51,198 nucleotides of DNA, from the IMG/VR virus record IMGVR_UViG_3300025276_000048, positions 1 to 51,198 of that record; one strand, given 5' to 3'. The position numbers were made by a program, and so were the translations under genes. The notes beneath the pieces were generated by a model, which did no database searches, was not told where the DNA came from, and saw only the letters and a program-made list of their open reading frames with translations. Positions 1 to 51,198 of this stretch are shown here, one piece after another (position 1 is the first letter of the stretch; each line of letters begins with the position of its first letter). This DNA comes from a virus.

Positions 1-180
1 CCTTTTTTGTACCAAATAAAACAGTGACAATAGGGTGTTATGTAGTATACTTAATAGGCTAACGTCACTATTTCTCTGTATACTCACTTTCTAGCGTGTT
101 TCTTTTTTTTTATTCACCTCACTCACAGGGTCGGGGTAGTACCCCTTCTTCTCTATTTACTTGCAAATGAAGTATATACT
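1..180. other. Gene-free left edge
   Basis: I see no gene in this stretch. It is AT-rich and holds a compact inverted repeat, GGGGTA-G-TACCCC at 133-145, followed by a pyrimidine-rich tract that could be the remnant of a terminator. GTGAC (24-28) and GTCAC (64-68) form a looser inverted repeat. The first promoter-like repeat starts directly after it, so this is probably the spacer upstream of the early region. No tRNA or coding signal is visible on either strand. Confidence 0.5.
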
Positions 181-225
181 TTTACAAGATCAACACGGCA
201 CCTAAACGATAATATATATGTAACT
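181..225 (+). promoter_or_regulatory. Early promoter repeat, copy 1 of 7
   Basis: This is the first of seven near-identical 36-45 base elements. It shows TTTACAAGATC-AACACG, nine variable bases, CGATAATATA, and a trailing GTAACT. GATAAT sits at -10-like spacing, about 30 bases before the ATG at 243. The fixed spacing of the blocks in all seven copies and the short A-rich leader support a promoter. The Bacteroidota housekeeping consensus (TTTG and TAnnTTTG) is not present. Confidence 0.75.
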
Positions 226-242
226 GAAAAACGAGAAAAAAA

Positions 243-383
243 ATGCAAACTGAATCACTTTATTTATGTATCGAGCACGGTGAGTATTTTACCGTTAGGG
301 CTAACAGTTTAGCGGAGGCAAGAGAGTCCGCTGCGGGCTGGGGAGGCGAAGCAATTAGGAAATTAAACGAAACTGGAATATGA
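243..383 (+). CDS. Small early protein, 46 aa, unknown function
   Basis: I do not recognise this product. The ORF starts MQTESLYLCIEHGEYFTV and runs 46 codons. The ATG lies about 30 bases after the GATAAT of promoter repeat 1, behind an A-rich leader (GAGAAAAAA) with no Shine-Dalgarno sequence. Its stop overlaps the next start as ATGA, a typical translationally coupled junction that supports it being real. It looks like a soluble accessory protein with no Cys cluster or membrane segment. Function is unknown; early expression is inferred from the promoter. Confidence 0.6.
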   Translation: MQTESLYLCIEHGEYFTVRANSLAEARESAAGWGGEAIRKLNETGI

Positions 384-580
384 AGAATTACAATGAAAAA
401 GAGGTGAAGCTGGTGTGTGTAAACACCGGTGATGAAAAAACCTTCGGTGACGAAGTAACGAGCTTCCGCGGAGAAGTGGTGACTATTAAATCTATGCGAC
501 CACCGCACAAGTCAAGTTCAAGCGGTTTTGTAAACAACTTCTATGCTGGAGTGTATGACCTAAAATACGTTGAGGTATGA
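380..580 (+). CDS. Small early protein, 66 aa, unknown function
   Basis: This 66-residue protein is not recognised. It is mixed-charge, beginning MKNYNEKEVKLVCVNTGDEK, and looks like a small all-beta or SH3-like fold: alternating hydrophobic residues in VKLVCVN, EVVTIKSM, GVYDLKYVEV. A short Ser-rich stretch (KSSSSGF) near residue 48 breaks the strands. It is joined to both neighbours by 4-base ATGA overlaps, so the three genes after repeat 1 form one operon. Function is unknown. Confidence 0.65.
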   Translation: MKNYNEKEVKLVCVNTGDEKTFGDEVTSFRGEVVTIKSMRPPHKSSSSGFVNNFYAGVYDLKYVEV

Positions 581-759
581 GTAAGTTCCACTGGAGTGAA
601 GATGTGATAGCGAACTTTCAGTTTGAGAGCCACTATCTACCGCAGAGAACGGTACGTGAGAATATACGGAAATTTGTCGAAGTAGATTGCACACCTGAAG
701 ATGGTGAGACCTACGAACAACTAGCGAGAGACCTATCAAGTGCAGTGTTTACAAAATAA
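577..759 (+). CDS. Small early protein, 60 aa, unknown function
   Basis: This is the third gene of the first early operon, 60 residues, starting MSKFHWSEDVIANFQFESHY. I recognise no domain. It is acidic in the second half (EVDCTPEDGETYEQLARDL) and probably helical. Its start overlaps the previous stop by 4 bases. Its last codons (TTT ACA AAA TAA) are also the first bases of promoter repeat 2, so the 3' end is constrained both as protein and as regulatory DNA. Confidence 0.65.
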   Translation: MSKFHWSEDVIANFQFESHYLPQRTVRENIRKFVEVDCTPEDGETYEQLARDLSSAVFTK

Positions 760-792
760 ACACGAACACCTGACGATAATATAAGCGTAACT
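748..792 (+). promoter_or_regulatory. Early promoter repeat, copy 2 of 7
   Basis: Shows TTTACAAAATA-AACACG, nine bases, CGATAATATA, and GTAACTAA. It overlaps the last four codons of the upstream gene and sits about 25 bases before the ATG at 805. Spacing between the blocks is identical to copy 1. Confidence 0.75.
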
Positions 793-804
793 AAAATAAG
801 TATT

Positions 805-948
805 ATGACTGACGAACAAATAATGGATGCACCTGTGTGGGTAAGTAGATTAATCTTCAATGCCTCACTATTGTACCGCAAGCAAGTGGCAGAGTTAACC
901 GACAGAGAATTGTTGGCAGTAAAAAAGTATTCACTAAACATCAAGTAA
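805..948 (+). CDS. Small early protein, 47 aa, unknown function
   Basis: A 47-residue product beginning MTDEQIMDAPVWVSRLIF. I do not recognise it. The sequence is likely helical (LLYRKQVAELTDRELLAVKKY) and shows no metal or membrane motif. It is the first gene after repeat 2, with a short A-rich leader and no Shine-Dalgarno sequence, and its stop lies one base before the next ATG. Promoter position and tight spacing are the support for calling it. Confidence 0.55.
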   Translation: MTDEQIMDAPVWVSRLIFNASLLYRKQVAELTDRELLAVKKYSLNIK

Positions 949-949
949 G

Positions 950-1180
950 ATGGTATATAGAAAAAGAGTAGATGGCTATGTCTTTCAATACAGCGAAGAC
1001 CACAAAATGTACGAATGTAGAGGACAAGTATGTTATGACTATGAGCATGACGAAGTACCTGAACCCGGCTTATGGCGTGCTGCTTTAAAACTATGTGAAG
1101 AATTACGTGGTGAGTCCAGTATTAATTGGGAAGCTCAGCATTCAGAGAAAGGCTGGGTAGAAGTTGCTAACTATGAATAG
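950..1180 (+). CDS. Small early protein, 76 aa, unknown function
   Basis: This 76-residue protein starts MVYRKRVDGYVFQYSEDHKM. Aromatic residues are frequent, and two Cys are present (ECRGQVCYDYE). The first half reads as short beta strands and the second as a helix (LWRAALKLCEELRGE). No family is recognised. It belongs to the operon behind repeat 2, and its last codons overlap the following zinc-ribbon-like micro-gene in another frame. Confidence 0.65.
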   Translation: MVYRKRVDGYVFQYSEDHKMYECRGQVCYDYEHDEVPEPGLWRAALKLCEELRGESSINWEAQHSEKGWVEVANYE

Positions 1181-1274
1181 CGTGTCCACCTGTTGTGGTG
1201 TCGAAGCGTGGTACGAAACTGACCTATGTCGGGAATGTATGGAGCACACTGATTTTGAAGAATTTGAAGACTAA
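1173..1274 (+). CDS. Zinc-ribbon-like microprotein, 33 aa
   Basis: A 33-residue ORF with Cys pairs at residues 7-8 and 19/22 (STCCGVEAWYETDLCREC) followed by an acidic tail. The CC...CxxC pattern is what a minimal zinc ribbon would show, and short acidic Cys-pair proteins of this kind are common in large phages of Bacteroidota. It overlaps the preceding gene by 8 bases and ends 3 bases before the next ATG, which argues for a real gene in a packed operon. Target and role are unknown. Confidence 0.55.
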   Translation: MNSVSTCCGVEAWYETDLCRECMEHTDFEEFED

Positions 1275-1277
1275 ATT

Positions 1278-1499
1278 ATGATAGACCCTAAAGAATACGA
1301 AGACTTAGTATACTCTATATACGCCCAAATTGAAGGCCAACTATATGATGCAGTGAATTGGGGTACCGATCACCTTGAGTTTAAAGATGACGAAGAAATA
1401 CACGAGGTACATTGTTATGTAATGGCAGGTGTCACTGATTTGCTAAAGTACGGAGAAAATAAACAGAAAGAGTCCACCTGGAATGGGCGGTTATCTTAG
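1278..1499 (+). CDS. Small acidic early protein, 73 aa, unknown function
   Basis: A 73-residue acidic protein starting MIDPKEYEDLVYSIYAQIEG. It is predicted mostly helical from the heptad-like hydrophobics (LVYSIYAQIEGQLYDAV). It shares the general look of the 65-residue protein at 2393, which is also acidic, with Tyr/Met residues and an internal segment of the form (D/E)E(I/F)H or EFH. The two could be distant paralogues, but that is weak. It closes the operon headed by repeat 2; repeat 3 begins a few bases after its stop. Confidence 0.65.
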   Translation: MIDPKEYEDLVYSIYAQIEGQLYDAVNWGTDHLEFKDDEEIHEVHCYVMAGVTDLLKYGENKQKESTWNGRLS

Positions 1500-1502
1500 T
1501 GC

Positions 1503-1546
1503 CTACAAAATGAACACGGCACCTATTCGATAATATATATGTAACT
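1503..1546 (+). promoter_or_regulatory. Early promoter repeat, copy 3 of 7
   Basis: Shows CTACAAAATG-AACACG, nine bases, CGATAATATA, then TATGTAACTAA. It starts just after a stop codon and lies about 25 bases before the ATG at 1559. It matches copy 1 closely even in the variable region (GCACCTATT against GCACCTAAA). Confidence 0.75.
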
Positions 1547-1558
1547 AATTATAACGCT

Positions 1559-1942
1559 ATGAAACTACTTAAAAAAACAAAACAGGGTAACTTACATTAT
1601 ATACTCGATGACGGCCGTATCGGCGCTATATACCCTGCTACCGGCTATGTACGAGTATCACACTCTATGAAAAGTTTTCCTGACACCGAGCGCGGTCAAC
1701 ATTACTTATCACTCCAGCGTCGCCGTAACATAAGTGCTATACGTGACGGTAACACGGGTAGCCTTAAAATGTACCAAATCAACCCCAAACGTAAATACGA
1801 TCGCTATGTAGTATTTGATACCGATAAATGGGGTCGCGAGTTGTACATTAAATTAACCAGCGCCGCACGTGTGTTGTACCCTAATGACACTATAAAGCTC
1901 GTCCTTATGCTTCAAAAATTTAACGCTAAAAACTGTAACTAA
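1559..1942 (+). CDS. Early protein, 127 aa, unknown function
   Basis: A basic 127-residue protein with no recognised family. The first half is beta-rich (NLHYILDDGRIGAIYPATGY, VRVSH) and the centre very basic (LSLQRRRNISAIRDG, INPKRKYDRY), which would fit a nucleic-acid-binding or inhibitory role; that is inference from composition only. The leader lacks a Shine-Dalgarno sequence. Its stop overlaps the next ATG as TAATG, so the two genes behind repeat 3 are co-translated. Confidence 0.65.
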   Translation: MKLLKKTKQGNLHYILDDGRIGAIYPATGYVRVSHSMKSFPDTERGQHYLSLQRRRNISAIRDGNTGSLKMYQINPKRKYDRYVVFDTDKWGRELYIKLTSAARVLYPNDTIKLVLMLQKFNAKNCN

Positions 1943-2340
1943 TGGAAATTCTAGCAACCCCTTTAACTCAGACTACTCGTATAGAGTTCAACGTCAATGA
2001 CGTAATCAAAGTATACTATGGCCGTCTTGATAACTGCCGATGCGGTTGTGCCGGTGAATACTATGATATGGGTACTGACGACGCTAAAATTACTGATGCG
2101 TTGCATATACTTAATAGCTACTCCAAGTCTCCAACCGATACCGTGCTGTCTGACCGTTTCACTTATAAAAACCAACCTAGCGAGTTGTACTTTGAAATAC
2201 AAACCGAAACACGTGACTTTGCTGAGGAAGGCGAAGAAAATAGCGGCGAAGACTTTGATGACTATTACGAAAGTGATGAAGGCGAAGTAGGTTATGCATT
2301 CTATATACAAGATTCACCACACCCTCCCTTTAATAAATAA
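1942..2340 (+). CDS. Cys-motif acidic early protein, 132 aa
   Basis: A 132-residue protein with a tight Cys cluster, NCRCGCAGEYYD, at about residues 31-42, and a strongly acidic C-terminal third (EEGEENSGEDFDDYYESDEG). The CxCxC group could bind a metal. The acidic tail would suit a DNA mimic or a protein-protein contact. I recognise similar YYGR-x-CRCGC segments in other phage early proteins but know no function. Another frame of the same stretch is also open, but lacks operon spacing and a plausible start context. Confidence 0.65.
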   Translation: MEILATPLTQTTRIEFNVNDVIKVYYGRLDNCRCGCAGEYYDMGTDDAKITDALHILNSYSKSPTDTVLSDRFTYKNQPSELYFEIQTETRDFAEEGEENSGEDFDDYYESDEGEVGYAFYIQDSPHPPFNK

Positions 2341-2344
2341 GTAC

Positions 2345-2380
2345 TTACAAAATCAACACGATACCTATTCGATAATATAA
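2345..2380 (+). promoter_or_regulatory. Early promoter repeat, copy 4 of 7
   Basis: Shows CTTACAAAATC-AACACG, nine bases, CGATAATATAA. The trailing GTAACT of other copies is missing here (TAAACAAACG instead), so that downstream part is not essential. The ATG at 2393 follows about 16 bases after GATAAT, the shortest class of leader in the set. Confidence 0.75.
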
Positions 2381-2392
2381 TAAACAAACGAT

Positions 2393-2590
2393 ATGACACA
2401 GAAAGAACTCACTTCGCATGCCTCAGTTATTACTGATTCTATGTTAGACAGCATGTACTCTACTATCTCCGGCTACATGGAAGATGTAATGGAATTTGAC
2501 CCTTACATGGACAACTATAGCGAGTTTCATGATATGCTCTTCCTCGAATGTGTAGAACAAATAGGTAACCTTAAAATTGAAATCAAATGA
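2393..2590 (+). CDS. Small acidic early protein, 65 aa, unknown function
   Basis: A 65-residue acidic, Met- and Tyr-rich protein starting MTQKELTSHASVITDSMLDS. It is probably helical and has no recognised motif. It is the first gene behind repeat 4, and its stop overlaps the next start as ATGA. The composition resembles small acidic phage early proteins that bind host factors, but there is no direct evidence. Confidence 0.65.
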   Translation: MTQKELTSHASVITDSMLDSMYSTISGYMEDVMEFDPYMDNYSEFHDMLFLECVEQIGNLKIEIK

Positions 2591-2901
2591 CACTACAACA
2601 ACTAAATCAAATGAGTAACGATAAAATCGTATTTCTCTGGAATGAATATTGTGAAGAAACCAACTGCTTCACCGATATGCTATACGAAAACGACGACGAA
2701 GCCTTCAGTACATTCGGTTTCACGATCAACGGTACACTAATCAACCATACTAATGAAGTATATAGTTGGGATGATGACTTTGTAACTGCCGACGGCTATG
2801 GTAACCCCTTGTCTTCTGGTGACCCTAAAGTACTAATGGACCTTGAAGACCTGCTCGAGTGGTACTTACAAAAGCAACACGACACCGGAGCGATAATATA
2901 A
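2587..2901 (+). CDS. Early protein, 104 aa, acidic, unknown function
   Basis: A 104-residue acidic protein starting MTLQQLNQMSNDKIVFLWNE, with an ordinary-looking globular sequence (FTINGTLINHTNEVYSWDDD). No family is recognised. The last ten codons coincide with promoter repeat 5: the stop TAA falls within the AT-rich part directly after GATAAT. The gene therefore ends inside the next operon's promoter, and its C-terminus (YLQKQHDTGAII) is dictated partly by promoter sequence. Confidence 0.65.
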   Translation: MTLQQLNQMSNDKIVFLWNEYCEETNCFTDMLYENDDEAFSTFGFTINGTLINHTNEVYSWDDDFVTADGYGNPLSSGDPKVLMDLEDLLEWYLQKQHDTGAII

Positions 2902-2909
2902 TCGTAACT
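2866..2909 (+). promoter_or_regulatory. Early promoter repeat, copy 5 of 7
   Basis: Shows TTACAAAAGC-AACACG, nine bases, CGATAATATAA and CGTAACTAA. It lies almost entirely inside the 3' end of the upstream coding sequence and about 30 bases before the ATG at 2927. The blocks keep exact spacing although the DNA also codes protein, which argues for selection on the motif. Confidence 0.75.
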
Positions 2910-2926
2910 AATAAAAACTTGTAACT

Positions 2927-3169
2927 ATGGAAACTCTTTATGACCGCTTAAAGCCTGAACTATTAGGTAAGCTAATGAAAAACCGCTCAAAATACGAATG
3001 TGCTGTTGAACGCTGTTTAACTATGTTAACTAGTAAAGATCGCTACCACGATTTAACTATTGACGAAGCAAATTACTTATCCACCTTTACTGAAGCCGAG
3101 TGGGTAAACGCTTCTCGTGTTGACTTACGTCACGGCGGCTATATGTTTAACGAACCTAAAACTAAATAA
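2927..3169 (+). CDS. Small early protein, 80 aa, unknown function
   Basis: An 80-residue basic protein beginning METLYDRLKPELLGKLMKNR, with helical spacing throughout and two Cys in YECAVERCL. No domain is recognised. It follows repeat 5 with a leader of about 28 bases, and its stop is one base before the next ATG. Confidence 0.65.
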   Translation: METLYDRLKPELLGKLMKNRSKYECAVERCLTMLTSKDRYHDLTIDEANYLSTFTEAEWVNASRVDLRHGGYMFNEPKTK

Positions 3170-3170
3170 C

Positions 3171-3554
3171 ATGAGTGACTACACACCAAAAGACCCGGAA
3201 AGCATTGAAACCTACGATGCTATACTCGCTGAGTACAATACTATATTCAATACGGAATACCAATTCTTTTTTGACGAGCACCCTCGTGATGTTGATTTTC
3301 TTTTAAATGAAGAGCACACGGTTGACGGCCACGCTGTATGGGTAATGCGTGCTAATGAAGACGGAATATACTTAAGCGATAACGTATACTACTACCAGCC
3401 TGACGGTCATGATTTACTACGTGAAGTGAGATATGGAGCAGACGATAGTAAAGTATATTGTGAGATTGCGGAAAGTGAAGTTCAAGAAGCTTTGTTTGAT
3501 AGGTTATGCACTAATTACAATAACTACCTACAAGAACTTGAAGATGAAAAATAA
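3171..3554 (+). CDS. Early acidic protein, 127 aa, unknown function
   Basis: I place the start at the ATG directly after the preceding stop (MSDYTPKDPESIETYDAIL); a longer version would overlap the upstream gene by 50 bases and add an unlikely N-terminus. The product is acidic and rich in Asp, Glu and Tyr, with a beta-like central part (GIYLSDNVYYYQPDGHDLL) and a helical end. No family is recognised. It is the second gene behind repeat 5. A 3' hairpin and promoter repeat 6 follow. Confidence 0.65.
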   Translation: MSDYTPKDPESIETYDAILAEYNTIFNTEYQFFFDEHPRDVDFLLNEEHTVDGHAVWVMRANEDGIYLSDNVYYYQPDGHDLLREVRYGADDSKVYCEIAESEVQEALFDRLCTNYNNYLQELEDEK

Positions 3555-3576
3555 AAAACTCGATTAGTTACGAGAT

Positions 3577-3630
3577 GTAAGAGCGCTGGATATTAAATTT
3601 TTAGCGGAGTGGCGTTGAAAGCGTTCTTAC
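3577..3630 (+). other. Long hairpin before promoter 6
   Basis: GTAAGAGCGCT (3577-3587) can pair with AGCGTTCTTAC (3620-3630) over 11 bases with one G-U pair, leaving a 32-base loop. The 3' arm runs into the first bases of promoter repeat 6. No U-run follows, so it is not a classic terminator. It could be an mRNA 3'-end stabiliser, a regulator site or a small structured RNA. Confidence 0.4.
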
Positions 3631-3666
3631 AAAACTAACACGAACACCCAACGATAATATATAAAA
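3626..3666 (+). promoter_or_regulatory. Early promoter repeat, copy 6 of 7
   Basis: Shows CTTACAAAACT-AACACG, nine bases, CGATAATATATAAAAC. The ATG at 3676 follows about 17 bases after GATAAT. Its 5' end overlaps the 3' arm of a long hairpin, a feature not seen at the other copies. Confidence 0.75.
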
Positions 3667-3675
3667 CAAAAGAAA

Positions 3676-4383
3676 ATGAGCAAGAAAGTAATATGGTTTG
3701 ACGGTAGCAACGTATTTGTAGCTCGTAAGGGTAAAACAACTAATGTTAAGATATCTGATGGTTCACCTGTTCTGCAAACCTATACCTTTAGCTACGAGCA
3801 GTGGAAATTAGCCACTACAAGCAAAGGTTTCGGTATCAAAGCTTTCTTTGCACTTGACCAATCAAATTGTCTGGACTGCCCATTTTCTTTAGGTAACGGT
3901 AACGGCGGTTGCTATACGCACAAATTCCAACAATACGTCGGCTTTCTTTCATTGCTGCGAAGTATCAAACCTGAAGAACTCAGCCCCTTCAACGATTTGA
4001 AATTCAAGCAGTTACTAAAGTTAGCCTCTAAGTCTTATGTAAGATTTGGCACGTATGGCGAACCGTCGCTTATCGCCCCTAATGTTGTTGCTGCAATTGT
4101 TGCAGTAGCTAAAACCTGGACCGGCTACACCCACCAGTGGAACAAACCATTTGCTTCTGAGCACGGTAAATACTTTATGGCTTCCGTGCATAATCAAGCC
4201 GAAGCTGACGAAGCTCGTGACAAATCATACCGATCTTTTATTGCGAGTCATGACAATTCTGAAAAAGCAGTATCTTGTCCCGCATCTAAAGAATCCGGCT
4301 TTAAATCTAATTGTGCAACGTGTGGCTTATGCAGCGGTGTGCTTGGCAAGGGTAAAAAAGATATTAAAATACTACAACACTAA
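3676..4383 (+). CDS. Cys-cluster protein resembling the phage Gp88 family, 235 aa
   Basis: This 235-residue protein has two Cys groups. C65-x2-C68-x10-C79 lies in CLDCPF...GGCYTH, and C201, C213, C216 and C219 lie in CPASKES...CATCGLC. Between them are RFGTYGEP (about 123-130) and WTGYTHQW (about 148-155). This arrangement of a front Cys motif, R-x-G-x-x-GEP, GYTHQW and a C-terminal CxxCxxC resembles the mycobacteriophage gene-88 family, thought to be related to radical-SAM barrels. It does not show the standard CX3CX2C motif, so catalysis is uncertain. It is the first gene behind repeat 6, coupled by TAATG to the DnaA-like gene. Confidence 0.55.
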   Translation: MSKKVIWFDGSNVFVARKGKTTNVKISDGSPVLQTYTFSYEQWKLATTSKGFGIKAFFALDQSNCLDCPFSLGNGNGGCYTHKFQQYVGFLSLLRSIKPEELSPFNDLKFKQLLKLASKSYVRFGTYGEPSLIAPNVVAAIVAVAKTWTGYTHQWNKPFASEHGKYFMASVHNQAEADEARDKSYRSFIASHDNSEKAVSCPASKESGFKSNCATCGLCSGVLGKGKKDIKILQH

Positions 4384-4922
4384 TGATAAACGCAACTTTT
4401 GATCAACAGGTATTAGCTAATAATTATTGGAAAAGTACGGTAGAAAGCCATCACGTAGGCTCTAATCGTGAACGCCGAAATGTGCTATACCGATTTGCTT
4501 TCTTTGTTTCATGTCGTGAGACCTCTAGCTTATCACTAAGCACTATTGGTCGTATAATTAAAAAAGACCATGCTACCGTTCTACATGCAATACGATCTCA
4601 TGAAAGCAACTATAGATTTGATGCTCAATATCGTGAAATATATACTGAAATGCACACTTGTTTATCTGACATTATTGGTAGCAATACCGAAAAAGTATAC
4701 GATGCAGTTAAGCAGCGGGCTTTACAAATAAACCCTGATTTTTATGAAAACCATATTATTAAAACTTATAAGCAACGTCTTGATAATCAAGAGCATGAGT
4801 ATAAAGAAGCTATTGAAACATTAAAAGACACTTTGCTGAAAACGCAGAATCACAATAAAATATTACAAAAACGAATGAACTGGTTAAATGACGAATGTTT
4901 AAGATTAAAAAACTTATTATGA
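4383..4922 (+). CDS. DnaA domain IV-like DNA-binding protein, 179 aa
   Basis: Residues about 28-72 match the helix-turn-helix of the DnaA C-terminal domain: an N-terminal R/Y/F-rich helix, then LSTIGRIIKKDHATVLHAI, close to the DnaA signature IG..F..RDHSTVLHA. There is no AAA+ ATPase domain, so it cannot be a full initiator. Residues about 125-179 form a coiled coil (KQRLDNQEHEYKEAIETL), suggesting a dimer. It could bind DnaA-box-like sites in phage or host DNA, either to start phage replication or to block host initiation. It overlaps both neighbours by 1-4 bases. Confidence 0.75.
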   Translation: MINATFDQQVLANNYWKSTVESHHVGSNRERRNVLYRFAFFVSCRETSSLSLSTIGRIIKKDHATVLHAIRSHESNYRFDAQYREIYTEMHTCLSDIIGSNTEKVYDAVKQRALQINPDFYENHIIKTYKQRLDNQEHEYKEAIETLKDTLLKTQNHNKILQKRMNWLNDECLRLKNLL

Positions 4923-5062
4923 GTAAAATGAAACAATTTATACGTATCGCTAATGCAAGACTGCGTAAAGTATACAAGAACAAAGAACAGCGCCGTGCGT
5001 GGGCTGCTAAGATGTACGTAAAATGGATAGAAAAAAAGAATAAAGAAGGTGGTAAGGCTTAG
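4919..5062 (+). CDS. Small basic protein, 47 aa
   Basis: A 47-residue Lys/Arg-rich protein starting MSKMKQFIRIANARLRKVYK, all helical in appearance, ending in KKNKEGGKA. It overlaps the DnaA-like stop as ATGA, which supports translation. It might bind nucleic acid or assist its neighbour. No family is recognised. A structured segment ending in a T-run follows within 130 bases. Confidence 0.5.
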   Translation: MSKMKQFIRIANARLRKVYKNKEQRRAWAAKMYVKWIEKKNKEGGKA

Positions 5063-5114
5063 TAATAAACTTTACTTGGGGAGGCTTTAACCATCTTCTT
5101 TTAATCATAGCAAA

Positions 5115-5190
5115 GAGAGGGGCGGTTCACTATAAATTAATCCCTTGAAGGGAAACACTTTTGGTTAAATACAGGCTGACCCCTTTTTTT
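5115..5190 (+). terminator. Possible intrinsic terminator or structured RNA
   Basis: AGGGG (5118-5122) pairs with CCCCT (5180-5184), directly followed by a run of seven T. Nested inside are CCCT-TGA-AGGG and GGTTA...TGACC hairpins. The closing stem is long-range, so this is more elaborate than a simple terminator and could be a small structured RNA of about 75 bases. It lies in a 150-base stretch with no other gene (5063-5211), after the third gene of the repeat-6 operon. Confidence 0.4.
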
Positions 5191-5211
5191 AACCTTTAAA
5201 ACCAAAGATAT

Positions 5212-5343
5212 ATGATAGTATTAATAATAGTAAGCACCATGTGTATATACATGATTAGAAGAGAGAGACTAGCTTACCTTGAGGTAAAGCGTAAATCAAA
5301 AAAATATAGTTCTTACAAAACCAACACGGACGACGAACGATAA
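5212..5343 (+). CDS. Possible small membrane protein, 43 aa
   Basis: The first 15 residues (MIVLIIVSTMCIYMI) form a membrane segment, followed by a basic tail (RRERLAYLEVKRKSKKY). The last codons read through promoter repeat 7, and the stop TAA is the TAA inside its CGATAATAT block, just as the gene at 2587 ends within repeat 5. That parallel is the main support; otherwise the ORF is short and lies behind a possible terminator without an obvious promoter. Confidence 0.4.
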   Translation: MIVLIIVSTMCIYMIRRERLAYLEVKRKSKKYSSYKTNTDDER

Positions 5344-5355
5344 TATATATGTAAC
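5312..5355 (+). promoter_or_regulatory. Early/middle promoter repeat, copy 7 of 7
   Basis: Shows CTTACAAAACC-AACACG, nine bases, CGATAATATA and TATGTAAC. It is the last copy in the window. The ATG at 5374 is about 28 bases past GATAAT. From here genes run almost without gaps to the terminator at 14546, so this copy may drive the whole replication operon including the sigma factor gene, which would be a positive loop if that factor reads it. Confidence 0.75.
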
Positions 5356-5373
5356 AAATAAAACCACAACACT

Positions 5374-5604
5374 ATGACAACCAATGTATTAACAACCATT
5401 AATGTCGACAGCTCTATGATCGACAAAGCCTATTACGATCACGGTAACAACGAACTTCTTCTGCAGTTCAAAAACAACAAATCAAAGTACGTCTATAGCG
5501 ACATACCTGGTTTTTTATTCAACGGTCTTTTTGCCGCCGAAAGCAAGGGCAAATTTATTCATAAAAACATAATTCGTGCGGGATTCAAATACACCAAAGT
5601 TTAA
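5374..5604 (+). CDS. KTSC-domain protein, 76 aa
   Basis: Residues about 10-72 fit the KTSC domain: a short strand and turn (KAYYDHGNNELLLQF), then Y-x-Y-x-x-IP (YVYSDIPGFLF), then A-x-S-x-G-x-(F/Y)-x(4)-IR (AESKGKFIHKNIIR). The domain is named for its similarity to the C-terminus of some lysyl-tRNA synthetases and is common in phages, with no defined activity. It fills the whole protein. It opens the operon behind repeat 7 with an A-rich leader. Confidence 0.75.
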   Translation: MTTNVLTTINVDSSMIDKAYYDHGNNELLLQFKNNKSKYVYSDIPGFLFNGLFAAESKGKFIHKNIIRAGFKYTKV

Positions 5605-5899
5605 TTTAGACGACGAACAAATTGAGCGCTTAGCTGAGGCTATTGTAGAAAAATTATTTATAAAGCAAGAAGAGTCTGACGCAAAATTTATTGAAGACTT
5701 AGAAGCTTCTAATGCAAATGCGCAAATTTATGTTGTAAATAATGACGGTAGCGTGTTAAGCGAGCCTGAACAACAAATACAAATGCTGCAAAATGAGTTT
5801 GATGTTGCTTTAAAAAATGAGTTATATAACACTGCAGCAGACCTTGATCTTAAAATTAAATTACTAAAAAAACAAATAAATGACGACAACGCCAAGTAA
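5576..5899 (+). CDS. Coiled-coil protein, 107 aa, GTG start
   Basis: The frame has no ATG near its beginning; GTG at 5576, inside the previous gene, is the only good start, giving a 29-base overlap. The product is acidic and helical. Its C-terminal part (QMLQNEFDVALKNELYNTAA followed by DLDLKIKLLKKQ) resembles the UVR helical hairpin of UvrB/UvrC and related chaperone adaptors, but without strong identity. Function is unknown. The exact start is uncertain. Confidence 0.5.
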   Translation: MRDSNTPKFNLDDEQIERLAEAIVEKLFIKQEESDAKFIEDLEASNANAQIYVVNNDGSVLSEPEQQIQMLQNEFDVALKNELYNTAADLDLKIKLLKKQINDDNAK

Positions 5900-6203
5900 A
5901 CTAGAATTACGCGATTATGCTATACGCGCAGGTGCTTCTGAATTAGTTGAAGATTGTATTAAAAATAACTTTAATCCAGGTGAACCAGCTGATTTTGAAG
6001 AATGGGTAAACGAAACGTTTGATGCAAATTGCATTGGTGTATTATGCGACGACGCTTGGCAAGAAGCTGTGTGGGAAAGATTGCATGATGAGATCAATGA
6101 AGTATTCTATCAGTTTATTAGAGGCATTCAGCATGATATCTACGATAAAGCTTCATTATCAATAAAATCGTTACACTATGATAAATCGTCTATTAGCCTC
6201 TGA
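5880..6203 (+). CDS. Acidic protein, 107 aa, unknown function
   Basis: A 107-residue acidic protein starting MTTTPSKLELRDYAIRAGAS, with Trp and Cys residues in the middle (CIGVLCDDAWQEAVWERLHD) and a helical body. No family is recognised. It overlaps the preceding gene by 20 bases in a different frame, and its own end is overlapped by the next small membrane gene, in keeping with the tight packing of this operon. Confidence 0.6.
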   Translation: MTTTPSKLELRDYAIRAGASELVEDCIKNNFNPGEPADFEEWVNETFDANCIGVLCDDAWQEAVWERLHDEINEVFYQFIRGIQHDIYDKASLSIKSLHYDKSSISL

Positions 6204-6342
6204 TATAATCATGCTAGTAGGCTGCGCTATAGTTGTAGCTATGCTGGTAGCTGATTTTTTATACTCTCAATATTTATACCATAAACCACACAAAGATGAA
6301 TACTACCCTGGAAAAAATAAAAAGCGAAGCGCAAAACGATGA
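6178..6342 (+). CDS. Small single-span membrane protein, 54 aa
   Basis: Residues about 9-29 (DIIMLVGCAIVVAMLVADFL) form one clear membrane helix. They are followed by a Tyr/Lys-rich tail (YLYHKPHKDEYYPGKNKKR), placing the basic end in the cytoplasm by the positive-inside rule. It overlaps the upstream gene by 26 bases. Small membrane proteins in early regions can act in superinfection exclusion or membrane takeover, but nothing specific can be said here. Confidence 0.5.
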   Translation: MINRLLASDIIMLVGCAIVVAMLVADFLYSQYLYHKPHKDEYYPGKNKKRSAKR

Positions 6343-6391
6343 AGTGATCGTTGCAACGCTTGGTCCTGAGATAGATAGTGACAATAGCTAG
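6296..6391 (+). CDS. Possible micro-ORF, 31 aa
   Basis: A 31-codon ATG ORF (MNTTLEKIKSEAQNDEVIVA) overlapping the end of the membrane protein gene by 47 bases. It is acidic and plausibly helical. Without a promoter, coupling or a motif the call rests only on the packed gene arrangement, and it may be chance. Confidence 0.25.
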   Translation: MNTTLEKIKSEAQNDEVIVATLGPEIDSDNS

Positions 6392-6423
6392 TAAAGATTA
6401 TAATCAAAGCACCCTATCGTCGC

Positions 6424-7044
6424 ATGTCCAAATACGAAAGAAATATGGAATACCTAAATAGAAGAAAGATTATATACCGGAGAAATCCTATTACGGATAG
6501 ACCTTCACATGTATATGACTGGGGGTTCTTCTATGAAGAAGGTACACGGGAGTACTTTGCACTGTTTGCTTCAAGAGCAAAGATAAACACGTACAGGTCG
6601 TTAAAGTGGCATTTGCATGTATTATGGCATCTTAACCATTCAATGACACAAGATACATTCAGAGAAACAGCCTTTTACTTAGCTGATCGTGAGAACGGAT
6701 TTGTAACGTTTACACTTTCTGAACAAACTCTTGAAACCTTTATACATGATGTATCTTTAAAAGATTTAGGTGAAAGACCACCAAATAAGACAAGAAAGAT
6801 TATATTTAAGGATTCCTGTGTACTTAATAGAATCGACAAACTAAAAATTGTCGGACATATTGTAGGTAAACAAAAGCTTTCTGAAACCGAAATATATGAT
6901 GCAATGCTACTGCTTCATGACGATAACGAAAAGTTAACTATCGACAAAATTGCTGAGTCACTAGGGGTTTCAGCGCGGACCATACATAGAAATATGTCTG
7001 CTGAGTTAAAAAAAGAAAAAGAATTATTAAACGCTAACTTATGA
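6424..7044 (+). CDS. Helix-turn-helix regulatory protein, 206 aa
   Basis: The C-terminal 45 residues hold a clear helix-turn-helix (LTIDKIAESLGVSARTIHRN) followed by a basic helix (SAELKKEKE). The N-terminal 130 residues are aromatic and basic with no recognised domain (YDWGFFYEEGTREYFALFAS, WHLHVLWHLNHSM). It lies immediately before the sigma factor gene and overlaps a 48-codon ORF by ATGA. It is probably a phage transcription regulator or a replication protein with a DNA-binding tail. The short upstream spacer contains TATAAT. Confidence 0.6.
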   Translation: MSKYERNMEYLNRRKIIYRRNPITDRPSHVYDWGFFYEEGTREYFALFASRAKINTYRSLKWHLHVLWHLNHSMTQDTFRETAFYLADRENGFVTFTLSEQTLETFIHDVSLKDLGERPPNKTRKIIFKDSCVLNRIDKLKIVGHIVGKQKLSETEIYDAMLLLHDDNEKLTIDKIAESLGVSARTIHRNMSAELKKEKELLNANL

Positions 7045-7187
7045 AAGACATAATTAAATTTGATAATTGGATGAAAAGTATTAAAAATATTTACTATTTT
7101 AATAATGAGCGAATGGTCGCCGCTTATGAGATAATTAAAGAAAATGAAAAAGTACAACATTCAAAATTACGTCTTATACAAAAATGA
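7041..7187 (+). CDS. Possible small protein, 48 aa, before the sigma gene
   Basis: A 48-residue ORF (MKDIIKFDNWMKSIKNIYYF) coupled by ATGA to the helix-turn-helix gene. It overlaps the first 44 bases of the sigma factor ORF in another frame. If the sigma factor uses a later start (Met-31), the overlap disappears and this ORF becomes more credible. No motif is seen. Confidence 0.4.
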   Translation: MKDIIKFDNWMKSIKNIYYFNNERMVAAYEIIKENEKVQHSKLRLIQK

Positions 7188-7896
7188 TGTAGAGAAAGTA
7201 ATATCAAGAAACGAGGGTTTAACCTGGAAGGAAATGACAAGAGACCAATTGGTAGCACAATTTCTCCCTTTAGTTGAAAACTTAGCAAGAAAGTTTAGTA
7301 CATCAGATCAAGCTTCAGGTGTATTAAGTATAAATGATTTGATTCAAGAGGGCAACTATGGCTTAGTTGCAGCAGTCGACAAAATAAGTTGGGATGTAAT
7401 TTTTGACTCTGAAGATCCCGAAAAAACAATCAAGTCATTCCTATCCAAAAGAATCAAAGGTGCTATACGACGCGCCATAGACATAAATAGAGGCGATGTA
7501 CGCATACCTGAACACAAGCTTAATGAAATTAGGAAGTCACCAGATAACGAACATATGGTTGCGATGTTCTTTAATAGCGTATTTTCAAGCATCGACGCGT
7601 TCAGTGACGACGAAAACCCACATTTCCAAGTTCCTGATACATCGGAACCTTATAATATTGCGATCATAAATTCTTATTTACTAGGTTTAATGCGCCAGTA
7701 CTTAACACCATTGCAATACGATGTTGTAAGACTTTCATACGGTTTAGACCAAGATAAGATGCCAGCTACAAAAATTGCCGTATATTGCAGCATTAACGTT
7801 GCTACGGCTAACGTAAGAATATCACAAATAAAGAAGGAAGCGATTGATACTTTAATTGCAAACACCGATCCTTCTCAAGTGTTAGACTTTTTATAA
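7144..7896 (+). CDS. RNA polymerase sigma factor, sigma-70 family, 250 aa
   Basis: Residues about 35-115 match sigma region 2: QFLPLVENLARKF, then INDLIQEGNYGLVAAVDK (compare DLIQEGNIGLMKAV in RpoD), then FLSKRIKGAIRRAID. Residues about 119-130 (VRIPEHKLNEIR) resemble the start of region 3. Residues about 186-237 form region 4, with LTPLQYDVVRLSYGL and a helix-turn-helix (ATKIAVYCSINVATANVRIS). Region 1.1 is absent. It should direct host RNA polymerase to phage promoters, and the seven repeats at the left end are the natural candidates. The start is uncertain: Met-31 also works. It lies between a regulator and the recombination genes. Confidence 0.85.
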   Translation: MKKYNIQNYVLYKNDVEKVISRNEGLTWKEMTRDQLVAQFLPLVENLARKFSTSDQASGVLSINDLIQEGNYGLVAAVDKISWDVIFDSEDPEKTIKSFLSKRIKGAIRRAIDINRGDVRIPEHKLNEIRKSPDNEHMVAMFFNSVFSSIDAFSDDENPHFQVPDTSEPYNIAIINSYLLGLMRQYLTPLQYDVVRLSYGLDQDKMPATKIAVYCSINVATANVRISQIKKEAIDTLIANTDPSQVLDFL

Positions 7897-7925
7897 TTAA
7901 ACTTAATTAAATACCATATACCACT

Positions 7926-8468
7926 ATGACATTAAATGAAAAACTAGCAAACATTCAAACTCGATTCAAGTCGAAAAAATCTCGCTACAACTCATTCGGT
8001 AAGTATAACTTCCGCTCTGCTGAAGATATTCTTGAAGCAACTAAACCTTTCTTATTAGAATTAGGCGTAACAGTAATTGTCAGCGAACAAATCGTTTCGT
8101 CTGATCCATTCCCAATTATGGAATCATCTGCTATTATTTCGGATGGCGAGACTAATATCACCGCAACAGCAATGGTTGGTATTGATCTTAATCAGAAGGG
8201 TATGCAAATGCCACAAAAATTTGGGTCAGCGTCATCTTATGGAAAAAAATATGCCTTAGGCAACTTATTCCTTATTGATGATACTCAAGATGCTGATGCT
8301 GCCAACACTCATGATAAGAAAACTGAAGCTAAAAGTAAAATAGCTAATTCCACCGATGCTGCATATACAAAAGCAGTGCAATATATACAAGGCGGTGGTA
8401 AGCTAGAAGCTATTAAGCAGAAGTATGATCTTGCACCGAGTGTAGAAGTAGCCTTACAAAAACTATAA
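7926..8468 (+). CDS. Erf-family single-strand annealing protein, 180 aa
   Basis: The fold signature is clear: KYNFRSAEDILEATKPFL at about residues 26-43, and FGSASSYGKKYALGNLFLID at about 99-118 followed by DDTQDAD. These are the conserved segments of the ERF superfamily (phage P22 Erf). Such proteins form rings on single-stranded DNA and anneal complementary strands during recombination-dependent replication. The C-terminal 50 residues are a variable helical tail. The exonuclease gene begins two bases after its stop, giving a lambda Red-like pair of annealing protein and nuclease. Confidence 0.85.
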   Translation: MTLNEKLANIQTRFKSKKSRYNSFGKYNFRSAEDILEATKPFLLELGVTVIVSEQIVSSDPFPIMESSAIISDGETNITATAMVGIDLNQKGMQMPQKFGSASSYGKKYALGNLFLIDDTQDADAANTHDKKTEAKSKIANSTDAAYTKAVQYIQGGGKLEAIKQKYDLAPSVEVALQKL

Positions 8469-8469
8469 T

Positions 8470-9201
8470 ATGAGTCATGCTAAAGCAATAGAAAAACTAA
8501 GAGAAGACGAACATTACTATGGTGCGTTTGGTAGAAACTTTTTATCTAATTCAGATATTGGAACTCTACTAAACAATCCGCTAGAATATGGTAAACCTTC
8601 TGAGCGAATACCGGCATTCTTAGTTGGCGGCTATTTTCATACCGCTATACTAGAACCTGAAAAGCTTAAGAACTTTAAAATAGTTGAAGCTACCACGCGC
8701 AATACTAAAAAGTATAAAGAAATAAGTGGTGGTGAACTTTGTCTGTTGCAGCATGAAGCTGATAAGACTGAAGCCTTAGTTGATACTGTTTTAGCAAATG
8801 ACTATTGCCGTGCATTAATTCGTCCTATTGATTTTGAATACGAGAAGCCAGCAATTGGTGAGCTTTTTGGTAAACAATGGAAAGGCAAAGCAGATATAAT
8901 TAATCACGATGACGGTTTAATTGTAGATCTTAAGACTACTGGAGACCTTGATAGGTTTAGGTGGTCTGCTAAGAAATATAACTATGACAGTCAAGCATAT
9001 ATATACCGATCACTCTTTGGGTATGACATGGTTTTTTTAGCGGTTGACAAGAAAACCCAGAAGATTGGTATTTTTGATTGCTCACCACAATTTTATGAGT
9101 CAGGCAAAGACAAGGTTGAACGTGCTATTGAAGCATACAACTTGTTTATAGATGACGAAAACTTTGACCCCACAAACTATTTTATTAACGAAACCTTATA
9201 A
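8470..9201 (+). CDS. PD-(D/E)XK exonuclease, RecE/Cas4-like, 243 aa
   Basis: Active-site elements are visible in order: GELFG (about 130-134), KADII with Asp-142, DLKTT with Asp-153 and Lys-155, and the Q-x-x-x-Y motif SQAYIYR (about 174-180). The N-terminus (FLSNSDIGTLLNNP) and FHTAI match the phage PD-(D/E)XK group that includes exonuclease VIII-type enzymes. It should resect double-stranded DNA ends to feed the Erf-type protein encoded just upstream. Confidence 0.85.
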   Translation: MSHAKAIEKLREDEHYYGAFGRNFLSNSDIGTLLNNPLEYGKPSERIPAFLVGGYFHTAILEPEKLKNFKIVEATTRNTKKYKEISGGELCLLQHEADKTEALVDTVLANDYCRALIRPIDFEYEKPAIGELFGKQWKGKADIINHDDGLIVDLKTTGDLDRFRWSAKKYNYDSQAYIYRSLFGYDMVFLAVDKKTQKIGIFDCSPQFYESGKDKVERAIEAYNLFIDDENFDPTNYFINETL

Positions 9202-9211
9202 ATTATATACT

Positions 9212-9523
9212 ATGGCTTCAATTATCAAGACGTCGATTAACTTAGACAGTATCGACAAAACAAAAATCATCAATGGCAAAAAAGGTAAATACCTACCCAT
9301 TGTAATTACTATCAACGATGAAGTTGATCAATTCGGTAACCAAGGACCAGTAATTCTTGAGCAGTCTAAAGAAGAGCGTGATGCTAAAACTGCAAAAATT
9401 TACTTAGGCAATGTAAAAGTTGTATGGTCTAATGGTCAAAACGTAGAGGCTGCTCCACGCGAAGACAATCGTGGTGGAATGAGTGCACCAGCACCGTCAG
9501 CAGTAGACGACTTGCCATTCTAA
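9212..9523 (+). CDS. SSB-like protein with acidic C-terminal tip, 103 aa
   Basis: I choose the ATG giving MASIIKTSINLDSIDKTKII; an upstream ATG in frame would overlap the exonuclease by 50 bases. The body is beta-rich (YLPIVITINDEVDQFGNQGP, YLGNVKVVW). The tail is low-complexity (GGMSAPAPSAVDDLPF) and ends in DDLPF, like the acidic hydrophobic tip of SSB proteins that recruits partner enzymes. No canonical SSB OB-fold motif is seen, so the function is inferred from the tail and from its place between the exonuclease and the primase-helicase. Confidence 0.6.
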   Translation: MASIIKTSINLDSIDKTKIINGKKGKYLPIVITINDEVDQFGNQGPVILEQSKEERDAKTAKIYLGNVKVVWSNGQNVEAAPREDNRGGMSAPAPSAVDDLPF

Positions 9524-9572
9524 AACTGTGTATAGCAGTATAAAATATTAATAACACTACAATTCGCATTTA

Positions 9573-11285
9573 ATGCAGACAACAGAGATCAATGGATTTG
9601 AGATTGATAAATTCAATCAACATAGCCTTGAAGAGGGAAAATCACAGGGGATATGTCCTCTATGTTCTCACGATAGGAAACCCAAAAATCAGAAGGACAA
9701 GTGTTCTTCATATGATTGGGAACGGGGTCTTGGTACTTGTCATAATTGTAATAAAACTTTTCAGCTCCATACTTTTAATCGTAAGGGCAAAGCCGAAAAA
9801 GTGTATGTTAAGCCTACACAACCAGAAGAGCAATCCACCGTCAACGATAAAGTTGCTGAGTGGTTTGCCTCTCGAGGTATATCAAGGTCTACATTATACG
9901 AAGTCGGAGTAACTGACGGTCAAGAGTTTATGCCTCAAACCGGGAAAGTAGAGAATGCAATTCAATTTAATTATTTTGTTGGTGACCAATTAGTAAACGT
10001 GAAATATCGTGATGGTCGCAAAAATTTTAAACTCTACAAAGGCGCTGAAAAGGTATTCTACAATATTAATAGTATAGTAGGATACGAGTATTGTGTGATC
10101 GTTGAGGGCGAGATGGATGTATTAGCACTGCACGAAGCAGGGGTTACCAACGCCGTCTCTGTCCCCAACGGCGCCACTCTCAATACAAACAATCTTGAGT
10201 ACTTAGATAACACAATTGATTACTTCTTAGATCAAGAAAAAATCATTATCGCTGTAGATTCAGATGAAGCTGGCCAAGCACTACAGCAAGAACTTATTAG
10301 AAGACTTGGTACAGAAGTATGTTACATCGCCACTTTCGACGATTGTAAAGACGCAAACGAATATCTTGTTAAATATGGCAAAGAAAAACTTGTTAGTAGA
10401 ATTACCGCTGCTTCCCCCGTACCTCTTGAAAACGTCACCACCTTCCGAGATGTTGAAGGAGAGGTTACAGATTTTGTTAGGAATGGATTTAAACCAGGCT
10501 TTCAAATTGGTTTGCGTGAGTTTGATAGCATCTTTAGTACTTACACTGGCCAATTTATTACTGTTACTGGTATCCCCAGTTCTGGCAAGTCTGATTTCGT
10601 AGATCAAATGTGTGTAGGTTACAACCAATTATATGGTTGGAAGACTGCCTATGCATCTCCTGAAAATCAACCAACGTTTCTTCATGCCCATAAACTTATG
10701 CGTAAGATATGGGGTGGAATGCCTAGTGAGGCAGATATCAATACTGAAAAGTGGAATAACATTGCGGATATGTGTAATAGTAGTTTCTACCATATTGATA
10801 TGGAGAAGTATACACTAGAGCATGTATTGAAAAAAGGTGCTGAGCTTGTAAAGCGTAAAGGTATAAAGTGCTTAGTAATAGACCCTTATAATAAAGTGCG
10901 CTCTGCTAAGCCTTCAACCGACGTTAATCAGTATACGCTTGATTACTTAGAGCAGATCGATGTCTTCGCTAAGAAGTACGATGTTCTAGTTATAGTCGTA
11001 GCTCACCCTACTAAAATGTATAAAGATGGTAATGGCAAAATAGAAGAGCCTACCATGTACAACATCAAAGGCGGTGGTGAATGGTATGACGCTTCTTACC
11101 ACGGTCTCTTAGTGCATAGAGATTACGATGCCCAAACTGTTAAGGTCAAGGTTCTTAAAGTTAAGTTTCAAAACTTAGGCGAGAACGGAGCTGAAGCACA
11201 TTTTAAGTGGCAGTCTGATAGCGGTGGTTACAAACCTATTGATAGCTCTAAATCCTTTGCTAATGAACAAATGCCTTGGGAATAA
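9573..11285 (+). CDS. Primase-helicase, T7 gp4/Twinkle type, 570 aa
   Basis: Domains run in the classic order. A zinc-binding module has Cys 28, 31, 56 and 59 (CPLC...CHNC). The TOPRIM primase core shows VEGEMD (177-182) and DSDEAG (229-234). The RecA-like helicase has Walker A GIPSSGKS (333-340) and Walker B LVIDP (434-438), then VVAHPTK (about 475-481) as the H4/sensor region. It should unwind DNA at the fork and prime the lagging strand. The polymerase partner is not in this window. The C-terminus ends in Trp-Glu, and the stop overlaps the next ATG. Confidence 0.92.
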   Translation: MQTTEINGFEIDKFNQHSLEEGKSQGICPLCSHDRKPKNQKDKCSSYDWERGLGTCHNCNKTFQLHTFNRKGKAEKVYVKPTQPEEQSTVNDKVAEWFASRGISRSTLYEVGVTDGQEFMPQTGKVENAIQFNYFVGDQLVNVKYRDGRKNFKLYKGAEKVFYNINSIVGYEYCVIVEGEMDVLALHEAGVTNAVSVPNGATLNTNNLEYLDNTIDYFLDQEKIIIAVDSDEAGQALQQELIRRLGTEVCYIATFDDCKDANEYLVKYGKEKLVSRITAASPVPLENVTTFRDVEGEVTDFVRNGFKPGFQIGLREFDSIFSTYTGQFITVTGIPSSGKSDFVDQMCVGYNQLYGWKTAYASPENQPTFLHAHKLMRKIWGGMPSEADINTEKWNNIADMCNSSFYHIDMEKYTLEHVLKKGAELVKRKGIKCLVIDPYNKVRSAKPSTDVNQYTLDYLEQIDVFAKKYDVLVIVVAHPTKMYKDGNGKIEEPTMYNIKGGGEWYDASYHGLLVHRDYDAQTVKVKVLKVKFQNLGENGAEAHFKWQSDSGGYKPIDSSKSFANEQMPWE

Positions 11286-11566
11286 TGGGTAGTGGTTCAA
11301 AAAAAAGCACTAAAAAAACAAAATGGGGTGACTATTATAGGTCTGAAGAAGAATATAAAGCTATGTCATGGTGTATAAAAAACGAAATTACTATAGGCTT
11401 GATAGCAGCAGAGACAGGCGTTGCGCCAAAGAAATTTTATGTTGAAATACAAATAGGCAAAAAGAAAAGTCGAGACCCTAGCAAGTATTTGTCAGAGGAT
11501 GCACGAAAGCAGGTTTATAAATATTATATTTATTATTATGAAAAACATAGAAACGCAGTATCGTAG
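11285..11566 (+). CDS. Basic protein, 93 aa, unknown function
   Basis: The start is the ATG overlapping the primase-helicase stop as TAATG (MGSGSKKSTKKTKWGDYYRS). The product is Lys- and Tyr-rich. A helix-turn-helix-like middle (SWCIKNEITIGLIAAETGVA, then PKKFYVEI) may bind DNA, but the match is loose. It overlaps the thymidylate synthase start by 29 bases. No family is recognised. Confidence 0.6.
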   Translation: MGSGSKKSTKKTKWGDYYRSEEEYKAMSWCIKNEITIGLIAAETGVAPKKFYVEIQIGKKKSRDPSKYLSEDARKQVYKYYIYYYEKHRNAVS

Positions 11567-12368
11567 TTTAATTAAAGAGCTATTAGATGCGCCCTTCAAA
11601 CCTGATCGAACAGGTACAGGTACTTATTCTCTTTTCGGCAAAACGCTAGAACATGATATGTCAGCGGGTTTTCCGCTTTTGTTATCTAAGAAGGTTTCGT
11701 TTAAAGCTGCAAAGTTTGAATTACTATGGATCTTGAAAGGTCGAACAGACATAAAATATTTAAGAGATAACGGTATTAACTACTGGGATCCCGATTATAA
11801 ACGCTCTGGACGTACTGATGGAACCTTAGGACCTGTATACGGCAAGCAATGGCGCAATTTTAATGGCATTGATCAGCTCCAAAGATTAATAGTAGGTATA
11901 ATGACTAGCCCTGAATCTAGGCGTCTTATATTGAGCGCATGGAACCCGAGCGAATTACATCAAATGGCATTGCCTCCGTGTCATTACGGCTTTCAAGTAT
12001 ATATAAACGACGGTAAGCTAGATTTAATGTGGCAACAGCGTTCAGCAGACGTGTTTTTAGGATTACCTTATGACATAGCCATGTATGGCTTATTATTAGA
12101 GTTGCTTGCTAAAGGTGCCGGTTATCAACCAGGTAAACTAATAGCTCAATTAGGTGATTGTCATTTGTACTCAAATCACTTAGAGCAATCTAAAGAGTTA
12201 CTTAGTAGAAAATTAAACAATATGCTTTTGCCTGTACTAGATTTAGCAGGATCAGGGTTGACAATTGGTTATGATAAAGAAGTTGTAATTCCTAATGAAT
12301 GGGAAATTGAACTAAAAAGTTATGAGCCGTTGCCAGCTATAAAAGCACCTTTAAGCGTTGGACTATAA
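11538..12368 (+). CDS. Thymidylate synthase, ThyA type, 276 aa
   Basis: It converts dUMP to dTMP with methylene-tetrahydrofolate. The start is set at MKNIETQYRSLIKELLDAP, the normal beginning of the family; an earlier in-frame ATG would extend it unusually. Visible are the folate/phosphate N-terminus PDRTGTGT, GPVYGKQWR, the catalytic Cys in LPPCHYGFQ, QRSADVFLGLPYDIA and GDCHLY. The C-terminus APLSVGL replaces the usual APxAV. Length is close to the 264 residues of E. coli ThyA. It supplies dTMP for an AT-rich phage genome and is joined to the next gene by TAATG. Confidence 0.95.
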   Translation: MKNIETQYRSLIKELLDAPFKPDRTGTGTYSLFGKTLEHDMSAGFPLLLSKKVSFKAAKFELLWILKGRTDIKYLRDNGINYWDPDYKRSGRTDGTLGPVYGKQWRNFNGIDQLQRLIVGIMTSPESRRLILSAWNPSELHQMALPPCHYGFQVYINDGKLDLMWQQRSADVFLGLPYDIAMYGLLLELLAKGAGYQPGKLIAQLGDCHLYSNHLEQSKELLSRKLNNMLLPVLDLAGSGLTIGYDKEVVIPNEWEIELKSYEPLPAIKAPLSVGL

Positions 12369-13249
12369 TGAAGTATTTTATTTATCACATTCCGGGTAAA
12401 AAAATTGGAGTAACACGTAATCTTGTTAAGAGAGTTACTCAGCAACAGGGTTATGCTGAAGAAGAATATGAAGTTCTATTTGCAGGTGATGATATTAATC
12501 AAATATCAAAATTAGAGATAGAACTTCAAAAGTCTTATGGCTATCCAGTTGATCAAACAGAGTATAAGAATTTATTTAAAAACAATAATCTAATGAAATT
12601 AAATTCAACAGATCAAACAACAACTTTTCCTGTGCCGCTTAATGAGCTTAAGGATATGCTGATGGACAACTTAGGTTTATCATGGGTAACACCTCAAGGC
12701 TATCGCTTTACTATAGACGCGCAAAACGTAGTATGGATAAAGAATAACGCTTTTTCGTCGCAGTTTAGCAATGAAAGATGCTTTGTATATAATAAAGCTT
12801 TCCACGAATTTGAGCAAGATCGTTTTGAAGTACAAGCTATTCGCCCAGCTTACGAGCCTACTGAAGATGATAGTATCTTTGATGAGATACGTACATGGGC
12901 ACACAACCGTGGTATATATAAAAGTGGTGATACTAAAACACAATTAATTAAATTATATGAAGAAGTCGGAGAACTTAGTGAAGCAGTACTTAAGTCTGAT
13001 AATGACGAGTTTATTGACGCTATTGGTGATGCTATTGTTGTCCTCACCAACCTTGCCGAGCTTGGAGGCGTCCGTATTGAAGATTGTATTGAGTCTGCTT
13101 ATAATGAGATTGCTAATAGATCTGGCAACATGGTCAACGGGACGTTCGTTAAAGAAACCCCAGCCGTAGTCAATAAAGACCCACACCTGGAAAGCTCTAT
13201 GGGTCAAGCTTTTTCTCGTTATATAAAAAGCAAATCACAAACGTTATGA
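12368..13249 (+). CDS. GIY-YIG-like / MazG fusion protein, 293 aa
   Basis: The N-terminus (KYFIYHIPGKKIGVTRNLVK) resembles a GIY-YIG nuclease core: FIYHI as the first element, KIGVT as the second, Arg-17, and Glu-50/52 in SKLEIELQKSYG as possible catalytic residues. The first motif is degenerate, so nuclease activity is uncertain. Residues about 169-258 are an all-alpha MazG-type NTP pyrophosphohydrolase with LYEEVGELSEAV (metal-binding Glu pairs) and DAIGDAIVVL (Asp pair). MazG enzymes cleave dNTPs or alarmone-type nucleotides. The region between the domains (about 80-160) is unassigned. Confidence 0.75.
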   Translation: MKYFIYHIPGKKIGVTRNLVKRVTQQQGYAEEEYEVLFAGDDINQISKLEIELQKSYGYPVDQTEYKNLFKNNNLMKLNSTDQTTTFPVPLNELKDMLMDNLGLSWVTPQGYRFTIDAQNVVWIKNNAFSSQFSNERCFVYNKAFHEFEQDRFEVQAIRPAYEPTEDDSIFDEIRTWAHNRGIYKSGDTKTQLIKLYEEVGELSEAVLKSDNDEFIDAIGDAIVVLTNLAELGGVRIEDCIESAYNEIANRSGNMVNGTFVKETPAVVNKDPHLESSMGQAFSRYIKSKSQTL

Positions 13250-13470
13250 AACAAAAAATAATTAACTTTCGTGATCCAGTTGTTGAGCGCGTAGTAGATA
13301 AGTTTGTAGATCGTTCAGACGTAGGCTTTAAGAAGTACGGCGTCACTCTAGATGCAGACCCAAGCGATATGTTTGAATGGCTTAATCATTTACAAGAAGA
13401 GCTTATGGATGCTGTGTTATATTTGCAGAAAGCTAAAGAAGAGCATGAAGCAACGAGCTCCGAGAAGTAA
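13246..13470 (+). CDS. Short MazG-like protein, 74 aa
   Basis: The sequence KKYGVTL...WLNHLQEELMDAVLYLQKA matches a small phage MazG-like group in which KYG-x-TL is followed by HLQEEL-x-DA. The Glu pair in QEELMDAV and the following Asp would bind metal. At 74 residues it holds one helical half and would need to oligomerise. It overlaps the MazG fusion gene by ATGA, so the phage makes two MazG-type products side by side, directly after thymidylate synthase. Confidence 0.7.
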   Translation: MKQKIINFRDPVVERVVDKFVDRSDVGFKKYGVTLDADPSDMFEWLNHLQEELMDAVLYLQKAKEEHEATSSEK

Positions 13471-13471
13471 T

Positions 13472-13942
13472 ATGAAAAGAAAATTCACACGAAAGAAAGG
13501 GCCTGTAAGAGCAAACAAAGTATCATATGATGGTATCAACTTTGCTTCAGGACTTGAGAAGTACATGTATATGGCTTTGAGAAAAGCTAAGATTGCTGCA
13601 CTATATGAGGGGGAAACGTTTGAATTGCAACATGCGTTTGAATTCCCATTTGAAAGTTTTGAAAGAACAGGAAACGGTAAGGGCGACTTTATTAATAGAG
13701 GAAATAAAAAAATACTTAATATTAAATATACCCCAGATTTTGTGGGTAAGCATTTTATTATTGAAACTAAAGGTAGAGCTAATGAATCATTTCCGATGCG
13801 CTGGAAGTTGTTTAAGAAGTATATAGCTGAAAACAAGTTAGAGCCTTTTGCATTATATAAACCTCAAAATCATAAAGAATGCGACATAGTAGTAGCATTG
13901 ATTCTAGAGCGCCAAAACAAAACGCGCGGAAGCAATACATAG
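13472..13942 (+). CDS. PD-(D/E)XK nuclease, DUF1064-type, 156 aa
   Basis: The start is the ATG two bases after the preceding stop (MKRKFTRKKGPVRANKVSYD). The nuclease core shows FASGLEKYMY with Glu-29, YTPDF with Asp-89, and IIETKG with Glu-98 and Lys-100, then a basic helix (MRWKLFKKY). YTPDF with ExK is characteristic of DUF1064 and T7 endonuclease I-like phage enzymes that cut branched DNA. A role in resolving replication or recombination intermediates before packaging is inferred. The next small gene begins inside its 3' end. Confidence 0.8.
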   Translation: MKRKFTRKKGPVRANKVSYDGINFASGLEKYMYMALRKAKIAALYEGETFELQHAFEFPFESFERTGNGKGDFINRGNKKILNIKYTPDFVGKHFIIETKGRANESFPMRWKLFKKYIAENKLEPFALYKPQNHKECDIVVALILERQNKTRGSNT

Positions 13943-14058
13943 ACAGGCAAATAGACAAGTGGGTGCAGTGGTCGTGGCGTCAGCGTGGCAAAGTTAAATA
14001 CAAAGAGCTAATCTCAGAAATAGAAAGAATTACAGAGCATGCAGGAAAACGAAGATGA
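13879..14058 (+). CDS. Small basic protein, 59 aa
   Basis: A 59-residue basic ORF with a helical pattern (KQYIDRQIDKWVQWSWRQRG, then KVKYKELISEIERI). It begins 64 bases inside the nuclease gene in another frame and ends 20 bases into the next gene. The overlap on both sides fills what would otherwise be a 97-base gap. No family is recognised; the Trp/Arg-rich centre suggests nucleic-acid contact. Confidence 0.5.
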   Translation: MRHSSSIDSRAPKQNARKQYIDRQIDKWVQWSWRQRGKVKYKELISEIERITEHAGKRR

Positions 14059-14200
14059 AAACCTCAGCGGCGAATGGGCTGTGTCATTGGGATTCTACCC
14101 AGGAGTATTAATAGGTATGCGTAGTTATTATAATGATGACATTACTTCGCACGTATTCTACCTACCATTTATTGATATCGCAATACAAATACATAAATAA
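14039..14200 (+). CDS. Small conserved phage protein, 53 aa
   Basis: The product reads MQENEDENLSGEWAVSLGFY, then PGVLIGMRSYYND, then VFYLPFIDIAIQIHK. I recognise this pattern (acidic start, GEWAVSLGFYPG, FYLPFID) from other large phages, where it has no assigned role. It looks beta-stranded with no membrane helix. It overlaps the preceding basic gene by 20 bases. Confidence 0.6.
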   Translation: MQENEDENLSGEWAVSLGFYPGVLIGMRSYYNDDITSHVFYLPFIDIAIQIHK

Positions 14201-14208
14201 CAAACACT

Positions 14209-14331
14209 ATGAAAAACGATTTTAACGTGTCAGATAGCTTCGCTGACTTTGTTGATGAACTTACGACGGATGATAAAAACAGTAATGCATGCAGTATTGA
14301 CAACCCTGACTGCGAAGGCTGTGGAAGCTAA
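14209..14331 (+). CDS. Small acidic Cys-motif protein, 40 aa
   Basis: A 40-residue acidic ORF, starting MKNDFNVSDSFADFVDELTT and ending with Cys residues in ACSIDNPDCEGCGS. The C-x(6)-C-x2-C pattern could bind a metal. Its stop overlaps the next ATG as TAATG, which supports translation. The gene after it also has a CxxC pair, so the two may act together; this is speculative. Confidence 0.5.
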   Translation: MKNDFNVSDSFADFVDELTTDDKNSNACSIDNPDCEGCGS

Positions 14332-14540
14332 TGTGTGCTATACATACAAAAATGTGTGGTACTTGCAAGAAAAAGCTGATTGATAACAAGCTGCGAGAGT
14401 GCGCATCCATATTTACTAACTTAGGTATGGAATCTACGGATGAAGAGCGTAAAGAAGCTTACGTAAAAGAACAAGAGTTGCTTTATGAGATTAGGGCAAT
14501 AGATAAAGAGAAGGGTGATCGCCTTTTAAATATCATGTAA
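14331..14540 (+). CDS. Small CxxC protein, 69 aa
   Basis: A 69-residue protein starting MCAIHTKMCGTCKKKLIDNK, with CGTC near the N-terminus and a helical, charged remainder. The start resembles a half zinc ribbon. It is the last + strand gene; the bidirectional terminator begins 6 bases after its stop. Confidence 0.6.
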   Translation: MCAIHTKMCGTCKKKLIDNKLRECASIFTNLGMESTDEERKEAYVKEQELLYEIRAIDKEKGDRLLNIM

Positions 14541-14545
14541 ATAAC

Positions 14546-14577
14546 AAAGGGGACCCGCAATTGGATCCCCTTTTTTT
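14546..14577. terminator. Bidirectional intrinsic terminator between convergent operons
   Basis: AAAGGGGA (14546-14553) pairs with TCCCCTTT (14566-14573). On the + strand T residues follow the stem (T-rich to 14577); on the - strand the reverse gives GGGGA...TCCCCTTTGTTATT. It sits exactly between the last + strand stop and the last - strand stop, so it closes both the replication and the late transcript. Confidence 0.85.
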
Positions 14578-14830
14578 ATTTTTTATATCTACTAACTCTT
14601 CCTTTAGTATTTTTTTCTTTTTGACCTCTAGCTTTTTCAGCTGGTGTTAATTCATTCCATGTTGCGGGTGTATCTTTCGATACTTTCTTAGTTGGCCTAA
14701 ACGTGTTCTCTCCACCTTCGTAATCTTCTTTACCCTTAGGTGTTTTCCACTCTTCTTTAAACCAGCGTTTAAGCGATAACCCTTCTTTAGTTTTTCTAAC
14801 CTTAAAAGGTGAATTATATTGCTTGTACAT
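14576..14830 (-). CDS. Small basic late protein with SPFK motif, 84 aa
   Basis: The sequence begins MYKQYNSPFKVRKTKEGLSL, then KRWFKEEWKTPKG and a Lys-rich end. LSLKRWFKEEW is a signature I recognise from short basic proteins of phages and large algal viruses (DUF5872-like). The N-terminal SPFK belongs to a motif shared by several late proteins here. Position in the late operon suggests a virion or DNA-condensing role. It is the last gene before the terminator. Confidence 0.6.
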   Translation of the reverse strand: MYKQYNSPFKVRKTKEGLSLKRWFKEEWKTPKGKEDYEGGENTFRPTKKVSKDTPATWNELTPAEKARGQKEKNTKGRVSRYKK

Positions 14831-14831
14831 A

Positions 14832-15116
14832 CTACTTGTTTTTTCTGCACTTAGCTATAGCACCGCTTGCGTATGCCGAAGGGAATACATCATACTGTGC
14901 TTTCACTTTTTTGTAACATGCATCTTTAAGCTTTAATGGACTATGGCCGTAACCTTTGTTTTTTAAAGACAAATGAGCTTCTTTTGTTTTAGCATTTTCT
15001 ACTTCCCCACCTTTACCATACATTTTGTGAGCTTTAAACTTAGCTGGTGATCCTATATGGTACCCATTGTTTCCTTTTAATCCTAAGCCCTGTGGTCCTA
15101 TGCCTTTAGTTCTCAT
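14832..15116 (-). CDS. Small basic late protein with two SPxK motifs, 94 aa
   Basis: A Gly/Lys-rich N-terminal half (GSPAKFK, HSPLKLK) is followed by CYKKVKAQYDVFPSAYASGA and AKCRKNK. The VFPSAYASGAI-x-KCRK ending is recurrent in phage and nucleocytoplasmic virus proteins of unknown role. The two Cys may pair or bind metal. It lies one base upstream of the SPFK protein gene, so the pair is co-transcribed at the end of the late operon. Confidence 0.6.
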   Translation of the reverse strand: MRTKGIGPQGLGLKGNNGYHIGSPAKFKAHKMYGKGGEVENAKTKEAHLSLKNKGYGHSPLKLKDACYKKVKAQYDVFPSAYASGAIAKCRKNK

Positions 15117-15166
15117 AGTTATTTATGTTTATATTTAGTTTTTCCGTCTTTTTGTTTTTGTTTTTG

Positions 15167-16249
15167 TTATCTAAATTGGTAATTAATTCCTGCTCGTATA
15201 CTGAATATGTTCTTATCCCAGTATCTCATATATTCTGATTCTGTAAATACACCCCAGTTACTACCTATTTTCCATCCTAAAATTAAACCGCCAGAGTGAT
15301 CAAACCATTGCTTACCGTCAACGTAATTTTGATAAGAGAATTCTTCTTTACCGCCTATGTGTTGATGATAAGGCAACACGTTTAACCAGGAGTGTATCCA
15401 AAAGTTTTCCGCATAATGATAGTAGTCAACACCAAATATAGCGGATACAGAAGATAGAAACCCTACACTATCTATACTCATTCTATTGAACTCGTTTACA
15501 ATGCCTGGATATATATACCTACGAAAGTCTTCATCAGTATCAGCAACCTTATCCCCGCTAGGGTCGTTCCAGAACCAATCAAAGTTGTCTACCTCATCGT
15601 CATTATCGTAATCAATTCCGTAATACACATCTTCATAGCCCATTTTACGCACTAAGTCCCACCATGGGTTGTTGTCTAAGAAATCAGATATAGGGTTATA
15701 TCCGTATGGTTTGTGTAAGCGTCCTGCAATACCAGCAGAGAAGTCTAGCTCACCTATATGCAGTCTTAGTCTTGAATCTACTTGAGAGTAGTCTAAACGA
15801 GCCAAACCTTGATGACGGTATTCTCCTTTAAACATAAAGTTTTTACCTAGGTATCTAAGAAAGTATCTTTGGTTATTATACTGTCTACCTTGTTGTCTAG
15901 CTAAGTCATATTGAGCTACATACTCAAATCCTTTTACAGCACCTACAGTGGCAGATAAAGAGCTTGTAGACTCACGCTGACCATCGTAGAATCTGTTCTG
16001 TCTGTTCTCGTATTTATATCTAGCTACCTTACGAATACCTATTGTAGCTGTGTAGTCAAAGTTGTATTCCTCTGTGTAGTTAAACAGCTCCCCGCCTTGA
16101 GTGGTGTACCAAACCTCTTCTGCATACATTGGGTTAGAAGCAAAGCCGCTAGTGTATACTGTTGAGTATTTAAAGAAATCTTTTATTGCGTTTTGACCAA
16201 ACAATGGTTGACACAATATAAATAGTGTTACGAATATTAACTTCTTCAT
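15167..16249 (-). CDS. Phage-encoded outer-membrane beta-barrel protein, 360 aa
   Basis: An N-terminal signal peptide (MKKLIFVTLFILCQPLFGQN, cleavage near residue 18) precedes a protein dominated by alternating aromatic strands such as YDYTATIGIRKVARYKYE, YFLRYLGKNFMFKGEYRHQG and WGVFTESEYMRYW. It ends in INYQFR, a typical C-terminal outer-membrane strand. There is no lipobox and no TonB plug. Similar proteins occur in marine phage genomes that I recognise. It might alter the host surface, for example receptor masking against superinfection, or assist lysis. It directly follows the secreted thioredoxin-like gene. Confidence 0.75.
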   Translation of the reverse strand: MKKLIFVTLFILCQPLFGQNAIKDFFKYSTVYTSGFASNPMYAEEVWYTTQGGELFNYTEEYNFDYTATIGIRKVARYKYENRQNRFYDGQRESTSSLSATVGAVKGFEYVAQYDLARQQGRQYNNQRYFLRYLGKNFMFKGEYRHQGLARLDYSQVDSRLRLHIGELDFSAGIAGRLHKPYGYNPISDFLDNNPWWDLVRKMGYEDVYYGIDYDNDDEVDNFDWFWNDPSGDKVADTDEDFRRYIYPGIVNEFNRMSIDSVGFLSSVSAIFGVDYYHYAENFWIHSWLNVLPYHQHIGGKEEFSYQNYVDGKQWFDHSGGLILGWKIGSNWGVFTESEYMRYWDKNIFSIRAGINYQFR

Positions 16250-16603
16250 TTAGAATTGATTTGCGCCGGTTATTTTATCTACTTGTTTTTGTATCTCACG
16301 ATAGTCTACATGACTTAACGATAAATTAATACCCGCTTCCCACCTAAAAATTTCTTTACCGTTATTATATAATATCACGGTAGGCACTGATCTTATACGC
16401 TCGTCTTGCTTTAATGAAGCATTGCCATCAATAGATGCTCTGAATACTTTAGCATCTTTAATTTTAATAACATCCACATAATTGTTTGCGGCGTTAAAGC
16501 TTGCGTTATAATGTACTACTACTACACCCTTTTTGCTAATTTTATTAGAAGCAAAAGAGAATAGCGTAAACGCAATTAATAAAAGGGTTATTTTCTTTAT
16601 CAT
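16250..16603 (-). CDS. Exported thioredoxin-like protein without CxxC, 117 aa
   Basis: Residues 1-18 are a signal peptide (MIKKITLLLIAFTLFSFA). The rest fits a thioredoxin fold: VVVVHYNASFN where the active-site strand and loop should be, then VFRASID, IRSVPTVILYNNGKEIFRW with the conserved cis-Pro at residue 74. The CxxC is replaced by NASFN, so it cannot do dithiol exchange. A binding or chaperone role in the periplasm is more likely. It lies one base from the outer-membrane barrel gene, suggesting that the two function together. Confidence 0.7.
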   Translation of the reverse strand: MIKKITLLLIAFTLFSFASNKISKKGVVVVHYNASFNAANNYVDVIKIKDAKVFRASIDGNASLKQDERIRSVPTVILYNNGKEIFRWEAGINLSLSHVDYREIQKQVDKITGANQF

Positions 16604-16604
16604 G

Positions 16605-16880
16605 TTATTTCATTTCAAATAGTCTTTCTTCTATTTTATCAAGTTGCTTTTTAATTTCACCCACATCATTTTGTGTGTTCATTATTGTCTCGCGAATCAA
16701 CTGATCTTTAAGGTCATATTCCATTCTACCAACTTCTGCCGGTGGCAATAGCTTAGCCTCTTCTATACCCGCTTGTAAATCAAAATATCCTAGCGAAGCT
16801 ACGCCTACACCAGCTATTATAACACCTATTGTTTTTAGAGATAAGCCTACTACTGTGTTTTCTGAAATTTCTTTTGCCAT
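16605..16880 (-). CDS. Membrane-anchored coiled-coil protein, holin/spanin candidate, 91 aa
   Basis: One membrane helix at about residues 14-32 (KTIGVIIAGVGVASLGYFDL) is followed by a linker and a charged coiled coil (DVGEIKKQLDKIEERLFEMK). It lies one base after the M15 peptidase gene in the same transcript. The anchor-plus-coiled-coil shape suits a spanin-like or holin accessory protein. A 2-span holin with better family resemblance is encoded at 49175, so the lysis role here is inferred from position. Confidence 0.5.
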   Translation of the reverse strand: MAKEISENTVVGLSLKTIGVIIAGVGVASLGYFDLQAGIEEAKLLPPAEVGRMEYDLKDQLIRETIMNTQNDVGEIKKQLDKIEERLFEMK

Positions 16881-16881
16881 G

Positions 16882-17346
16882 TTATTTAAAGTGCTTGTAC
16901 TTTGTTTTACCTTCTTTTTTGTAAGCTACTAATCTTTCACCTCGGTTTTTGCGGTCGTCAACATATGAAACATGCACCCAGTCAGGTTCGTCCGCATTGC
17001 CAAATTCCCAAATAAGCTGATCAAAGCTAGTGTGCTCTGAAATATAATTAAATAGCTCTTTGTTAGTTATTCCGCCAAATGCTTGAGCATCTAAGTCAAG
17101 AGCCTGGCCCTTAGAATGCTGAGATGTTTTACTCCCACCAATGCGCTCATTCAAAGCTTCACTACGATACCCAGACGTTACGCGAATAGGTTTGTTGAAA
17201 TAATCACGTGTAGGTTGGAAAATGTTTAATGAAATTGCCTTTAAATTTTCTAAATGTTCTAATGTAGGCTCATTACTAATGCCGCATCTCTTTGCTGTAG
17301 TAGATTTAATTACCTCAGCAACGCTTAAGTTATTTGATAATTTCAT
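16882..17346 (-). CDS. Peptidase M15A endolysin, 154 aa
   Basis: The zinc peptidase motif is complete: SGYRSEALNERIGGSKTSQH, with His-77, then GQALDLDA with Asp-84, and later WVHVSY with His-125 as the third ligand. This is the D-Ala-D-Ala carboxypeptidase/L-Ala-D-Glu endopeptidase family used as endolysins by many phages of Gram-negative hosts. There is no signal peptide, so release needs a holin. Length is near that of minimal M15A domains. The gene follows the giant virion protein and precedes a membrane protein gene. Confidence 0.85.
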   Translation of the reverse strand: MKLSNNLSVAEVIKSTTAKRCGISNEPTLEHLENLKAISLNIFQPTRDYFNKPIRVTSGYRSEALNERIGGSKTSQHSKGQALDLDAQAFGGITNKELFNYISEHTSFDQLIWEFGNADEPDWVHVSYVDDRKNRGERLVAYKKEGKTKYKHFK

Positions 17347-17355
17347 TATTTATTT

Positions 17356-20300
17356 TTATTTAGGTTTACGTTCAGGGTATTTTTTATCATATTCTTCAAG
17401 CTTTTTAGCCAGTTCTTTTTCTTTTTTGCTTTTACGCGTTTTTTTAGATTTTGCTTTACTCTCCTCTTTACGCTGCGTTTTAGCCTCTATTTTAATAAGA
17501 TCGTTCTCTTCATTCTTGGCACCCACATCCCATGTTTTCCAGCCAGCTGCTAATGCTATACGTTGCCATTCTGTGTTTCTAGAATCTAATGCTTCTGAAT
17601 AACCGTTAATAAGATCTACTACTCTATCCATGGGAATGTTGGTAGTACCTGAGACTAAACTACCAAGAATAGAATATGCGGGGCTTAAATTTACACGGCC
17701 ATCTTGCATAATCTCAAAACCTCTTGCTTTAAGTATATCCCTGTTAAATGCTTCTCCAGCTAAAGCAGAGTTTATTTTTCTAAGTTTTGATCCTATAGGT
17801 GGAGAAATACTAAGTACTTGTAATACAACCGCTCCACGGTCAGCCATAAATCCTTTATCTTTTTGTATAAAATATTCTGTAATAGTATTTTTAATGGTTG
17901 CTAATACGGCTCCTCTTACGCCACTACCTTTAAGAATAGAATCTGTCATACTATTAATAATACGAAGAATTCTTTTATCGTTCTTGCGCTCAAGCTTTTC
18001 TAATTCTTTTGCGGTCATTTCAGACTCTTCTTCGTCGTCAAATCCAGGTATAACGGCAAACAATGCACTCTGTAATGCGGAGAATATAAAGTTCTGCACC
18101 GCACCGTAATAAATAATTTTAGATATATGTGTTTTAGGGTCTCCTCGTCTGTTTGCAAGATCCTGCATTGATTTTTTCATTAAGCGGGTGTATTGCATTG
18201 GCGTATTCTGAAATGCTAATACTAATCTACCTAGCACGCTACGTTGCTCTTGAGAAACTAAATACGGATCAGATGATTGTTGTGCTTCATCTGCAGTTTT
18301 GCTAAAGTCTTCAAACGCTTGCTTTTCTGCTGCTTTTTGCTCCATACCTTGTTTAAGATATGTGTTAACTCTATTTCTGTACATTGATGATCCACCCATT
18401 GCAATAGCAAAGCTATCCGCAATTTGAGTAGGGGTAAAACCAATTTTTAATAAATAAGCAATTACAGCACCTGCTTTATTTTTAGCGCCTTCTGCTTGAT
18501 TAGCAATTTCTGCCTGGTTAACATCCGTTTGCAATCCTGAACGGCGTTGTTTTAACTTGTCGGAGTTAAATATCATTGCAAAATCCGACCAATATTGTGG
18601 CTGGTTTGCAAATGCTGCCGCTGCTTTAAGCGGGTTGTTATCAGACCAATTAATAAAGTTAGTAGCAGATAGAGTTTGCAATATTGCGGAGCGAACGTTT
18701 AAGAACATTATAGCGCCGGTAGAGTTGTTTACCCAATTTAACCAAGCATTAACTTGTCTGCTCTTAGATCCAGCAGTACGGTTTGTACCGTTAGTCATTG
18801 AATATAAAGAATCCTCAATAGCGCTTCTGTGGTTTGTTCCATAAACAGCTTCAATCTTATTCAAATTTTCAGGACTAAATATAACTTCAGAATTTTCTAT
18901 AAATTCTTGCAAGTATTTTTTTCTACCTACTTTTTCAGTCATTCCGTTAAGATCTGAAACTAAAGTACGGGAAAGCCAATGCTCACCAGGCTCGGCCCAT
19001 GTGTCTTGTCTAGATATGAGTTGCATCGCGTTGCCTAATTCAATAAGTTGTGGCATCGCGTTAATCGCATTAATTAAAAACCTAATGTCAGCTTTATCCA
19101 TACCAGGTATCTCTATACCTTGCTGAGTCCACATGTACACCCTTAATGCTTGATCATAAGTATAATCGCTATTATCGATTTTCTTACCTAGCATTTTAAA
19201 ATACTGCTTATTAGTTTTTGCTAAAGCATTGTATTCACGTCGCACTTGCTGTTTAATTGCTTCAATCATTGCAATACCTCTAATGTACGGCGTAATTAAA
19301 TTGTCTTCAATAAACTTTTGGTCAGCTTCACCTTGTTTTCCTTTGCCAGCAAATGTATATGAAGTTAGCCCTCTAAAATCTTCAGCAGACGCAGGAACAA
19401 ACAAACGATACTTGCCTTTCTTTTCGCCTTGCATACGGGCTTGTGCTACTGAATATAATTTATCGGCCGCAACTCCTTTATTGCGCTCAATCATTTTATT
19501 TAAGCCCTCGCTTAAGCCTTTGCTAAACTTAATGCCTGATGCTTCTAAACCTGTGTTTACTTTATTTACAAATGCTTCAGGCAAAGCCTCACCGTAAGAA
19601 AGGTTATCAGTATTTATTTCATAAAAACGACCGGCATAGTCTTCTTTATATTGCTTAGCGCTTTCTTGTACGCTATCCCAAGTTTTAGTTACTATAAAGT
19701 CTGCTAACGATCTTTCAGCCCGCGCACGGTTTCTTTCTACTGCAATATCTTTGCTAGTGTTTACAAATATCATTTGTATTTCAAACCCTGCATCTTCTAA
19801 AGCTTTCATCTTTTTAGTTGTAGCTTTATATGATGCGCCAGTGCCATCAACTACCATGCTTTCTCGTCCAGCTGTATTATTGGCTAAATCTTCTTCCGCA
19901 GCTTTTCTAGCTTTCCAGCCTAGCTTAGCTCTTAATGATCTTTCTTCTTTGTTATAAGTTTTTTCATCACTCGCTAGTCCAGCATCTTTTATATATTTTT
20001 CTAAATAAGGGTCTTGGTTAACTAATCTATAGCCTTTGTCAATTAAACCTAATCCTTCTAGTGTGCTAGATTTACCAGAGCCTGGTCCGCCTACCATAAA
20101 TACAGCGGTTGGTTTAGATATAGAGAACTTTACGGATGGCTGCAACCATTTTTCAAAAGATTGTACAGCTTTAAAGTTTATATCTATTTTTTCTGTGTAT
20201 GCTTCTGTTTCTTTTAGACTTTCAAAATAATCTGTTAAAGTGATTAAATTTCCTTTTTCATTAACTGCTGCAAAATAAGTATTAGCGCGCGCGGCTTCTC

Positions 20301-23300
20301 CGTATAGTCTTAATCTTTCTATATTGGCAGGATTAGTGGGCGATAGTATTTTATCAATAACAGGATTTGCCGTTAATTGATCGGTAGACATTAATATATT
20401 TTTTTCATATGCCTTGTCTATGGCATCAATAGTTTCCTTGCCTAACTCATTATTAACAAGGGCAAGTTTAGGGTTGCCAGCTATTTCTAATAGCTCAAAC
20501 ATAAATTGTACGTTAGGAAACATATGTTCTATGTATTGCCCTGAATTATAATCTATGTTGCCATCAATAATTGTTAATTGCCCTAGTGGTCCAAATCCAT
20601 CGTTACGCGTACCATTATCACGTTGTAAAAATCTAGCAAAGTCCATTAAAGTCATCTCGCCTTTTTGAACTGCTAAAATAAATTCACCGGCAATTCTACT
20701 AGACAATATTTTGTTGGCTAAGTTTTGGGCTTGAATCTTCTCAACCATGCCGGAAGACTGCAAAGTATTATTAATATCACCGTTTTTTTGTAACTCGAAC
20801 AAGTCTTTTGCACTTACTTCTTTTGTAGTGTATTTAGTTACATTAGAAAGAATTTCGGCATTTATTTTGTTAGCGGCAACAATAGCTTTTGACTTAATAG
20901 CGCCTTTAAACGCTCCAATACCAAATGCTCTTAATTCATTAATGCTAATTCTGCTTTGTACAATACCTACACTTTCAAGGTATTTTTTTAAAGTTTTAAG
21001 CTCTCCTTTACTTTTTAAACGGCGAACGGTCATAAAACCTTCTAGCTCTTCTTGAACTTCTTTAGAAGCTTGCGGAATTAGGTTACTAAATCTCGCATCT
21101 ATTTCTAGCTTATAATCGGCAACCGTACTATTAAGTATTTCCCCAATATGCCAAAAAACCTTTTCAAAGTTAACGTCATTAAGGTCTACGCCTAGCTCTT
21201 TTGCTTCTAACTTAAATTGTTCAATTATACCATTATTAAAATTTTCATCGTCTAAAGTATAATCATCTGGGAAAACTTTATCAGATCGTAATACTTTATT
21301 TAAAACAATGTCTAATGCCGCCAGGTTTTGAGCGGATTGCAATTCGGTTTGCGTGAAACCCTTAGAGTACTTAATATTTCCTCTTTCAAAATCAAGTTTA
21401 AGCTTCGCTATGTAATTGTCAGCAATTTCAGTACCTATTCTTTCTTGATTAGCTTCAAAAGCTTGTCGGATTTGGCTATCAGGATTTTGCATTTCCTGAT
21501 TAATAATTTCTATAGCTAATTCTTCTCCAATAGCCTTAGCGAGAGATTCTTTTTTACCGCGTAAAGGATTACCTTTTTCATCAAGAATAAAAGACAAAAA
21601 GGTTTTGTCATCTATTTTTGCTGAAGCATTTGGCAATCTACGTACTAATTCAGCTCCAGATGTTCTACCTGCTTTATCTGTATCTACAGATTCTCTATCA
21701 ATTTTTTTACCTTTCCAATCACTAGTAAATACACCATCTACTTGTTTTTGTATTGCAGCTGGAAAAGCAGACATTAAATAAGTAGTGGTCATATTCTCAA
21801 GGATAGCTTTTTTGTTATCCGTTAAAAATCTTCTAAGCACCCCGTCTTTTTTACCACCCATTGCTTTTTTCAAGTCAATGTCTACTTGCTTACCTAAAGC
21901 GAGACGCAATTCATTTACTAATGGAGTAACGGTAGTGTTTTTAGAAACAGGAGCATCAATACGACTTTTAAGAGTACCTACTATTCTAGGTATTTTACCA
22001 AGTATTTCTTGTATTAATTCTGGTTCTGCAATTCTACTATTTAAAAGAGGTCTGTATTCAGGCTTTTCAGCTTCCGTGCGCTCTTCTATTTGTTCTATAG
22101 TAGTAACATCAGCAGCCTCACCTTTAAGGTCCTCTATGTCGCTCTGATTAAAGTCTTCAACAATATCGTTTTTACCTTCGCCAGAAGCTTTAAGCATATC
22201 TTTAATACGGAAACTAATACGCCCATTTATATAACCGTATAATGTACCTCGACCATCAAACTTATTTATGTCTCCGTTAGAATACAGTCTATAAACAATG
22301 TCACTATTAGCCTCATCCATGTCAAACTGTAAGCCTTTAATAGAAAGCTTTGCTAACTGTGCTTGAATCATTCCTGGAAGAACTCTCGCAATAAGCGGTG
22401 AGTTAGGATCAAAGAAGTCCATATTTGAACTTACTTTATCCAAAACTGCTTTTGCTGCTTCTGCAGATTGTGTACGGCTTTGTTTTGTTTCTTTGTTTTC
22501 AGGTTCTTTTCCTGCAGCTCTTATAAAAGGTTTTGAAGATTTTACTTTGCCACCAAAATGAGCGGCTTTATTATAATCTAAAACAAATTGATAAACAGCG
22601 GCATCGTCGGATAACTTAAATTTTCCCGGTAATATTTTACTAAGAAGTAATTTAACTTGTTCCAATGTATTAGCGTTAGGCATATAGCCGTCAGCTAATA
22701 AATCAGATAAAGCGGTTAACGCTTCTTCTTGATAATATTTATTCTTTTTAGACTCGCCGGTGCTTTCATCGGTCTCAACGTAGTTTTTGTCAAGGCGATC
22801 TTTAACTCTAGCAAATAAGTCAGGCTGCTTCTTTTCTAAATAATTTAAAAGGTCTTGCCCTGCTTCGTTACCTGTTTTTGACTGGATGCCTAATTCTGCT
22901 TCGTCATGCAACACCTCATGTGCAAATACACCAATACGACCATTCTTAATAGCGTTTGGCATGTGTACTAGATTGTACCCTCCAAAATTAAGTGCTTCTG
23001 TTCTGCCGCTAGCTAGCATTTTTTTAAGTTCACTAATGTTTTCGTAACCTAATTCTTTTGCTCTAGCAATTAAATTCTCTGTTGCACCTTCACCGTCGAA
23101 AGATTCAGGGGGGTTAATTTTTTTATCTTTATTATTTTGAATATAACGCAGTACATTATCTCGGCCTTTTTCTATAAGCTCTCTGTATTTATTTTCAAAA
23201 TAATCTTTTCTAACTTTCTGTTTAACAGATTCGTTTGTTACTTCTAACCCCTCCTTTTCAAGTTCAGCTTTAGCTTTTTCGTTTAAAGACTGTATTGTGC

Positions 23301-25863
23301 TAGCACTAAGTTTTCCAAATTCAGAATTCATACGCAACAAGCTTTCTGTTTGCATGCGTACGTTATACGTAGCATAGCCGCTGGTAGCATCAAAGTTAAC
23401 AGTACGAGCCCCTGCTTCTTTTAAATTTTCTGCTATAGAAATTTCGTCTTCTAAAATTTCATTACGCTTTTGAGATTCTTTTTCGTATTTTGCTCTATAC
23501 TCTACCTCAAAAGCTTTTAGCTGAGAAGCGGAAAAGTTTGGATTGCTTGTAATTTCAGACCACTCGCTTTCAATTTTACGCAAATTTCTATTGCGTTCGC
23601 CTATTTCAAATAGTTGCTCTGCAGTATATTTTGTACCTAATCCTTCTAAAATTTCATCCTTAATGCTTCCTGACTCCAGCGTAAGCTCTTCTACCATTTT
23701 ACGGACTTCCGGAGTTAAGTTGCCAAAGCGCCCTAATGAACCTAGGTCGATATTATTTATAGGCATATTAGTTAACTCACTAATACGCTGCATAATTTCT
23801 TTTAGTCTTTTGCTTTCTTTACGGGTAGCTATTTCGCCGACAATAGATTCTTTTACTAGTCTTGGTGTATTTATAGAAACCATACTAACACCCATCAATC
23901 CACCTTGAGCAAAGCTTTCTAAACCGCCTTCAAAAACGTTTTTATCTTCACCCAATATGTAAATGTCTCCGATGTTTCCAGTTACAGTGGTAGCAAATTC
24001 TGAACCACCTTCCCGTTTAAGACCTTCGCCCCATGTTTTGCCAATAGCATACATGCCTTGCTTAACGCTTGTAGGCTTAAGAGCCCTTGCGGTTTTGCCT
24101 AGGTTTTTTAATATCTGCATTGTACCGACTCTTTCAAAAATAACTTCGGCCATTCCGTACAAAGCGGAAACGCTAAATTTTTGTAAGTCAGATATATTCA
24201 AAGTTTTAGCGTCCTCCACCATTTCCGCTTCGATGGCCGCCCGTTCTAGCTCGTCAATATCTGGGTTTTCTTCTAAATATTTTGCGTTTTTAACTACACG
24301 CATTGCGGCATCTTCTTCAGCGACCGCCATTTCACCAAGTTTACCACCTGCACCAGTCATAAAAAATAGTGGTAATGCAGCAGGGCCAGTTGCAGCAAGG
24401 CCTAAAGATGGTAGTAAGTTTGTTCCAGCTCCAGCAATCCAACGCCCAGCGTCTTTCATACTACCAACTTCGTCAATAGTTAAATTTTCTTGGAATCCTT
24501 CAGCTTCGCGCATCGTTTCTCGTTTGAGCGCTACTGCCTTGTCATACTCTCCTTCATATGAAACGCCCATTAGTTCGTCCATCTCGGCTCCAAGTAACCA
24601 AACGTCAGCGGCCATTCCTTTCGCAACACTGCGCATTTGGCGCAAGCGATTGTAATCTTTCTTTAAAACGCCCATTGCTAGCCCTATGTATTCGGCCTCC
24701 CCAATATCGTTTTTTAAAGAATTTGCACTATCTAAAATAGCATTTTCAATTTCTCTTACTTCTTTAAATGCAGCGGTAGCAGCTTCAAAATTATCTAATG
24801 ATGGATTATTATTAAAATTATCAATAATGACAGTAGCCTCTGCAGCGGTATTTTTACCTAAAATTCTTAAGTCTGTAAGACCTTTTATACTATTATTTAA
24901 GACCACTGCTTTATTGTCAACTAAAGCATCTAAAGATTGTCTTTCGCTTATGCTTAAATCGCCACCAAACTCTTTACTTTTAGTATCTGCAAATGCCTGC
25001 TTACGTTCTAAATTAAATGCTTGTATATCTTCTTCTGTAGGGTCTGCTATTAAATCGCCTTTCCCCCAAGCTATATATGCATCGTAATCTTCTTGATTTG
25101 AAAAGTCAGACACAGTAGCATATGTCATTCTTTCATCTGCAAAGCCTCGCTCTAAATTACGTGTGCGCGCCTCAGCAGCTTTATTGTATTTAGCCTGAAC
25201 TTCTTCAAATTTATTTAAGCGCGCTTTTTTGTAATCTTTTGCTAACTCGTCTTCTGTTTTTTCTTCAGCAGTAGTAGCTTCTTTAAATTCGTTCCATTTA
25301 CCGCCAAGCTCAATTTCCGCCTTAGCTAAATAAGACGTATCCCCTAATTGGTTTACAAGTTGATTAATAGCATTTGCGCTTTCTTTTAGCTGTTCTTCAG
25401 ATAGATCCGATCCAACATTAAAAGACGAAAGCGTATCGGAAACAGTCTTATAAGCAAGTTCAGGGAACGATCCTATTTTTTGGAAAAAGTTTTTTTCGTC
25501 TTCTTTAGACTTTCGCTTTTCAATATTAATAGCATTAAAGCTATTAGTACTTGTACTTTCTTTTGCAATTAAACCATATTGGCTAAGTCCTGCATTTAGT
25601 CTGGCTACAACATCACCTTCATCAGATTTTAAATCGTCTGTAGTAATTTGAAAGTCAATCTCTGGTGACCCCAAAGAAATATCGCCCGAACTGGATTCCC
25701 CAGCGGACGTTTCTATATTCTGACTCGCTGGTGGGTCTATTTCCATCGAATCGTTTTGCTTTCCCTCATTGCCCCTTGATTTTGCTAATAGCTCTTCAAC
25801 GGTTATACCGTTCATATCTGCCATTTTTTGCAATTTTTCGGGACTAAGTTTGCTAAGATCCAT
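17356..25863 (-). CDS. Giant multi-domain ejected virion protein, 2835 aa
   Basis: Recognisable parts in order: acidic Ser-rich N-terminus (1-100); a Gly/Ala-rich hydrophobic stretch about 476-515 (possible membrane contact); HEVLH zinc-protease motif at 982-986; a sigma region 2-like segment about 1180-1226; a zeta-toxin-type kinase fold about 1918-2095 with P-loop GGPGSGKSS (1925-1933) and VVDGTGAS (2004-2011); a C-terminal region about 2190-2610 shared with giant proteins of marine podoviruses (FLNVRSAILQT, AFQNTPMQYTR, IIYYGAVQNF); a Lys-rich tail. The position after the internal proteins suggests packaging in the head and injection at infection. I see no RNA polymerase DxDGD motif. Confidence 0.8.
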   Translation of the reverse strand: MDLSKLSPEKLQKMADMNGITVEELLAKSRGNEGKQNDSMEIDPPASQNIETSAGESSSGDISLGSPEIDFQITTDDLKSDEGDVVARLNAGLSQYGLIAKESTSTNSFNAINIEKRKSKEDEKNFFQKIGSFPELAYKTVSDTLSSFNVGSDLSEEQLKESANAINQLVNQLGDTSYLAKAEIELGGKWNEFKEATTAEEKTEDELAKDYKKARLNKFEEVQAKYNKAAEARTRNLERGFADERMTYATVSDFSNQEDYDAYIAWGKGDLIADPTEEDIQAFNLERKQAFADTKSKEFGGDLSISERQSLDALVDNKAVVLNNSIKGLTDLRILGKNTAAEATVIIDNFNNNPSLDNFEAATAAFKEVREIENAILDSANSLKNDIGEAEYIGLAMGVLKKDYNRLRQMRSVAKGMAADVWLLGAEMDELMGVSYEGEYDKAVALKRETMREAEGFQENLTIDEVGSMKDAGRWIAGAGTNLLPSLGLAATGPAALPLFFMTGAGGKLGEMAVAEEDAAMRVVKNAKYLEENPDIDELERAAIEAEMVEDAKTLNISDLQKFSVSALYGMAEVIFERVGTMQILKNLGKTARALKPTSVKQGMYAIGKTWGEGLKREGGSEFATTVTGNIGDIYILGEDKNVFEGGLESFAQGGLMGVSMVSINTPRLVKESIVGEIATRKESKRLKEIMQRISELTNMPINNIDLGSLGRFGNLTPEVRKMVEELTLESGSIKDEILEGLGTKYTAEQLFEIGERNRNLRKIESEWSEITSNPNFSASQLKAFEVEYRAKYEKESQKRNEILEDEISIAENLKEAGARTVNFDATSGYATYNVRMQTESLLRMNSEFGKLSASTIQSLNEKAKAELEKEGLEVTNESVKQKVRKDYFENKYRELIEKGRDNVLRYIQNNKDKKINPPESFDGEGATENLIARAKELGYENISELKKMLASGRTEALNFGGYNLVHMPNAIKNGRIGVFAHEVLHDEAELGIQSKTGNEAGQDLLNYLEKKQPDLFARVKDRLDKNYVETDESTGESKKNKYYQEEALTALSDLLADGYMPNANTLEQVKLLLSKILPGKFKLSDDAAVYQFVLDYNKAAHFGGKVKSSKPFIRAAGKEPENKETKQSRTQSAEAAKAVLDKVSSNMDFFDPNSPLIARVLPGMIQAQLAKLSIKGLQFDMDEANSDIVYRLYSNGDINKFDGRGTLYGYINGRISFRIKDMLKASGEGKNDIVEDFNQSDIEDLKGEAADVTTIEQIEERTEAEKPEYRPLLNSRIAEPELIQEILGKIPRIVGTLKSRIDAPVSKNTTVTPLVNELRLALGKQVDIDLKKAMGGKKDGVLRRFLTDNKKAILENMTTTYLMSAFPAAIQKQVDGVFTSDWKGKKIDRESVDTDKAGRTSGAELVRRLPNASAKIDDKTFLSFILDEKGNPLRGKKESLAKAIGEELAIEIINQEMQNPDSQIRQAFEANQERIGTEIADNYIAKLKLDFERGNIKYSKGFTQTELQSAQNLAALDIVLNKVLRSDKVFPDDYTLDDENFNNGIIEQFKLEAKELGVDLNDVNFEKVFWHIGEILNSTVADYKLEIDARFSNLIPQASKEVQEELEGFMTVRRLKSKGELKTLKKYLESVGIVQSRISINELRAFGIGAFKGAIKSKAIVAANKINAEILSNVTKYTTKEVSAKDLFELQKNGDINNTLQSSGMVEKIQAQNLANKILSSRIAGEFILAVQKGEMTLMDFARFLQRDNGTRNDGFGPLGQLTIIDGNIDYNSGQYIEHMFPNVQFMFELLEIAGNPKLALVNNELGKETIDAIDKAYEKNILMSTDQLTANPVIDKILSPTNPANIERLRLYGEAARANTYFAAVNEKGNLITLTDYFESLKETEAYTEKIDINFKAVQSFEKWLQPSVKFSISKPTAVFMVGGPGSGKSSTLEGLGLIDKGYRLVNQDPYLEKYIKDAGLASDEKTYNKEERSLRAKLGWKARKAAEEDLANNTAGRESMVVDGTGASYKATTKKMKALEDAGFEIQMIFVNTSKDIAVERNRARAERSLADFIVTKTWDSVQESAKQYKEDYAGRFYEINTDNLSYGEALPEAFVNKVNTGLEASGIKFSKGLSEGLNKMIERNKGVAADKLYSVAQARMQGEKKGKYRLFVPASAEDFRGLTSYTFAGKGKQGEADQKFIEDNLITPYIRGIAMIEAIKQQVRREYNALAKTNKQYFKMLGKKIDNSDYTYDQALRVYMWTQQGIEIPGMDKADIRFLINAINAMPQLIELGNAMQLISRQDTWAEPGEHWLSRTLVSDLNGMTEKVGRKKYLQEFIENSEVIFSPENLNKIEAVYGTNHRSAIEDSLYSMTNGTNRTAGSKSRQVNAWLNWVNNSTGAIMFLNVRSAILQTLSATNFINWSDNNPLKAAAAFANQPQYWSDFAMIFNSDKLKQRRSGLQTDVNQAEIANQAEGAKNKAGAVIAYLLKIGFTPTQIADSFAIAMGGSSMYRNRVNTYLKQGMEQKAAEKQAFEDFSKTADEAQQSSDPYLVSQEQRSVLGRLVLAFQNTPMQYTRLMKKSMQDLANRRGDPKTHISKIIYYGAVQNFIFSALQSALFAVIPGFDDEEESEMTAKELEKLERKNDKRILRIINSMTDSILKGSGVRGAVLATIKNTITEYFIQKDKGFMADRGAVVLQVLSISPPIGSKLRKINSALAGEAFNRDILKARGFEIMQDGRVNLSPAYSILGSLVSGTTNIPMDRVVDLINGYSEALDSRNTEWQRIALAAGWKTWDVGAKNEENDLIKIEAKTQRKEESKAKSKKTRKSKKEKELAKKLEEYDKKYPERKPK

Positions 25864-25880
25864 ATTATTTAATTAAATTT

Positions 25881-26960
25881 TTAATTATTTACGACATCTA
25901 ATGCCGTTTCTTTATCCATTAGAATCCCGTCTACTTCATACACATTTGGGCGCTTTGGAACAGCCGAAATTACGTGGCCACTAATTCTTTGAGGCACTCC
26001 AGGGGCTTTTTCTAAATCTTCCCATCTTTCAGTATAATCTTTACCACCTCTTTTATTTGTACGATTATTTGTACGCGCTTGGTATTCATTATAGCCAGCC
26101 TGTGCGGTTGAACGATAGCCTTCCATTATTCTTCCAATAACCTGTTCTTTAGCATCGGGAGCATTAATGTCTATGCCATCAAAAACAAACCCATCATCAC
26201 TAAAGTCTTCACTAACAATTGATTTTAAAGCATTAGGTCTACCTAAAGATTTTTGCAAACCTAAGCGTATAACATTTTCTTGTGAAGGAGAAAGGGGTGT
26301 ATGAGATTTATGCAACGAGTTTGCAGTAGTAGCTAAATTGCTTGCAAGATCATAATCTTTCATAAATGGTGGCTGGTAATCATTAAAGCTAACTTTACCT
26401 TTAGATGTTTCAAAGCCTAAGTTACCACCCTCGCCTATATATAGTGGAGCTACGTTATCACCAAACCCCATAATGGACATGTTCTCTAATTCCAGGTCAC
26501 CATCGTTACCACTAGAGTACATCCCTTGATTATACCCGTCTGCAAATTCAATTTTATTTTGCTTATAAGCATTTACTTGTGCAGATAAATTAGTAAAGCT
26601 ATTGTTAACTCCGTTCATTACATCTACATAATATTGGTAATCAGGATCCGAAGCATCATTTAGTTTACCTAATTCAGAAGCTGCTGCAGCATATTTGTTA
26701 CGTTCACCTATTAAAAAAGAGCGCATTGCTTTTTGCTCTTCAGGTTTAAACCCAGTTAAGTCAAGATTATTTTTCATCTTGCCCATTGCATTATTAACTG
26801 TGGTCTGCACTTGTTGCATTTTTGCTTCGTTAGCCGCAGCACTTGCTCTAACAAATTGCGTGCCTCCATCTCCTGTGCCTGTAAATTGTTTTCCGTAATC
26901 CACAAAGCCTTGGGAGCTTCTTACGGTACCTTCACCTTTTATTAAATCGCTATTAGCCAT
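25881..26960 (-). CDS. Internal virion protein candidate, 359 aa
   Basis: A polar protein starting MANSDLIKGEGTVRSSQGFV, helical in the first half (NNAMGKMKNNLDLTGF, PEEQKAMRSFLIGERNKYAA) and mixed later. It shows no enzyme motif. It lies between the Gln-rich internal protein and the giant ejected protein, the location where podoviruses encode internal or cargo proteins. I recognise the general type from marine phages but no named family. The structural assignment rests on position. Confidence 0.6.
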   Translation of the reverse strand: MANSDLIKGEGTVRSSQGFVDYGKQFTGTGDGGTQFVRASAAANEAKMQQVQTTVNNAMGKMKNNLDLTGFKPEEQKAMRSFLIGERNKYAAAASELGKLNDASDPDYQYYVDVMNGVNNSFTNLSAQVNAYKQNKIEFADGYNQGMYSSGNDGDLELENMSIMGFGDNVAPLYIGEGGNLGFETSKGKVSFNDYQPPFMKDYDLASNLATTANSLHKSHTPLSPSQENVIRLGLQKSLGRPNALKSIVSEDFSDDGFVFDGIDINAPDAKEQVIGRIMEGYRSTAQAGYNEYQARTNNRTNKRGGKDYTERWEDLEKAPGVPQRISGHVISAVPKRPNVYEVDGILMDKETALDVVNN

Positions 26961-26963
26961 ATA

Positions 26964-27611
26964 TTATCTTATTAATTGGCCTGCAGCAGACGTAACACCA
27001 TCCATGGCGGCCATTCCCTGCATCGCTGGATTAGCTTTTATAGCTGCGCTAGCTATATTACCCACACCACCTATAATAGCTTGAGTTGCCTCTTGCCTTG
27101 CCAGATTAGCAGCACCTAGTCTATTCTGTGACATACCTAACTCTGTTTCAGTTTGATTACGCTCCATGTCCCTAGACATTACTTCTCCTTGGCGTTCTTG
27201 GTTTTGTAACGACCCTGCCATTTGTCTTTCAGCCATTTGATTGCCTGCTTCTTGCTGCCCAATGCTAACACTCGCTTGTTGTGCGTTTTGAGATTGTTGG
27301 TTAGCTAAGGTTTGCGCCATTGCAGCAATTCCTGATCCACCAGCAGCTTGATTCATTGAACCCATTATATTAGCCATTCCTTGATTCTGCTGTTGTGCAG
27401 TAAAATCAGCTTGAGCTGTATTGACAGTTAAGTCTTCATATACGTTTTCTTGATTAAGAAAAGGATTAGACGTGTCTAGATTTCTAAAGGCAGACATATC
27501 ACTTTCGTATTGACCTTTAGCTGCTTTTTGTTCTTCTTTTCTTTTTTTGTGGCCTATAATACCGCTGGCAATTCCCATGCCACCTTGTATCATACTATCT
27601 ATTCCTACCAT
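26964..27611 (-). CDS. Gln/Ala-rich internal virion protein, T7 gp14-like, 215 aa
   Basis: The N-terminus has a short Gly/Ile-rich amphipathic segment (MIQGGMGIASGIIGHKKRKE). A long Gln-, Met- and Ala-rich helical body follows (QQQNQGMANIMGSMNQAAGG, QMAERQMAGSLQNQERQ), and a Gly/Ala-rich end (IIGGVGNIASAAIKANPAMQ). This composition and position are typical of the small internal ejection protein of short-tailed phages that inserts into the host envelope. The family match is by style rather than by motif. Confidence 0.6.
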   Translation of the reverse strand: MVGIDSMIQGGMGIASGIIGHKKRKEEQKAAKGQYESDMSAFRNLDTSNPFLNQENVYEDLTVNTAQADFTAQQQNQGMANIMGSMNQAAGGSGIAAMAQTLANQQSQNAQQASVSIGQQEAGNQMAERQMAGSLQNQERQGEVMSRDMERNQTETELGMSQNRLGAANLARQEATQAIIGGVGNIASAAIKANPAMQGMAAMDGVTSAAGQLIR

Positions 27612-27642
27612 ATTAAAATAAGTTATATGTTATTATTACACA

Positions 27643-30600
27643 TTATTCACTGCTTATAAAGACCTCAGAGTTAACCGCAAAGAGCTCTTTCTTGTTACCA
27701 CTTGTTGTTGTCATTTTAGCTTCAGCATAATATCCAATTATACCCGATGTATTCACCTCACTGTCTTTCGCAAACAACATAAAGTTACCAGCAACTGGTA
27801 AAGGCGCTGGAGACGCTGTTAAAAGTCTAAACGAGTTAGAATCTCTGTCTACAGATTGTACGGTGCCTATTACTCTTAAGGCTGGTTGCAAAGAATAAAT
27901 TATGTCACCCGCTTGCAATGAATCATTTACTTCACCGTTTATTGTAATAATGTTGCTTGCCGAATTGTAAGTTAAAACATTACCTAACCCTTGAACAGAA
28001 AACTCCTCTGTATCTATATTAGCCAGCGTAGTAGCCTTACCTTTAATAAAGTTAAAGAATAAGCTTTCCTTCTTCTTCCAGCTAGTTACTTCACCGTCTT
28101 GCATGTTTGTTGTAACGTCAGCGGTCCACCCTTCATCTCCTTCGTACGAAAGAGTCTTAAAGTTTTTAATGCTTGTTGGGGCATCATTGAATATAGGTGT
28201 GACAGTTGAATTGAATTGAGTTCCGTAGAAGTTTGACCTTGTTTGATTTGAGTGCTCATACAATTCTCCGTTTTTAAAGGTGTAATACTCATTATTCAAT
28301 GATACTCCAGCTTCAGGCACATATGATAGTGTTGTGTTCCAGCCGTCAACACTTTCTTTAAACGAAACGCCTTCTGTTTTGTTTGGTTCTGCCCCTACGG
28401 TCGGTACATTTATACACACATTGTATGACGATGCGTCAACGTCATATGAGCCAATGAGGTCGCCTGTGGACTTGCGTAGCTTATCCTGAAAGTAAAAGGA
28501 CATATCTTTATCCCCTATATCTGTTAAGCCATCACGTGACAACCTAAGGATAGTTCCTCTAGCCTTATCCGCAAAGTATGTTCTAAAACCAAACGACGCA
28601 AACGATTCTGGATTCTTAGATATACCGTACTCACCTGAATAAGGAACGGTTTGACCTAAAACACTATTGTTGCCTGTTAAGTTACTGTCGCCATCAGCAT
28701 TGAATAAAGCGTCTTTATTTGCTAATATCCTAAAACACTTGTCTTCACATAACGCAATTAAATCAGTGTCTCTAGCATAAAGTTTTTGTATAGTTCCGTA
28801 TATAGGGTTTAAGTCTTTTGTAATCTTAAGACCTGCAATAAACTGGTTAAGCTCATTAACACCGCTGGTACTATTAAATATACCGCTGTATATGAGCCCG
28901 GCTCCCCTTCTTTCTTCTTCGTATGTATTTTCTAAAGTACTAGAAACTTTAGTACCTTTGCCTATAACTTTTGCGTTAAAGTCATCTTCTATGCGATCCG
29001 ATTCTACGCCGTTACCGAATGAATAACAATTAAAGTAATTTAATAATTGAGCGTTATTAAGATCTGCTATAGGTAAAGCATCGGTAGCTTCATAATATAA
29101 ATCTAAATCTACACCTTCCTTAGGTTCTGTTTCAAATATAGCGGGATTAGGCGACGGTAAGACAACAGTCTCGCTGTCAAATTCAATAGGTACCCCTCTT
29201 TTTCTTTCTAATAACCGTGCGGCTAAGGGTATTTTATTAGTGCCATCACCAAAGTTAGGCTGTAGTGGATTTGCTATTGTTACATTTACATAATAAATGT
29301 ATTGGCTATCACCCGCTGGCTGTCCACCAATAGGCACCACTGGGTTCGTTGGTGCTCTTAGTACAAGTCCTTTACTTACACTAGATATGTCTAACGCTTT
29401 ACCCCAGTCGCCATTTGCATCTTGCAGTTGTATAGAGTTGCTAGTTGTAATAGTATTAAACAAGCTTAAATCAGCTATTGGAGTAAAGGGATCATAATAT
29501 CTTACATATCCGAAGCCAAAAGTAACCTCACCTGAAGCGGCTGTAACCATTTGTGGCACTGAAGCCACTATAGCGTTTGTATTACCAGCATATTCATTCC
29601 ATGCCCATCCTTCTGGTGAAGGAGAAGGCAAATTAGACGGGTCGGCTATTGACGGATCGTCAAGCGTTGTAGGCACTATAGATATTTCACTTTTTACAAT
29701 ATAATAACTTGGATCACTAGTAAAATTGTATATAATAGCATTATCAAGAGCGGTATTCCTATTTACTTTAGCAAAAAACTTTCCCTGATATTCTGGCTTA
29801 GCTACTTGTTCATCTTTATAAACATATACAGTAAATCCACTACCTATGCTAGCCCCTATGTCCTGGCCCAAGGGGGTTTTTAAATTTACAGTGTAGCTAC
29901 TTGCGGTGTCAGCCCTTAATCCACCTGTTTCAATTTCGTAATAATTACTAAATGGCTGATCCGCAGGGGTTGATATCTGCAAACGTATAAAATTACCTCC
30001 TACAAAAGCGCTTGGAAAGTCAGGGTTATCTGTAACTGTAGGTCCTGTAAAATTAACCGCAAACGCCCCAACTGTGGCAACACCATTTGTTATTTGGCCA
30101 AATGTTAATTGTGTTTTTTGATTAGCAACAGGGCGTGGCACCTCGTTACTAATATCTATAATCTTATATTTAGCAGCGTCTTCTACCGGCAAATTAGTGT
30201 TATGTTCTTTTTTAAGTATAATAAAATCGTCAATTGCAACTTTATTTCTCTCAGCTGAAGGGATACTTAGCCACATGTTGCCGTCTTCTGCATCATAAAA
30301 TCTGTCCAGTACAAAATTGTAATATTCGCTAGATATGTCTTTTACGTAATATTTAAAATGCGTAGGATTCCACGCTGGCTTAGTGTGCGCTGAGGTTACG
30401 GATAGCCTATTTCTTTTTGTAGATAAGCTTTTAGGTAATATTATAGTTGCGGTATCATTTGTAAAAACAGGTGTTTCTCTACCGTATTCATCTAAATAAA
30501 CTATACCAACCTGGTAAGTTCTTTGGCTTTTTAACGAAGAAACCGCTGAGTTTATTGTAGAGTTAGATACCGAATTAGCTACAATACTTATCTGGCTGTT

Positions 30601-31992
30601 GTCGGTTACATCGTAATTTTGTGTATAGTTCCCATAAACTATTCTGTTGCCTATAATTTCTTGCGACTTAGCTTTCTTAGGCACGTTATCATATGGGCGA
30701 ATTGTTTGCTCGCTAGATATAACGTTGTATATTAATTCTGATGTAATTGCGAATGTTGTTGCTGTTGCGGCTATAGAGTCTACCTTGTACACCGTAGGGG
30801 AAGCCGAATCTTTATATAGTATGTCAATCTCTACAACGCCTTTAGGCGCCGTTTCAAATGTGCTTAAGGTTAATTTACGAAGATTATTAATCATCGCTTT
30901 ATTAAATACGTTAGCCGAATCGTAATCGTATAGCCCAGGTAGAAAAGCTACATCAGTCCATGGTGAAAACGCTGAATATTCGTTGTCTACGTATTTCCAC
31001 CGGTAAGCAAATCTAGGGAAGTTAAATTCAAACATAGGATTGTCCTCCTCGAGTACACATGTCCATGTGTAAGGTCCGAAGGGTAGATCCAATGCTATAG
31101 ATTCAATTGTACCTACTGGATTATTTAAAGCGGTAGCGGTTATTTTAATTCTAATCTCATAAGTGTCATTAAAATTCTGAGTGTTCACTTGCTGCGCAGT
31201 AAGAACAATAATATCGCCTACCACCCAATTAACTATAGGCTGTGGACTTTGACCTGTGCCATCATTTACACCGGTTAGCGTTACGCTTGTATCGATTTCT
31301 AAAGGTTTATGGTTACCAGATCCCGGTGGTACTTGCTCTGTAAAATTTTTAGTAAGGAACGCCGGAGATAACCCGGAACCAAATCCTGATCTTAATGAGG
31401 AATTCATTGAGATTACTGGATCTGTATTTGGTTTAAGCTTTATAACAGTTATATCTGTGTCAATAAAGTTTCTACCATAAACCTGTGTGGTGGTAGTGAA
31501 CTCATTGCCACCTTGGCTTGACCCGGCTTTAAATGTAGCTATGTTTATTACTCTAGGCTCGTTGCGGTTGTCAGTCCACATTAATAAGCCGCTTAATACG
31601 TTAATGCCTGTTATTAAAAAGTCCGAGCTAAAATTTAAAACACTACCCATGTCAACCAGCACAGGAGCAACTATACCTGTTGTTTGGTCATATTCTACAA
31701 TAGCATCAGCTTCATCACTAGTTAAAAACCAATATATATTTTCATTTTGCGGATCGGTAGCGGCTCCTATACATTTTGCATTTGTTAATCCAAAGCTAGC
31801 GTCCCAATCACCCGCACCTTCAAAATTCTTTAAAGAGTTACCAAGTATATTTTCAACTGATCCTACATCAGAACCTTCAGATGTACTTACCTGAACGTTT
31901 GATGCGTCTCTGTATTGGCCGTTAGGAACAAGTCTTTCGTCAAGATCTTTGTTCATTTTACCTCGAACAAATGTATGCTGTAGTTTAGCCAT
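27643..31992 (-). CDS. Long tail (nozzle/muzzle-type) protein, 1449 aa
   Basis: The N-terminus KLQHTFVRGKMNKDLDERLV, then PNGQYRDASNVQVSTSEGSD, is characteristic of a tail protein family that I recognise from marine short-tailed phages, and is comparable to T7 gp12 in starting with a nozzle motif. The body is beta-rich with many propeller-like strands (WFLTSDEADAIVEYD, MWTDNRNEPRVINIA) and several inserted Ig-like stretches. It follows the two ring/adaptor genes and should form the distal tail tube. ATG and 4-base spacing to the upstream gene are unambiguous. Confidence 0.75.
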   Translation of the reverse strand: MAKLQHTFVRGKMNKDLDERLVPNGQYRDASNVQVSTSEGSDVGSVENILGNSLKNFEGAGDWDASFGLTNAKCIGAATDPQNENIYWFLTSDEADAIVEYDQTTGIVAPVLVDMGSVLNFSSDFLITGINVLSGLLMWTDNRNEPRVINIATFKAGSSQGGNEFTTTTQVYGRNFIDTDITVIKLKPNTDPVISMNSSLRSGFGSGLSPAFLTKNFTEQVPPGSGNHKPLEIDTSVTLTGVNDGTGQSPQPIVNWVVGDIIVLTAQQVNTQNFNDTYEIRIKITATALNNPVGTIESIALDLPFGPYTWTCVLEEDNPMFEFNFPRFAYRWKYVDNEYSAFSPWTDVAFLPGLYDYDSANVFNKAMINNLRKLTLSTFETAPKGVVEIDILYKDSASPTVYKVDSIAATATTFAITSELIYNVISSEQTIRPYDNVPKKAKSQEIIGNRIVYGNYTQNYDVTDNSQISIVANSVSNSTINSAVSSLKSQRTYQVGIVYLDEYGRETPVFTNDTATIILPKSLSTKRNRLSVTSAHTKPAWNPTHFKYYVKDISSEYYNFVLDRFYDAEDGNMWLSIPSAERNKVAIDDFIILKKEHNTNLPVEDAAKYKIIDISNEVPRPVANQKTQLTFGQITNGVATVGAFAVNFTGPTVTDNPDFPSAFVGGNFIRLQISTPADQPFSNYYEIETGGLRADTASSYTVNLKTPLGQDIGASIGSGFTVYVYKDEQVAKPEYQGKFFAKVNRNTALDNAIIYNFTSDPSYYIVKSEISIVPTTLDDPSIADPSNLPSPSPEGWAWNEYAGNTNAIVASVPQMVTAASGEVTFGFGYVRYYDPFTPIADLSLFNTITTSNSIQLQDANGDWGKALDISSVSKGLVLRAPTNPVVPIGGQPAGDSQYIYYVNVTIANPLQPNFGDGTNKIPLAARLLERKRGVPIEFDSETVVLPSPNPAIFETEPKEGVDLDLYYEATDALPIADLNNAQLLNYFNCYSFGNGVESDRIEDDFNAKVIGKGTKVSSTLENTYEEERRGAGLIYSGIFNSTSGVNELNQFIAGLKITKDLNPIYGTIQKLYARDTDLIALCEDKCFRILANKDALFNADGDSNLTGNNSVLGQTVPYSGEYGISKNPESFASFGFRTYFADKARGTILRLSRDGLTDIGDKDMSFYFQDKLRKSTGDLIGSYDVDASSYNVCINVPTVGAEPNKTEGVSFKESVDGWNTTLSYVPEAGVSLNNEYYTFKNGELYEHSNQTRSNFYGTQFNSTVTPIFNDAPTSIKNFKTLSYEGDEGWTADVTTNMQDGEVTSWKKKESLFFNFIKGKATTLANIDTEEFSVQGLGNVLTYNSASNIITINGEVNDSLQAGDIIYSLQPALRVIGTVQSVDRDSNSFRLLTASPAPLPVAGNFMLFAKDSEVNTSGIIGYYAEAKMTTTSGNKKELFAVNSEVFISSE

Positions 31993-31995
31993 ATT

Positions 31996-32910
31996 CTAGT
32001 GTTTAATCCACTTGGATTGATTTCTCATTACCTGTGCAATTTCGCTAACTTTAAGATTGGATAAACGTAGTTTAGCATTTCTTTTAGCCGCAAACATTTC
32101 TTTCTTGTATCTTTGCACAAGATATTCTTGGGTATTTGCTCTAGTCGCTAAAACAGCATGAGCAATATATTTGTATACAGCATCTTCAGCAAATTTATGA
32201 ATCATCATTTCTGCGTCAGTGCCTAAGCCGTCGCTAATGTATTTTAAAGTAACAATGCGATTAACCATGTCAGAGCTAAAATGCGCAATACCTTTTAACT
32301 TATCGATGTAAAACACCCCGTTACCTTGAGCATGCTCTGGACTTAACCCATATCTTCTGCCATATCTATAAAGATTTATTAGCTCACCTGTAGAAAAATT
32401 ACTGTTATCTAAATTAGCAACAGGATTATAATATCCTGAATTAAACCTAGCTAAAGTTGTAGATTCGTTAGCGTATATAACGTTTCCGTCATTATCAAAA
32501 GTATATTCAAGATTGTTATCCTGCGTTGCCGCTAACGGGTTGCTTGTATCTCTAGTTGGATATATAATTCTTTCTATACCATTATTATCGGCCCAAGAGA
32601 ATCTTACGTAGTTTACGTAATCTTGAGGCATTATCATGTATAATGCTGGTCCTATTTCAATCTCTAAAGCTTTTTCAGATGGCAAAGTATCAAAACTAAA
32701 TTCAGCAATTGCGCGCTGCGCATAAAAGGCTACGTCTGTTCTTTTTATTTTGCTTATGATTTTATCTTCACCTACATAAGCAACCATAAAGTTATTTATA
32801 ACATCTTTAATGCTAGTGAACTGGTAGCCGCCGTAATTTTCATCGCCACTATTCCAGACGCCATCTGCTCCTTCGTAATACTGCTCTTGAGTTTGATCTA
32901 TTAGTCCCAT
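31996..32910 (-). CDS. Tail ring/adaptor protein, 304 aa
   Basis: The sequence MGLIDQTQEQYYEGADGVWN, then YGGYQFTSIKDVINNFMVAY, VGEDKIISKIKRTDVAFYAQ and RAIAEFSFDTL is a pattern that I recognise from crAss-like and marine podoviruses as a connector component. The middle contains a bond-forming beta region (LYMIMPQDYVNYVRFSW), and the C-terminus is helical and basic (RYKKEMFAAKRNAKLRLSNL). It should form a ring under the portal, together with the 229-residue protein encoded just upstream. Confidence 0.75.
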   Translation of the reverse strand: MGLIDQTQEQYYEGADGVWNSGDENYGGYQFTSIKDVINNFMVAYVGEDKIISKIKRTDVAFYAQRAIAEFSFDTLPSEKALEIEIGPALYMIMPQDYVNYVRFSWADNNGIERIIYPTRDTSNPLAATQDNNLEYTFDNDGNVIYANESTTLARFNSGYYNPVANLDNSNFSTGELINLYRYGRRYGLSPEHAQGNGVFYIDKLKGIAHFSSDMVNRIVTLKYISDGLGTDAEMMIHKFAEDAVYKYIAHAVLATRANTQEYLVQRYKKEMFAAKRNAKLRLSNLKVSEIAQVMRNQSKWIKH

Positions 32911-32913
32911 CTA

Positions 32914-33603
32914 TTAAGATTTTTCTTGTTGAGTGTTTTGCACTTCCATTTGATTACCTACTTGATAAAGACTTAAGTCTCTTATAGATAAACTTGCAAA
33001 CTCTAATATTTTAGTAACTAATTCAGTTTCTTCTGAATCGTGTAACTCAAAATCTGTTGAGGCGGAAGAGTTATATAATGCTGCCCCGCTAACTGTGGTA
33101 TATCCCCACACCGCTTGCGCTGGTCTTTTAATATAATTACACGTTACGCCTGTAATTAACTCAGCTGCTCCATAGACTTTGTATCCAGCAGCGCTAGACA
33201 CAAATATAGGTCTAGTGTTAGTTGGCTTAAGTAATGGGGACGCATTTATGTATAAAAATTCATTTTTGTTTATACGCTCTACTTCTATATTATTATATAT
33301 AAGCGTGCCTATCCGATACAAATTAGCAGGTGGGGTCCAATGCAGTCCCGCGCCATATGTCATAGCAGCGGTTACTTCGAAAATATCTATTTTTTCATTT
33401 AGGATGTTGAGCATGTCGGAGAATTCCGTGTCATTACCGTGCAGACGACCAAACTGATTGATGTCGTAAAAGTACTGCTCAAATAGATCCATCTGCGCTT
33501 GATTGGCAAATAGATTAAATTCTTGAGGCGTAACATACCCTCTTTGTTCCTTGTTGAGTATGGCTAATACCCGTTGATAAACAGTGTCTACGCTTACGCT
33601 CAT
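32914..33603 (-). CDS. Head-tail adaptor/ring protein, 229 aa
   Basis: It starts MSVSVDTVYQRVLAILNKEQ, then GYVTPQEFNLFANQAQMDLF, helical as in T7 gp11-type adaptors, followed by a beta section (NLYRIGTLIYNNIEVERINK, YKVYGAAELITGV) and a helical end. Gene order capsid, auxiliary protein, this protein, ring protein, long tail protein supports an adaptor role. An intrinsic terminator-like hairpin stands between this gene and the one before it. Confidence 0.65.
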   Translation of the reverse strand: MSVSVDTVYQRVLAILNKEQRGYVTPQEFNLFANQAQMDLFEQYFYDINQFGRLHGNDTEFSDMLNILNEKIDIFEVTAAMTYGAGLHWTPPANLYRIGTLIYNNIEVERINKNEFLYINASPLLKPTNTRPIFVSSAAGYKVYGAAELITGVTCNYIKRPAQAVWGYTTVSGAALYNSSASTDFELHDSEETELVTKILEFASLSIRDLSLYQVGNQMEVQNTQQEKS

Positions 33604-33619
33604 AATTTTTATTTATTAA

Positions 33620-33652
33620 AAGTGGTGCATGCCTCATTGACACGCACCACTT
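33620..33652 (-). terminator. Intrinsic terminator after the 278-aa gene
   Basis: On the - strand AAGTGGTGCGTG pairs with CATGCACCACTT over 12 bases (one G-U pair) with a 9-base loop, followed by TTAATAAAT. It is compact and stable. As the downstream tail genes have no other visible promoter, it probably attenuates rather than stops transcription, lowering tail mRNA relative to capsid mRNA. Confidence 0.7.
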
Positions 33653-33659
33653 AGGTAAC

Positions 33660-34496
33660 TTATATTCTTTTTTCTATTGCTTTTAGCACTTCCATTCCTT
33701 CATCTGTTTTGAAGTAAGCGGCTAATGCTGAGTACGGATGCTCATCAAAGGGAACAGTCATTAGTTTACGACCAGTTTCACCATAAGTGAATGTTCTATT
33801 ATCAGGAGACAATGTTATAAGACCTCTTTCTGTTGCCTTAATACCTATGTTTCTTAAATGCACGTTATCGTCACCAGCGAGTTCTAAGAACAAACCTGGT
33901 CTTTTACGCGCAAATATAAGCAAGTCACGTTTAAGCTCTTTAGATGATAGCTCAGCTACCTTAGATCCAAATTCTACACGTAATACAGCTTCAGCTTCAT
34001 CAATATTCATTGCTTTAGCAGCCATCATTGCTTCTAATTCCATTTCAATCCAGTCAACCTCGTTTTCAGCGATTGCTTCTGGTTTGTATTCTGTAATTAA
34101 TCCATTAAGCGTGTACGGGTGGTAAAGCGATAATAGCTTTTGTAGTGTTACGTTTTCTTTTGGAACACGTAATATACCGTCACGAAGGACTATGCGACCT
34201 AGAGTTGCTGTTCCAGTTTGCTCATCTACAAATGGTGTTCTTTGATTCGTAGCATAACGTAATTCACGCTGATACCCCGCTTCTGGATCAAACCATAATA
34301 AAGGAACTTTCTGAGAGTGCATAGTAGGTAGAGTAAATACCAAAGGTTTTTTGCCAGTGGTTAATTCATACAATCTATCCTTGTATTCCCAGTCGTCTTT
34401 TTTTACTTTCTTTTCTATTACTGCAGTTTCAATAACTTCTTGAACTACAGGTTTTGTCGCTACTTTTTTAGTAGCAGTTGTTTTAGCTGTTGCCAT
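33660..34496 (-). CDS. Capsid-associated protein candidate, 278 aa
   Basis: The N-terminal 45 residues are Thr/Lys/Val-rich and likely disordered (ATAKTTATKKVATKPVVQEV). Beyond that is a mixed fold (KKPLVFTLPTMHSQKVPLLW, TATLGRIVLRDGILRVPKEN), then a helical acidic middle and a C-terminal domain. No family is recognised. It is bracketed by two strong hairpins and follows the major capsid gene, which suggests an abundant virion component such as an auxiliary capsid protein. The assignment is positional. Confidence 0.6.
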   Translation of the reverse strand: MATAKTTATKKVATKPVVQEVIETAVIEKKVKKDDWEYKDRLYELTTGKKPLVFTLPTMHSQKVPLLWFDPEAGYQRELRYATNQRTPFVDEQTGTATLGRIVLRDGILRVPKENVTLQKLLSLYHPYTLNGLITEYKPEAIAENEVDWIEMELEAMMAAKAMNIDEAEAVLRVEFGSKVAELSSKELKRDLLIFARKRPGLFLELAGDDNVHLRNIGIKATERGLITLSPDNRTFTYGETGRKLMTVPFDEHPYSALAAYFKTDEGMEVLKAIEKRI

Positions 34497-34534
34497 GATA
34501 TAATATAATATAATTAAATAATAAAGGTAATAAT

Positions 34535-34558
34535 CGCCCCCATCCTAAGACGAGGGCG
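34535..34558 (-). terminator. Strong hairpin after the major capsid gene
   Basis: On the - strand CGCCCTCGTC pairs with GATGGGGGCG over 10 bases (two G-U pairs) around the loop TTAG, 14 bases after the capsid stop. The downstream tract ATTATTACCTTTATTATTT is AT-rich but lacks a clean U-run. It may be a leaky terminator or may protect the 3' end of abundant capsid mRNA. Confidence 0.65.
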
Positions 34559-34572
34559 AATATCTTAAAAAC

Positions 34573-36009
34573 TTACGCTTGTGTTTTCTTCAACAATACG
34601 AAGTTGTTCGCAGCTTGAGTACACATAGTACGCTCAGACAAGAAGTGAACATTCATCTCATCAGCATCACTAGTGTAATTTCCACCTACAGAACCTGTAA
34701 CCCACGATTTCAAACGTCTGTCATCAGCTTCAGAAGCACGGTAACGGATGTGTAAGAAAGGACGTGAAATGTTCTGACCCAATGATTGGTCATAAACAGT
34801 AGAAGTACCTGCTGGTACGATAACACCTTCGATGTCACCGATAGATCCACGAGTTGTAGAATCATTCAAGTATTTCCAATCAGTCTTGTAGAAGTCATAA
34901 GAACCACGACGGAATCCAGAGAAACCTAAGTTCAATGCCATATCTTCTTCGTTGTTAAATACACCGAAAGAAGTACCACCAGCTCCGTAAGAGTTCTGGG
35001 CAGCAAGCATGTTGTCAATGCCTAAAGAAGTAGCACGATCTAAGAACATCATGTTTTCTTCGATAGCTCCTTGCTTGTCAAGCTCTTGTAGGATAGTGTC
35101 AAACGTAGCAATTCCGTTAGTTCCGAAATCAGCATCGTTATAAACTAGTCCGCGCTCTTCAAGTGCAGAGAATAAACCTTGAGTACCTTCGATAGTTGCT
35201 CCAGCAGCATCAGTGAAAGCGCCAGCAGCGTTTTCAGCTTCAACCATAGACATTTCTAGGTAATCTTCGAAACGTAGACGAGACTCGTGCTCAGACTTAA
35301 GGTACCATAAGTAACCTCCAGTTCCCATTTCAGTAGTTACTTCAACCCAACCGATTTGAGCAACATCAGAACCATTTACGCTGTACTTGTCACGTAGAAT
35401 GATTGGTTTGTTACTGAAAGTTGTGAAAGAAGCGTCAATAGAGTTTCCAGCATTAACAGATCCTTTACCGTATTCAGAACCGTAAACGAATATGTTCAAA
35501 CTAGTAGCTGCACCGGCAGTAGCTCCGCGAAGAGCAGCAGGTAAAGCACCATCAGTAGTATCATAACATTTGATAGTATAAGGCTGTAGATCATTGGCAA
35601 GAACTCCCGTACTTACAACGAATGCTTTAACAGTAGCATAACCTAAGTTAATAACTAAAGTCATTCCCGGACCGATAAGCGAAGGCTTAGCAGCAGTAGA
35701 AGCTACAGAGATAGTAGTACCACCTGCATTTGACAATACTTCGTCATAAGCAATGTGAAGACGTCCTTGTTCAGACCAAACAACTTGATCAGAAGCCATA
35801 GGCATCTCAGCACCTACCATACGCAAGAAACCACCGATCGTACGATTACCGTAACGTTCAACTTCTTTCTCGTATACTTCAGGAAGGAATTGTTGCGTCC
35901 ATGTCATGTCCGCTAAAGATAAATAATTGTCACCAAACAATCCTTTAACAGGACGTGGAGTCAGGTGATTCATGTTGGCCAACGTGGTTGGCGCGGTTGC
36001 AAAAGCCAT
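34573..36009 (-). CDS. Major capsid protein, 478 aa
   Basis: Length and place (after portal and scaffold, before the connector genes) fit a HK97-fold capsid protein. The N-terminus (NHLTPRPVKGLFGDNYLSLA) is followed by FLPEVYEKEVERYGNRTIGG, a helical spine-like region EHESRLRFEDYLEMSMVEAE, and many Gly/Ala/Thr-rich beta segments. Base composition is visibly less AT-rich than in neighbouring genes, with frequent CGT, GGT and GCT codons, as expected for the most highly expressed gene. A strong hairpin follows. The fold is inferred, not proven by motif. Confidence 0.8.
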   Translation of the reverse strand: MAFATAPTTLANMNHLTPRPVKGLFGDNYLSLADMTWTQQFLPEVYEKEVERYGNRTIGGFLRMVGAEMPMASDQVVWSEQGRLHIAYDEVLSNAGGTTISVASTAAKPSLIGPGMTLVINLGYATVKAFVVSTGVLANDLQPYTIKCYDTTDGALPAALRGATAGAATSLNIFVYGSEYGKGSVNAGNSIDASFTTFSNKPIILRDKYSVNGSDVAQIGWVEVTTEMGTGGYLWYLKSEHESRLRFEDYLEMSMVEAENAAGAFTDAAGATIEGTQGLFSALEERGLVYNDADFGTNGIATFDTILQELDKQGAIEENMMFLDRATSLGIDNMLAAQNSYGAGGTSFGVFNNEEDMALNLGFSGFRRGSYDFYKTDWKYLNDSTTRGSIGDIEGVIVPAGTSTVYDQSLGQNISRPFLHIRYRASEADDRRLKSWVTGSVGGNYTSDADEMNVHFLSERTMCTQAANNFVLLKKTQA

Positions 36010-36031
36010 AATTTTATTTTTTTATGGATTA

Positions 36032-37171
36032 TTATTTTTTGAATTTTACTTTGAGCTTAGAAGAACTTCCTCCGCTGTCAACTGCTCGTACTGACCATCC
36101 ATTAGAAGTATTGACTTTTTCATGAACACCTCTCGCGCTCATATCAACATTCTTTGTTTTGGACATACTGTCTTTCATTGCATCGGCTTTGCCTTGCTCA
36201 TAAAAGTGTTGCGCTACAGAATCTGCATTCATTGCTGTAAACAAAGATTTATGGTAGCCCTTAGCATCTGACATTTCATTTTTTTCATTCAAGAACTTCT
36301 TGATAAAATTGTTAATGTCGCCTTGAGTTTCCTTAACCTCACCAGCGTTGTTAACCTTATAGCGATATTTTTTATCTCCAACATTGTAATCAAACCCTTG
36401 AAAACTGTCGGAAAAAACATTATCACTAGCAGATTTAAAACGACTAGTTTGTCTTTCAGTAACTTTTGCTGCTTCTTCACTCTCTTTTGTATAGCGATTG
36501 AAAAATTCCACCGCTTTACTTTGTTCCGAGGTCAATTTAGACCCCGCCTTTATTTCACTATAATATTTAGACTTAAGTCCGTCAAGATGCTGCTTTGCTT
36601 TAGAAAGTTCTTGCTTGCGGTTTAATTTTTTACGCCTAATATCTTTTTCTTCGTCTATATCTTCATCATATGAAAACTTGTCTTCTAATAAAAAGTTTAT
36701 ATCTTCATTGTCTAAAAGAGGATTAGCTTGCTGATAATATTCTTTTAATAACGAATTTTCATCTAACGATGCATAATCTGTGTTTAACTTAACATAATCT
36801 TCTAAGCTACCGCCAGTTTCGTCCATAAAGTCAACAACTTTTTGAATGTTTTCAGGCAGATTGACTCCTTTGTCAATTGATTCTACAATAGCTTCAGTTA
36901 AATTATCTTGTAACTCTTCAGCTTTAACTTCTACTTCTTCTTCTGTAATTTCCTGTAAAACTTGTACGGGCTCTTCACTTTGCGCCAGTACCTCTTCTAT
37001 TGGTTGTTCTGCAACAGCTTCAGCAATCTCTGCTACCGGCTCTTCAACAACCTCTTCTTGAGGCTCTTGAACTTGTCGCATGTCTAGTTTAATTGTCCCA
37101 TCCTCCGCAACAGTAGCAGGTGACTGCTCTACTGCTTCAGTAGGAACTGACTCATTAATTTCTTCACTCAT
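36032..37171 (-). CDS. Acidic scaffolding protein candidate, 379 aa
   Basis: The first 120 residues are extremely acidic and repetitive (QEPQEEVVEEPVAEIAEAVA, EEEVEVKAEELQDNL). A helical charged centre follows (DEDIDEEKDIRRKKLNRKQE, LSKAKQHLDGLKSKYYSEIK), and the end is basic (SSSKLKVKFKK). It lies between portal and capsid genes, where many tailed phages encode the scaffold that guides capsid assembly. Disorder, acidity and a basic C-terminus fit that class. No enzyme motif is present. Confidence 0.7.
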   Translation of the reverse strand: MSEEINESVPTEAVEQSPATVAEDGTIKLDMRQVQEPQEEVVEEPVAEIAEAVAEQPIEEVLAQSEEPVQVLQEITEEEVEVKAEELQDNLTEAIVESIDKGVNLPENIQKVVDFMDETGGSLEDYVKLNTDYASLDENSLLKEYYQQANPLLDNEDINFLLEDKFSYDEDIDEEKDIRRKKLNRKQELSKAKQHLDGLKSKYYSEIKAGSKLTSEQSKAVEFFNRYTKESEEAAKVTERQTSRFKSASDNVFSDSFQGFDYNVGDKKYRYKVNNAGEVKETQGDINNFIKKFLNEKNEMSDAKGYHKSLFTAMNADSVAQHFYEQGKADAMKDSMSKTKNVDMSARGVHEKVNTSNGWSVRAVDSGGSSSKLKVKFKK

Positions 37172-37205
37172 GATAAAATATTATAAAATTAGTACTCTTT
37201 AATTA

Positions 37206-39635
37206 TTACCTAGGTCCAAAGCTACCTAAGCCCATTCCTGAGCCCATTACATCATTTCCACTGGATTCGAAGTTTTTAGGGGCTGTAGAATTTTTTCTTT
37301 GATCTATAAGCTCGCTTTGTTGTGTAGCTTGTAGTTTTGTTCTATCGTCTTTCCTGTCTTCTGTAGAAGATATCTTGCTTTTAGCAGCTTCAACTTCCAT
37401 ACCCTTAAGCTGCATGTTATATTGAAATTCTAATTCCATTAATTGCTTTTTAGCATCAACTTCAACCTGGATCTTTTGTGTATTTATTTGACCTTTCAGT
37501 TGTTCTAGCTGTGCTTTAGTTTGGAATAGCGCTTGATCTTTTTGAACTTCTGTTTGAGCTGCTTGTTGTTGCGCTTGCATATTCATGTTTGCTTGGGCTT
37601 GCATGTTTTCTTGTTGCATAGCTTGGTCACGCTCTTGTTTCTTTTTGCGTCTTTGTTTTAGCAGCTGGTTAGCTAGCTTAAGGTTTCTAACCTCCCGAAT
37701 ATCAATAGCGTCTTCAAGATCAACAAGCCCAGCTGATAGTGCCGTTTGTATATTATTTTCAAGCATTGCTTTTTCTTCCTCATCAGGCATCAGCTCTATA
37801 GAAATACCAAAATCATATAAATGCAATTCAGTAAGCTCTTCTAATATGCCAACATTAAAACCACCTATTTTTTGTATAAATGCTTCTTTAGCTGGGTTGT
37901 ATTCTATAATATCGGATATACGTAGTGATAAACTTTCAGCGGTTTCTGCTGTTAAAAATAAACCAGAATCTAATATATGTCTTGTAGCAGTGTTTGAATT
38001 TGCTGCCGCTAACTTTTGAACACCTACTAATGCTCTTGAATCTGGTGTAGATGCATCACGTGCCTCATTTAATCCCGTAACATCACGTATCATTTGTAGA
38101 TAGTAGTTGTATGTTTGAATTAATGTTTGAAGCTTTTGACCCCCCGCACCAGTCTGTAAAGGCTGGATTGGCACTTTGCCTGGATTCATGTCGCCCTCTT
38201 GAGTGAATGATCTACCAATAACAGAACCAGTTTGGAAGAACATGTTTAAAGCTTCTTGAGGATTGTAATTTGTTCCATTACCTAAATCAATTTCCGCTAA
38301 GCCGTCTGCGTCAAGATAAACACCATCAGGCATCATTCTTTGCAATACTTGTTGCATTTTTAAATGCGTAAGCTGTATCATATCGGCAAAGCCGGTACAA
38401 CGACTTACGATTGATTCTATGCGACCCTTATACATTCTAGGCGCTACAATACTATAGTTCATTTTAACTTTAGTGTAGTCGCTCTTAGGACGCATCATGT
38501 TTTTAGCCATTTCCCATTTCAGCAAGGTATTAGTGCCCAATACAAGAACACCTTCGTATAAAACTTCAAGTGATCTTGACATCTTTCCATATGCAGCTTC
38601 ATAGGCTTCTACAGGCGGATTAAATTGATCATCTCTAGCTATTATTTTTGTTGCACCAGTGGCTGTTTCTTTAACTTTATAAACCTCATTCATATAGGTT
38701 TTATAATTAAAGTATAATATTTGAACTGTGTTAGAATCTCTTTGATCAGAGTTTCCTACTGAATCATCAAAAGTACCAGTATAACTTTGTTGGCCTGTAG
38801 ATTGTATTTTAGCCATTTCATCTTCACTCAGCCCTGGAAATTGTTTCTTAAGCTCATTTAAAGGAACCCATTTAACTTCGCCTACATAATATATGTCTTC
38901 AAAATAAGGTGAATCTGTATAAGAATACACCATATATGCTGGATCAACGTAATCAATTGTTACACCCTCAGACTCGTTAAAATTATTTTTAATTGCACCA
39001 ATACCTAATGTTGTTAAATCCTGATAACTGCGTCTTTTAATAAGATCGTAATTATTGCCGTCTAGTAAAGTATTTATAGCAATTTCTTCCGCAATTTCAA
39101 TGCCCTGCTTATAACTAAGCTGCATATGTAGCTCCAGCTCTTCTTGCGAATCCGGTAACTTGTCTGGTTGATTTTCAAAAAGATTAATACCAAACTCTTG
39201 TTTAGCATATTCGTTAAGCTCTTTTGTTTGCATGTCACGGATAATGGACTCCATGTACTTAGTGCGCTTGCTTATTCCGTATGGATCCTGCGAATACGCT
39301 TTAACATCAAATGCTCTATCAGCTATACCATTAACTACAATGTCTACGAATTTAGACAATATAGGTACGGGCTTCCAATCTAAATTAAGGTAAGATAAAT
39401 CGCCATTAATAGATAATTCATCTTTATATTTTTGCACGCCTTGCTCACCCCTGGCATACAGCCTGAGATCGTGAAACGTATTTTGGTTACTTCTAAATCT
39501 AGATGTACCTGAATTATTACTAAACCATTCGTTTTGGATAGCACGACCGACCTGAAGCCCATAGTCTTGCGACATTTTCTCTTGGTCGCTAGCGACTTGG
39601 CTAGGGAAAGAACTATTTACAACTGTGTTAGCCAT
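37206..39635 (-). CDS. Portal protein, crAss-like, 809 aa
   Basis: The N-terminal half contains segments that I recognise from crAss-like portals: RFRSNQNTFHDLRLYARGEQ, NLDWKPVPILSKFVDIVVNG and YDLIKRRSYQDLTTLGIGA. They are followed by a wing region (VDPAYMVYSYTDSPYFEDIY) and a stem/crown helix area (MIRDVTGLNEARDASTPDSR). The last 200 residues are a Gln/Met-rich coiled coil (QQENMQAQANMNMQAQQQAA) with a Gly-rich end, probably a long barrel or an internal contact to cargo proteins. It directly follows the large terminase gene. At about 800 residues it matches the long portals of that group. Confidence 0.88.
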   Translation of the reverse strand: MANTVVNSSFPSQVASDQEKMSQDYGLQVGRAIQNEWFSNNSGTSRFRSNQNTFHDLRLYARGEQGVQKYKDELSINGDLSYLNLDWKPVPILSKFVDIVVNGIADRAFDVKAYSQDPYGISKRTKYMESIIRDMQTKELNEYAKQEFGINLFENQPDKLPDSQEELELHMQLSYKQGIEIAEEIAINTLLDGNNYDLIKRRSYQDLTTLGIGAIKNNFNESEGVTIDYVDPAYMVYSYTDSPYFEDIYYVGEVKWVPLNELKKQFPGLSEDEMAKIQSTGQQSYTGTFDDSVGNSDQRDSNTVQILYFNYKTYMNEVYKVKETATGATKIIARDDQFNPPVEAYEAAYGKMSRSLEVLYEGVLVLGTNTLLKWEMAKNMMRPKSDYTKVKMNYSIVAPRMYKGRIESIVSRCTGFADMIQLTHLKMQQVLQRMMPDGVYLDADGLAEIDLGNGTNYNPQEALNMFFQTGSVIGRSFTQEGDMNPGKVPIQPLQTGAGGQKLQTLIQTYNYYLQMIRDVTGLNEARDASTPDSRALVGVQKLAAANSNTATRHILDSGLFLTAETAESLSLRISDIIEYNPAKEAFIQKIGGFNVGILEELTELHLYDFGISIELMPDEEEKAMLENNIQTALSAGLVDLEDAIDIREVRNLKLANQLLKQRRKKKQERDQAMQQENMQAQANMNMQAQQQAAQTEVQKDQALFQTKAQLEQLKGQINTQKIQVEVDAKKQLMELEFQYNMQLKGMEVEAAKSKISSTEDRKDDRTKLQATQQSELIDQRKNSTAPKNFESSGNDVMGSGMGLGSFGPR

Positions 39636-39639
39636 ATGG

Positions 39640-41853
39640 TTATTTTATTATTTTCGATAATTCTCCTGATTGCTCATACTTAGCTATACTGAGATTTAAT
39701 TTTGTTTTTTGCAATGCTGCTTGCGGTCTATACATATCTTTGTGGCAAGCCATAACAGCTAACCCGGAACTTATAGCCGCATCATATTTTGTTCTGTTGT
39801 TTATATCAAACTTAGACCAGTCATTTAATGTTGCGTTAAAATACATGTTACCATATTCTCCATCGGAGTTTAAACCAACATGCTTATCAATGTACATCTC
39901 AATCGCAGCGGCGTGCGCTTGCTTAATGTCTTCACTCGAGTTAGGTATACCACCAATTTCTCTTTCAGTTACAGAAAGTTTATTCCATAATCTGTCAGGT
40001 CGGTTCATTGAATAACCTCTATATCCTCTACGTTTAAAGTAGTAAAGCAATCTAGGCTTGTTATTCTCAGCAAGTATTGGCATCCCATAGAAGACACATG
40101 CCATAAGCACGTCTTCAAAAAATATCTCTGCAGTTTGAGGCCTAGCAATGTATTCTAAAAAGAATGTACTAGGCGGTGCATCTTCCATGCTGAATTTAGT
40201 CAGTCCATGAAGAGCACCTTTGGAACCTTTGCCGTCTGTCGTTCCTGAAATATCGTAACTATCACATCCGAATGCACCCATATGCTCATTGCCTGGGTGT
40301 TTAATACCATTCTTTGTGGTTTGTCTGTTCTGTATGCTAGCGTTAGGTATCCAAGATATCTTAAAACGCCCTTGTGGACTAGGTATAAACTCTACTTTTG
40401 TGTCTTTTATACCTAGTGACCATTGAAAATTACCCTGAGTTATAACATTAGTATTACGCAAGTCCTCGTTATAATCAATCTGTTCGTAGATTTTAGCGAG
40501 ATTAAATATACTACTTTTTGTTTCATCCCTGAACGCATGCTCAGTTGTACGAGGAAATTGCCTGTAATATTCGTTCAAAGCATCCTGGTCTTGTTTAAGA
40601 CCGTCAACTTCATTATTCCAGTAATCTATAACCCCAACATCAATAACGTCGCCAAACGGGCTTAAAACCTCTTCAGACGGCGTTGTGAATACCGGTTGCC
40701 CGTGTTCATCTATAAAACCTTCGTAATTCCATTCCATTGGTATAAACAAGCTGTATAAACCAGACTTTGTTTGACCATTGCTATTTCTTTTTGTTACGTC
40801 GGAATCGTGATATAACTTTTTAAAGTTTTCACCACCTTTGTCTAATGCATTCGATGTAGAACCCATTAAACACTTTCCAATAATTCGGCTACCTAAACGT
40901 AAACAAGTTTTAGTTACCCTCCAGTTGTTTAATATATTGTCTGGTCTTTCCCACTTACCACTCTCATCATGCACTAAAAGCTTTAGCTTTTCACCATCAT
41001 AGGAGTTATCACCAGTATTCTTCCAGTCAATTGTTGTATCAAGACCTTCAAGCTCTTCGCGTACTTCGTTTGCTTGTATACCTTTCCTAGTTAACTTAGA
41101 AGCAGGAACCCTATATGCCAGTTCAGTTTTCGGTCTATCCATACCATCTTGTATGGGTTTGAAGAAAAACGGGTAGTTAATAGAAATTGGTACAACCTTG
41201 TCGGTAAACATTTTTTTAGCATCACTACCTGATTTAGATAGGATACCGAATCTAGCATCTCCTGATATAGTGGCTTGGTTAACTGTTTCACCTGATGCCA
41301 TGAATGAGAATCCACTCCGTCTGTTCTTAAGATAGCACATTCCGTAACATCTTGTATCTGACTTACAGGCTTCCCAGAATAAAAAGAAGAGTCTATTAGC
41401 TTCTCTGTAGTCTGGATTTCCAACGTCGATCTTACTCCACTGCAAGTACATGTAGTGAGTCCCAGAAATATAAGTAGGAATGCCTTTGTTATAAAACCAA
41501 AAACCTTCCTCTCTTCTTTTGAATTCCTCATCTATGTATCCTTCCCATTTTAATTGAAACTCTTCTGGGTATGTTTTCCAATCAAATATAGTTTTAACAT
41601 TCTTGAGTTCTTTAGGGTACTCTTCAATAACCCACTTGTCAGCACCTTTCTTAAGGTTTTTAGGCGCAGGTGGTAAAGCGAATTGAAACCCTTGAACTTC
41701 TATGATCTCACCAATCTGACCTGTCTTACTGATAACTACAATGTCATACTCTTTATTATAACCATACTTCCACTTCTTAGTCTTGTTCAGTCTGTGTACG
41801 GTTGTAAGCTTTATAGGCTGTACGGATTTGACTAAACTTTGTTCATACATCAT
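39640..41853 (-). CDS. Terminase large subunit, crAss-like, 737 aa
   Basis: This is the ATP-driven packaging motor. The ATPase domain has a Walker A-like YLKNRRSGFSFMAS (174-187), Walker B LLVHDE (292-297) and the coupling region GSTSNALDKGGENFKKLY. The nuclease domain begins near GAFGCDSYDISGT with Asp-531. Segments such as TYISGTHYMYLQWSKIDVG, FGILSKSGSDAKKMFTDKVV and FFKPIQDGMDRPKTELAYR closely match crAss-like terminases as I know them. It overlaps the small-terminase candidate by 4 bases and is the best single marker of the phage's relationship. Confidence 0.93.
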   Translation of the reverse strand: MMYEQSLVKSVQPIKLTTVHRLNKTKKWKYGYNKEYDIVVISKTGQIGEIIEVQGFQFALPPAPKNLKKGADKWVIEEYPKELKNVKTIFDWKTYPEEFQLKWEGYIDEEFKRREEGFWFYNKGIPTYISGTHYMYLQWSKIDVGNPDYREANRLFFLFWEACKSDTRCYGMCYLKNRRSGFSFMASGETVNQATISGDARFGILSKSGSDAKKMFTDKVVPISINYPFFFKPIQDGMDRPKTELAYRVPASKLTRKGIQANEVREELEGLDTTIDWKNTGDNSYDGEKLKLLVHDESGKWERPDNILNNWRVTKTCLRLGSRIIGKCLMGSTSNALDKGGENFKKLYHDSDVTKRNSNGQTKSGLYSLFIPMEWNYEGFIDEHGQPVFTTPSEEVLSPFGDVIDVGVIDYWNNEVDGLKQDQDALNEYYRQFPRTTEHAFRDETKSSIFNLAKIYEQIDYNEDLRNTNVITQGNFQWSLGIKDTKVEFIPSPQGRFKISWIPNASIQNRQTTKNGIKHPGNEHMGAFGCDSYDISGTTDGKGSKGALHGLTKFSMEDAPPSTFFLEYIARPQTAEIFFEDVLMACVFYGMPILAENNKPRLLYYFKRRGYRGYSMNRPDRLWNKLSVTEREIGGIPNSSEDIKQAHAAAIEMYIDKHVGLNSDGEYGNMYFNATLNDWSKFDINNRTKYDAAISSGLAVMACHKDMYRPQAALQKTKLNLSIAKYEQSGELSKIIK

Positions 41854-42122
41854 TTAGATCTTCTTTCCGCAAAACCTTTAAAAGCTTCTTTAACGTCTTC
41901 TTTAGGTTTGTTATCTAGTATTCTTTCCTCTTCTGCAATTCTTGATAGAATTTCAAAAGCATCAAATATCGCGAGCTTCTTTGTTGCTGCTGCATTTTTT
42001 AATCGATCAGCGGTGATATCATCACCAGAATCAACTATCTTTTCATTAGCAACTTTGATAAGTTCCTCAACTGCTCTGTGACCAGCTAGGATTATATTCC
42101 TCTTCGTCTCCTTGATATTCAT
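41850..42122 (-). CDS. Small terminase subunit candidate, 90 aa
   Basis: I set the start at the internal Met (MNIKETKRNIILAGHRAVEE), which halves the overlap with the upstream gene. The product is all-helical and charged (LIKVANEKIVDSGDDITADR, LKNAAATKKLAIFDAFEILS) with no enzyme motif. It sits immediately before the large terminase, joined by a 4-base overlap, the usual position of the small subunit that recognises packaging sites. At 90 residues it is shorter than most small terminases, so the function is inferred from position. Confidence 0.55.
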   Translation of the reverse strand: MNIKETKRNIILAGHRAVEELIKVANEKIVDSGDDITADRLKNAAATKKLAIFDAFEILSRIAEEERILDNKPKEDVKEAFKGFAERRSK

Positions 42123-42663
42123 ACTCGACAGTGATTTTATTTGTGGGAACGCGATATAATCGTTCACCCTCTATATTAAATTCGTATTCCGATCCAGGAG
42201 TAAACCCCACTAAAGATCCTATTTCAAACCCTTCACCTGCATATTTTATAATACCTATCAGAGGACGCTCTTTATCATTCGAGAACATGCGCGTTTCCAC
42301 TAAAGGTTTTATGAAACAATATTCAGGAAGAGGTTTCCATACATTTCCACGTTTATAAGCATAGATTTGGTCTGCACTAACGAAAAACATGTCTTCCTTA
42401 TAAAATGACCTGCTGTTCTTTTCTTTGCCTCTAACATCTCTAAATCTTCTAAACACGTTATGGTGAACGATAATTTCGTCGCCAGGTTTGATCGGAGTGC
42501 CGTGTATTTTAGGCTCGCTAATTGCTACACCTAATCGGCTAGTATATTGATGGTTTTGTAACTCTGTGTTTAACAGAAGCTTAGAACCATTAATGTCTTT
42601 TTCACTAGTAGACCTGCCATTCTTAGGTGCTACTATAAAGTTGTAAACGCTTTGCATTACCAC
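42067..42663 (-). CDS. GroES-fold-like protein before the terminase, 198 aa
   Basis: The central part resembles a co-chaperonin barrel: GVAISEPKIHGTPIKPGDEI, IVHHNVFRRFRDV, then FFVSADQIYAYKRG, a pattern like the GxVxxVG...VKxGDxVxF...V-x-EDIxAV core of GroES and phage T4 gp31. A mobile-loop-like NTELQNHQYTSR precedes it. The extra C-terminal 70 residues repeat a similar beta motif (GIIKYAGEGFEIGSLVGFTP). It could be a second co-chaperonin or a capsid factor derived from one. It overlaps its downstream neighbour by 56 bases. Confidence 0.5.
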   Translation of the reverse strand: MVMQSVYNFIVAPKNGRSTSEKDINGSKLLLNTELQNHQYTSRLGVAISEPKIHGTPIKPGDEIIVHHNVFRRFRDVRGKEKNSRSFYKEDMFFVSADQIYAYKRGNVWKPLPEYCFIKPLVETRMFSNDKERPLIGIIKYAGEGFEIGSLVGFTPGSEYEFNIEGERLYRVPTNKITVEYEYQGDEEEYNPSWSQSS

Positions 42664-42875
42664 TTAAGATCGTATTCGATCGATATTGCCATGTTCTTAT
42701 TAAAATCTTTCCAAGGCATTAGCATATCTCCCTTTTGTATATACACGGAATACTTAGTTTCTTCTTCCAGTATATTAACTATAGTATGACCGCCATACAC
42801 TTCCTGTCCAACAGAATAGTGCATGGCGTCATTTTTATAGTCTTTCCCAATACTAATCTTCCTTATTACCTGCAT
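42657..42875 (-). CDS. Small beta-rich late protein, 72 aa
   Basis: I prefer the internal Met start (MQVIRKISIGKDYKNDAMHY); a Met six codons earlier is possible. The protein is compact and beta-rich: VGQEVYGGHTIVNILEEE, YSVYIQKGDMLMPWKDF. This IGxDYKNDAMHYxVGQ start is familiar to me from marine phages, always without a function. It overlaps both neighbours slightly. Confidence 0.6.
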   Translation of the reverse strand: MQVIRKISIGKDYKNDAMHYSVGQEVYGGHTIVNILEEETKYSVYIQKGDMLMPWKDFNKNMAISIEYDLKW

Positions 42876-43128
42876 CTGCTGGCGAGATAGCACCGTCTTT
42901 TAAATCAATAGTAATATCTCCATAAGTTTCAGTAAGCTCTTTTTGGAATTCTGTTAATTCGTTTTTGTTGCCTGCTAATTGATGTAGCAAGTCGTGCTTT
43001 TGTGCTTCGTAACCACCAATTGCAGCTTGAAGCTGATTCATGTCGTTAACCATCTTTTGCAATTTAGCTAACTCGTCAGCTGTGATTGCTTCTACTTTTG
43101 CCGGAGCAATGTCTTTTACTTTTCCCAT
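42853..43128 (-). CDS. Small coiled-coil late protein, 91 aa
   Basis: A single long helix/coiled coil (ELAKLQKMVNDMNQLQAAIG, YEAQKHDLLHQLAGNKNELT) ends in TYGDITIDLKDGAI, a pattern common in phage structural clusters and also similar to small chaperone-like coiled coils. It probably takes part in virion assembly. A 71-base AT-rich spacer lies upstream, without a clear promoter. Confidence 0.6.
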   Translation of the reverse strand: MGKVKDIAPAKVEAITADELAKLQKMVNDMNQLQAAIGGYEAQKHDLLHQLAGNKNELTEFQKELTETYGDITIDLKDGAISPADAGNKED

Positions 43129-43199
43129 TTTTGTTAATTTTATTTAATTAAATTACTATTGATCTTATTATTACGTGTTATTTGCTTGTTACAAGTTAC

Positions 43200-43526
43200 T
43201 TACGCTGTAACAGGGCCTAAACTATTAGACGTTGTATTTATTCTACCAGCAGTGTTTACTGCACTAACCACACAAGTGATTATGCCACCTATATCTCCAG
43301 TGACTAATGTATATGTATTTGCCGTGGCTCCAGCTATAGCAACAGAGTCTTTCATCCATTGATAACTAAAAGTTGCAGCAGGCGCAGCAGATACAGTTCC
43401 ATTCGTTGTTGTCAAAACATCACCAACAGTAATTGCGCCGCTGATTACGGGCATAGCTTCCACGAATGGTGCACCTGAATTAGATGCTTCTTGCCAGTAT
43501 ACATAGTTAGCGTTGCCGATACCCAT
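43200..43526 (-). CDS. Ig-like domain virion protein, 108 aa
   Basis: Residues about 28-100 form one bacterial Ig-like domain: ITVGDVLTTTNGTVSAAPAA, FSYQWMKDSVAIAGATANTY, ITCVVSAVNTAGR, with the central Trp and the Cys of the tyrosine-corner strand. Such domains decorate capsids and tails and bind carbohydrate. It has a short N-terminal arm with YVYWQEASNSGAP. It lies one base from the next small structural gene, so a decoration role is likely. Confidence 0.75.
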   Translation of the reverse strand: MGIGNANYVYWQEASNSGAPFVEAMPVISGAITVGDVLTTTNGTVSAAPAATFSYQWMKDSVAIAGATANTYTLVTGDIGGIITCVVSAVNTAGRINTTSNSLGPVTA

Positions 43527-43527
43527 A

Positions 43528-43815
43528 CTACTTAATAGTTAAAATATCAGTAGCAGCAGTACCTGTAGCTAAAACGTAATCTACAATTACAGGTAAAAAT
43601 CCACCGGCTGGTACATTTTTAAATACAACAGCATCCGCTGCGGTAGGGTAACCGCCATTTACGGGGCCTACATTTTGCACGATTACTTTAACGTCTCCGC
43701 CGACACCACAATATAATGCAGCGCGATTTAAGTAAGTGGTAGCATCGATAGTATCGCTAGGTGTAACTACACCAACTTCAGTACCGAATTCAGGTTGATT
43801 AATAAATGATCCCAT
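43528..43815 (-). CDS. Small virion protein, decoration candidate, 95 aa
   Basis: It begins MGSFINQPEFGTEVGVVTPS, followed by DTIDATTYLNRAALYCGVGG, VKVIVQNVGP and FLPVIVDYVLATGTAATDIL. I recognise this beta-sandwich-like family from marine phages as a small structural protein, often abundant. It and the Ig-like protein share the late structural cluster and may decorate the capsid. There is no enzyme motif. Confidence 0.65.
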   Translation of the reverse strand: MGSFINQPEFGTEVGVVTPSDTIDATTYLNRAALYCGVGGDVKVIVQNVGPVNGGYPTAADAVVFKNVPAGGFLPVIVDYVLATGTAATDILTIK

Positions 43816-43832
43816 TATTTTTTATTTGTTTA

Positions 43833-44120
43833 TTAGCATTTCCATCTGCGACGAGCTGCGCAGATTCTTTTTTCAGGCGTCTTAGAACAATCGATGTTGT
43901 GCATTTCCATTTGACCCTTTGATCTTGCGCAGTAAGAAGTACGTCTTTTACCACCACCGGGTTGAGGTGCTTTTAAATCACCACCGGTTTCTTCATTGTA
44001 AGCTGCTCTACCTTTTGCGGTCATTCCAGCACCTTCTTTTGCTTTTAAGAAGTGTCTGCCTTTACCTGTTGTAGTTTTACGTAGCTTAGTAAACGGAGAG
44101 CTTGGTTGAGTATAAGCCAT
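43833..44120 (-). CDS. DUF6321-like basic protein, 95 aa
   Basis: The signature is MTAKGRAAYNEETGGDLKAP, then GKRRTSYCARSKGQM and a C-terminal CAARRRWKC. I know this motif as a family (DUF6321-like) in phages and algal viruses without a function. It is basic with four Cys (SYCARS, DCSKT, ICAAR, WKC), so a zinc site is possible. SSPFTKLRK at the N-terminus fits the SPxK group in this operon. Confidence 0.7.
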   Translation of the reverse strand: MAYTQPSSPFTKLRKTTTGKGRHFLKAKEGAGMTAKGRAAYNEETGGDLKAPQPGGGKRRTSYCARSKGQMEMHNIDCSKTPEKRICAARRRWKC

Positions 44121-44121
44121 A

Positions 44122-45042
44122 TTACTTTTTGTTAAAGTATCCTTTTTTCATAGGAGACTTAAATTTTATACCAACGTTTGAGTCCATACGCATCGCAGCT
44201 GGGCTAGGTTTTTTTATTTTTACCTTACCTCCCAGAGCATTTATTTGCCCTTGTACTGCGGCGTTGTTAATGTCAGTGCCTGTAGCAACACGGTCATTAC
44301 TTAAAACAGTAGAGCCAGATTTCATACTTTGAGTACGTTGATTATCAGCCATTTCGTTTGTGCGAACTTGCTGGGAAGCATCGTCATAACCTCTCGCTGT
44401 AGCTCTTTTACTTTGAGCTTTTTCCGCATCAATACCCATGCCTTCGTAATCTCCTTTTCTAAACTTTCGATTAATTTCCGCGTTAGTAAAATCTCCTCCC
44501 ATGTCCTTTGCTTGTCTTTTTAGACCACGCAAATCTTTTTTAGCATCACGCTTAACATCGCGCTCACCAATTCTAGCTTGGCGATTACTCCAGCGGCGTT
44601 CCCACGGTTGTAAAGCATCACCTTTGTCTTTAACCATTATAGGCTGTTGGGTAGTTGTTGTTTCACCTGGAATAACTTTTGTAGTTTCAGGCTCTGTAGT
44701 AGTAGTAACTGTTGGAGCCTTACGAACACCGTCCGATACCTCTTTAGCTTGTCGCTCTGCTTTTCTTTCAGGGGTTTCTCTTGCAAGATACTCTTTCCAA
44801 GCTTTATTGCTCATTTTTTTACCACTGTAACCGCCGGCTATAACCGACCCAGCGGAGGATGTAGTAGTAGTTTTGCCTTTTACAGTTTCTTCTGTATCAG
44901 GTGCAGTAGTACTACCTTCCATTATAAGTTCACCCGTTGATTTTTTCAAAGGTGATACTTTCCCTACATCTAGTAAAGGCTGCTGCGTTACTTTTCCTTT
45001 AGCAACGGCTTTTTGTACTCTGTTAGTTATTGGTTTATTCAT
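44122..45042 (-). CDS. Disordered basic late protein with SPxK motifs, 306 aa
   Basis: A long low-complexity protein: Thr/Pro-rich blocks (TTTTSSAGSV, TVTTTTEPETTKVIPGETTT), then Arg/Lys-rich helices (RWSNRQARIGERDVKRDAKK, DLRGLKRQAKDMGGDF). It has SPLKK near residue 30 and SPAAMR and SPMKK at the C-terminus. Disorder plus basic helices suggests binding to packaged DNA or to other virion proteins. No family is recognised. Confidence 0.6.
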   Translation of the reverse strand: MNKPITNRVQKAVAKGKVTQQPLLDVGKVSPLKKSTGELIMEGSTTAPDTEETVKGKTTTTSSAGSVIAGGYSGKKMSNKAWKEYLARETPERKAERQAKEVSDGVRKAPTVTTTTEPETTKVIPGETTTTQQPIMVKDKGDALQPWERRWSNRQARIGERDVKRDAKKDLRGLKRQAKDMGGDFTNAEINRKFRKGDYEGMGIDAEKAQSKRATARGYDDASQQVRTNEMADNQRTQSMKSGSTVLSNDRVATGTDINNAAVQGQINALGGKVKIKKPSPAAMRMDSNVGIKFKSPMKKGYFNKK

Positions 45043-45056
45043 GCCAGTTAGTTTAT

Positions 45057-45317
45057 TTATTCTTCAAATTCTTCTTCATCCTCAATTAGACCTAAGTCTT
45101 CACCTGTTTTTGGTAATTCTAATTTAGGTAATTTGCCTGGGTCAAGCACTTCTTCTTCAACTTTTCTAGGAGCAGGATTAGCAGTTCCTTTAAAATTTGC
45201 GCCTAAATTACTAAACCCAGAAGCTGATTGACCAGCACCGGCAACTAAATTAGCATTCATTTTCAGTGGTGACTTGCACCTTTGAGTAATAGGTGTAGCG
45301 CGATTTGTATTTTTCAT
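45057..45317 (-). CDS. Small late protein with SPLK motif, 86 aa
   Basis: It reads MKNTNRATPITQRCKSPLKM, then NANLVAGAGQSASGFSNLGA and a strongly acidic end (EDLGLIEDEEEFEE). The pattern (C)KSPLKMNA, Gly/Ala/Ser middle, acidic tail recurs in marine phages that I recognise. Its opposite-charge ends suggest a linker between DNA-bound and protein surfaces. Three bases separate it from the upstream protease-like gene. Confidence 0.55.
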   Translation of the reverse strand: MKNTNRATPITQRCKSPLKMNANLVAGAGQSASGFSNLGANFKGTANPAPRKVEEEVLDPGKLPKLELPKTGEDLGLIEDEEEFEE

Positions 45318-45319
45318 AT

Positions 45320-45664
45320 TTATTTTTTATATGCTTCGCGCTCCCATTCAAAATTAGGATCACCTTCGTTCATATTTGCTCTTTGATAAACTCTTGCTGG
45401 AGATCTTGTATCTTTCTTCCACGTAACGGTGTTGTCATCATACTGCAATCTGCCCATTGACATTTGATCAAGATGAACCTGCTCGTGCTCAACAGCTTCT
45501 TTTGTTTGCTTAGCGGATAAACCTTCTTGTACAAATATTGTACCATCTCTATTTGCTTCCGCCATTACAGCACCCCCTAAGTCTTTCTTAAACACGGGGG
45601 TACTGTCTGTGGAAGTATTTTTATCGACGCCAAATAAGGTTGATTTATCCTTAAGTCTAAACAT
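45320..45664 (-). CDS. Minimal metalloprotease-like protein, 114 aa
   Basis: A zinc-binding motif H60-E-Q-V-H64 lies in a helix (SAKQTKEAVEHEQVHLDQM), preceded by a beta strand GGAVMAEANRDGTIFVQEG. A C-terminal helix WEREAYKK offers Glu-108 or Glu-110 as third ligand. This is the compact layout of small gluzincins. It could process virion proteins during assembly. It contains TRSPARVY, the SPxK-type motif. Activity is unproven, but all three expected ligands are present. Confidence 0.65.
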   Translation of the reverse strand: MFRLKDKSTLFGVDKNTSTDSTPVFKKDLGGAVMAEANRDGTIFVQEGLSAKQTKEAVEHEQVHLDQMSMGRLQYDDNTVTWKKDTRSPARVYQRANMNEGDPNFEWEREAYKK

Positions 45665-46500
45665 TACTTTTTCTTTTTAACCGGAGTCATACCGTAACCT
45701 TTGTTCATGTTTTTAGCTGGAGATGATGCAGCTGCTTTTTCTTCTTTTCTTTCATCTCTTTTTGCCTTACGGTTTGCTAAAGCTTCTTTAATACGTCCTT
45801 TACCTAAACGCTTAGTTGTTTTAGTTTCTGTAATTCTAGCGCCTTTGTTGCTTCTTTTAATTACAGTACGAGTATCTTTATCTTTTATAACCGTTTTTTC
45901 TTTGTTCTTGGTTACTTTTTGTTTTGTAGTAGTACCGCCTTGATTTGCACCCCCACCTGTTTTAGATACTCTTTTTGTTCCCGCAGCTGTTTGTTTTATT
46001 TTAGTTGAGTTTTCTTTAGGGGCTTTAGCTGCAACCTTTGGTGTTGGCTTTGGAGCCGAGATTGTAGGTGCAAGCTTTGGAGCCTTTACCTTAGGTGCTT
46101 CAACTTTAGCTGTTTTTGTAGCTACTTTTGTCTCTGTTGAAGTTCCACGACCGTGTACTTTTTTGCTACCTAGCTTGGCATTAATTTTATTTTGAATTGT
46201 ATTGTATTCCGCAGTACCTTTCTTTAAACCTTTTCTAGAAGCAACTAAAGTGTTTAATTCTTTGTCGTACTTAGGTTTAGATTTTGCCTTAGGAGCTTCT
46301 GGCGGGCCCATAACTCTAGATGTTTTAGACGCATCTTTTGAAGGTATTGTAGCAGAGTCTACTTTCATTGGAGATGCCTTCATTTTAGCTGGAGATTCCG
46401 GCGCTGCCTCAATAGCGCTTTTTAAAGCTTGAGGTAAATTCTTTTGACCGCCTTTTAATTGTTTCATCAAAGGTGACCTTGCGTTCATTTTAAATGCCAT
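45664..46500 (-). CDS. Histone H1-like Lys/Ala/Pro-rich protein, 278 aa
   Basis: Composition is Lys, Ala, Pro, Thr and Ser over most of its length (TKVATKTAKVEAPKVKAPKL, APTISAPKPTPKVAAKAP), like the C-terminal tail of histone H1. SPLMK, SPAKMK, SPMKVD and SPAKNM occur at both ends; S/TPxK motifs in H1 contact AT-rich DNA minor grooves. The Arg/Lys-rich tail (RKAKRDERKEEKAAASSPAK) is also helical. It may condense phage DNA in the head or bind it in the cell. It overlaps the protease-like gene by one base. Confidence 0.6.
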   Translation of the reverse strand: MAFKMNARSPLMKQLKGGQKNLPQALKSAIEAAPESPAKMKASPMKVDSATIPSKDASKTSRVMGPPEAPKAKSKPKYDKELNTLVASRKGLKKGTAEYNTIQNKINAKLGSKKVHGRGTSTETKVATKTAKVEAPKVKAPKLAPTISAPKPTPKVAAKAPKENSTKIKQTAAGTKRVSKTGGGANQGGTTTKQKVTKNKEKTVIKDKDTRTVIKRSNKGARITETKTTKRLGKGRIKEALANRKAKRDERKEEKAAASSPAKNMNKGYGMTPVKKKK

Positions 46501-46513
46501 AACGTTTTTTTGT

Positions 46514-46954
46514 TTATCTATCTTTATCTTTAATCATATCGTCTATAGCCTTGTTATAGACTCTATCCGTATAAGTTTTGTTCTTATAGAACTTACTTGC
46601 TTCTGTAACCGGCAAGTCTTCCTCACCAAGCATTATATTGTACATGCGCGTAATAAGGCGCTTAGCTTTATAAGATGTCTTAAACACACTGTATTTGATT
46701 GTGGTGCGGTTCCTGTGACGCCATACGTCTATCCAACCATCTGCTCTAAGTCTTTCCCAACGCCCTTTATCCCACGAAAAGGTATATGTACCTTCTATGA
46801 AATCATTACGCGTGAAGTGATCTTTACAATCAAGGTATATAAGCAATTCTAAATCTGCGTCTAATATGTCATAAGTTTTACAAGCCCATTTTCTTACAAG
46901 CCTGTAATACTTAAATAAATTCATATCCCGCAAATCTGACGGGGTCAGTCTCAT
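46514..46954 (-). CDS. Winged-helix DNA-binding protein candidate, 146 aa
   Basis: The layout resembles MarR-type winged helices: a helical entry (NLFKYYRLVRKWACKTYDIL), DADLELLIYLDCKDHFTRND, a recognition-like helix, and a wing with WIDVWRHRNRTTIKYSVF. It then has a basic helix (YKAKRLITRMYN). In other phages this position beside late structural genes can hold late-transcription regulators. It overlaps groES by 4 bases. It might regulate late genes; an alternative is a structural protein. Confidence 0.5.
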   Translation of the reverse strand: MRLTPSDLRDMNLFKYYRLVRKWACKTYDILDADLELLIYLDCKDHFTRNDFIEGTYTFSWDKGRWERLRADGWIDVWRHRNRTTIKYSVFKTSYKAKRLITRMYNIMLGEEDLPVTEASKFYKNKTYTDRVYNKAIDDMIKDKDR

Positions 46955-47208
46955 TCTACAATAACTACATCGCCGATGTTAATGACATGGAACAACTCAT
47001 CATTCCACTCAATACCGTGACCGGCGTGTTTATCATAACGAACAATAGTTCCAGGGTCTATACCTTCAACTCTGTCACCCGCGCTTATTACCTCAGCTCT
47101 TAAGTATCTAACTTCTTTGTTCTGAGTTTCCGTAAGCTCAAGGCCGGCAACTGTTTTCGGCGCCTCCTTGATCTTCTTAATTACTATATAGTGGTTAATT
47201 GCTTTCAT
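46951..47208 (-). CDS. Co-chaperonin GroES homologue, 85 aa
   Basis: A GroES barrel is recognisable: MKAINHYIVIKKIKEAPKTV, a mobile-loop equivalent with AGLELTETQ, YLRAEVISAGDRVEGIDPGT, then the roof and final strands (VRYDKHAGHGIEW, FHVINIGDVVIVE). It is about 10 residues shorter than bacterial GroES. It overlaps groEL by 14 bases, with the chaperonin first, the reverse of the usual bacterial groES-groEL order. It should cap the phage chaperonin, but could also work with host GroEL. Confidence 0.8.
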   Translation of the reverse strand: MKAINHYIVIKKIKEAPKTVAGLELTETQNKEVRYLRAEVISAGDRVEGIDPGTIVRYDKHAGHGIEWNDELFHVINIGDVVIVE

Positions 47209-48796
47209 GACGGATGTTTGAGATTATACAATCAGCAGATGATATGGTTAAGGCTACACTAATTGCATTCTTTAATGCAGCTTTAGTAACCAACACTGGA
47301 TCAATAATACCAGCGCCAATCATATCTTTATAACATCCACAAGTTGCGTCAACACCTTGCCCCTCCCACTCTCTGTCATTAAGCTCTGGCTCTGATTCCG
47401 TAAACTCCTTAGGGTTCATTACATCACCAAATCCAGCGTTATCTAATATAACATTATATGGCTCTTGAATAGCCTTAAGCAAAATGTCATAACCAACTCC
47501 TTTGCTTTCAATTACTTGCGCCGCATTAAGCAATGCAATTCCGCCACCAGGTACAATACCTTCTTTAAGTGCGGCTTGTGTTGCATGTATAGCATCTTCA
47601 ACGCGATCTCTTTTTTCTTTTAATTCTACTTGAGAATCTGCACCAACGTGAATAATACCAACCTTACCGGTTAGCATAGATAAACGTTGTTCTAGTTTGT
47701 TCTTTAAGAATCCGTTTGTTTCATTAGCGATCTTCTTACGAACATCTTCAATACGTGCTTTAAGTTCTAATGGATCAACATCCACTTGCATCACGGTGTT
47801 CTTATTATTTGTTACTGATTTAACTATTTCACCTAAAACAACAGGGTCGATTAAATCTAAATCGTCACCGAGTTCTTCGTTAATAATAGTTGCTCCTGTG
47901 AGCATTGCTAAATCTTGTAATGTCTCCTGCCTAGTAGGTCCGAATCCAGGTAGATCAATAATGTTGATCTTAATGTTTCCTTTGACTTTATTAGCTATAA
48001 GCGTTTGATACGGCTGCTGCTCAACATCAGCAATGATTAACAGCGCTCGTTTAGTCTTCACAGCGTGTTCTAGGACACTTTGTATCTTTCTTATATTAGG
48101 TATAGGCGAGCTTACAATAAGCACATAAGGGTTGTCTAAAACAGCTGTCCCTTTATCCTGGTCAGTTACTAGGTGCGGTGATTTTAATGGTGATTCAAAT
48201 TGTGTGCCCTCAACAAAGTCTACGTAAGTTTCGTTTGTTTCGGATTCTCCCATTAATACGACGCCATCTTTGCCAACTTTTTCGAAAGCTTGGCCAATTT
48301 TTTGTCCAAGGTCTTTGTCATTGTTACAGCTAATGTATGCAACTTGGTTAAGCATTTCACCCTCAACCGGTATACTGGTATCATCAAGATATACCATAAC
48401 TTCCGTAGCGCATTTTTCAATGCCATCTTTAATAGTTCTAGCCTGCTCTTCATTGGTTGAATTATTTATTTCTTTTAGTATGGCTTGAGCGAGGACGGTA
48501 GAAGTTGTTGTACCGTCCCCGGCTTCATGCACTGTGTTCCTAGCAGCTTCCTTAATCAAGGTTGCTCCTATATTTTCGACCGGATCCAGTAAGACTACGG
48601 ATTCTGCTACCGTTACACCGTCTTTTGTAATCACCGGTCGGCCAAGCGCGTCTTCGTATATAACACATTTTCCAGAAGCACCTAAGGTGGACTTCACTGC
48701 GCTGGCTAACTTATCGACGCCGGCCATTATTTTTTGATTGGCTGTATCGCCAAACGTAAGATCTTTTACGATCTCGCTAGGATTATTGAATTGCAT
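47195..48796 (-). CDS. Chaperonin GroEL homologue, 533 aa
   Basis: Equatorial ATP-binding motifs are intact: KSTLGASGK, ITKDGVTVA, GDGTTTS (93-99), VEDAIHATQAALKEGIVPGG (with the catalytic Asp), and GIIDPVLVTKAALKNA. Length is close to bacterial GroEL, but the flexible GGM-type C-terminal tail is missing (ends IISNIRHESN). In the apical domain SPLKSPHLVTD replaces the typical SPYF region that binds substrate and GroES, so substrate choice may differ. It lies in the late operon with its own GroES, which suggests folding of capsid or tail proteins. Confidence 0.93.
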   Translation of the reverse strand: MQFNNPSEIVKDLTFGDTANQKIMAGVDKLASAVKSTLGASGKCVIYEDALGRPVITKDGVTVAESVVLLDPVENIGATLIKEAARNTVHEAGDGTTTSTVLAQAILKEINNSTNEEQARTIKDGIEKCATEVMVYLDDTSIPVEGEMLNQVAYISCNNDKDLGQKIGQAFEKVGKDGVVLMGESETNETYVDFVEGTQFESPLKSPHLVTDQDKGTAVLDNPYVLIVSSPIPNIRKIQSVLEHAVKTKRALLIIADVEQQPYQTLIANKVKGNIKINIIDLPGFGPTRQETLQDLAMLTGATIINEELGDDLDLIDPVVLGEIVKSVTNNKNTVMQVDVDPLELKARIEDVRKKIANETNGFLKNKLEQRLSMLTGKVGIIHVGADSQVELKEKRDRVEDAIHATQAALKEGIVPGGGIALLNAAQVIESKGVGYDILLKAIQEPYNVILDNAGFGDVMNPKEFTESEPELNDREWEGQGVDATCGCYKDMIGAGIIDPVLVTKAALKNAISVALTISSADCIISNIRHESN

Positions 48797-48821
48797 TAAA
48801 TTGAATTTAGATTAAATTTTA

Positions 48822-49106
48822 TTAAAATGTTTTTACTACGACTGGACCTTTTAAATATTCCAGCTTCTTAACATAGTGTTCTACTGAACTGTCAATAGCA
48901 GCTTCAGCACCTTCAATTGTCTCCCGGCGAGTAATGTCTTTCCAGGTTTCGTTTTCCATCAACAATTCTGTTTGAAAGAATCCATTGGGTAATTTTACAA
49001 TGCGCCAGTTCTTTTTTAATGAGGCATGTCGCCAAGCGGCTTTCGCTTCTTGGTGATCTACTTCCTGGTTGGAATTGTAAGAGGTTGTTTGGTAATAAAA
49101 TGTCAT
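48822..49106 (-). CDS. Late protein, 94 aa, unknown function
   Basis: A 94-residue protein with no recognised family. It starts MTFYYQTTSYNSNQEVDHQE, with a helix rich in Ala and Trp (AKAAWRHASLKKNW), a beta part (RIVKLPNGFFQTELLMENE), and a helical end. It lies directly upstream of groEL and after a 68-base intergenic gap holding a small hairpin and AT-rich tract, which is the nearest candidate site for extra transcription control of the chaperonin genes. Confidence 0.55.
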   Translation of the reverse strand: MTFYYQTTSYNSNQEVDHQEAKAAWRHASLKKNWRIVKLPNGFFQTELLMENETWKDITRRETIEGAEAAIDSSVEHYVKKLEYLKGPVVVKTF

Positions 49107-49149
49107 TTGGGGTTTGTTGTTTGATTAATAAAAGGTTATATATTATATA

Positions 49150-49163
49150 TCACTTGTTAGTGA
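49150..49163 (-). other. Small hairpin and AT tract upstream of the chaperonin genes
   Basis: TCACT-AACA-AGTGA (read on the - strand) forms a 5-bp stem, followed by TATATAATATATAACC. TATAAT is present, but no partner -35 element is obvious. It may be a weak terminator after the holin gene or part of an internal promoter. The 68-base spacer (49107-49174) holds nothing else. Confidence 0.3.
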
Positions 49164-49174
49164 CGGTTTTTAAT

Positions 49175-49570
49175 CTATGCTTTTGTGCTCTTGTTTTTCT
49201 CAAAAGTACGGCCACCAAAGTAAGCACCTATTACTGTTATAAGGACAAGTTCTAACAAACCTACCCAATTGTCTTTAACTTCAAAGTCGATGAAGCCAGC
49301 ATCAATTATTACTAATAGCACAGTTGATACAACTAAGAATATAAGAGTCATTGGTCTTACATTCTTTGATAGCCAAGAATCGGAAGCCATATCTACGGCC
49401 CATCTTGAACTTACCTCTTTTTGCATCTTTGCTTCTGCATCTAGCATTAATTTCTGTATTTCATTTTTAACCTTACCTATTTCTTCTTTCGAAGTGGTTA
49501 AGTTATCAAGCACATTCCCTACATCTTTAATAAGGCTGCCTGATAGTAAGCTTAAAATTTTACTCTTCAC
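49175..49570 (-). CDS. Holin, GTA-type 2-3 TM family, 131 aa
   Basis: A soluble helical N-terminus (DVGNVLDNLTTSKEEIGKVK) is followed by WLSKNVRPMTLIFLVVSTVL (first membrane helix, about 72-92) and NWVGLLELVLITVIGAYFGG (second, about 102-120), ending in RTFEKNK. The VRP entry, the W-x-G-x-x-E motif and the RTFEK ending match the holin family first described in gene transfer agents. It should release the M15 endolysin by forming membrane lesions, although the endolysin gene is 32 kb away. It overlaps the upstream gene by 11 bases. Confidence 0.7.
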   Translation of the reverse strand: MKSKILSLLSGSLIKDVGNVLDNLTTSKEEIGKVKNEIQKLMLDAEAKMQKEVSSRWAVDMASDSWLSKNVRPMTLIFLVVSTVLLVIIDAGFIDFEVKDNWVGLLELVLITVIGAYFGGRTFEKNKSTKA

Positions 49571-49907
49571 CTATCTGCATTGTAATGGAAGTAGGCGTAA
49601 TAAGCAAAGCTACTGCCGCTACAACTCCTGTTTCAATACCTGTTACAGATTCAGCACCCATTGCCGCTTGTGTCCATGCTACTACTTCAGCATTTGTAAG
49701 ATCTTCAATAGGAGTGAAGTCGGTGATATCACTTGTATCTAACACTTGTGTCCCTATAGACGTTGCCGAATAAGCGTTGCCACTAGGGTCTAGCTCTGAA
49801 GATGTTCCGGTTACGATCCAGTGTACATTGTATACTACATCTGTTAATGATCCGTCTGTAGGGTATACGTCTACCGTCTTACAGTTCCATGTGATTGCTG
49901 TTGCCAT
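49560..49907 (-). CDS. Small tail or virion protein, 115 aa
   Basis: It reads ATAITWNCKTVDVYPTDGSL, then DVVYNVHWIVTGTSSELDPS and a beta-rich centre, ending in TPSITMQIGEE. I recognise the ITWNCKTVDVYPT start and VVYNVHWIVTG as a phage protein family near tail genes, without a specific role (DUF7936-like). It lies just after the tail fibre gene, so a tail or baseplate contact is plausible. Confidence 0.6.
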   Translation of the reverse strand: MATAITWNCKTVDVYPTDGSLTDVVYNVHWIVTGTSSELDPSGNAYSATSIGTQVLDTSDITDFTPIEDLTNAEVVAWTQAAMGAESVTGIETGVVAAVALLITPTSITMQIGEE

Positions 49908-49933
49908 TTGTTGTTTATTTATTTATTTATTTA

Positions 49934-51198
49934 TTATTCTGACTGAAAGTTATCTATTTTTTTAATAGAAATTGTATTCTGTATTGAAAGAGGCTCGTAG
50001 ATTTGCACGCTTTTTTGGTCTCCGTTAAGCCAATCTAATTTTAAAGCTATATCGGTGTTCGCAGAAACCTCATAATAACAGGTGTTGGACAAACTAGTGT
50101 AACCGCCTTGATTATTGTTCGGCAGCCTTAAATATACAGAATTCAAACTTCCTGGTATTTTAATTTCCGTGCCGTCAACAGGGTGAGCGGTTAAATACAG
50201 AGCTGGATTTTGTCTTGTTGTAATACTAGTAGAGCCCACCTTTATTGCAACAGAATATGTTATTTCGTATAGCCCCTCGTCTACTATTCTGATTTCGCCG
50301 GCACCTGCGCCTGCTGCTGTGGTGCTTGAATTGCCATCGTAAACCACTGTTGTGTCACACGTTACTGTATTAGCTGCTGTAAATGTCCCTGTGTTTACTT
50401 GCCAAATATCCGGTCTAAAAACTACGTCTTGCCACTCGGTTCCTATTGGATTTCCTTCTGAAATTTTAACACCCAGAACTTTTCTTTCCCCTCCTGCTGA
50501 GTTATTTGAATCATAAAACCTGCCTGTTACCCTAGCGTTACCTGCAACATGCAACTTTTGTGAAGGACTAGTAGTCCCGATCCCGACGTTGCCACCTGTC
50601 TTGAGGTATAGGGTTGAATTATTGTTAGGTACGTCTATAAAATTAAAAGTTCCAGAATCCCCAAAATCAATTCTGCCTTGTATAACATCAAGTTCGTCTT
50701 TGTATCTTAACTGTGCTGAATGTGCGCCTTTTAAATCTAGCAATGGTATACCTCCAGTATTGGTGGTTTCTAAGATAAAGTTAGCCCCGGTAGCAGTAGT
50801 AGATTCTACGTGTAGTTTACTATCAGGATTAGTCGTCCCGATCCCGACGTTACCCACAGAATTAATGCGCATTCTTTCAGATGCATTAGTTGCTAAAGAT
50901 AAATACCCATTTTCTTTATTTTCTAAACCTACATTTGTTCCATCAGTAAAAGCAAGAAAACCATCTGACGCGCCTGCACCTGATGTATTGTTAGCTAGTT
51001 GTAATACTGCATTTCCAGAAGATTCATATATTGTTAAATTTCTTAGCGGAGCAGTAGTTCCCATACCCACATTGCCATCGTGTTTAATGGTCATTTTTGT
51101 AGCTAATGTTGTACCACCTGCTTCTGTTGTACCAAACTGAAGTTCCGAAGCTGTATCAGTGTTACTCCATTGGTAGCTACCACTGTGCGTTGAAGCAA
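49934..51198 (-). CDS. Tail fibre protein with NVGIGTT repeats, 5' end outside window
   Basis: The frame stays open to the right edge, so the N-terminus is missing; 421 codons including the stop are present. Three copies of a beta-helical repeat, NVGIGTTNPDSKLHV-like, are seen, each followed by a variable block. After the last comes a C-terminal domain with VDEGLYEITYSVAIK, YYEVSANTDIALKLDW and NTISIKKI, which resembles a C1q/TNF-like jelly roll. Such fibres bind host surface glycans. The stop is 26 bases upstream of the next gene's start. The repeat DNA is conserved, which would permit recombination. Confidence 0.8.
   Translation of the reverse strand, partial: ASTHSGSYQWSNTDTASELQFGTTEAGGTTLATKMTIKHDGNVGMGTTAPLRNLTIYESSGNAVLQLANNTSGAGASDGFLAFTDGTNVGLENKENGYLSLATNASERMRINSVGNVGIGTTNPDSKLHVESTTATGANFILETTNTGGIPLLDLKGAHSAQLRYKDELDVIQGRIDFGDSGTFNFIDVPNNNSTLYLKTGGNVGIGTTSPSQKLHVAGNARVTGRFYDSNNSAGGERKVLGVKISEGNPIGTEWQDVVFRPDIWQVNTGTFTAANTVTCDTTVVYDGNSSTTAAGAGAGEIRIVDEGLYEITYSVAIKVGSTSITTRQNPALYLTAHPVDGTEIKIPGSLNSVYLRLPNNNQGGYTSLSNTCYYEVSANTDIALKLDWLNGDQKSVQIYEPLSIQNTISIKKIDNFQSE
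50574..50851 (-). repeat. Direct 17-base repeat inside the tail fibre gene
   Basis: GTCCCGATCCCGACGTT occurs at 50574-50590 and at 50835-50851, encoding the conserved NVGIGTT core in both repeat units. A third, weaker unit lies at about 51052-51075 (NVGMGTT). The exact DNA identity beyond what the protein requires suggests recent duplication or gene conversion between repeat units. Confidence 0.65.

Follow-up and report, generated by a model that had tools for sequence, protein, structure and literature searches.

The window, a 51,198-nt stretch of viral DNA (IMG/VR record IMGVR_UViG_3300025276_000048), carries a seven-copy promoter array that is probably read by a phage-encoded sigma-70 family factor, possibly together with a helix-turn-helix (HTH) protein encoded beside it. 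What the sequences show is the motif itself, its joint occurrence with the genes for sigma and the HTH protein, its confinement to one strand and to the region before sigma, and its absence from sigma-minus relatives and from genomes of the probable host order. From these we infer binding, start sites, the assignment of blocks to proteins, timing and what the HTH protein does.

The seven-copy promoter array

The core of the element, AACACG-N9-CGATAATATA, is present in seven exact copies, all on the + strand between positions 181 and 5347, with AACACG starting at 192, 759, 1513, 2355, 2876, 3637 and 5323. The initial annotation placed all seven correctly, and the invariant 9-base spacing that it described between AACACG and CGATAATATA is exact in every copy. 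AACACG is preceded by TTACAARA across a 2-nt gap in all seven copies, with C replacing the first T of TTACAARA in the copy at 1503, and CGATAA is present in 7/7. Each copy stands shortly before an ATG, heading the ORFs at 243, 805, 1559, 2393, 2927, 3676 and 5374; the distance from block end to ATG is 13-26 nt, replacing the earlier 16-30. The array and the two genes proposed to serve it are as follows.

181..216, + strand: promoter copy 1, TTTTACAAGATC-AACACG-N9-CGATAATATA; predicted +1 at ~220; heads ORF 243
748..783, + strand: promoter copy 2; predicted +1 at ~787; heads ORF 805
1503..1537, + strand: promoter copy 3; predicted +1 at ~1541; heads ORF 1559-1942
2345..2379, + strand: promoter copy 4; predicted +1 at ~2383; heads ORF 2393-2590
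2866..2900, + strand: promoter copy 5; predicted +1 at ~2904; heads ORF 2927-3169
3626..3661, + strand: promoter copy 6; predicted +1 at ~3665; heads ORF 3676-4383
5312..5347, + strand: promoter copy 7; predicted +1 at ~5351; heads ORF 5374-5604 (KTSC domain) and, with read-through, would also serve the HTH and sigma genes
6424..7044, + strand: 206-aa protein with a C-terminal HTH; partner gene of sigma and candidate co-reader
7144..7896, + strand: sigma-70 family factor of 250 aa with regions 2, 3.0 and 4; proposed reader of the array

Allowing up to three mismatches, the window holds eight matches vs 0.79 ± 0.87 expected from dinucleotide shuffles (largest 4). A weight matrix trained on the seven copies themselves scores these at 43-48 bits, with the next-best site in the window at 5.7 bits. 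The element is not palindromic. Its end is an AT-rich block resembling a -10, after which come a purine in a constant position and an A-rich leader. The proposed +1 is a purine in 141/141 copies, with conservation dropping beyond it. The seven elements probably form one promoter family.

The sigma factor

The gene at 7144, called a sigma-70 family member in the initial annotation, retains that assignment, with a PHROG 351 match (E 3e-19) and a Pfam PF04542 (Sigma70_r2) score of 25.6 bits above the cut-off of 24. Both region 2 and region 4 are recognizable in its product, as sigma-70 membership entails. Region 2 superimposes on 1sig over 74 residues with an rmsd of 1.4 and a Z of 11.8. Region 4 aligns to SigA region 4 as a second, weaker domain, with confident helices at 189-240 of the model; no separate Pfam domain was detected for it. 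Region 2 alone has FliA as its best PDB match (E 6.5e-5, via RIKGAI), followed by SigA (0.002). The whole protein falls outside the FliA family (TIGR02479, 28.3 bits vs an NCBIfam cut-off of 189.6) and scores higher against RpoD than against FliA models. The combination of a sigma-28-like region 2 with a CGATAA -10 points to a similar way of working rather than to family membership.

Co-occurrence of motif and sigma

The comparison with related phages proposed in the initial annotation was carried out on ~150 related viral sequences and links motif and sigma in both directions. The element recurs in other IMG/VR contigs, and the 7144 sigma has an encoded relative in 432 viral-contig stretches. 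Of 80 IMG/VR loci chosen solely for their sigma homology, 74 contain copies, with 495 on the sigma strand vs 12 on the other and 54 in shuffles (both strands). Five of the six loci lacking copies have ≤2.2 kb of upstream sequence, and the sixth (L135) carries a divergent version (TTACAAACAAAA...TGGATAATATA) in unchanged geometry. Conversely, sigma is encoded in 23/32 records selected by motif (57-100% identity), most of the remainder being fragments whose sequence stops close to the array. In five complete relatives that share the terminase and lack sigma, no motif copy rises above shuffled level. The closest annotated isolates are without sigma. Motif and sigma co-occur across phages and are both absent from sister phages, as in a regulon, except in one 10.5-kb fragment (L020) with five copies, 6 kb of downstream sequence and no sigma. 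Across 80 non-redundant loci, 643 copies lie before sigma and 13 after it in 618 kb, and some lineages in which both sigma and motif have diverged retain the geometry. No second recurring promoter-like element was found on either strand of the window and eight relatives, middle and late regions included, where everything that searches returned was either a coding repeat or this motif again.

Common ancestry alone could hold motif and sigma together. Mantel correlations of motif distances with sigma, HTH, Erf, exonuclease and primase distances are all weak and sigma is not unique among them; partial Mantel values are 0.12-0.16 for sigma, with the exonuclease control also at 0.16. Covariation between motif columns and sigma residues, weighted and unweighted, was discarded because columns close to invariant produced artefactual Z-scores, and hits just as strong arose in control proteins (exonuclease A109 at the C of AAYACGA).

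The HTH partner

The initial reading of a dedicated sigma is supported in part and missed the conserved HTH protein (6424) beside it. This gene adjoins sigma in 97/100 sigma-positive loci. It lies directly before sigma, in many cases running into the sigma start codon, and none of the 5 sigma-minus relatives has it. The AlphaFold model of the protein has a pLDDT of 90.5; structure searches matched only its C-terminal HTH, to generic partners (Z ≤5.5), with no clear match for the N-terminal part among solved structures. The HTH recognition helix is highly conserved while the upstream blocks drift. The three-block element may have this protein as its second reader.

Host promoters and host genomes

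The probable host order is Flavobacteriales. Eight contigs in metagenome-assembled genomes were uninformative about the host, as they belong to bins of unrelated phyla and are probably binned phage DNA. Neither FliA above cut-off nor an exact motif copy was found in any of 196 Flavobacteriales genomes (0/196 each). In a wider phylum sample, FliA exceeds the cut-off in 31/148, which limits the claim of FliA absence to Flavobacteriales. In F. psychrophilum the sigma factors are limited to sigma-A, sigma-54 and ECFs, with TAnnTTTG as the promoter (PMC9723704). No match to TTTG at -33 or TAnnTTTG at -7 occurs in the array, in agreement with the mismatch to the Bacteroidota housekeeping consensus reported initially. 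These flavobacterial boxes occur at chance level in the window genome, and a generic sigma-70 scan returns about as many matches as shuffles.

Proposed mechanism and alternatives

In the proposed mechanism, the seven elements would be promoters of a phage-specific regulon, to which the 7144-7896 sigma, joined to host core RNA polymerase, would direct the polymerase. The (Y)GATAATATA block would serve as the -10, melted and read by the sigma-28-like region 2, with region 4 positioned over TTACAARA at ~-38 to -31. The predicted start is the purine 7 nt past the T of GATAAT, which would yield A-rich leaders of ~10-23 nt. The AAYACGA box (~-28 to -22), which has no counterpart in ordinary sigma promoters, may be read by the neighbouring HTH protein (6424-7044) or by sigma itself. 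Sigma and motif may form an evolving module, in which lineages hold the geometry while the letters drift.

The dedicated sigma/promoter pair suggested initially is favoured by the two-way co-occurrence, the joint absence from sigma-minus relatives, the fit of region 2 to CGATAA and the lack of FliA and motif in genomes of the probable host order. The accompanying suggestion of self-amplification gains partial support from relatives, 8/80 of which have a copy directly before the sigma ATG; in the window no copy lies directly before sigma, which the array could reach only through read-through from the 5312 copy. Because the sigma gene follows the array, the first supply of sigma would need another promoter or virion carriage, and neither was found.

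An unlikely variant makes the HTH protein the main specificity factor, with host holoenzyme plus 6424 reading the array and the phage sigma acting elsewhere. The HTH gene is as closely linked to the motif as sigma, the middle AAYACGA box lies beyond normal sigma contacts, and loci L192 and L193 combine near-identical sigma DNA-reading regions with different upstream blocks. Yet the HTH recognition helix stays very conserved despite that drift, HTH distance accounts for motif distance no better than sigma, the -10 block does not resemble TAnnTTTG of the host, and no other recurring element remains for sigma to read. The last point also speaks against recognition by a host sigma (sigma-A or ECF), the alternative named initially, with the phage sigma switching on middle or late genes in a classic cascade. 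The order of the region, with the array heading the first small genes and sigma after them, suits an early set followed by a switch factor, but the motif fits neither TTTG nor TAnnTTTG, has no exact copy in genomes of the probable host order (0/196) and is missing from members of this phage group that lack sigma. Host-sigma recognition is disfavoured and, at best, improbable.

Reading by a phage RNA polymerase, whether virion-carried (crAss/N4-like) or single-subunit, is the most remote of the alternatives. It draws on the strict multi-block element, the resemblance of the AATACGA core to the T7 promoter, and the presence of a giant protein of 2835 aa and of structural parts distantly crAss-like (muzzle domains); virion polymerases are known from crAss-like phages. 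The motif nevertheless tracks sigma, a P-loop kinase-like stretch is all that the giant protein shows, and no DxDGD or NADFDGD signature occurs in any reading frame of at least 150 aa in this possibly incomplete record; PF00940 gave no match, although the control in the same search was silent too. It is also very unlikely that the element overlaps other promoters and acts by binding a regulator or as a leader signal at the RNA level (operator, antiterminator or translation signal). Fixed spacing and a position directly before start codons would suit such a signal, and in MW202828, the nearest relative by terminase, the early region has a palindromic array instead; the present motif lacks a palindrome and has an AT-rich, -10-like end, a constantly placed purine, an A-rich leader and a subsequent drop in conservation.

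Beyond reading of the array by the phage sigma, it is conceivable, though rather doubtful, that the element represents a new promoter class requiring two phage proteins together, a sigma-28-like sigma and a conserved HTH partner reading the spacer box. Such a class would belong to a large undescribed phage group, probably of Bacteroidota, with hosts lacking sigma-28.

Significance and comparison with known systems

If true, this reading would establish how a widespread environmental phage group programmes its transcription. Few types of sigma factor are known from Flavobacteriales, its probable hosts. With many natural sigma/motif variants at fixed spacing, promoter specificity becomes testable through exchange of natural pairs. 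The system would also offer an orthogonal set of promoters for Bacteroidota, and it raises the question of how early-region genes can depend on a sigma encoded after them. No description of the motif or of the sigma/promoter pair was found in the literature searched.

Sigma-28 is among the nearest likenesses. The -10 of FliA is GCCGATAA (PMC2859248), and sigma-28/FliA promoters (TAAAGTTT-N11-GCCGATAA) have the CGATAA -10 core in common with the phage array. Regions 2.3-2.4 of the phage sigma likewise carry the FliA RIKGAI instead of the RpoD tryptophan pair, whereas its region 3.0 retains an RpoD-like RIPEH. The phage element differs from sigma-28 promoters in its additional AAYACGA box within the spacer, its weak -35 match and its service to phage rather than flagellar genes. 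With the host phylum the array shares A-rich leaders and no obvious Shine-Dalgarno, but both flavobacterial sigma-A promoter boxes, TTTG and TAnnTTTG, are missing from it.

SPO1 gp28 and T4 gp55 are phage sigma factors with regulons of their own. Phage sigma-factor regulons are also described for phiEco32 and 7-11, the promoters of 7-11 having also been identified through sequence comparison alone (PMC4331800). All four resemble the present system in combining a phage-encoded sigma with a promoter set distinct from that of the host. They serve middle and late genes, whereas the array here serves a presumed early region before sigma; unlike them, it has a long three-block element, a linked HTH partner and a sigma of a different subfamily. 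Two-protein sigma systems such as SigO-RsoA, and MotA-type activation, may offer a further parallel, since in them too a sigma is produced next to another small protein that binds DNA; the phage sigma differs in having both region 2 and region 4.

Organization of the predicted promoter array

The window, an entire virus record of 51,198 bases, is divided into rightward genes, from position 1 to ~14.5 kb, and leftward genes beyond. The rightward block comprises small unknown genes, a DnaA-C-like HTH gene, a 206-aa HTH protein, sigma, Erf, exonuclease, primase-helicase, ThyA, and MazG, and the leftward block carries the structural genes, terminase, portal, GroEL, and GroES.

181-5347, + strand: array of seven three-block promoter-like elements
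6424-7044, + strand: HTH partner, 206 aa with a C-terminal HTH
7144-7896, + strand: sigma-70 family protein (sigma)
17356-25863, - strand: 2835-aa giant protein with one P-loop kinase/zeta-toxin-like stretch (residues 1916-2067) and no further recognised domain outside it
27643-31992, - strand: structural protein of 1449 aa whose crAss-like muzzle domains (PF25731, PF25729) point to a distant relationship between this group and the crAss-like phages

Seven copies of TTACAARA-nn-AACACG-N9-CGATAATATA, each directly 5' of an ATG, occupy the + strand of the first 5.4 kb, with no copy elsewhere in the window. The array reported in the initial annotation stands far above shuffled sequence (0.8 matches expected at 3 mismatches), its copies scoring 43-48 bits by weight matrix and the next-best window site 5.7.

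An exact-pattern scan of IMG/VR located the element in 32 DNA stretches. The consensus, built from 141 copies at ≤1 mismatch, is TTACAAAA-nn-AAYACGA-n7-YGATAATATAA, followed by TG(T/A)A and then a leader rich in A; the next start codon lies a median of 30 nt from ATAATA. All 141 copies possess a purine at +28 counted from the first A of AACACG, 7 nt past the T of GATAAT, at the expected start-site position. The predicted promoter scale would place GATAAT at -12 to -7, TTACAARA at about -38 to -31, and AAYACGA at about -28 to -22. Judged by sequence, the element is a real, widespread family of putative phage promoters; neither the window nor eight relatives yielded a second recurring element of promoter type.

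Co-occurrence of the element and sigma

Among 80 loci collected by the sigma protein alone, with the motif not used, 74 contain the element, with 495 copies on the sigma strand versus 12 on the opposite strand (54 in both-strand shuffles). Upstream sequence is shorter than about 2.2 kb in five of the six copy-less loci; L135, the remaining one, has an altered element in four copies, TTACAAACAAAA...TGGATAATATA, with the overall spacing kept, a version also found at loci whose sigmas are closely related to that of L135 (L216-L218). Per-locus de novo searches revealed more lineage versions of fixed geometry, the first block being replaced by TTTGCAAAC, CACAAAT, or TCGAAA, with almost no reverse-strand matches. 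Across 80 non-redundant loci, 643 copies precede sigma and 13 follow it.

Viewed from the motif side, 23 of the 32 records that contain it also encode sigma, and most others stop close to the array; the co-occurrence that the initial annotation proposed to look for is found from both sides. One 10,469-base fragment (L020) holds five motif copies, a DnaB-like helicase, a ligase-like gene, and 6 kb of room, with neither sigma nor HTH partner found. Five complete phages sharing the terminase and lacking sigma (MW202828, elemoA, phi38:1, phi46:3, and Panino) have zero copies. The closest terminase relative, MW202828.1, free of sigma and motif, bears a nine-copy array around the palindrome GTGTCGTTAACGACAC in its early region, at about 40-50 kb. 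Another record, IMGVR_UViG_3300047157_000162 (129,537 bases), encodes two different sigma copies, each with its own promoter array, and is possibly two phages joined in assembly.

Sigma and its HTH partner

Sigma carries regions 2, 3.0, and 4. Searched alone against solved structures, region 2 matches FliA best (E 6.5e-5), in an alignment spanning RIKGAI, and the next SigA alignments end short of region 2.3. An invariant KR occupies the place of the RpoD tryptophan pair (sigma-70 numbering from our own alignment). By whole-protein scores, sigma is not a predicted FliA family member. A sigma-28-like region 2 would predict a FliA-type -10, and CGATAATATA fits, resembling the FliA consensus GCCGATAA (PMC2859248).

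The HTH partner is present in 97 of 100 sigma-positive loci with at least 6 kb upstream and was not found in the sigma-minus relatives. Its gene usually lies <100 nt from sigma, often overlapping the sigma start codon. The structural model, of high confidence (pLDDT 90.5), places the HTH at the C-terminal end; a stretch around GTxECYxLFxSKAKITTYKSLKWH is strongly conserved, and no curated family scored over the cut-off. The partner is a natural candidate reader of the extra AAYACGA box. Two loci (L192, L193) with near-identical sigma DNA-reading regions have different upstream blocks, in line with a second reader; covariation tests gave no discrimination.

Recognition and supply of sigma

On the basis of sequence comparison, the promoter family is best explained as a regulon under the control of the phage-encoded sigma. 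This favors the dedicated sigma/promoter pair of the initial annotation, with every function of array, sigma, and partner inferred. Genome comparison speaks against the alternative raised there, recognition by a host sigma. The terminase relatives infect Flavobacteriales, the host order we infer here, and none of 196 Flavobacteriales genomes contains FliA over the cut-off (the search did recover it from E. coli, B. subtilis, and T. maritima as controls) or an exact match to the element. The sigma complement of Flavobacterium psychrophilum comprises sigma-A, one sigma-54, and seven ECF factors, and its -7 box is TAnnTTTG (PMC9723704). FliA is present elsewhere in the phylum sample (31/148), so the argument against a host sigma hinges on the host order.

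With the phage sigma as reader, some initial sigma supply would come first, and the phage holoenzyme would then fire the array, possibly together with the HTH protein; no host-type promoter to supply the first sigma was recognised, and carriage in the virion is a further candidate source. The suggested self-amplification is plausible in 8 of 80 relatives (L080, L082, L088, L093, L098, L118, L125, and L151), where a copy immediately precedes sigma (ATAATA to ATG 5-14 nt) and the predicted +1 falls on or beside the ATG, so that sigma could feed its own synthesis from a leaderless message. The window sigma is reachable only from the copy at 5312, by transcripts that would first cross four small genes and that of the HTH partner.

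This promoter family would work like known phage sigma regulons, the new points being the sigma-28-like -10, the added spacer box, and the conserved HTH partner.

Follow-up and report, generated by a model that had tools for sequence, protein, structure and literature searches.

The window analysed here is the whole 51,198-base virus record IMGVR_UViG_3300025276_000048. An earlier note, made from its letters alone, had drawn attention to two minus-strand genes, one for an outer-membrane barrel and one for an exported thioredoxin-like protein, and both open reading frames lie where it had placed them (Table 1). It had put them one base apart. They are indeed adjacent, but they abut, the ATG of the barrel gene coming directly after the TAA of the thioredoxin-like gene. 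Gaps of 1 bp separate the transmembrane (TM) gene from the thioredoxin-like gene and the endolysin gene from the TM gene, the endolysin gene lying upstream of the latter. The "pair" of the note does consist of conserved neighbours, but the unit is really a trio. The note had missed the conserved TM gene upstream, and also the endolysin gene next to it.

Table 1. Trio, lysis genes and associated features of the window
Feature	Position	Strand	Description
Barrel gene	15167..16249	-	360 aa; predicted 12-stranded outer-membrane beta-barrel
Thioredoxin-like gene	16250..16603	-	117 aa; predicted to be exported; redox-dead
TM gene	16605..16880	-	91 aa; one TM segment on the N-terminal side, then a polar helical tail
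M15 peptidase endolysin gene	16882..17346	-	154 aa; Pfam PF08291, 1e-19; phrog_894 endolysin, 3.5e-36
Holin gene, apart from the trio	49175..49570	-	131 aa; two hydrophobic segments; phrog_3427, 1.1e-28
Barrel signal peptide	16196..16249	-	residues 1-18; putative cleavage before Q19
Barrel insert	15458..15712	-	residues 180-264; helical, Asp-rich, conserved; between strands 7 and 8
N37-A-A-N40 of the thioredoxin-like protein	16484..16495	-	occupies the place of the thioredoxin CxxC in the alignment
Terminator-like stem-loop	14546..14573	-	11 pairs; 3' of two small genes located after the barrel gene

The strand block that contains the trio also encodes a terminase, a virion structural protein, a tail fibre protein, a GroEL-like protein and the holin. 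Since the trio shares its strand with terminase, structural and holin genes, the late operon proposed in the note is a fair inference. Terminator-like sites are only weakly enriched in the window (3 found, 2.1 expected in shuffles). The GroEL-like chaperonin of the late block (47195-48796, minus strand, 533 aa) matches phrog_5725 with an E-value of 2e-133. Upstream of the lysis genes, a minus-strand gene at 17356-25863 encodes a giant protein of 2835 aa; a P-loop-like GPGSGKSS motif, spotted by eye, suggests several domains, among them a kinase-like one.

The barrel sequence ends in AGINYQFR, in agreement with the INYQFR terminus described before. Both proteins also have the expected signal-peptide-like N-termini, and a strong hydrophobic leader was called in every one of the 51 barrels left after dereplication at 92% identity and in all 95 thioredoxin-like representatives. 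These calls are heuristic, as signal peptides, lipoboxes and TM segments were assigned throughout by hydropathy and pattern scripts rather than by a trained predictor. The barrel leader is of the SPI type, and the first residue after the putative cleavage site is Q in 48 of 51 members. According to the accessible text of PMC5837995, Q right after signal-peptide cleavage is the rule in Bacteroidetes, and Q19 of the window barrel fits this rule. The hosts are therefore probably Bacteroidota, and the phages carrying the trio probably infect marine members of this phylum.

A barrel model built from 9 sequences was poor (pLDDT 45.2) and was discarded. The AlphaFold2 model from the 51-sequence alignment (pLDDT 82.9, pTM 0.74) has 12 main strands and a helical insert at about residues 180-264. 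Its Foldseek matches in the PDB include the outer-membrane barrels NanC (9e-5) and FapF (2.8e-4), and VIA aligned it to TamA (Z 11.1, 181 aligned, rmsd 3.5), CymA (Z 10.8, 199 aligned, rmsd 5.9) and the 12-stranded enzymes OMPLA (Z 9.2, 160 aligned, rmsd 5.0) and LpxR (Z 9.3, 170 aligned, rmsd 5.9). All of these matches are generic, and no one barrel family was singled out by either program. The closest BFVD entry, A0A516LKJ4, has the same fold (Foldseek E 5.6e-31, TM 0.78/0.82) at 27% identity; below it, only generic barrels follow. By sequence, the barrel gave chance matches only in the PDB, and its 51 members gave weak, scattered matches only in PHROGs and Pfam. With a signal peptide and a predicted even-stranded antiparallel barrel, the protein is predicted to reside in the outer membrane. 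The insert, whose conservation (0.65) equals the mean of the whole protein, may form extracellular loop 4 or a plug and is possibly calcium-binding. The gene is under purifying selection, with dN/dS of 0.048 between the window and L002 (where dS is high) and 0.023 between L006 and L008. Because of this selection and of the conservation across many virus records, the two genes cannot be dismissed as chance reading frames.

For its neighbour, the thioredoxin fold named in the note has support at the level of the family: 33 of 63 members match Pfam Thioredoxin (PF00085, best 1.1e-8) and a PDB thioredoxin is found at 2.9e-9, while the window protein alone stays below the Pfam cut-off (18.8 vs 23.5 bits). 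The loss of CxxC was also read correctly, but its place was slightly off. WCGPC aligns to FNAAN and not to NASFN, so that the cysteine columns read N..N. In the alignment-guided count of 95 members, which is the one to use in preference to columns set by eye, CxxC is absent from every protein and NxxN is present in 75. The cis-Pro column is kept in 179 of 179 family matches (motif columns set by eye). The fold and the cis-proline region are therefore common to these proteins and the thioredoxin family, but the window-type proteins are exported and lack the catalytic motif. With CxxC absent and mostly replaced by NxxN, a redox enzyme is very unlikely; a binding role would be the natural inference from the sequence. 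A tblastn search of phage records returned two ssRNA phage matches only, both judged to be chance.

The TM family (n = 86) is characterized by a single TM segment, with a hydropathy of at least 1.6 in 80 members and a second segment in none. The segment lies near residue 17; beyond it, a median of 63 residues form a helical-looking, highly conserved tail, which in the window copy carries V-I-L-I-L at 3/4 spacing. A heptad-like moment reaches the 5% level in 34 of 86 tails (window copy: 229 of 2000 shuffles). The N-terminal flank is the more positive one in 40 of 86 members and equal in 25, which does not settle the topology. When 58 members were compared with PHROGs, nine matched phrog_20984, a family with no named function (best 3.5e-13). 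One matched a holin family (1.5e-4), one a virion family (0.001), and six more families were hit by one or two members each; in Pfam, eight families were matched by one member apiece. The idea that the TM protein is itself a holin is not supported, given this single holin match among 58 and the separate phrog_3427 holin of the window. Several loci contain a second, divergent TM paralogue near the barrel (L156:8463-8774, L128:2338-2658, L077:10205-10528, L080-L082 and L150:12090-12419); the second copy in L156 is the best match of phrog_20984.

Initial scans of viral contigs yielded 3 and 6 close relatives. Alignment-based scans of viral contigs retrieved 90 barrel relatives (80 kept), 29 thioredoxin-like relatives and at least 527 TM relatives (80 kept). 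Bacterial and archaeal genome contigs contained one barrel locus, on a 3.6-kb Bacteroidetes MAG contig that has the gene order of the window (endolysin, TM, thioredoxin-like, barrel). The barrel and TM profiles each occur in 1 of 395 Bacteroidota genomes, on this same contig, and a host origin of the trio was on these counts rejected as far as tested. In the scanned sets, the trio families are thus confined to virus records and one Bacteroidota MAG contig. A tblastn search with the barrel found no match in 50,697 phage records, nor did the window TM protein, two divergent TM proteins or one divergent barrel match any of the named phage records.

Conserved adjacency in related genomes, which the note had proposed as a check, was observed. 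Of the 51 barrel loci, 48 contain all three genes at distances of no more than 1.5 kb, and in the three exceptions (L051, L059 and L063) the contig begins too near. The order is mostly TM-thioredoxin-barrel and elsewhere barrel-TM-thioredoxin. Distances between loci are correlated among the families (Spearman 0.70 for barrel/thioredoxin, 0.48 for TM/thioredoxin and 0.33 for barrel/TM; 0 of 500 permutations reach each value), a correlation that co-inheritance alone can explain.

We could also observe signs of exchange. The barrels of L003 and L004 are about 79% identical to that of the window, while the neighbours outside the trio are unlike those of the window, except, further off in L004, a helicase-region gene (35%) and an endolysin (48%). 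Such similar barrels amid non-matching flanks show that the set moves from one kind of phage to another. Mosaicism is seen in the window, too, whose thioredoxin-like protein is nearest to that of L005 (80%) and whose barrel is nearest to that of L002 (85%), although the thioredoxin-like protein of L002 is only 49% identical to that of the window. This argues against strict allele-specific pairing. The differing nearest relatives point to recombination between the two genes within 15167-16603. In another record, of 82,425 bases, two trio sets (L012 and L020) occur together with two u-spanin-like genes; this doubling is either genuine or a product of the assembly, in which two genomes or a repeat were joined.

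The surroundings of the trio were compared among 82 of 94 representatives, namely those with both flanks of at least 1.5 kb or with an adjacent endolysin, a choice that introduces a slight bias toward adjacency. Endolysins were searched as M15 and amidase types only, and many records are fragments. By script, the module lies directly beside a same-strand endolysin in 26 of 30 barrel-less loci vs 24 of 52 barrel loci; 28 of the 52 have no M15 or amidase gene directly adjacent. Where any endolysin is present in the fetched stretch, the TM-thioredoxin pair adjoins it in 36 of 41 loci, compared with 7.8 expected for a random gene in these loci. Several barrel-less cassettes read TM-thioredoxin-endolysin-holin, with phrog_3427 holins in L134 and L161. 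The slot after the thioredoxin-like gene can hold the barrel, a gene with a lipobox and a C-terminal TM segment (the u-spanin architecture), a small lipoprotein gene or an endolysin gene; in barrel-less loci it is mostly an M15 or amidase endolysin and in others a lipobox gene. In L012 and L118, a holin-like gene, the TM, thioredoxin-like and barrel genes and a u-spanin-like gene form one run (the holin-like call rests on hydrophobic segments seen by eye, and the L012 copy has no PHROG match). L101, without a barrel, and L121, with one, form a natural presence/absence pair with the same layout downstream: a u-spanin-like gene, then opposite-strand genes for proteins of 71, 169 and 321 aa.

The note had offered three guesses for the two proteins, a superinfection block, a surface remodelling pair or a lysis aid. 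Because the pair lies beside the endolysin far more often than expected, the lysis aid is favoured and a receptor block appears less likely; the interpretation as a whole is partly supported. We conclude that the TM and thioredoxin-like proteins are the core of a lysis-associated module and that the barrel is its optional outer-membrane member.

In the search for lipoproteins, six of seven known ones were recovered as positive controls (L170 was missed). The window has a holin and an endolysin, and its only lipoprotein spanin candidates are other-frame or opposite-strand ORFs over the terminase gene. One such ORF of 146 aa with a lipobox-like start (41091-41531, minus strand), inside the terminase gene in another frame, is probably due to chance. 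Among six other barrel-bearing records of 53-66 kb, five contain no credible lipoprotein in the eighteen pieces scanned, up to 6 kb of three records lying outside them. Candidates came from 4 of the 18 pieces; three were judged spurious, and the fourth is a 188-aa protein in the record of L144. None of the trio proteins has a lipobox, as the lipoprotein partner of a two-component spanin would, and none of the three in the window combines a lipobox with a C-terminal TM segment in the manner of a unimolecular spanin. A u-spanin-like gene was found in 11 of 40 barrel-bearing and 4 of 31 barrel-less records, so the presence of the barrel does not track the absence of u-spanins. In the barrel-less L164 and L168 (58-63 kb), the thioredoxin-like protein is the sole exported protein found by the heuristic, and the TM-thioredoxin pair can thus exist without an outer-membrane partner from the phage. 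The u-spanin-like genes of barrel-bearing records and the partnerless L164 and L168 led us to reject a strict replacement of spanins by the trio.

The module probably has some role in lysis. The best single reading, which we put forward tentatively, places its action at the outer-membrane step of this process. The TM protein would sit in the inner membrane and extend its helix into the periplasm, where the dead thioredoxin, with its kept cis-proline peptide-binding region, would serve as adaptor; the barrel would provide the outer-membrane anchor. Once holin and endolysin have cleared the murein barrier, the linked chain may pull on or destabilise the outer membrane as spanins do, with no lipoprotein involved. 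In barrel-less phages, the far end of the pair could be a u-spanin, a small lipoprotein or a host outer-membrane protein. The fuller proposal, that an inner-membrane helix, a redox-dead NxxN adaptor and a beta-barrel replace spanins in a lipoprotein-free rupture route of Bacteroidota phages, is somewhat doubtful. Alternatively, the TM and thioredoxin-like proteins might regulate holin or endolysin like an antiholin, the barrel, in loci that have one, serving as a sensor of outer-membrane state or of a superinfecting phage. T4 RI-T is a precedent for such control of lysis timing. In many loci the pair is nearest the endolysin and holin rather than the barrel, it occurs without any detected outer-membrane partner, and the separate holin of the window frees the TM protein for regulation. 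However, nothing indicates that the pair binds holin or endolysin, the lone holin match in PHROGs is of little help, and the missing lipoprotein spanin of the window would be left unexplained; we consider this explanation unlikely.

A barrel that occupies or alters the host receptor, with the thioredoxin-like protein as its chaperone, would stop superinfection or the loss of progeny on fragments of lysed cells. The modelled outer-membrane location agrees with this, as does the optional presence of the barrel in otherwise similar cassettes (L101 vs L121), and exclusion proteins like T5 Llp are described in the accessible part of PMC9586334 as also stopping adsorption to lysed-cell fragments. 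The same text presents exclusion proteins as typically early, however, whereas the barrel belongs to a strand block with terminase, structural, endolysin and holin genes. Its putative extracellular insert is of average conservation rather than hypervariable, and the pair in barrel-less cassettes would remain unaccounted for, making a receptor block quite unlikely. An enzymatic barrel of the phospholipase or LpxR kind, which would weaken the outer-membrane lipid layer, is very unlikely: OMPLA and LpxR are among the fold matches of the model, but they rank level with or below many non-enzymes such as TamA and CymA, and the likeness is at the fold level only. The least probable of these explanations is a virion component or an unrelated, porin-like change in surface permeability; the structural genes of the strand block would fit it, but signal-peptide-like leaders in all dereplicated members and the repeated siting by lysis genes speak against it.

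For the standing question of how the outer membrane is opened by phages that lack recognisable spanins, the trio is a specific, widely distributed and testable candidate. Kongari 2018 (PMC6139136), in the portion accessible, found no spanins in 91 of the 677 genomes it covers, lists phages of this kind and puts forward the idea that the o-spanin role could fall to an OMP; the trio would be a concrete candidate for this proposal. The accessible text of a 2025 survey (PMC12596118) assigns exclusively unimolecular spanins to Bacteroidetes phages, and that of PMC8776804 mentions u-spanins annotated in some flavophages. In the literature outside subscription papers, we found no paper describing a TM-thioredoxin-barrel trio in phage lysis. 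Our analysis also gives a likely process to the TM-thioredoxin pair, which PHROGs and Pfam leave unnamed or label thioredoxin and whose TM relatives are so numerous in viral contigs.

The earlier statement on the rarity of phage proteins exported to the outer membrane holds only in part: several viral BFVD entries bear outer-membrane names, and T5 Llp, according to the accessible text of PMC9586334, is a phage lipoprotein documented to silence a receptor. Like the barrel, Llp is an envelope protein encoded by a phage, but it is an early-expressed periplasmic lipoprotein, whereas the window protein is a barrel with an SPI-type leader encoded beside lysis genes. Unimolecular spanins (T1 gp11) are alternative occupants of the slot after the thioredoxin-like gene in L101, L104 and L098; the window trio has neither their lipobox nor their C-terminal TM segment, and both systems co-occur in the 11 barrel-bearing records mentioned above. 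No sequence match was found between the trio and the two-component spanins (Rz/Rz1). In both systems, neighbouring genes of the lysis cassette encode a helical protein with one TM segment and a partner in the outer membrane, but this partner is a barrel in the trio and a lipoprotein in the spanins, and the trio adds a periplasmic thioredoxin-like protein.
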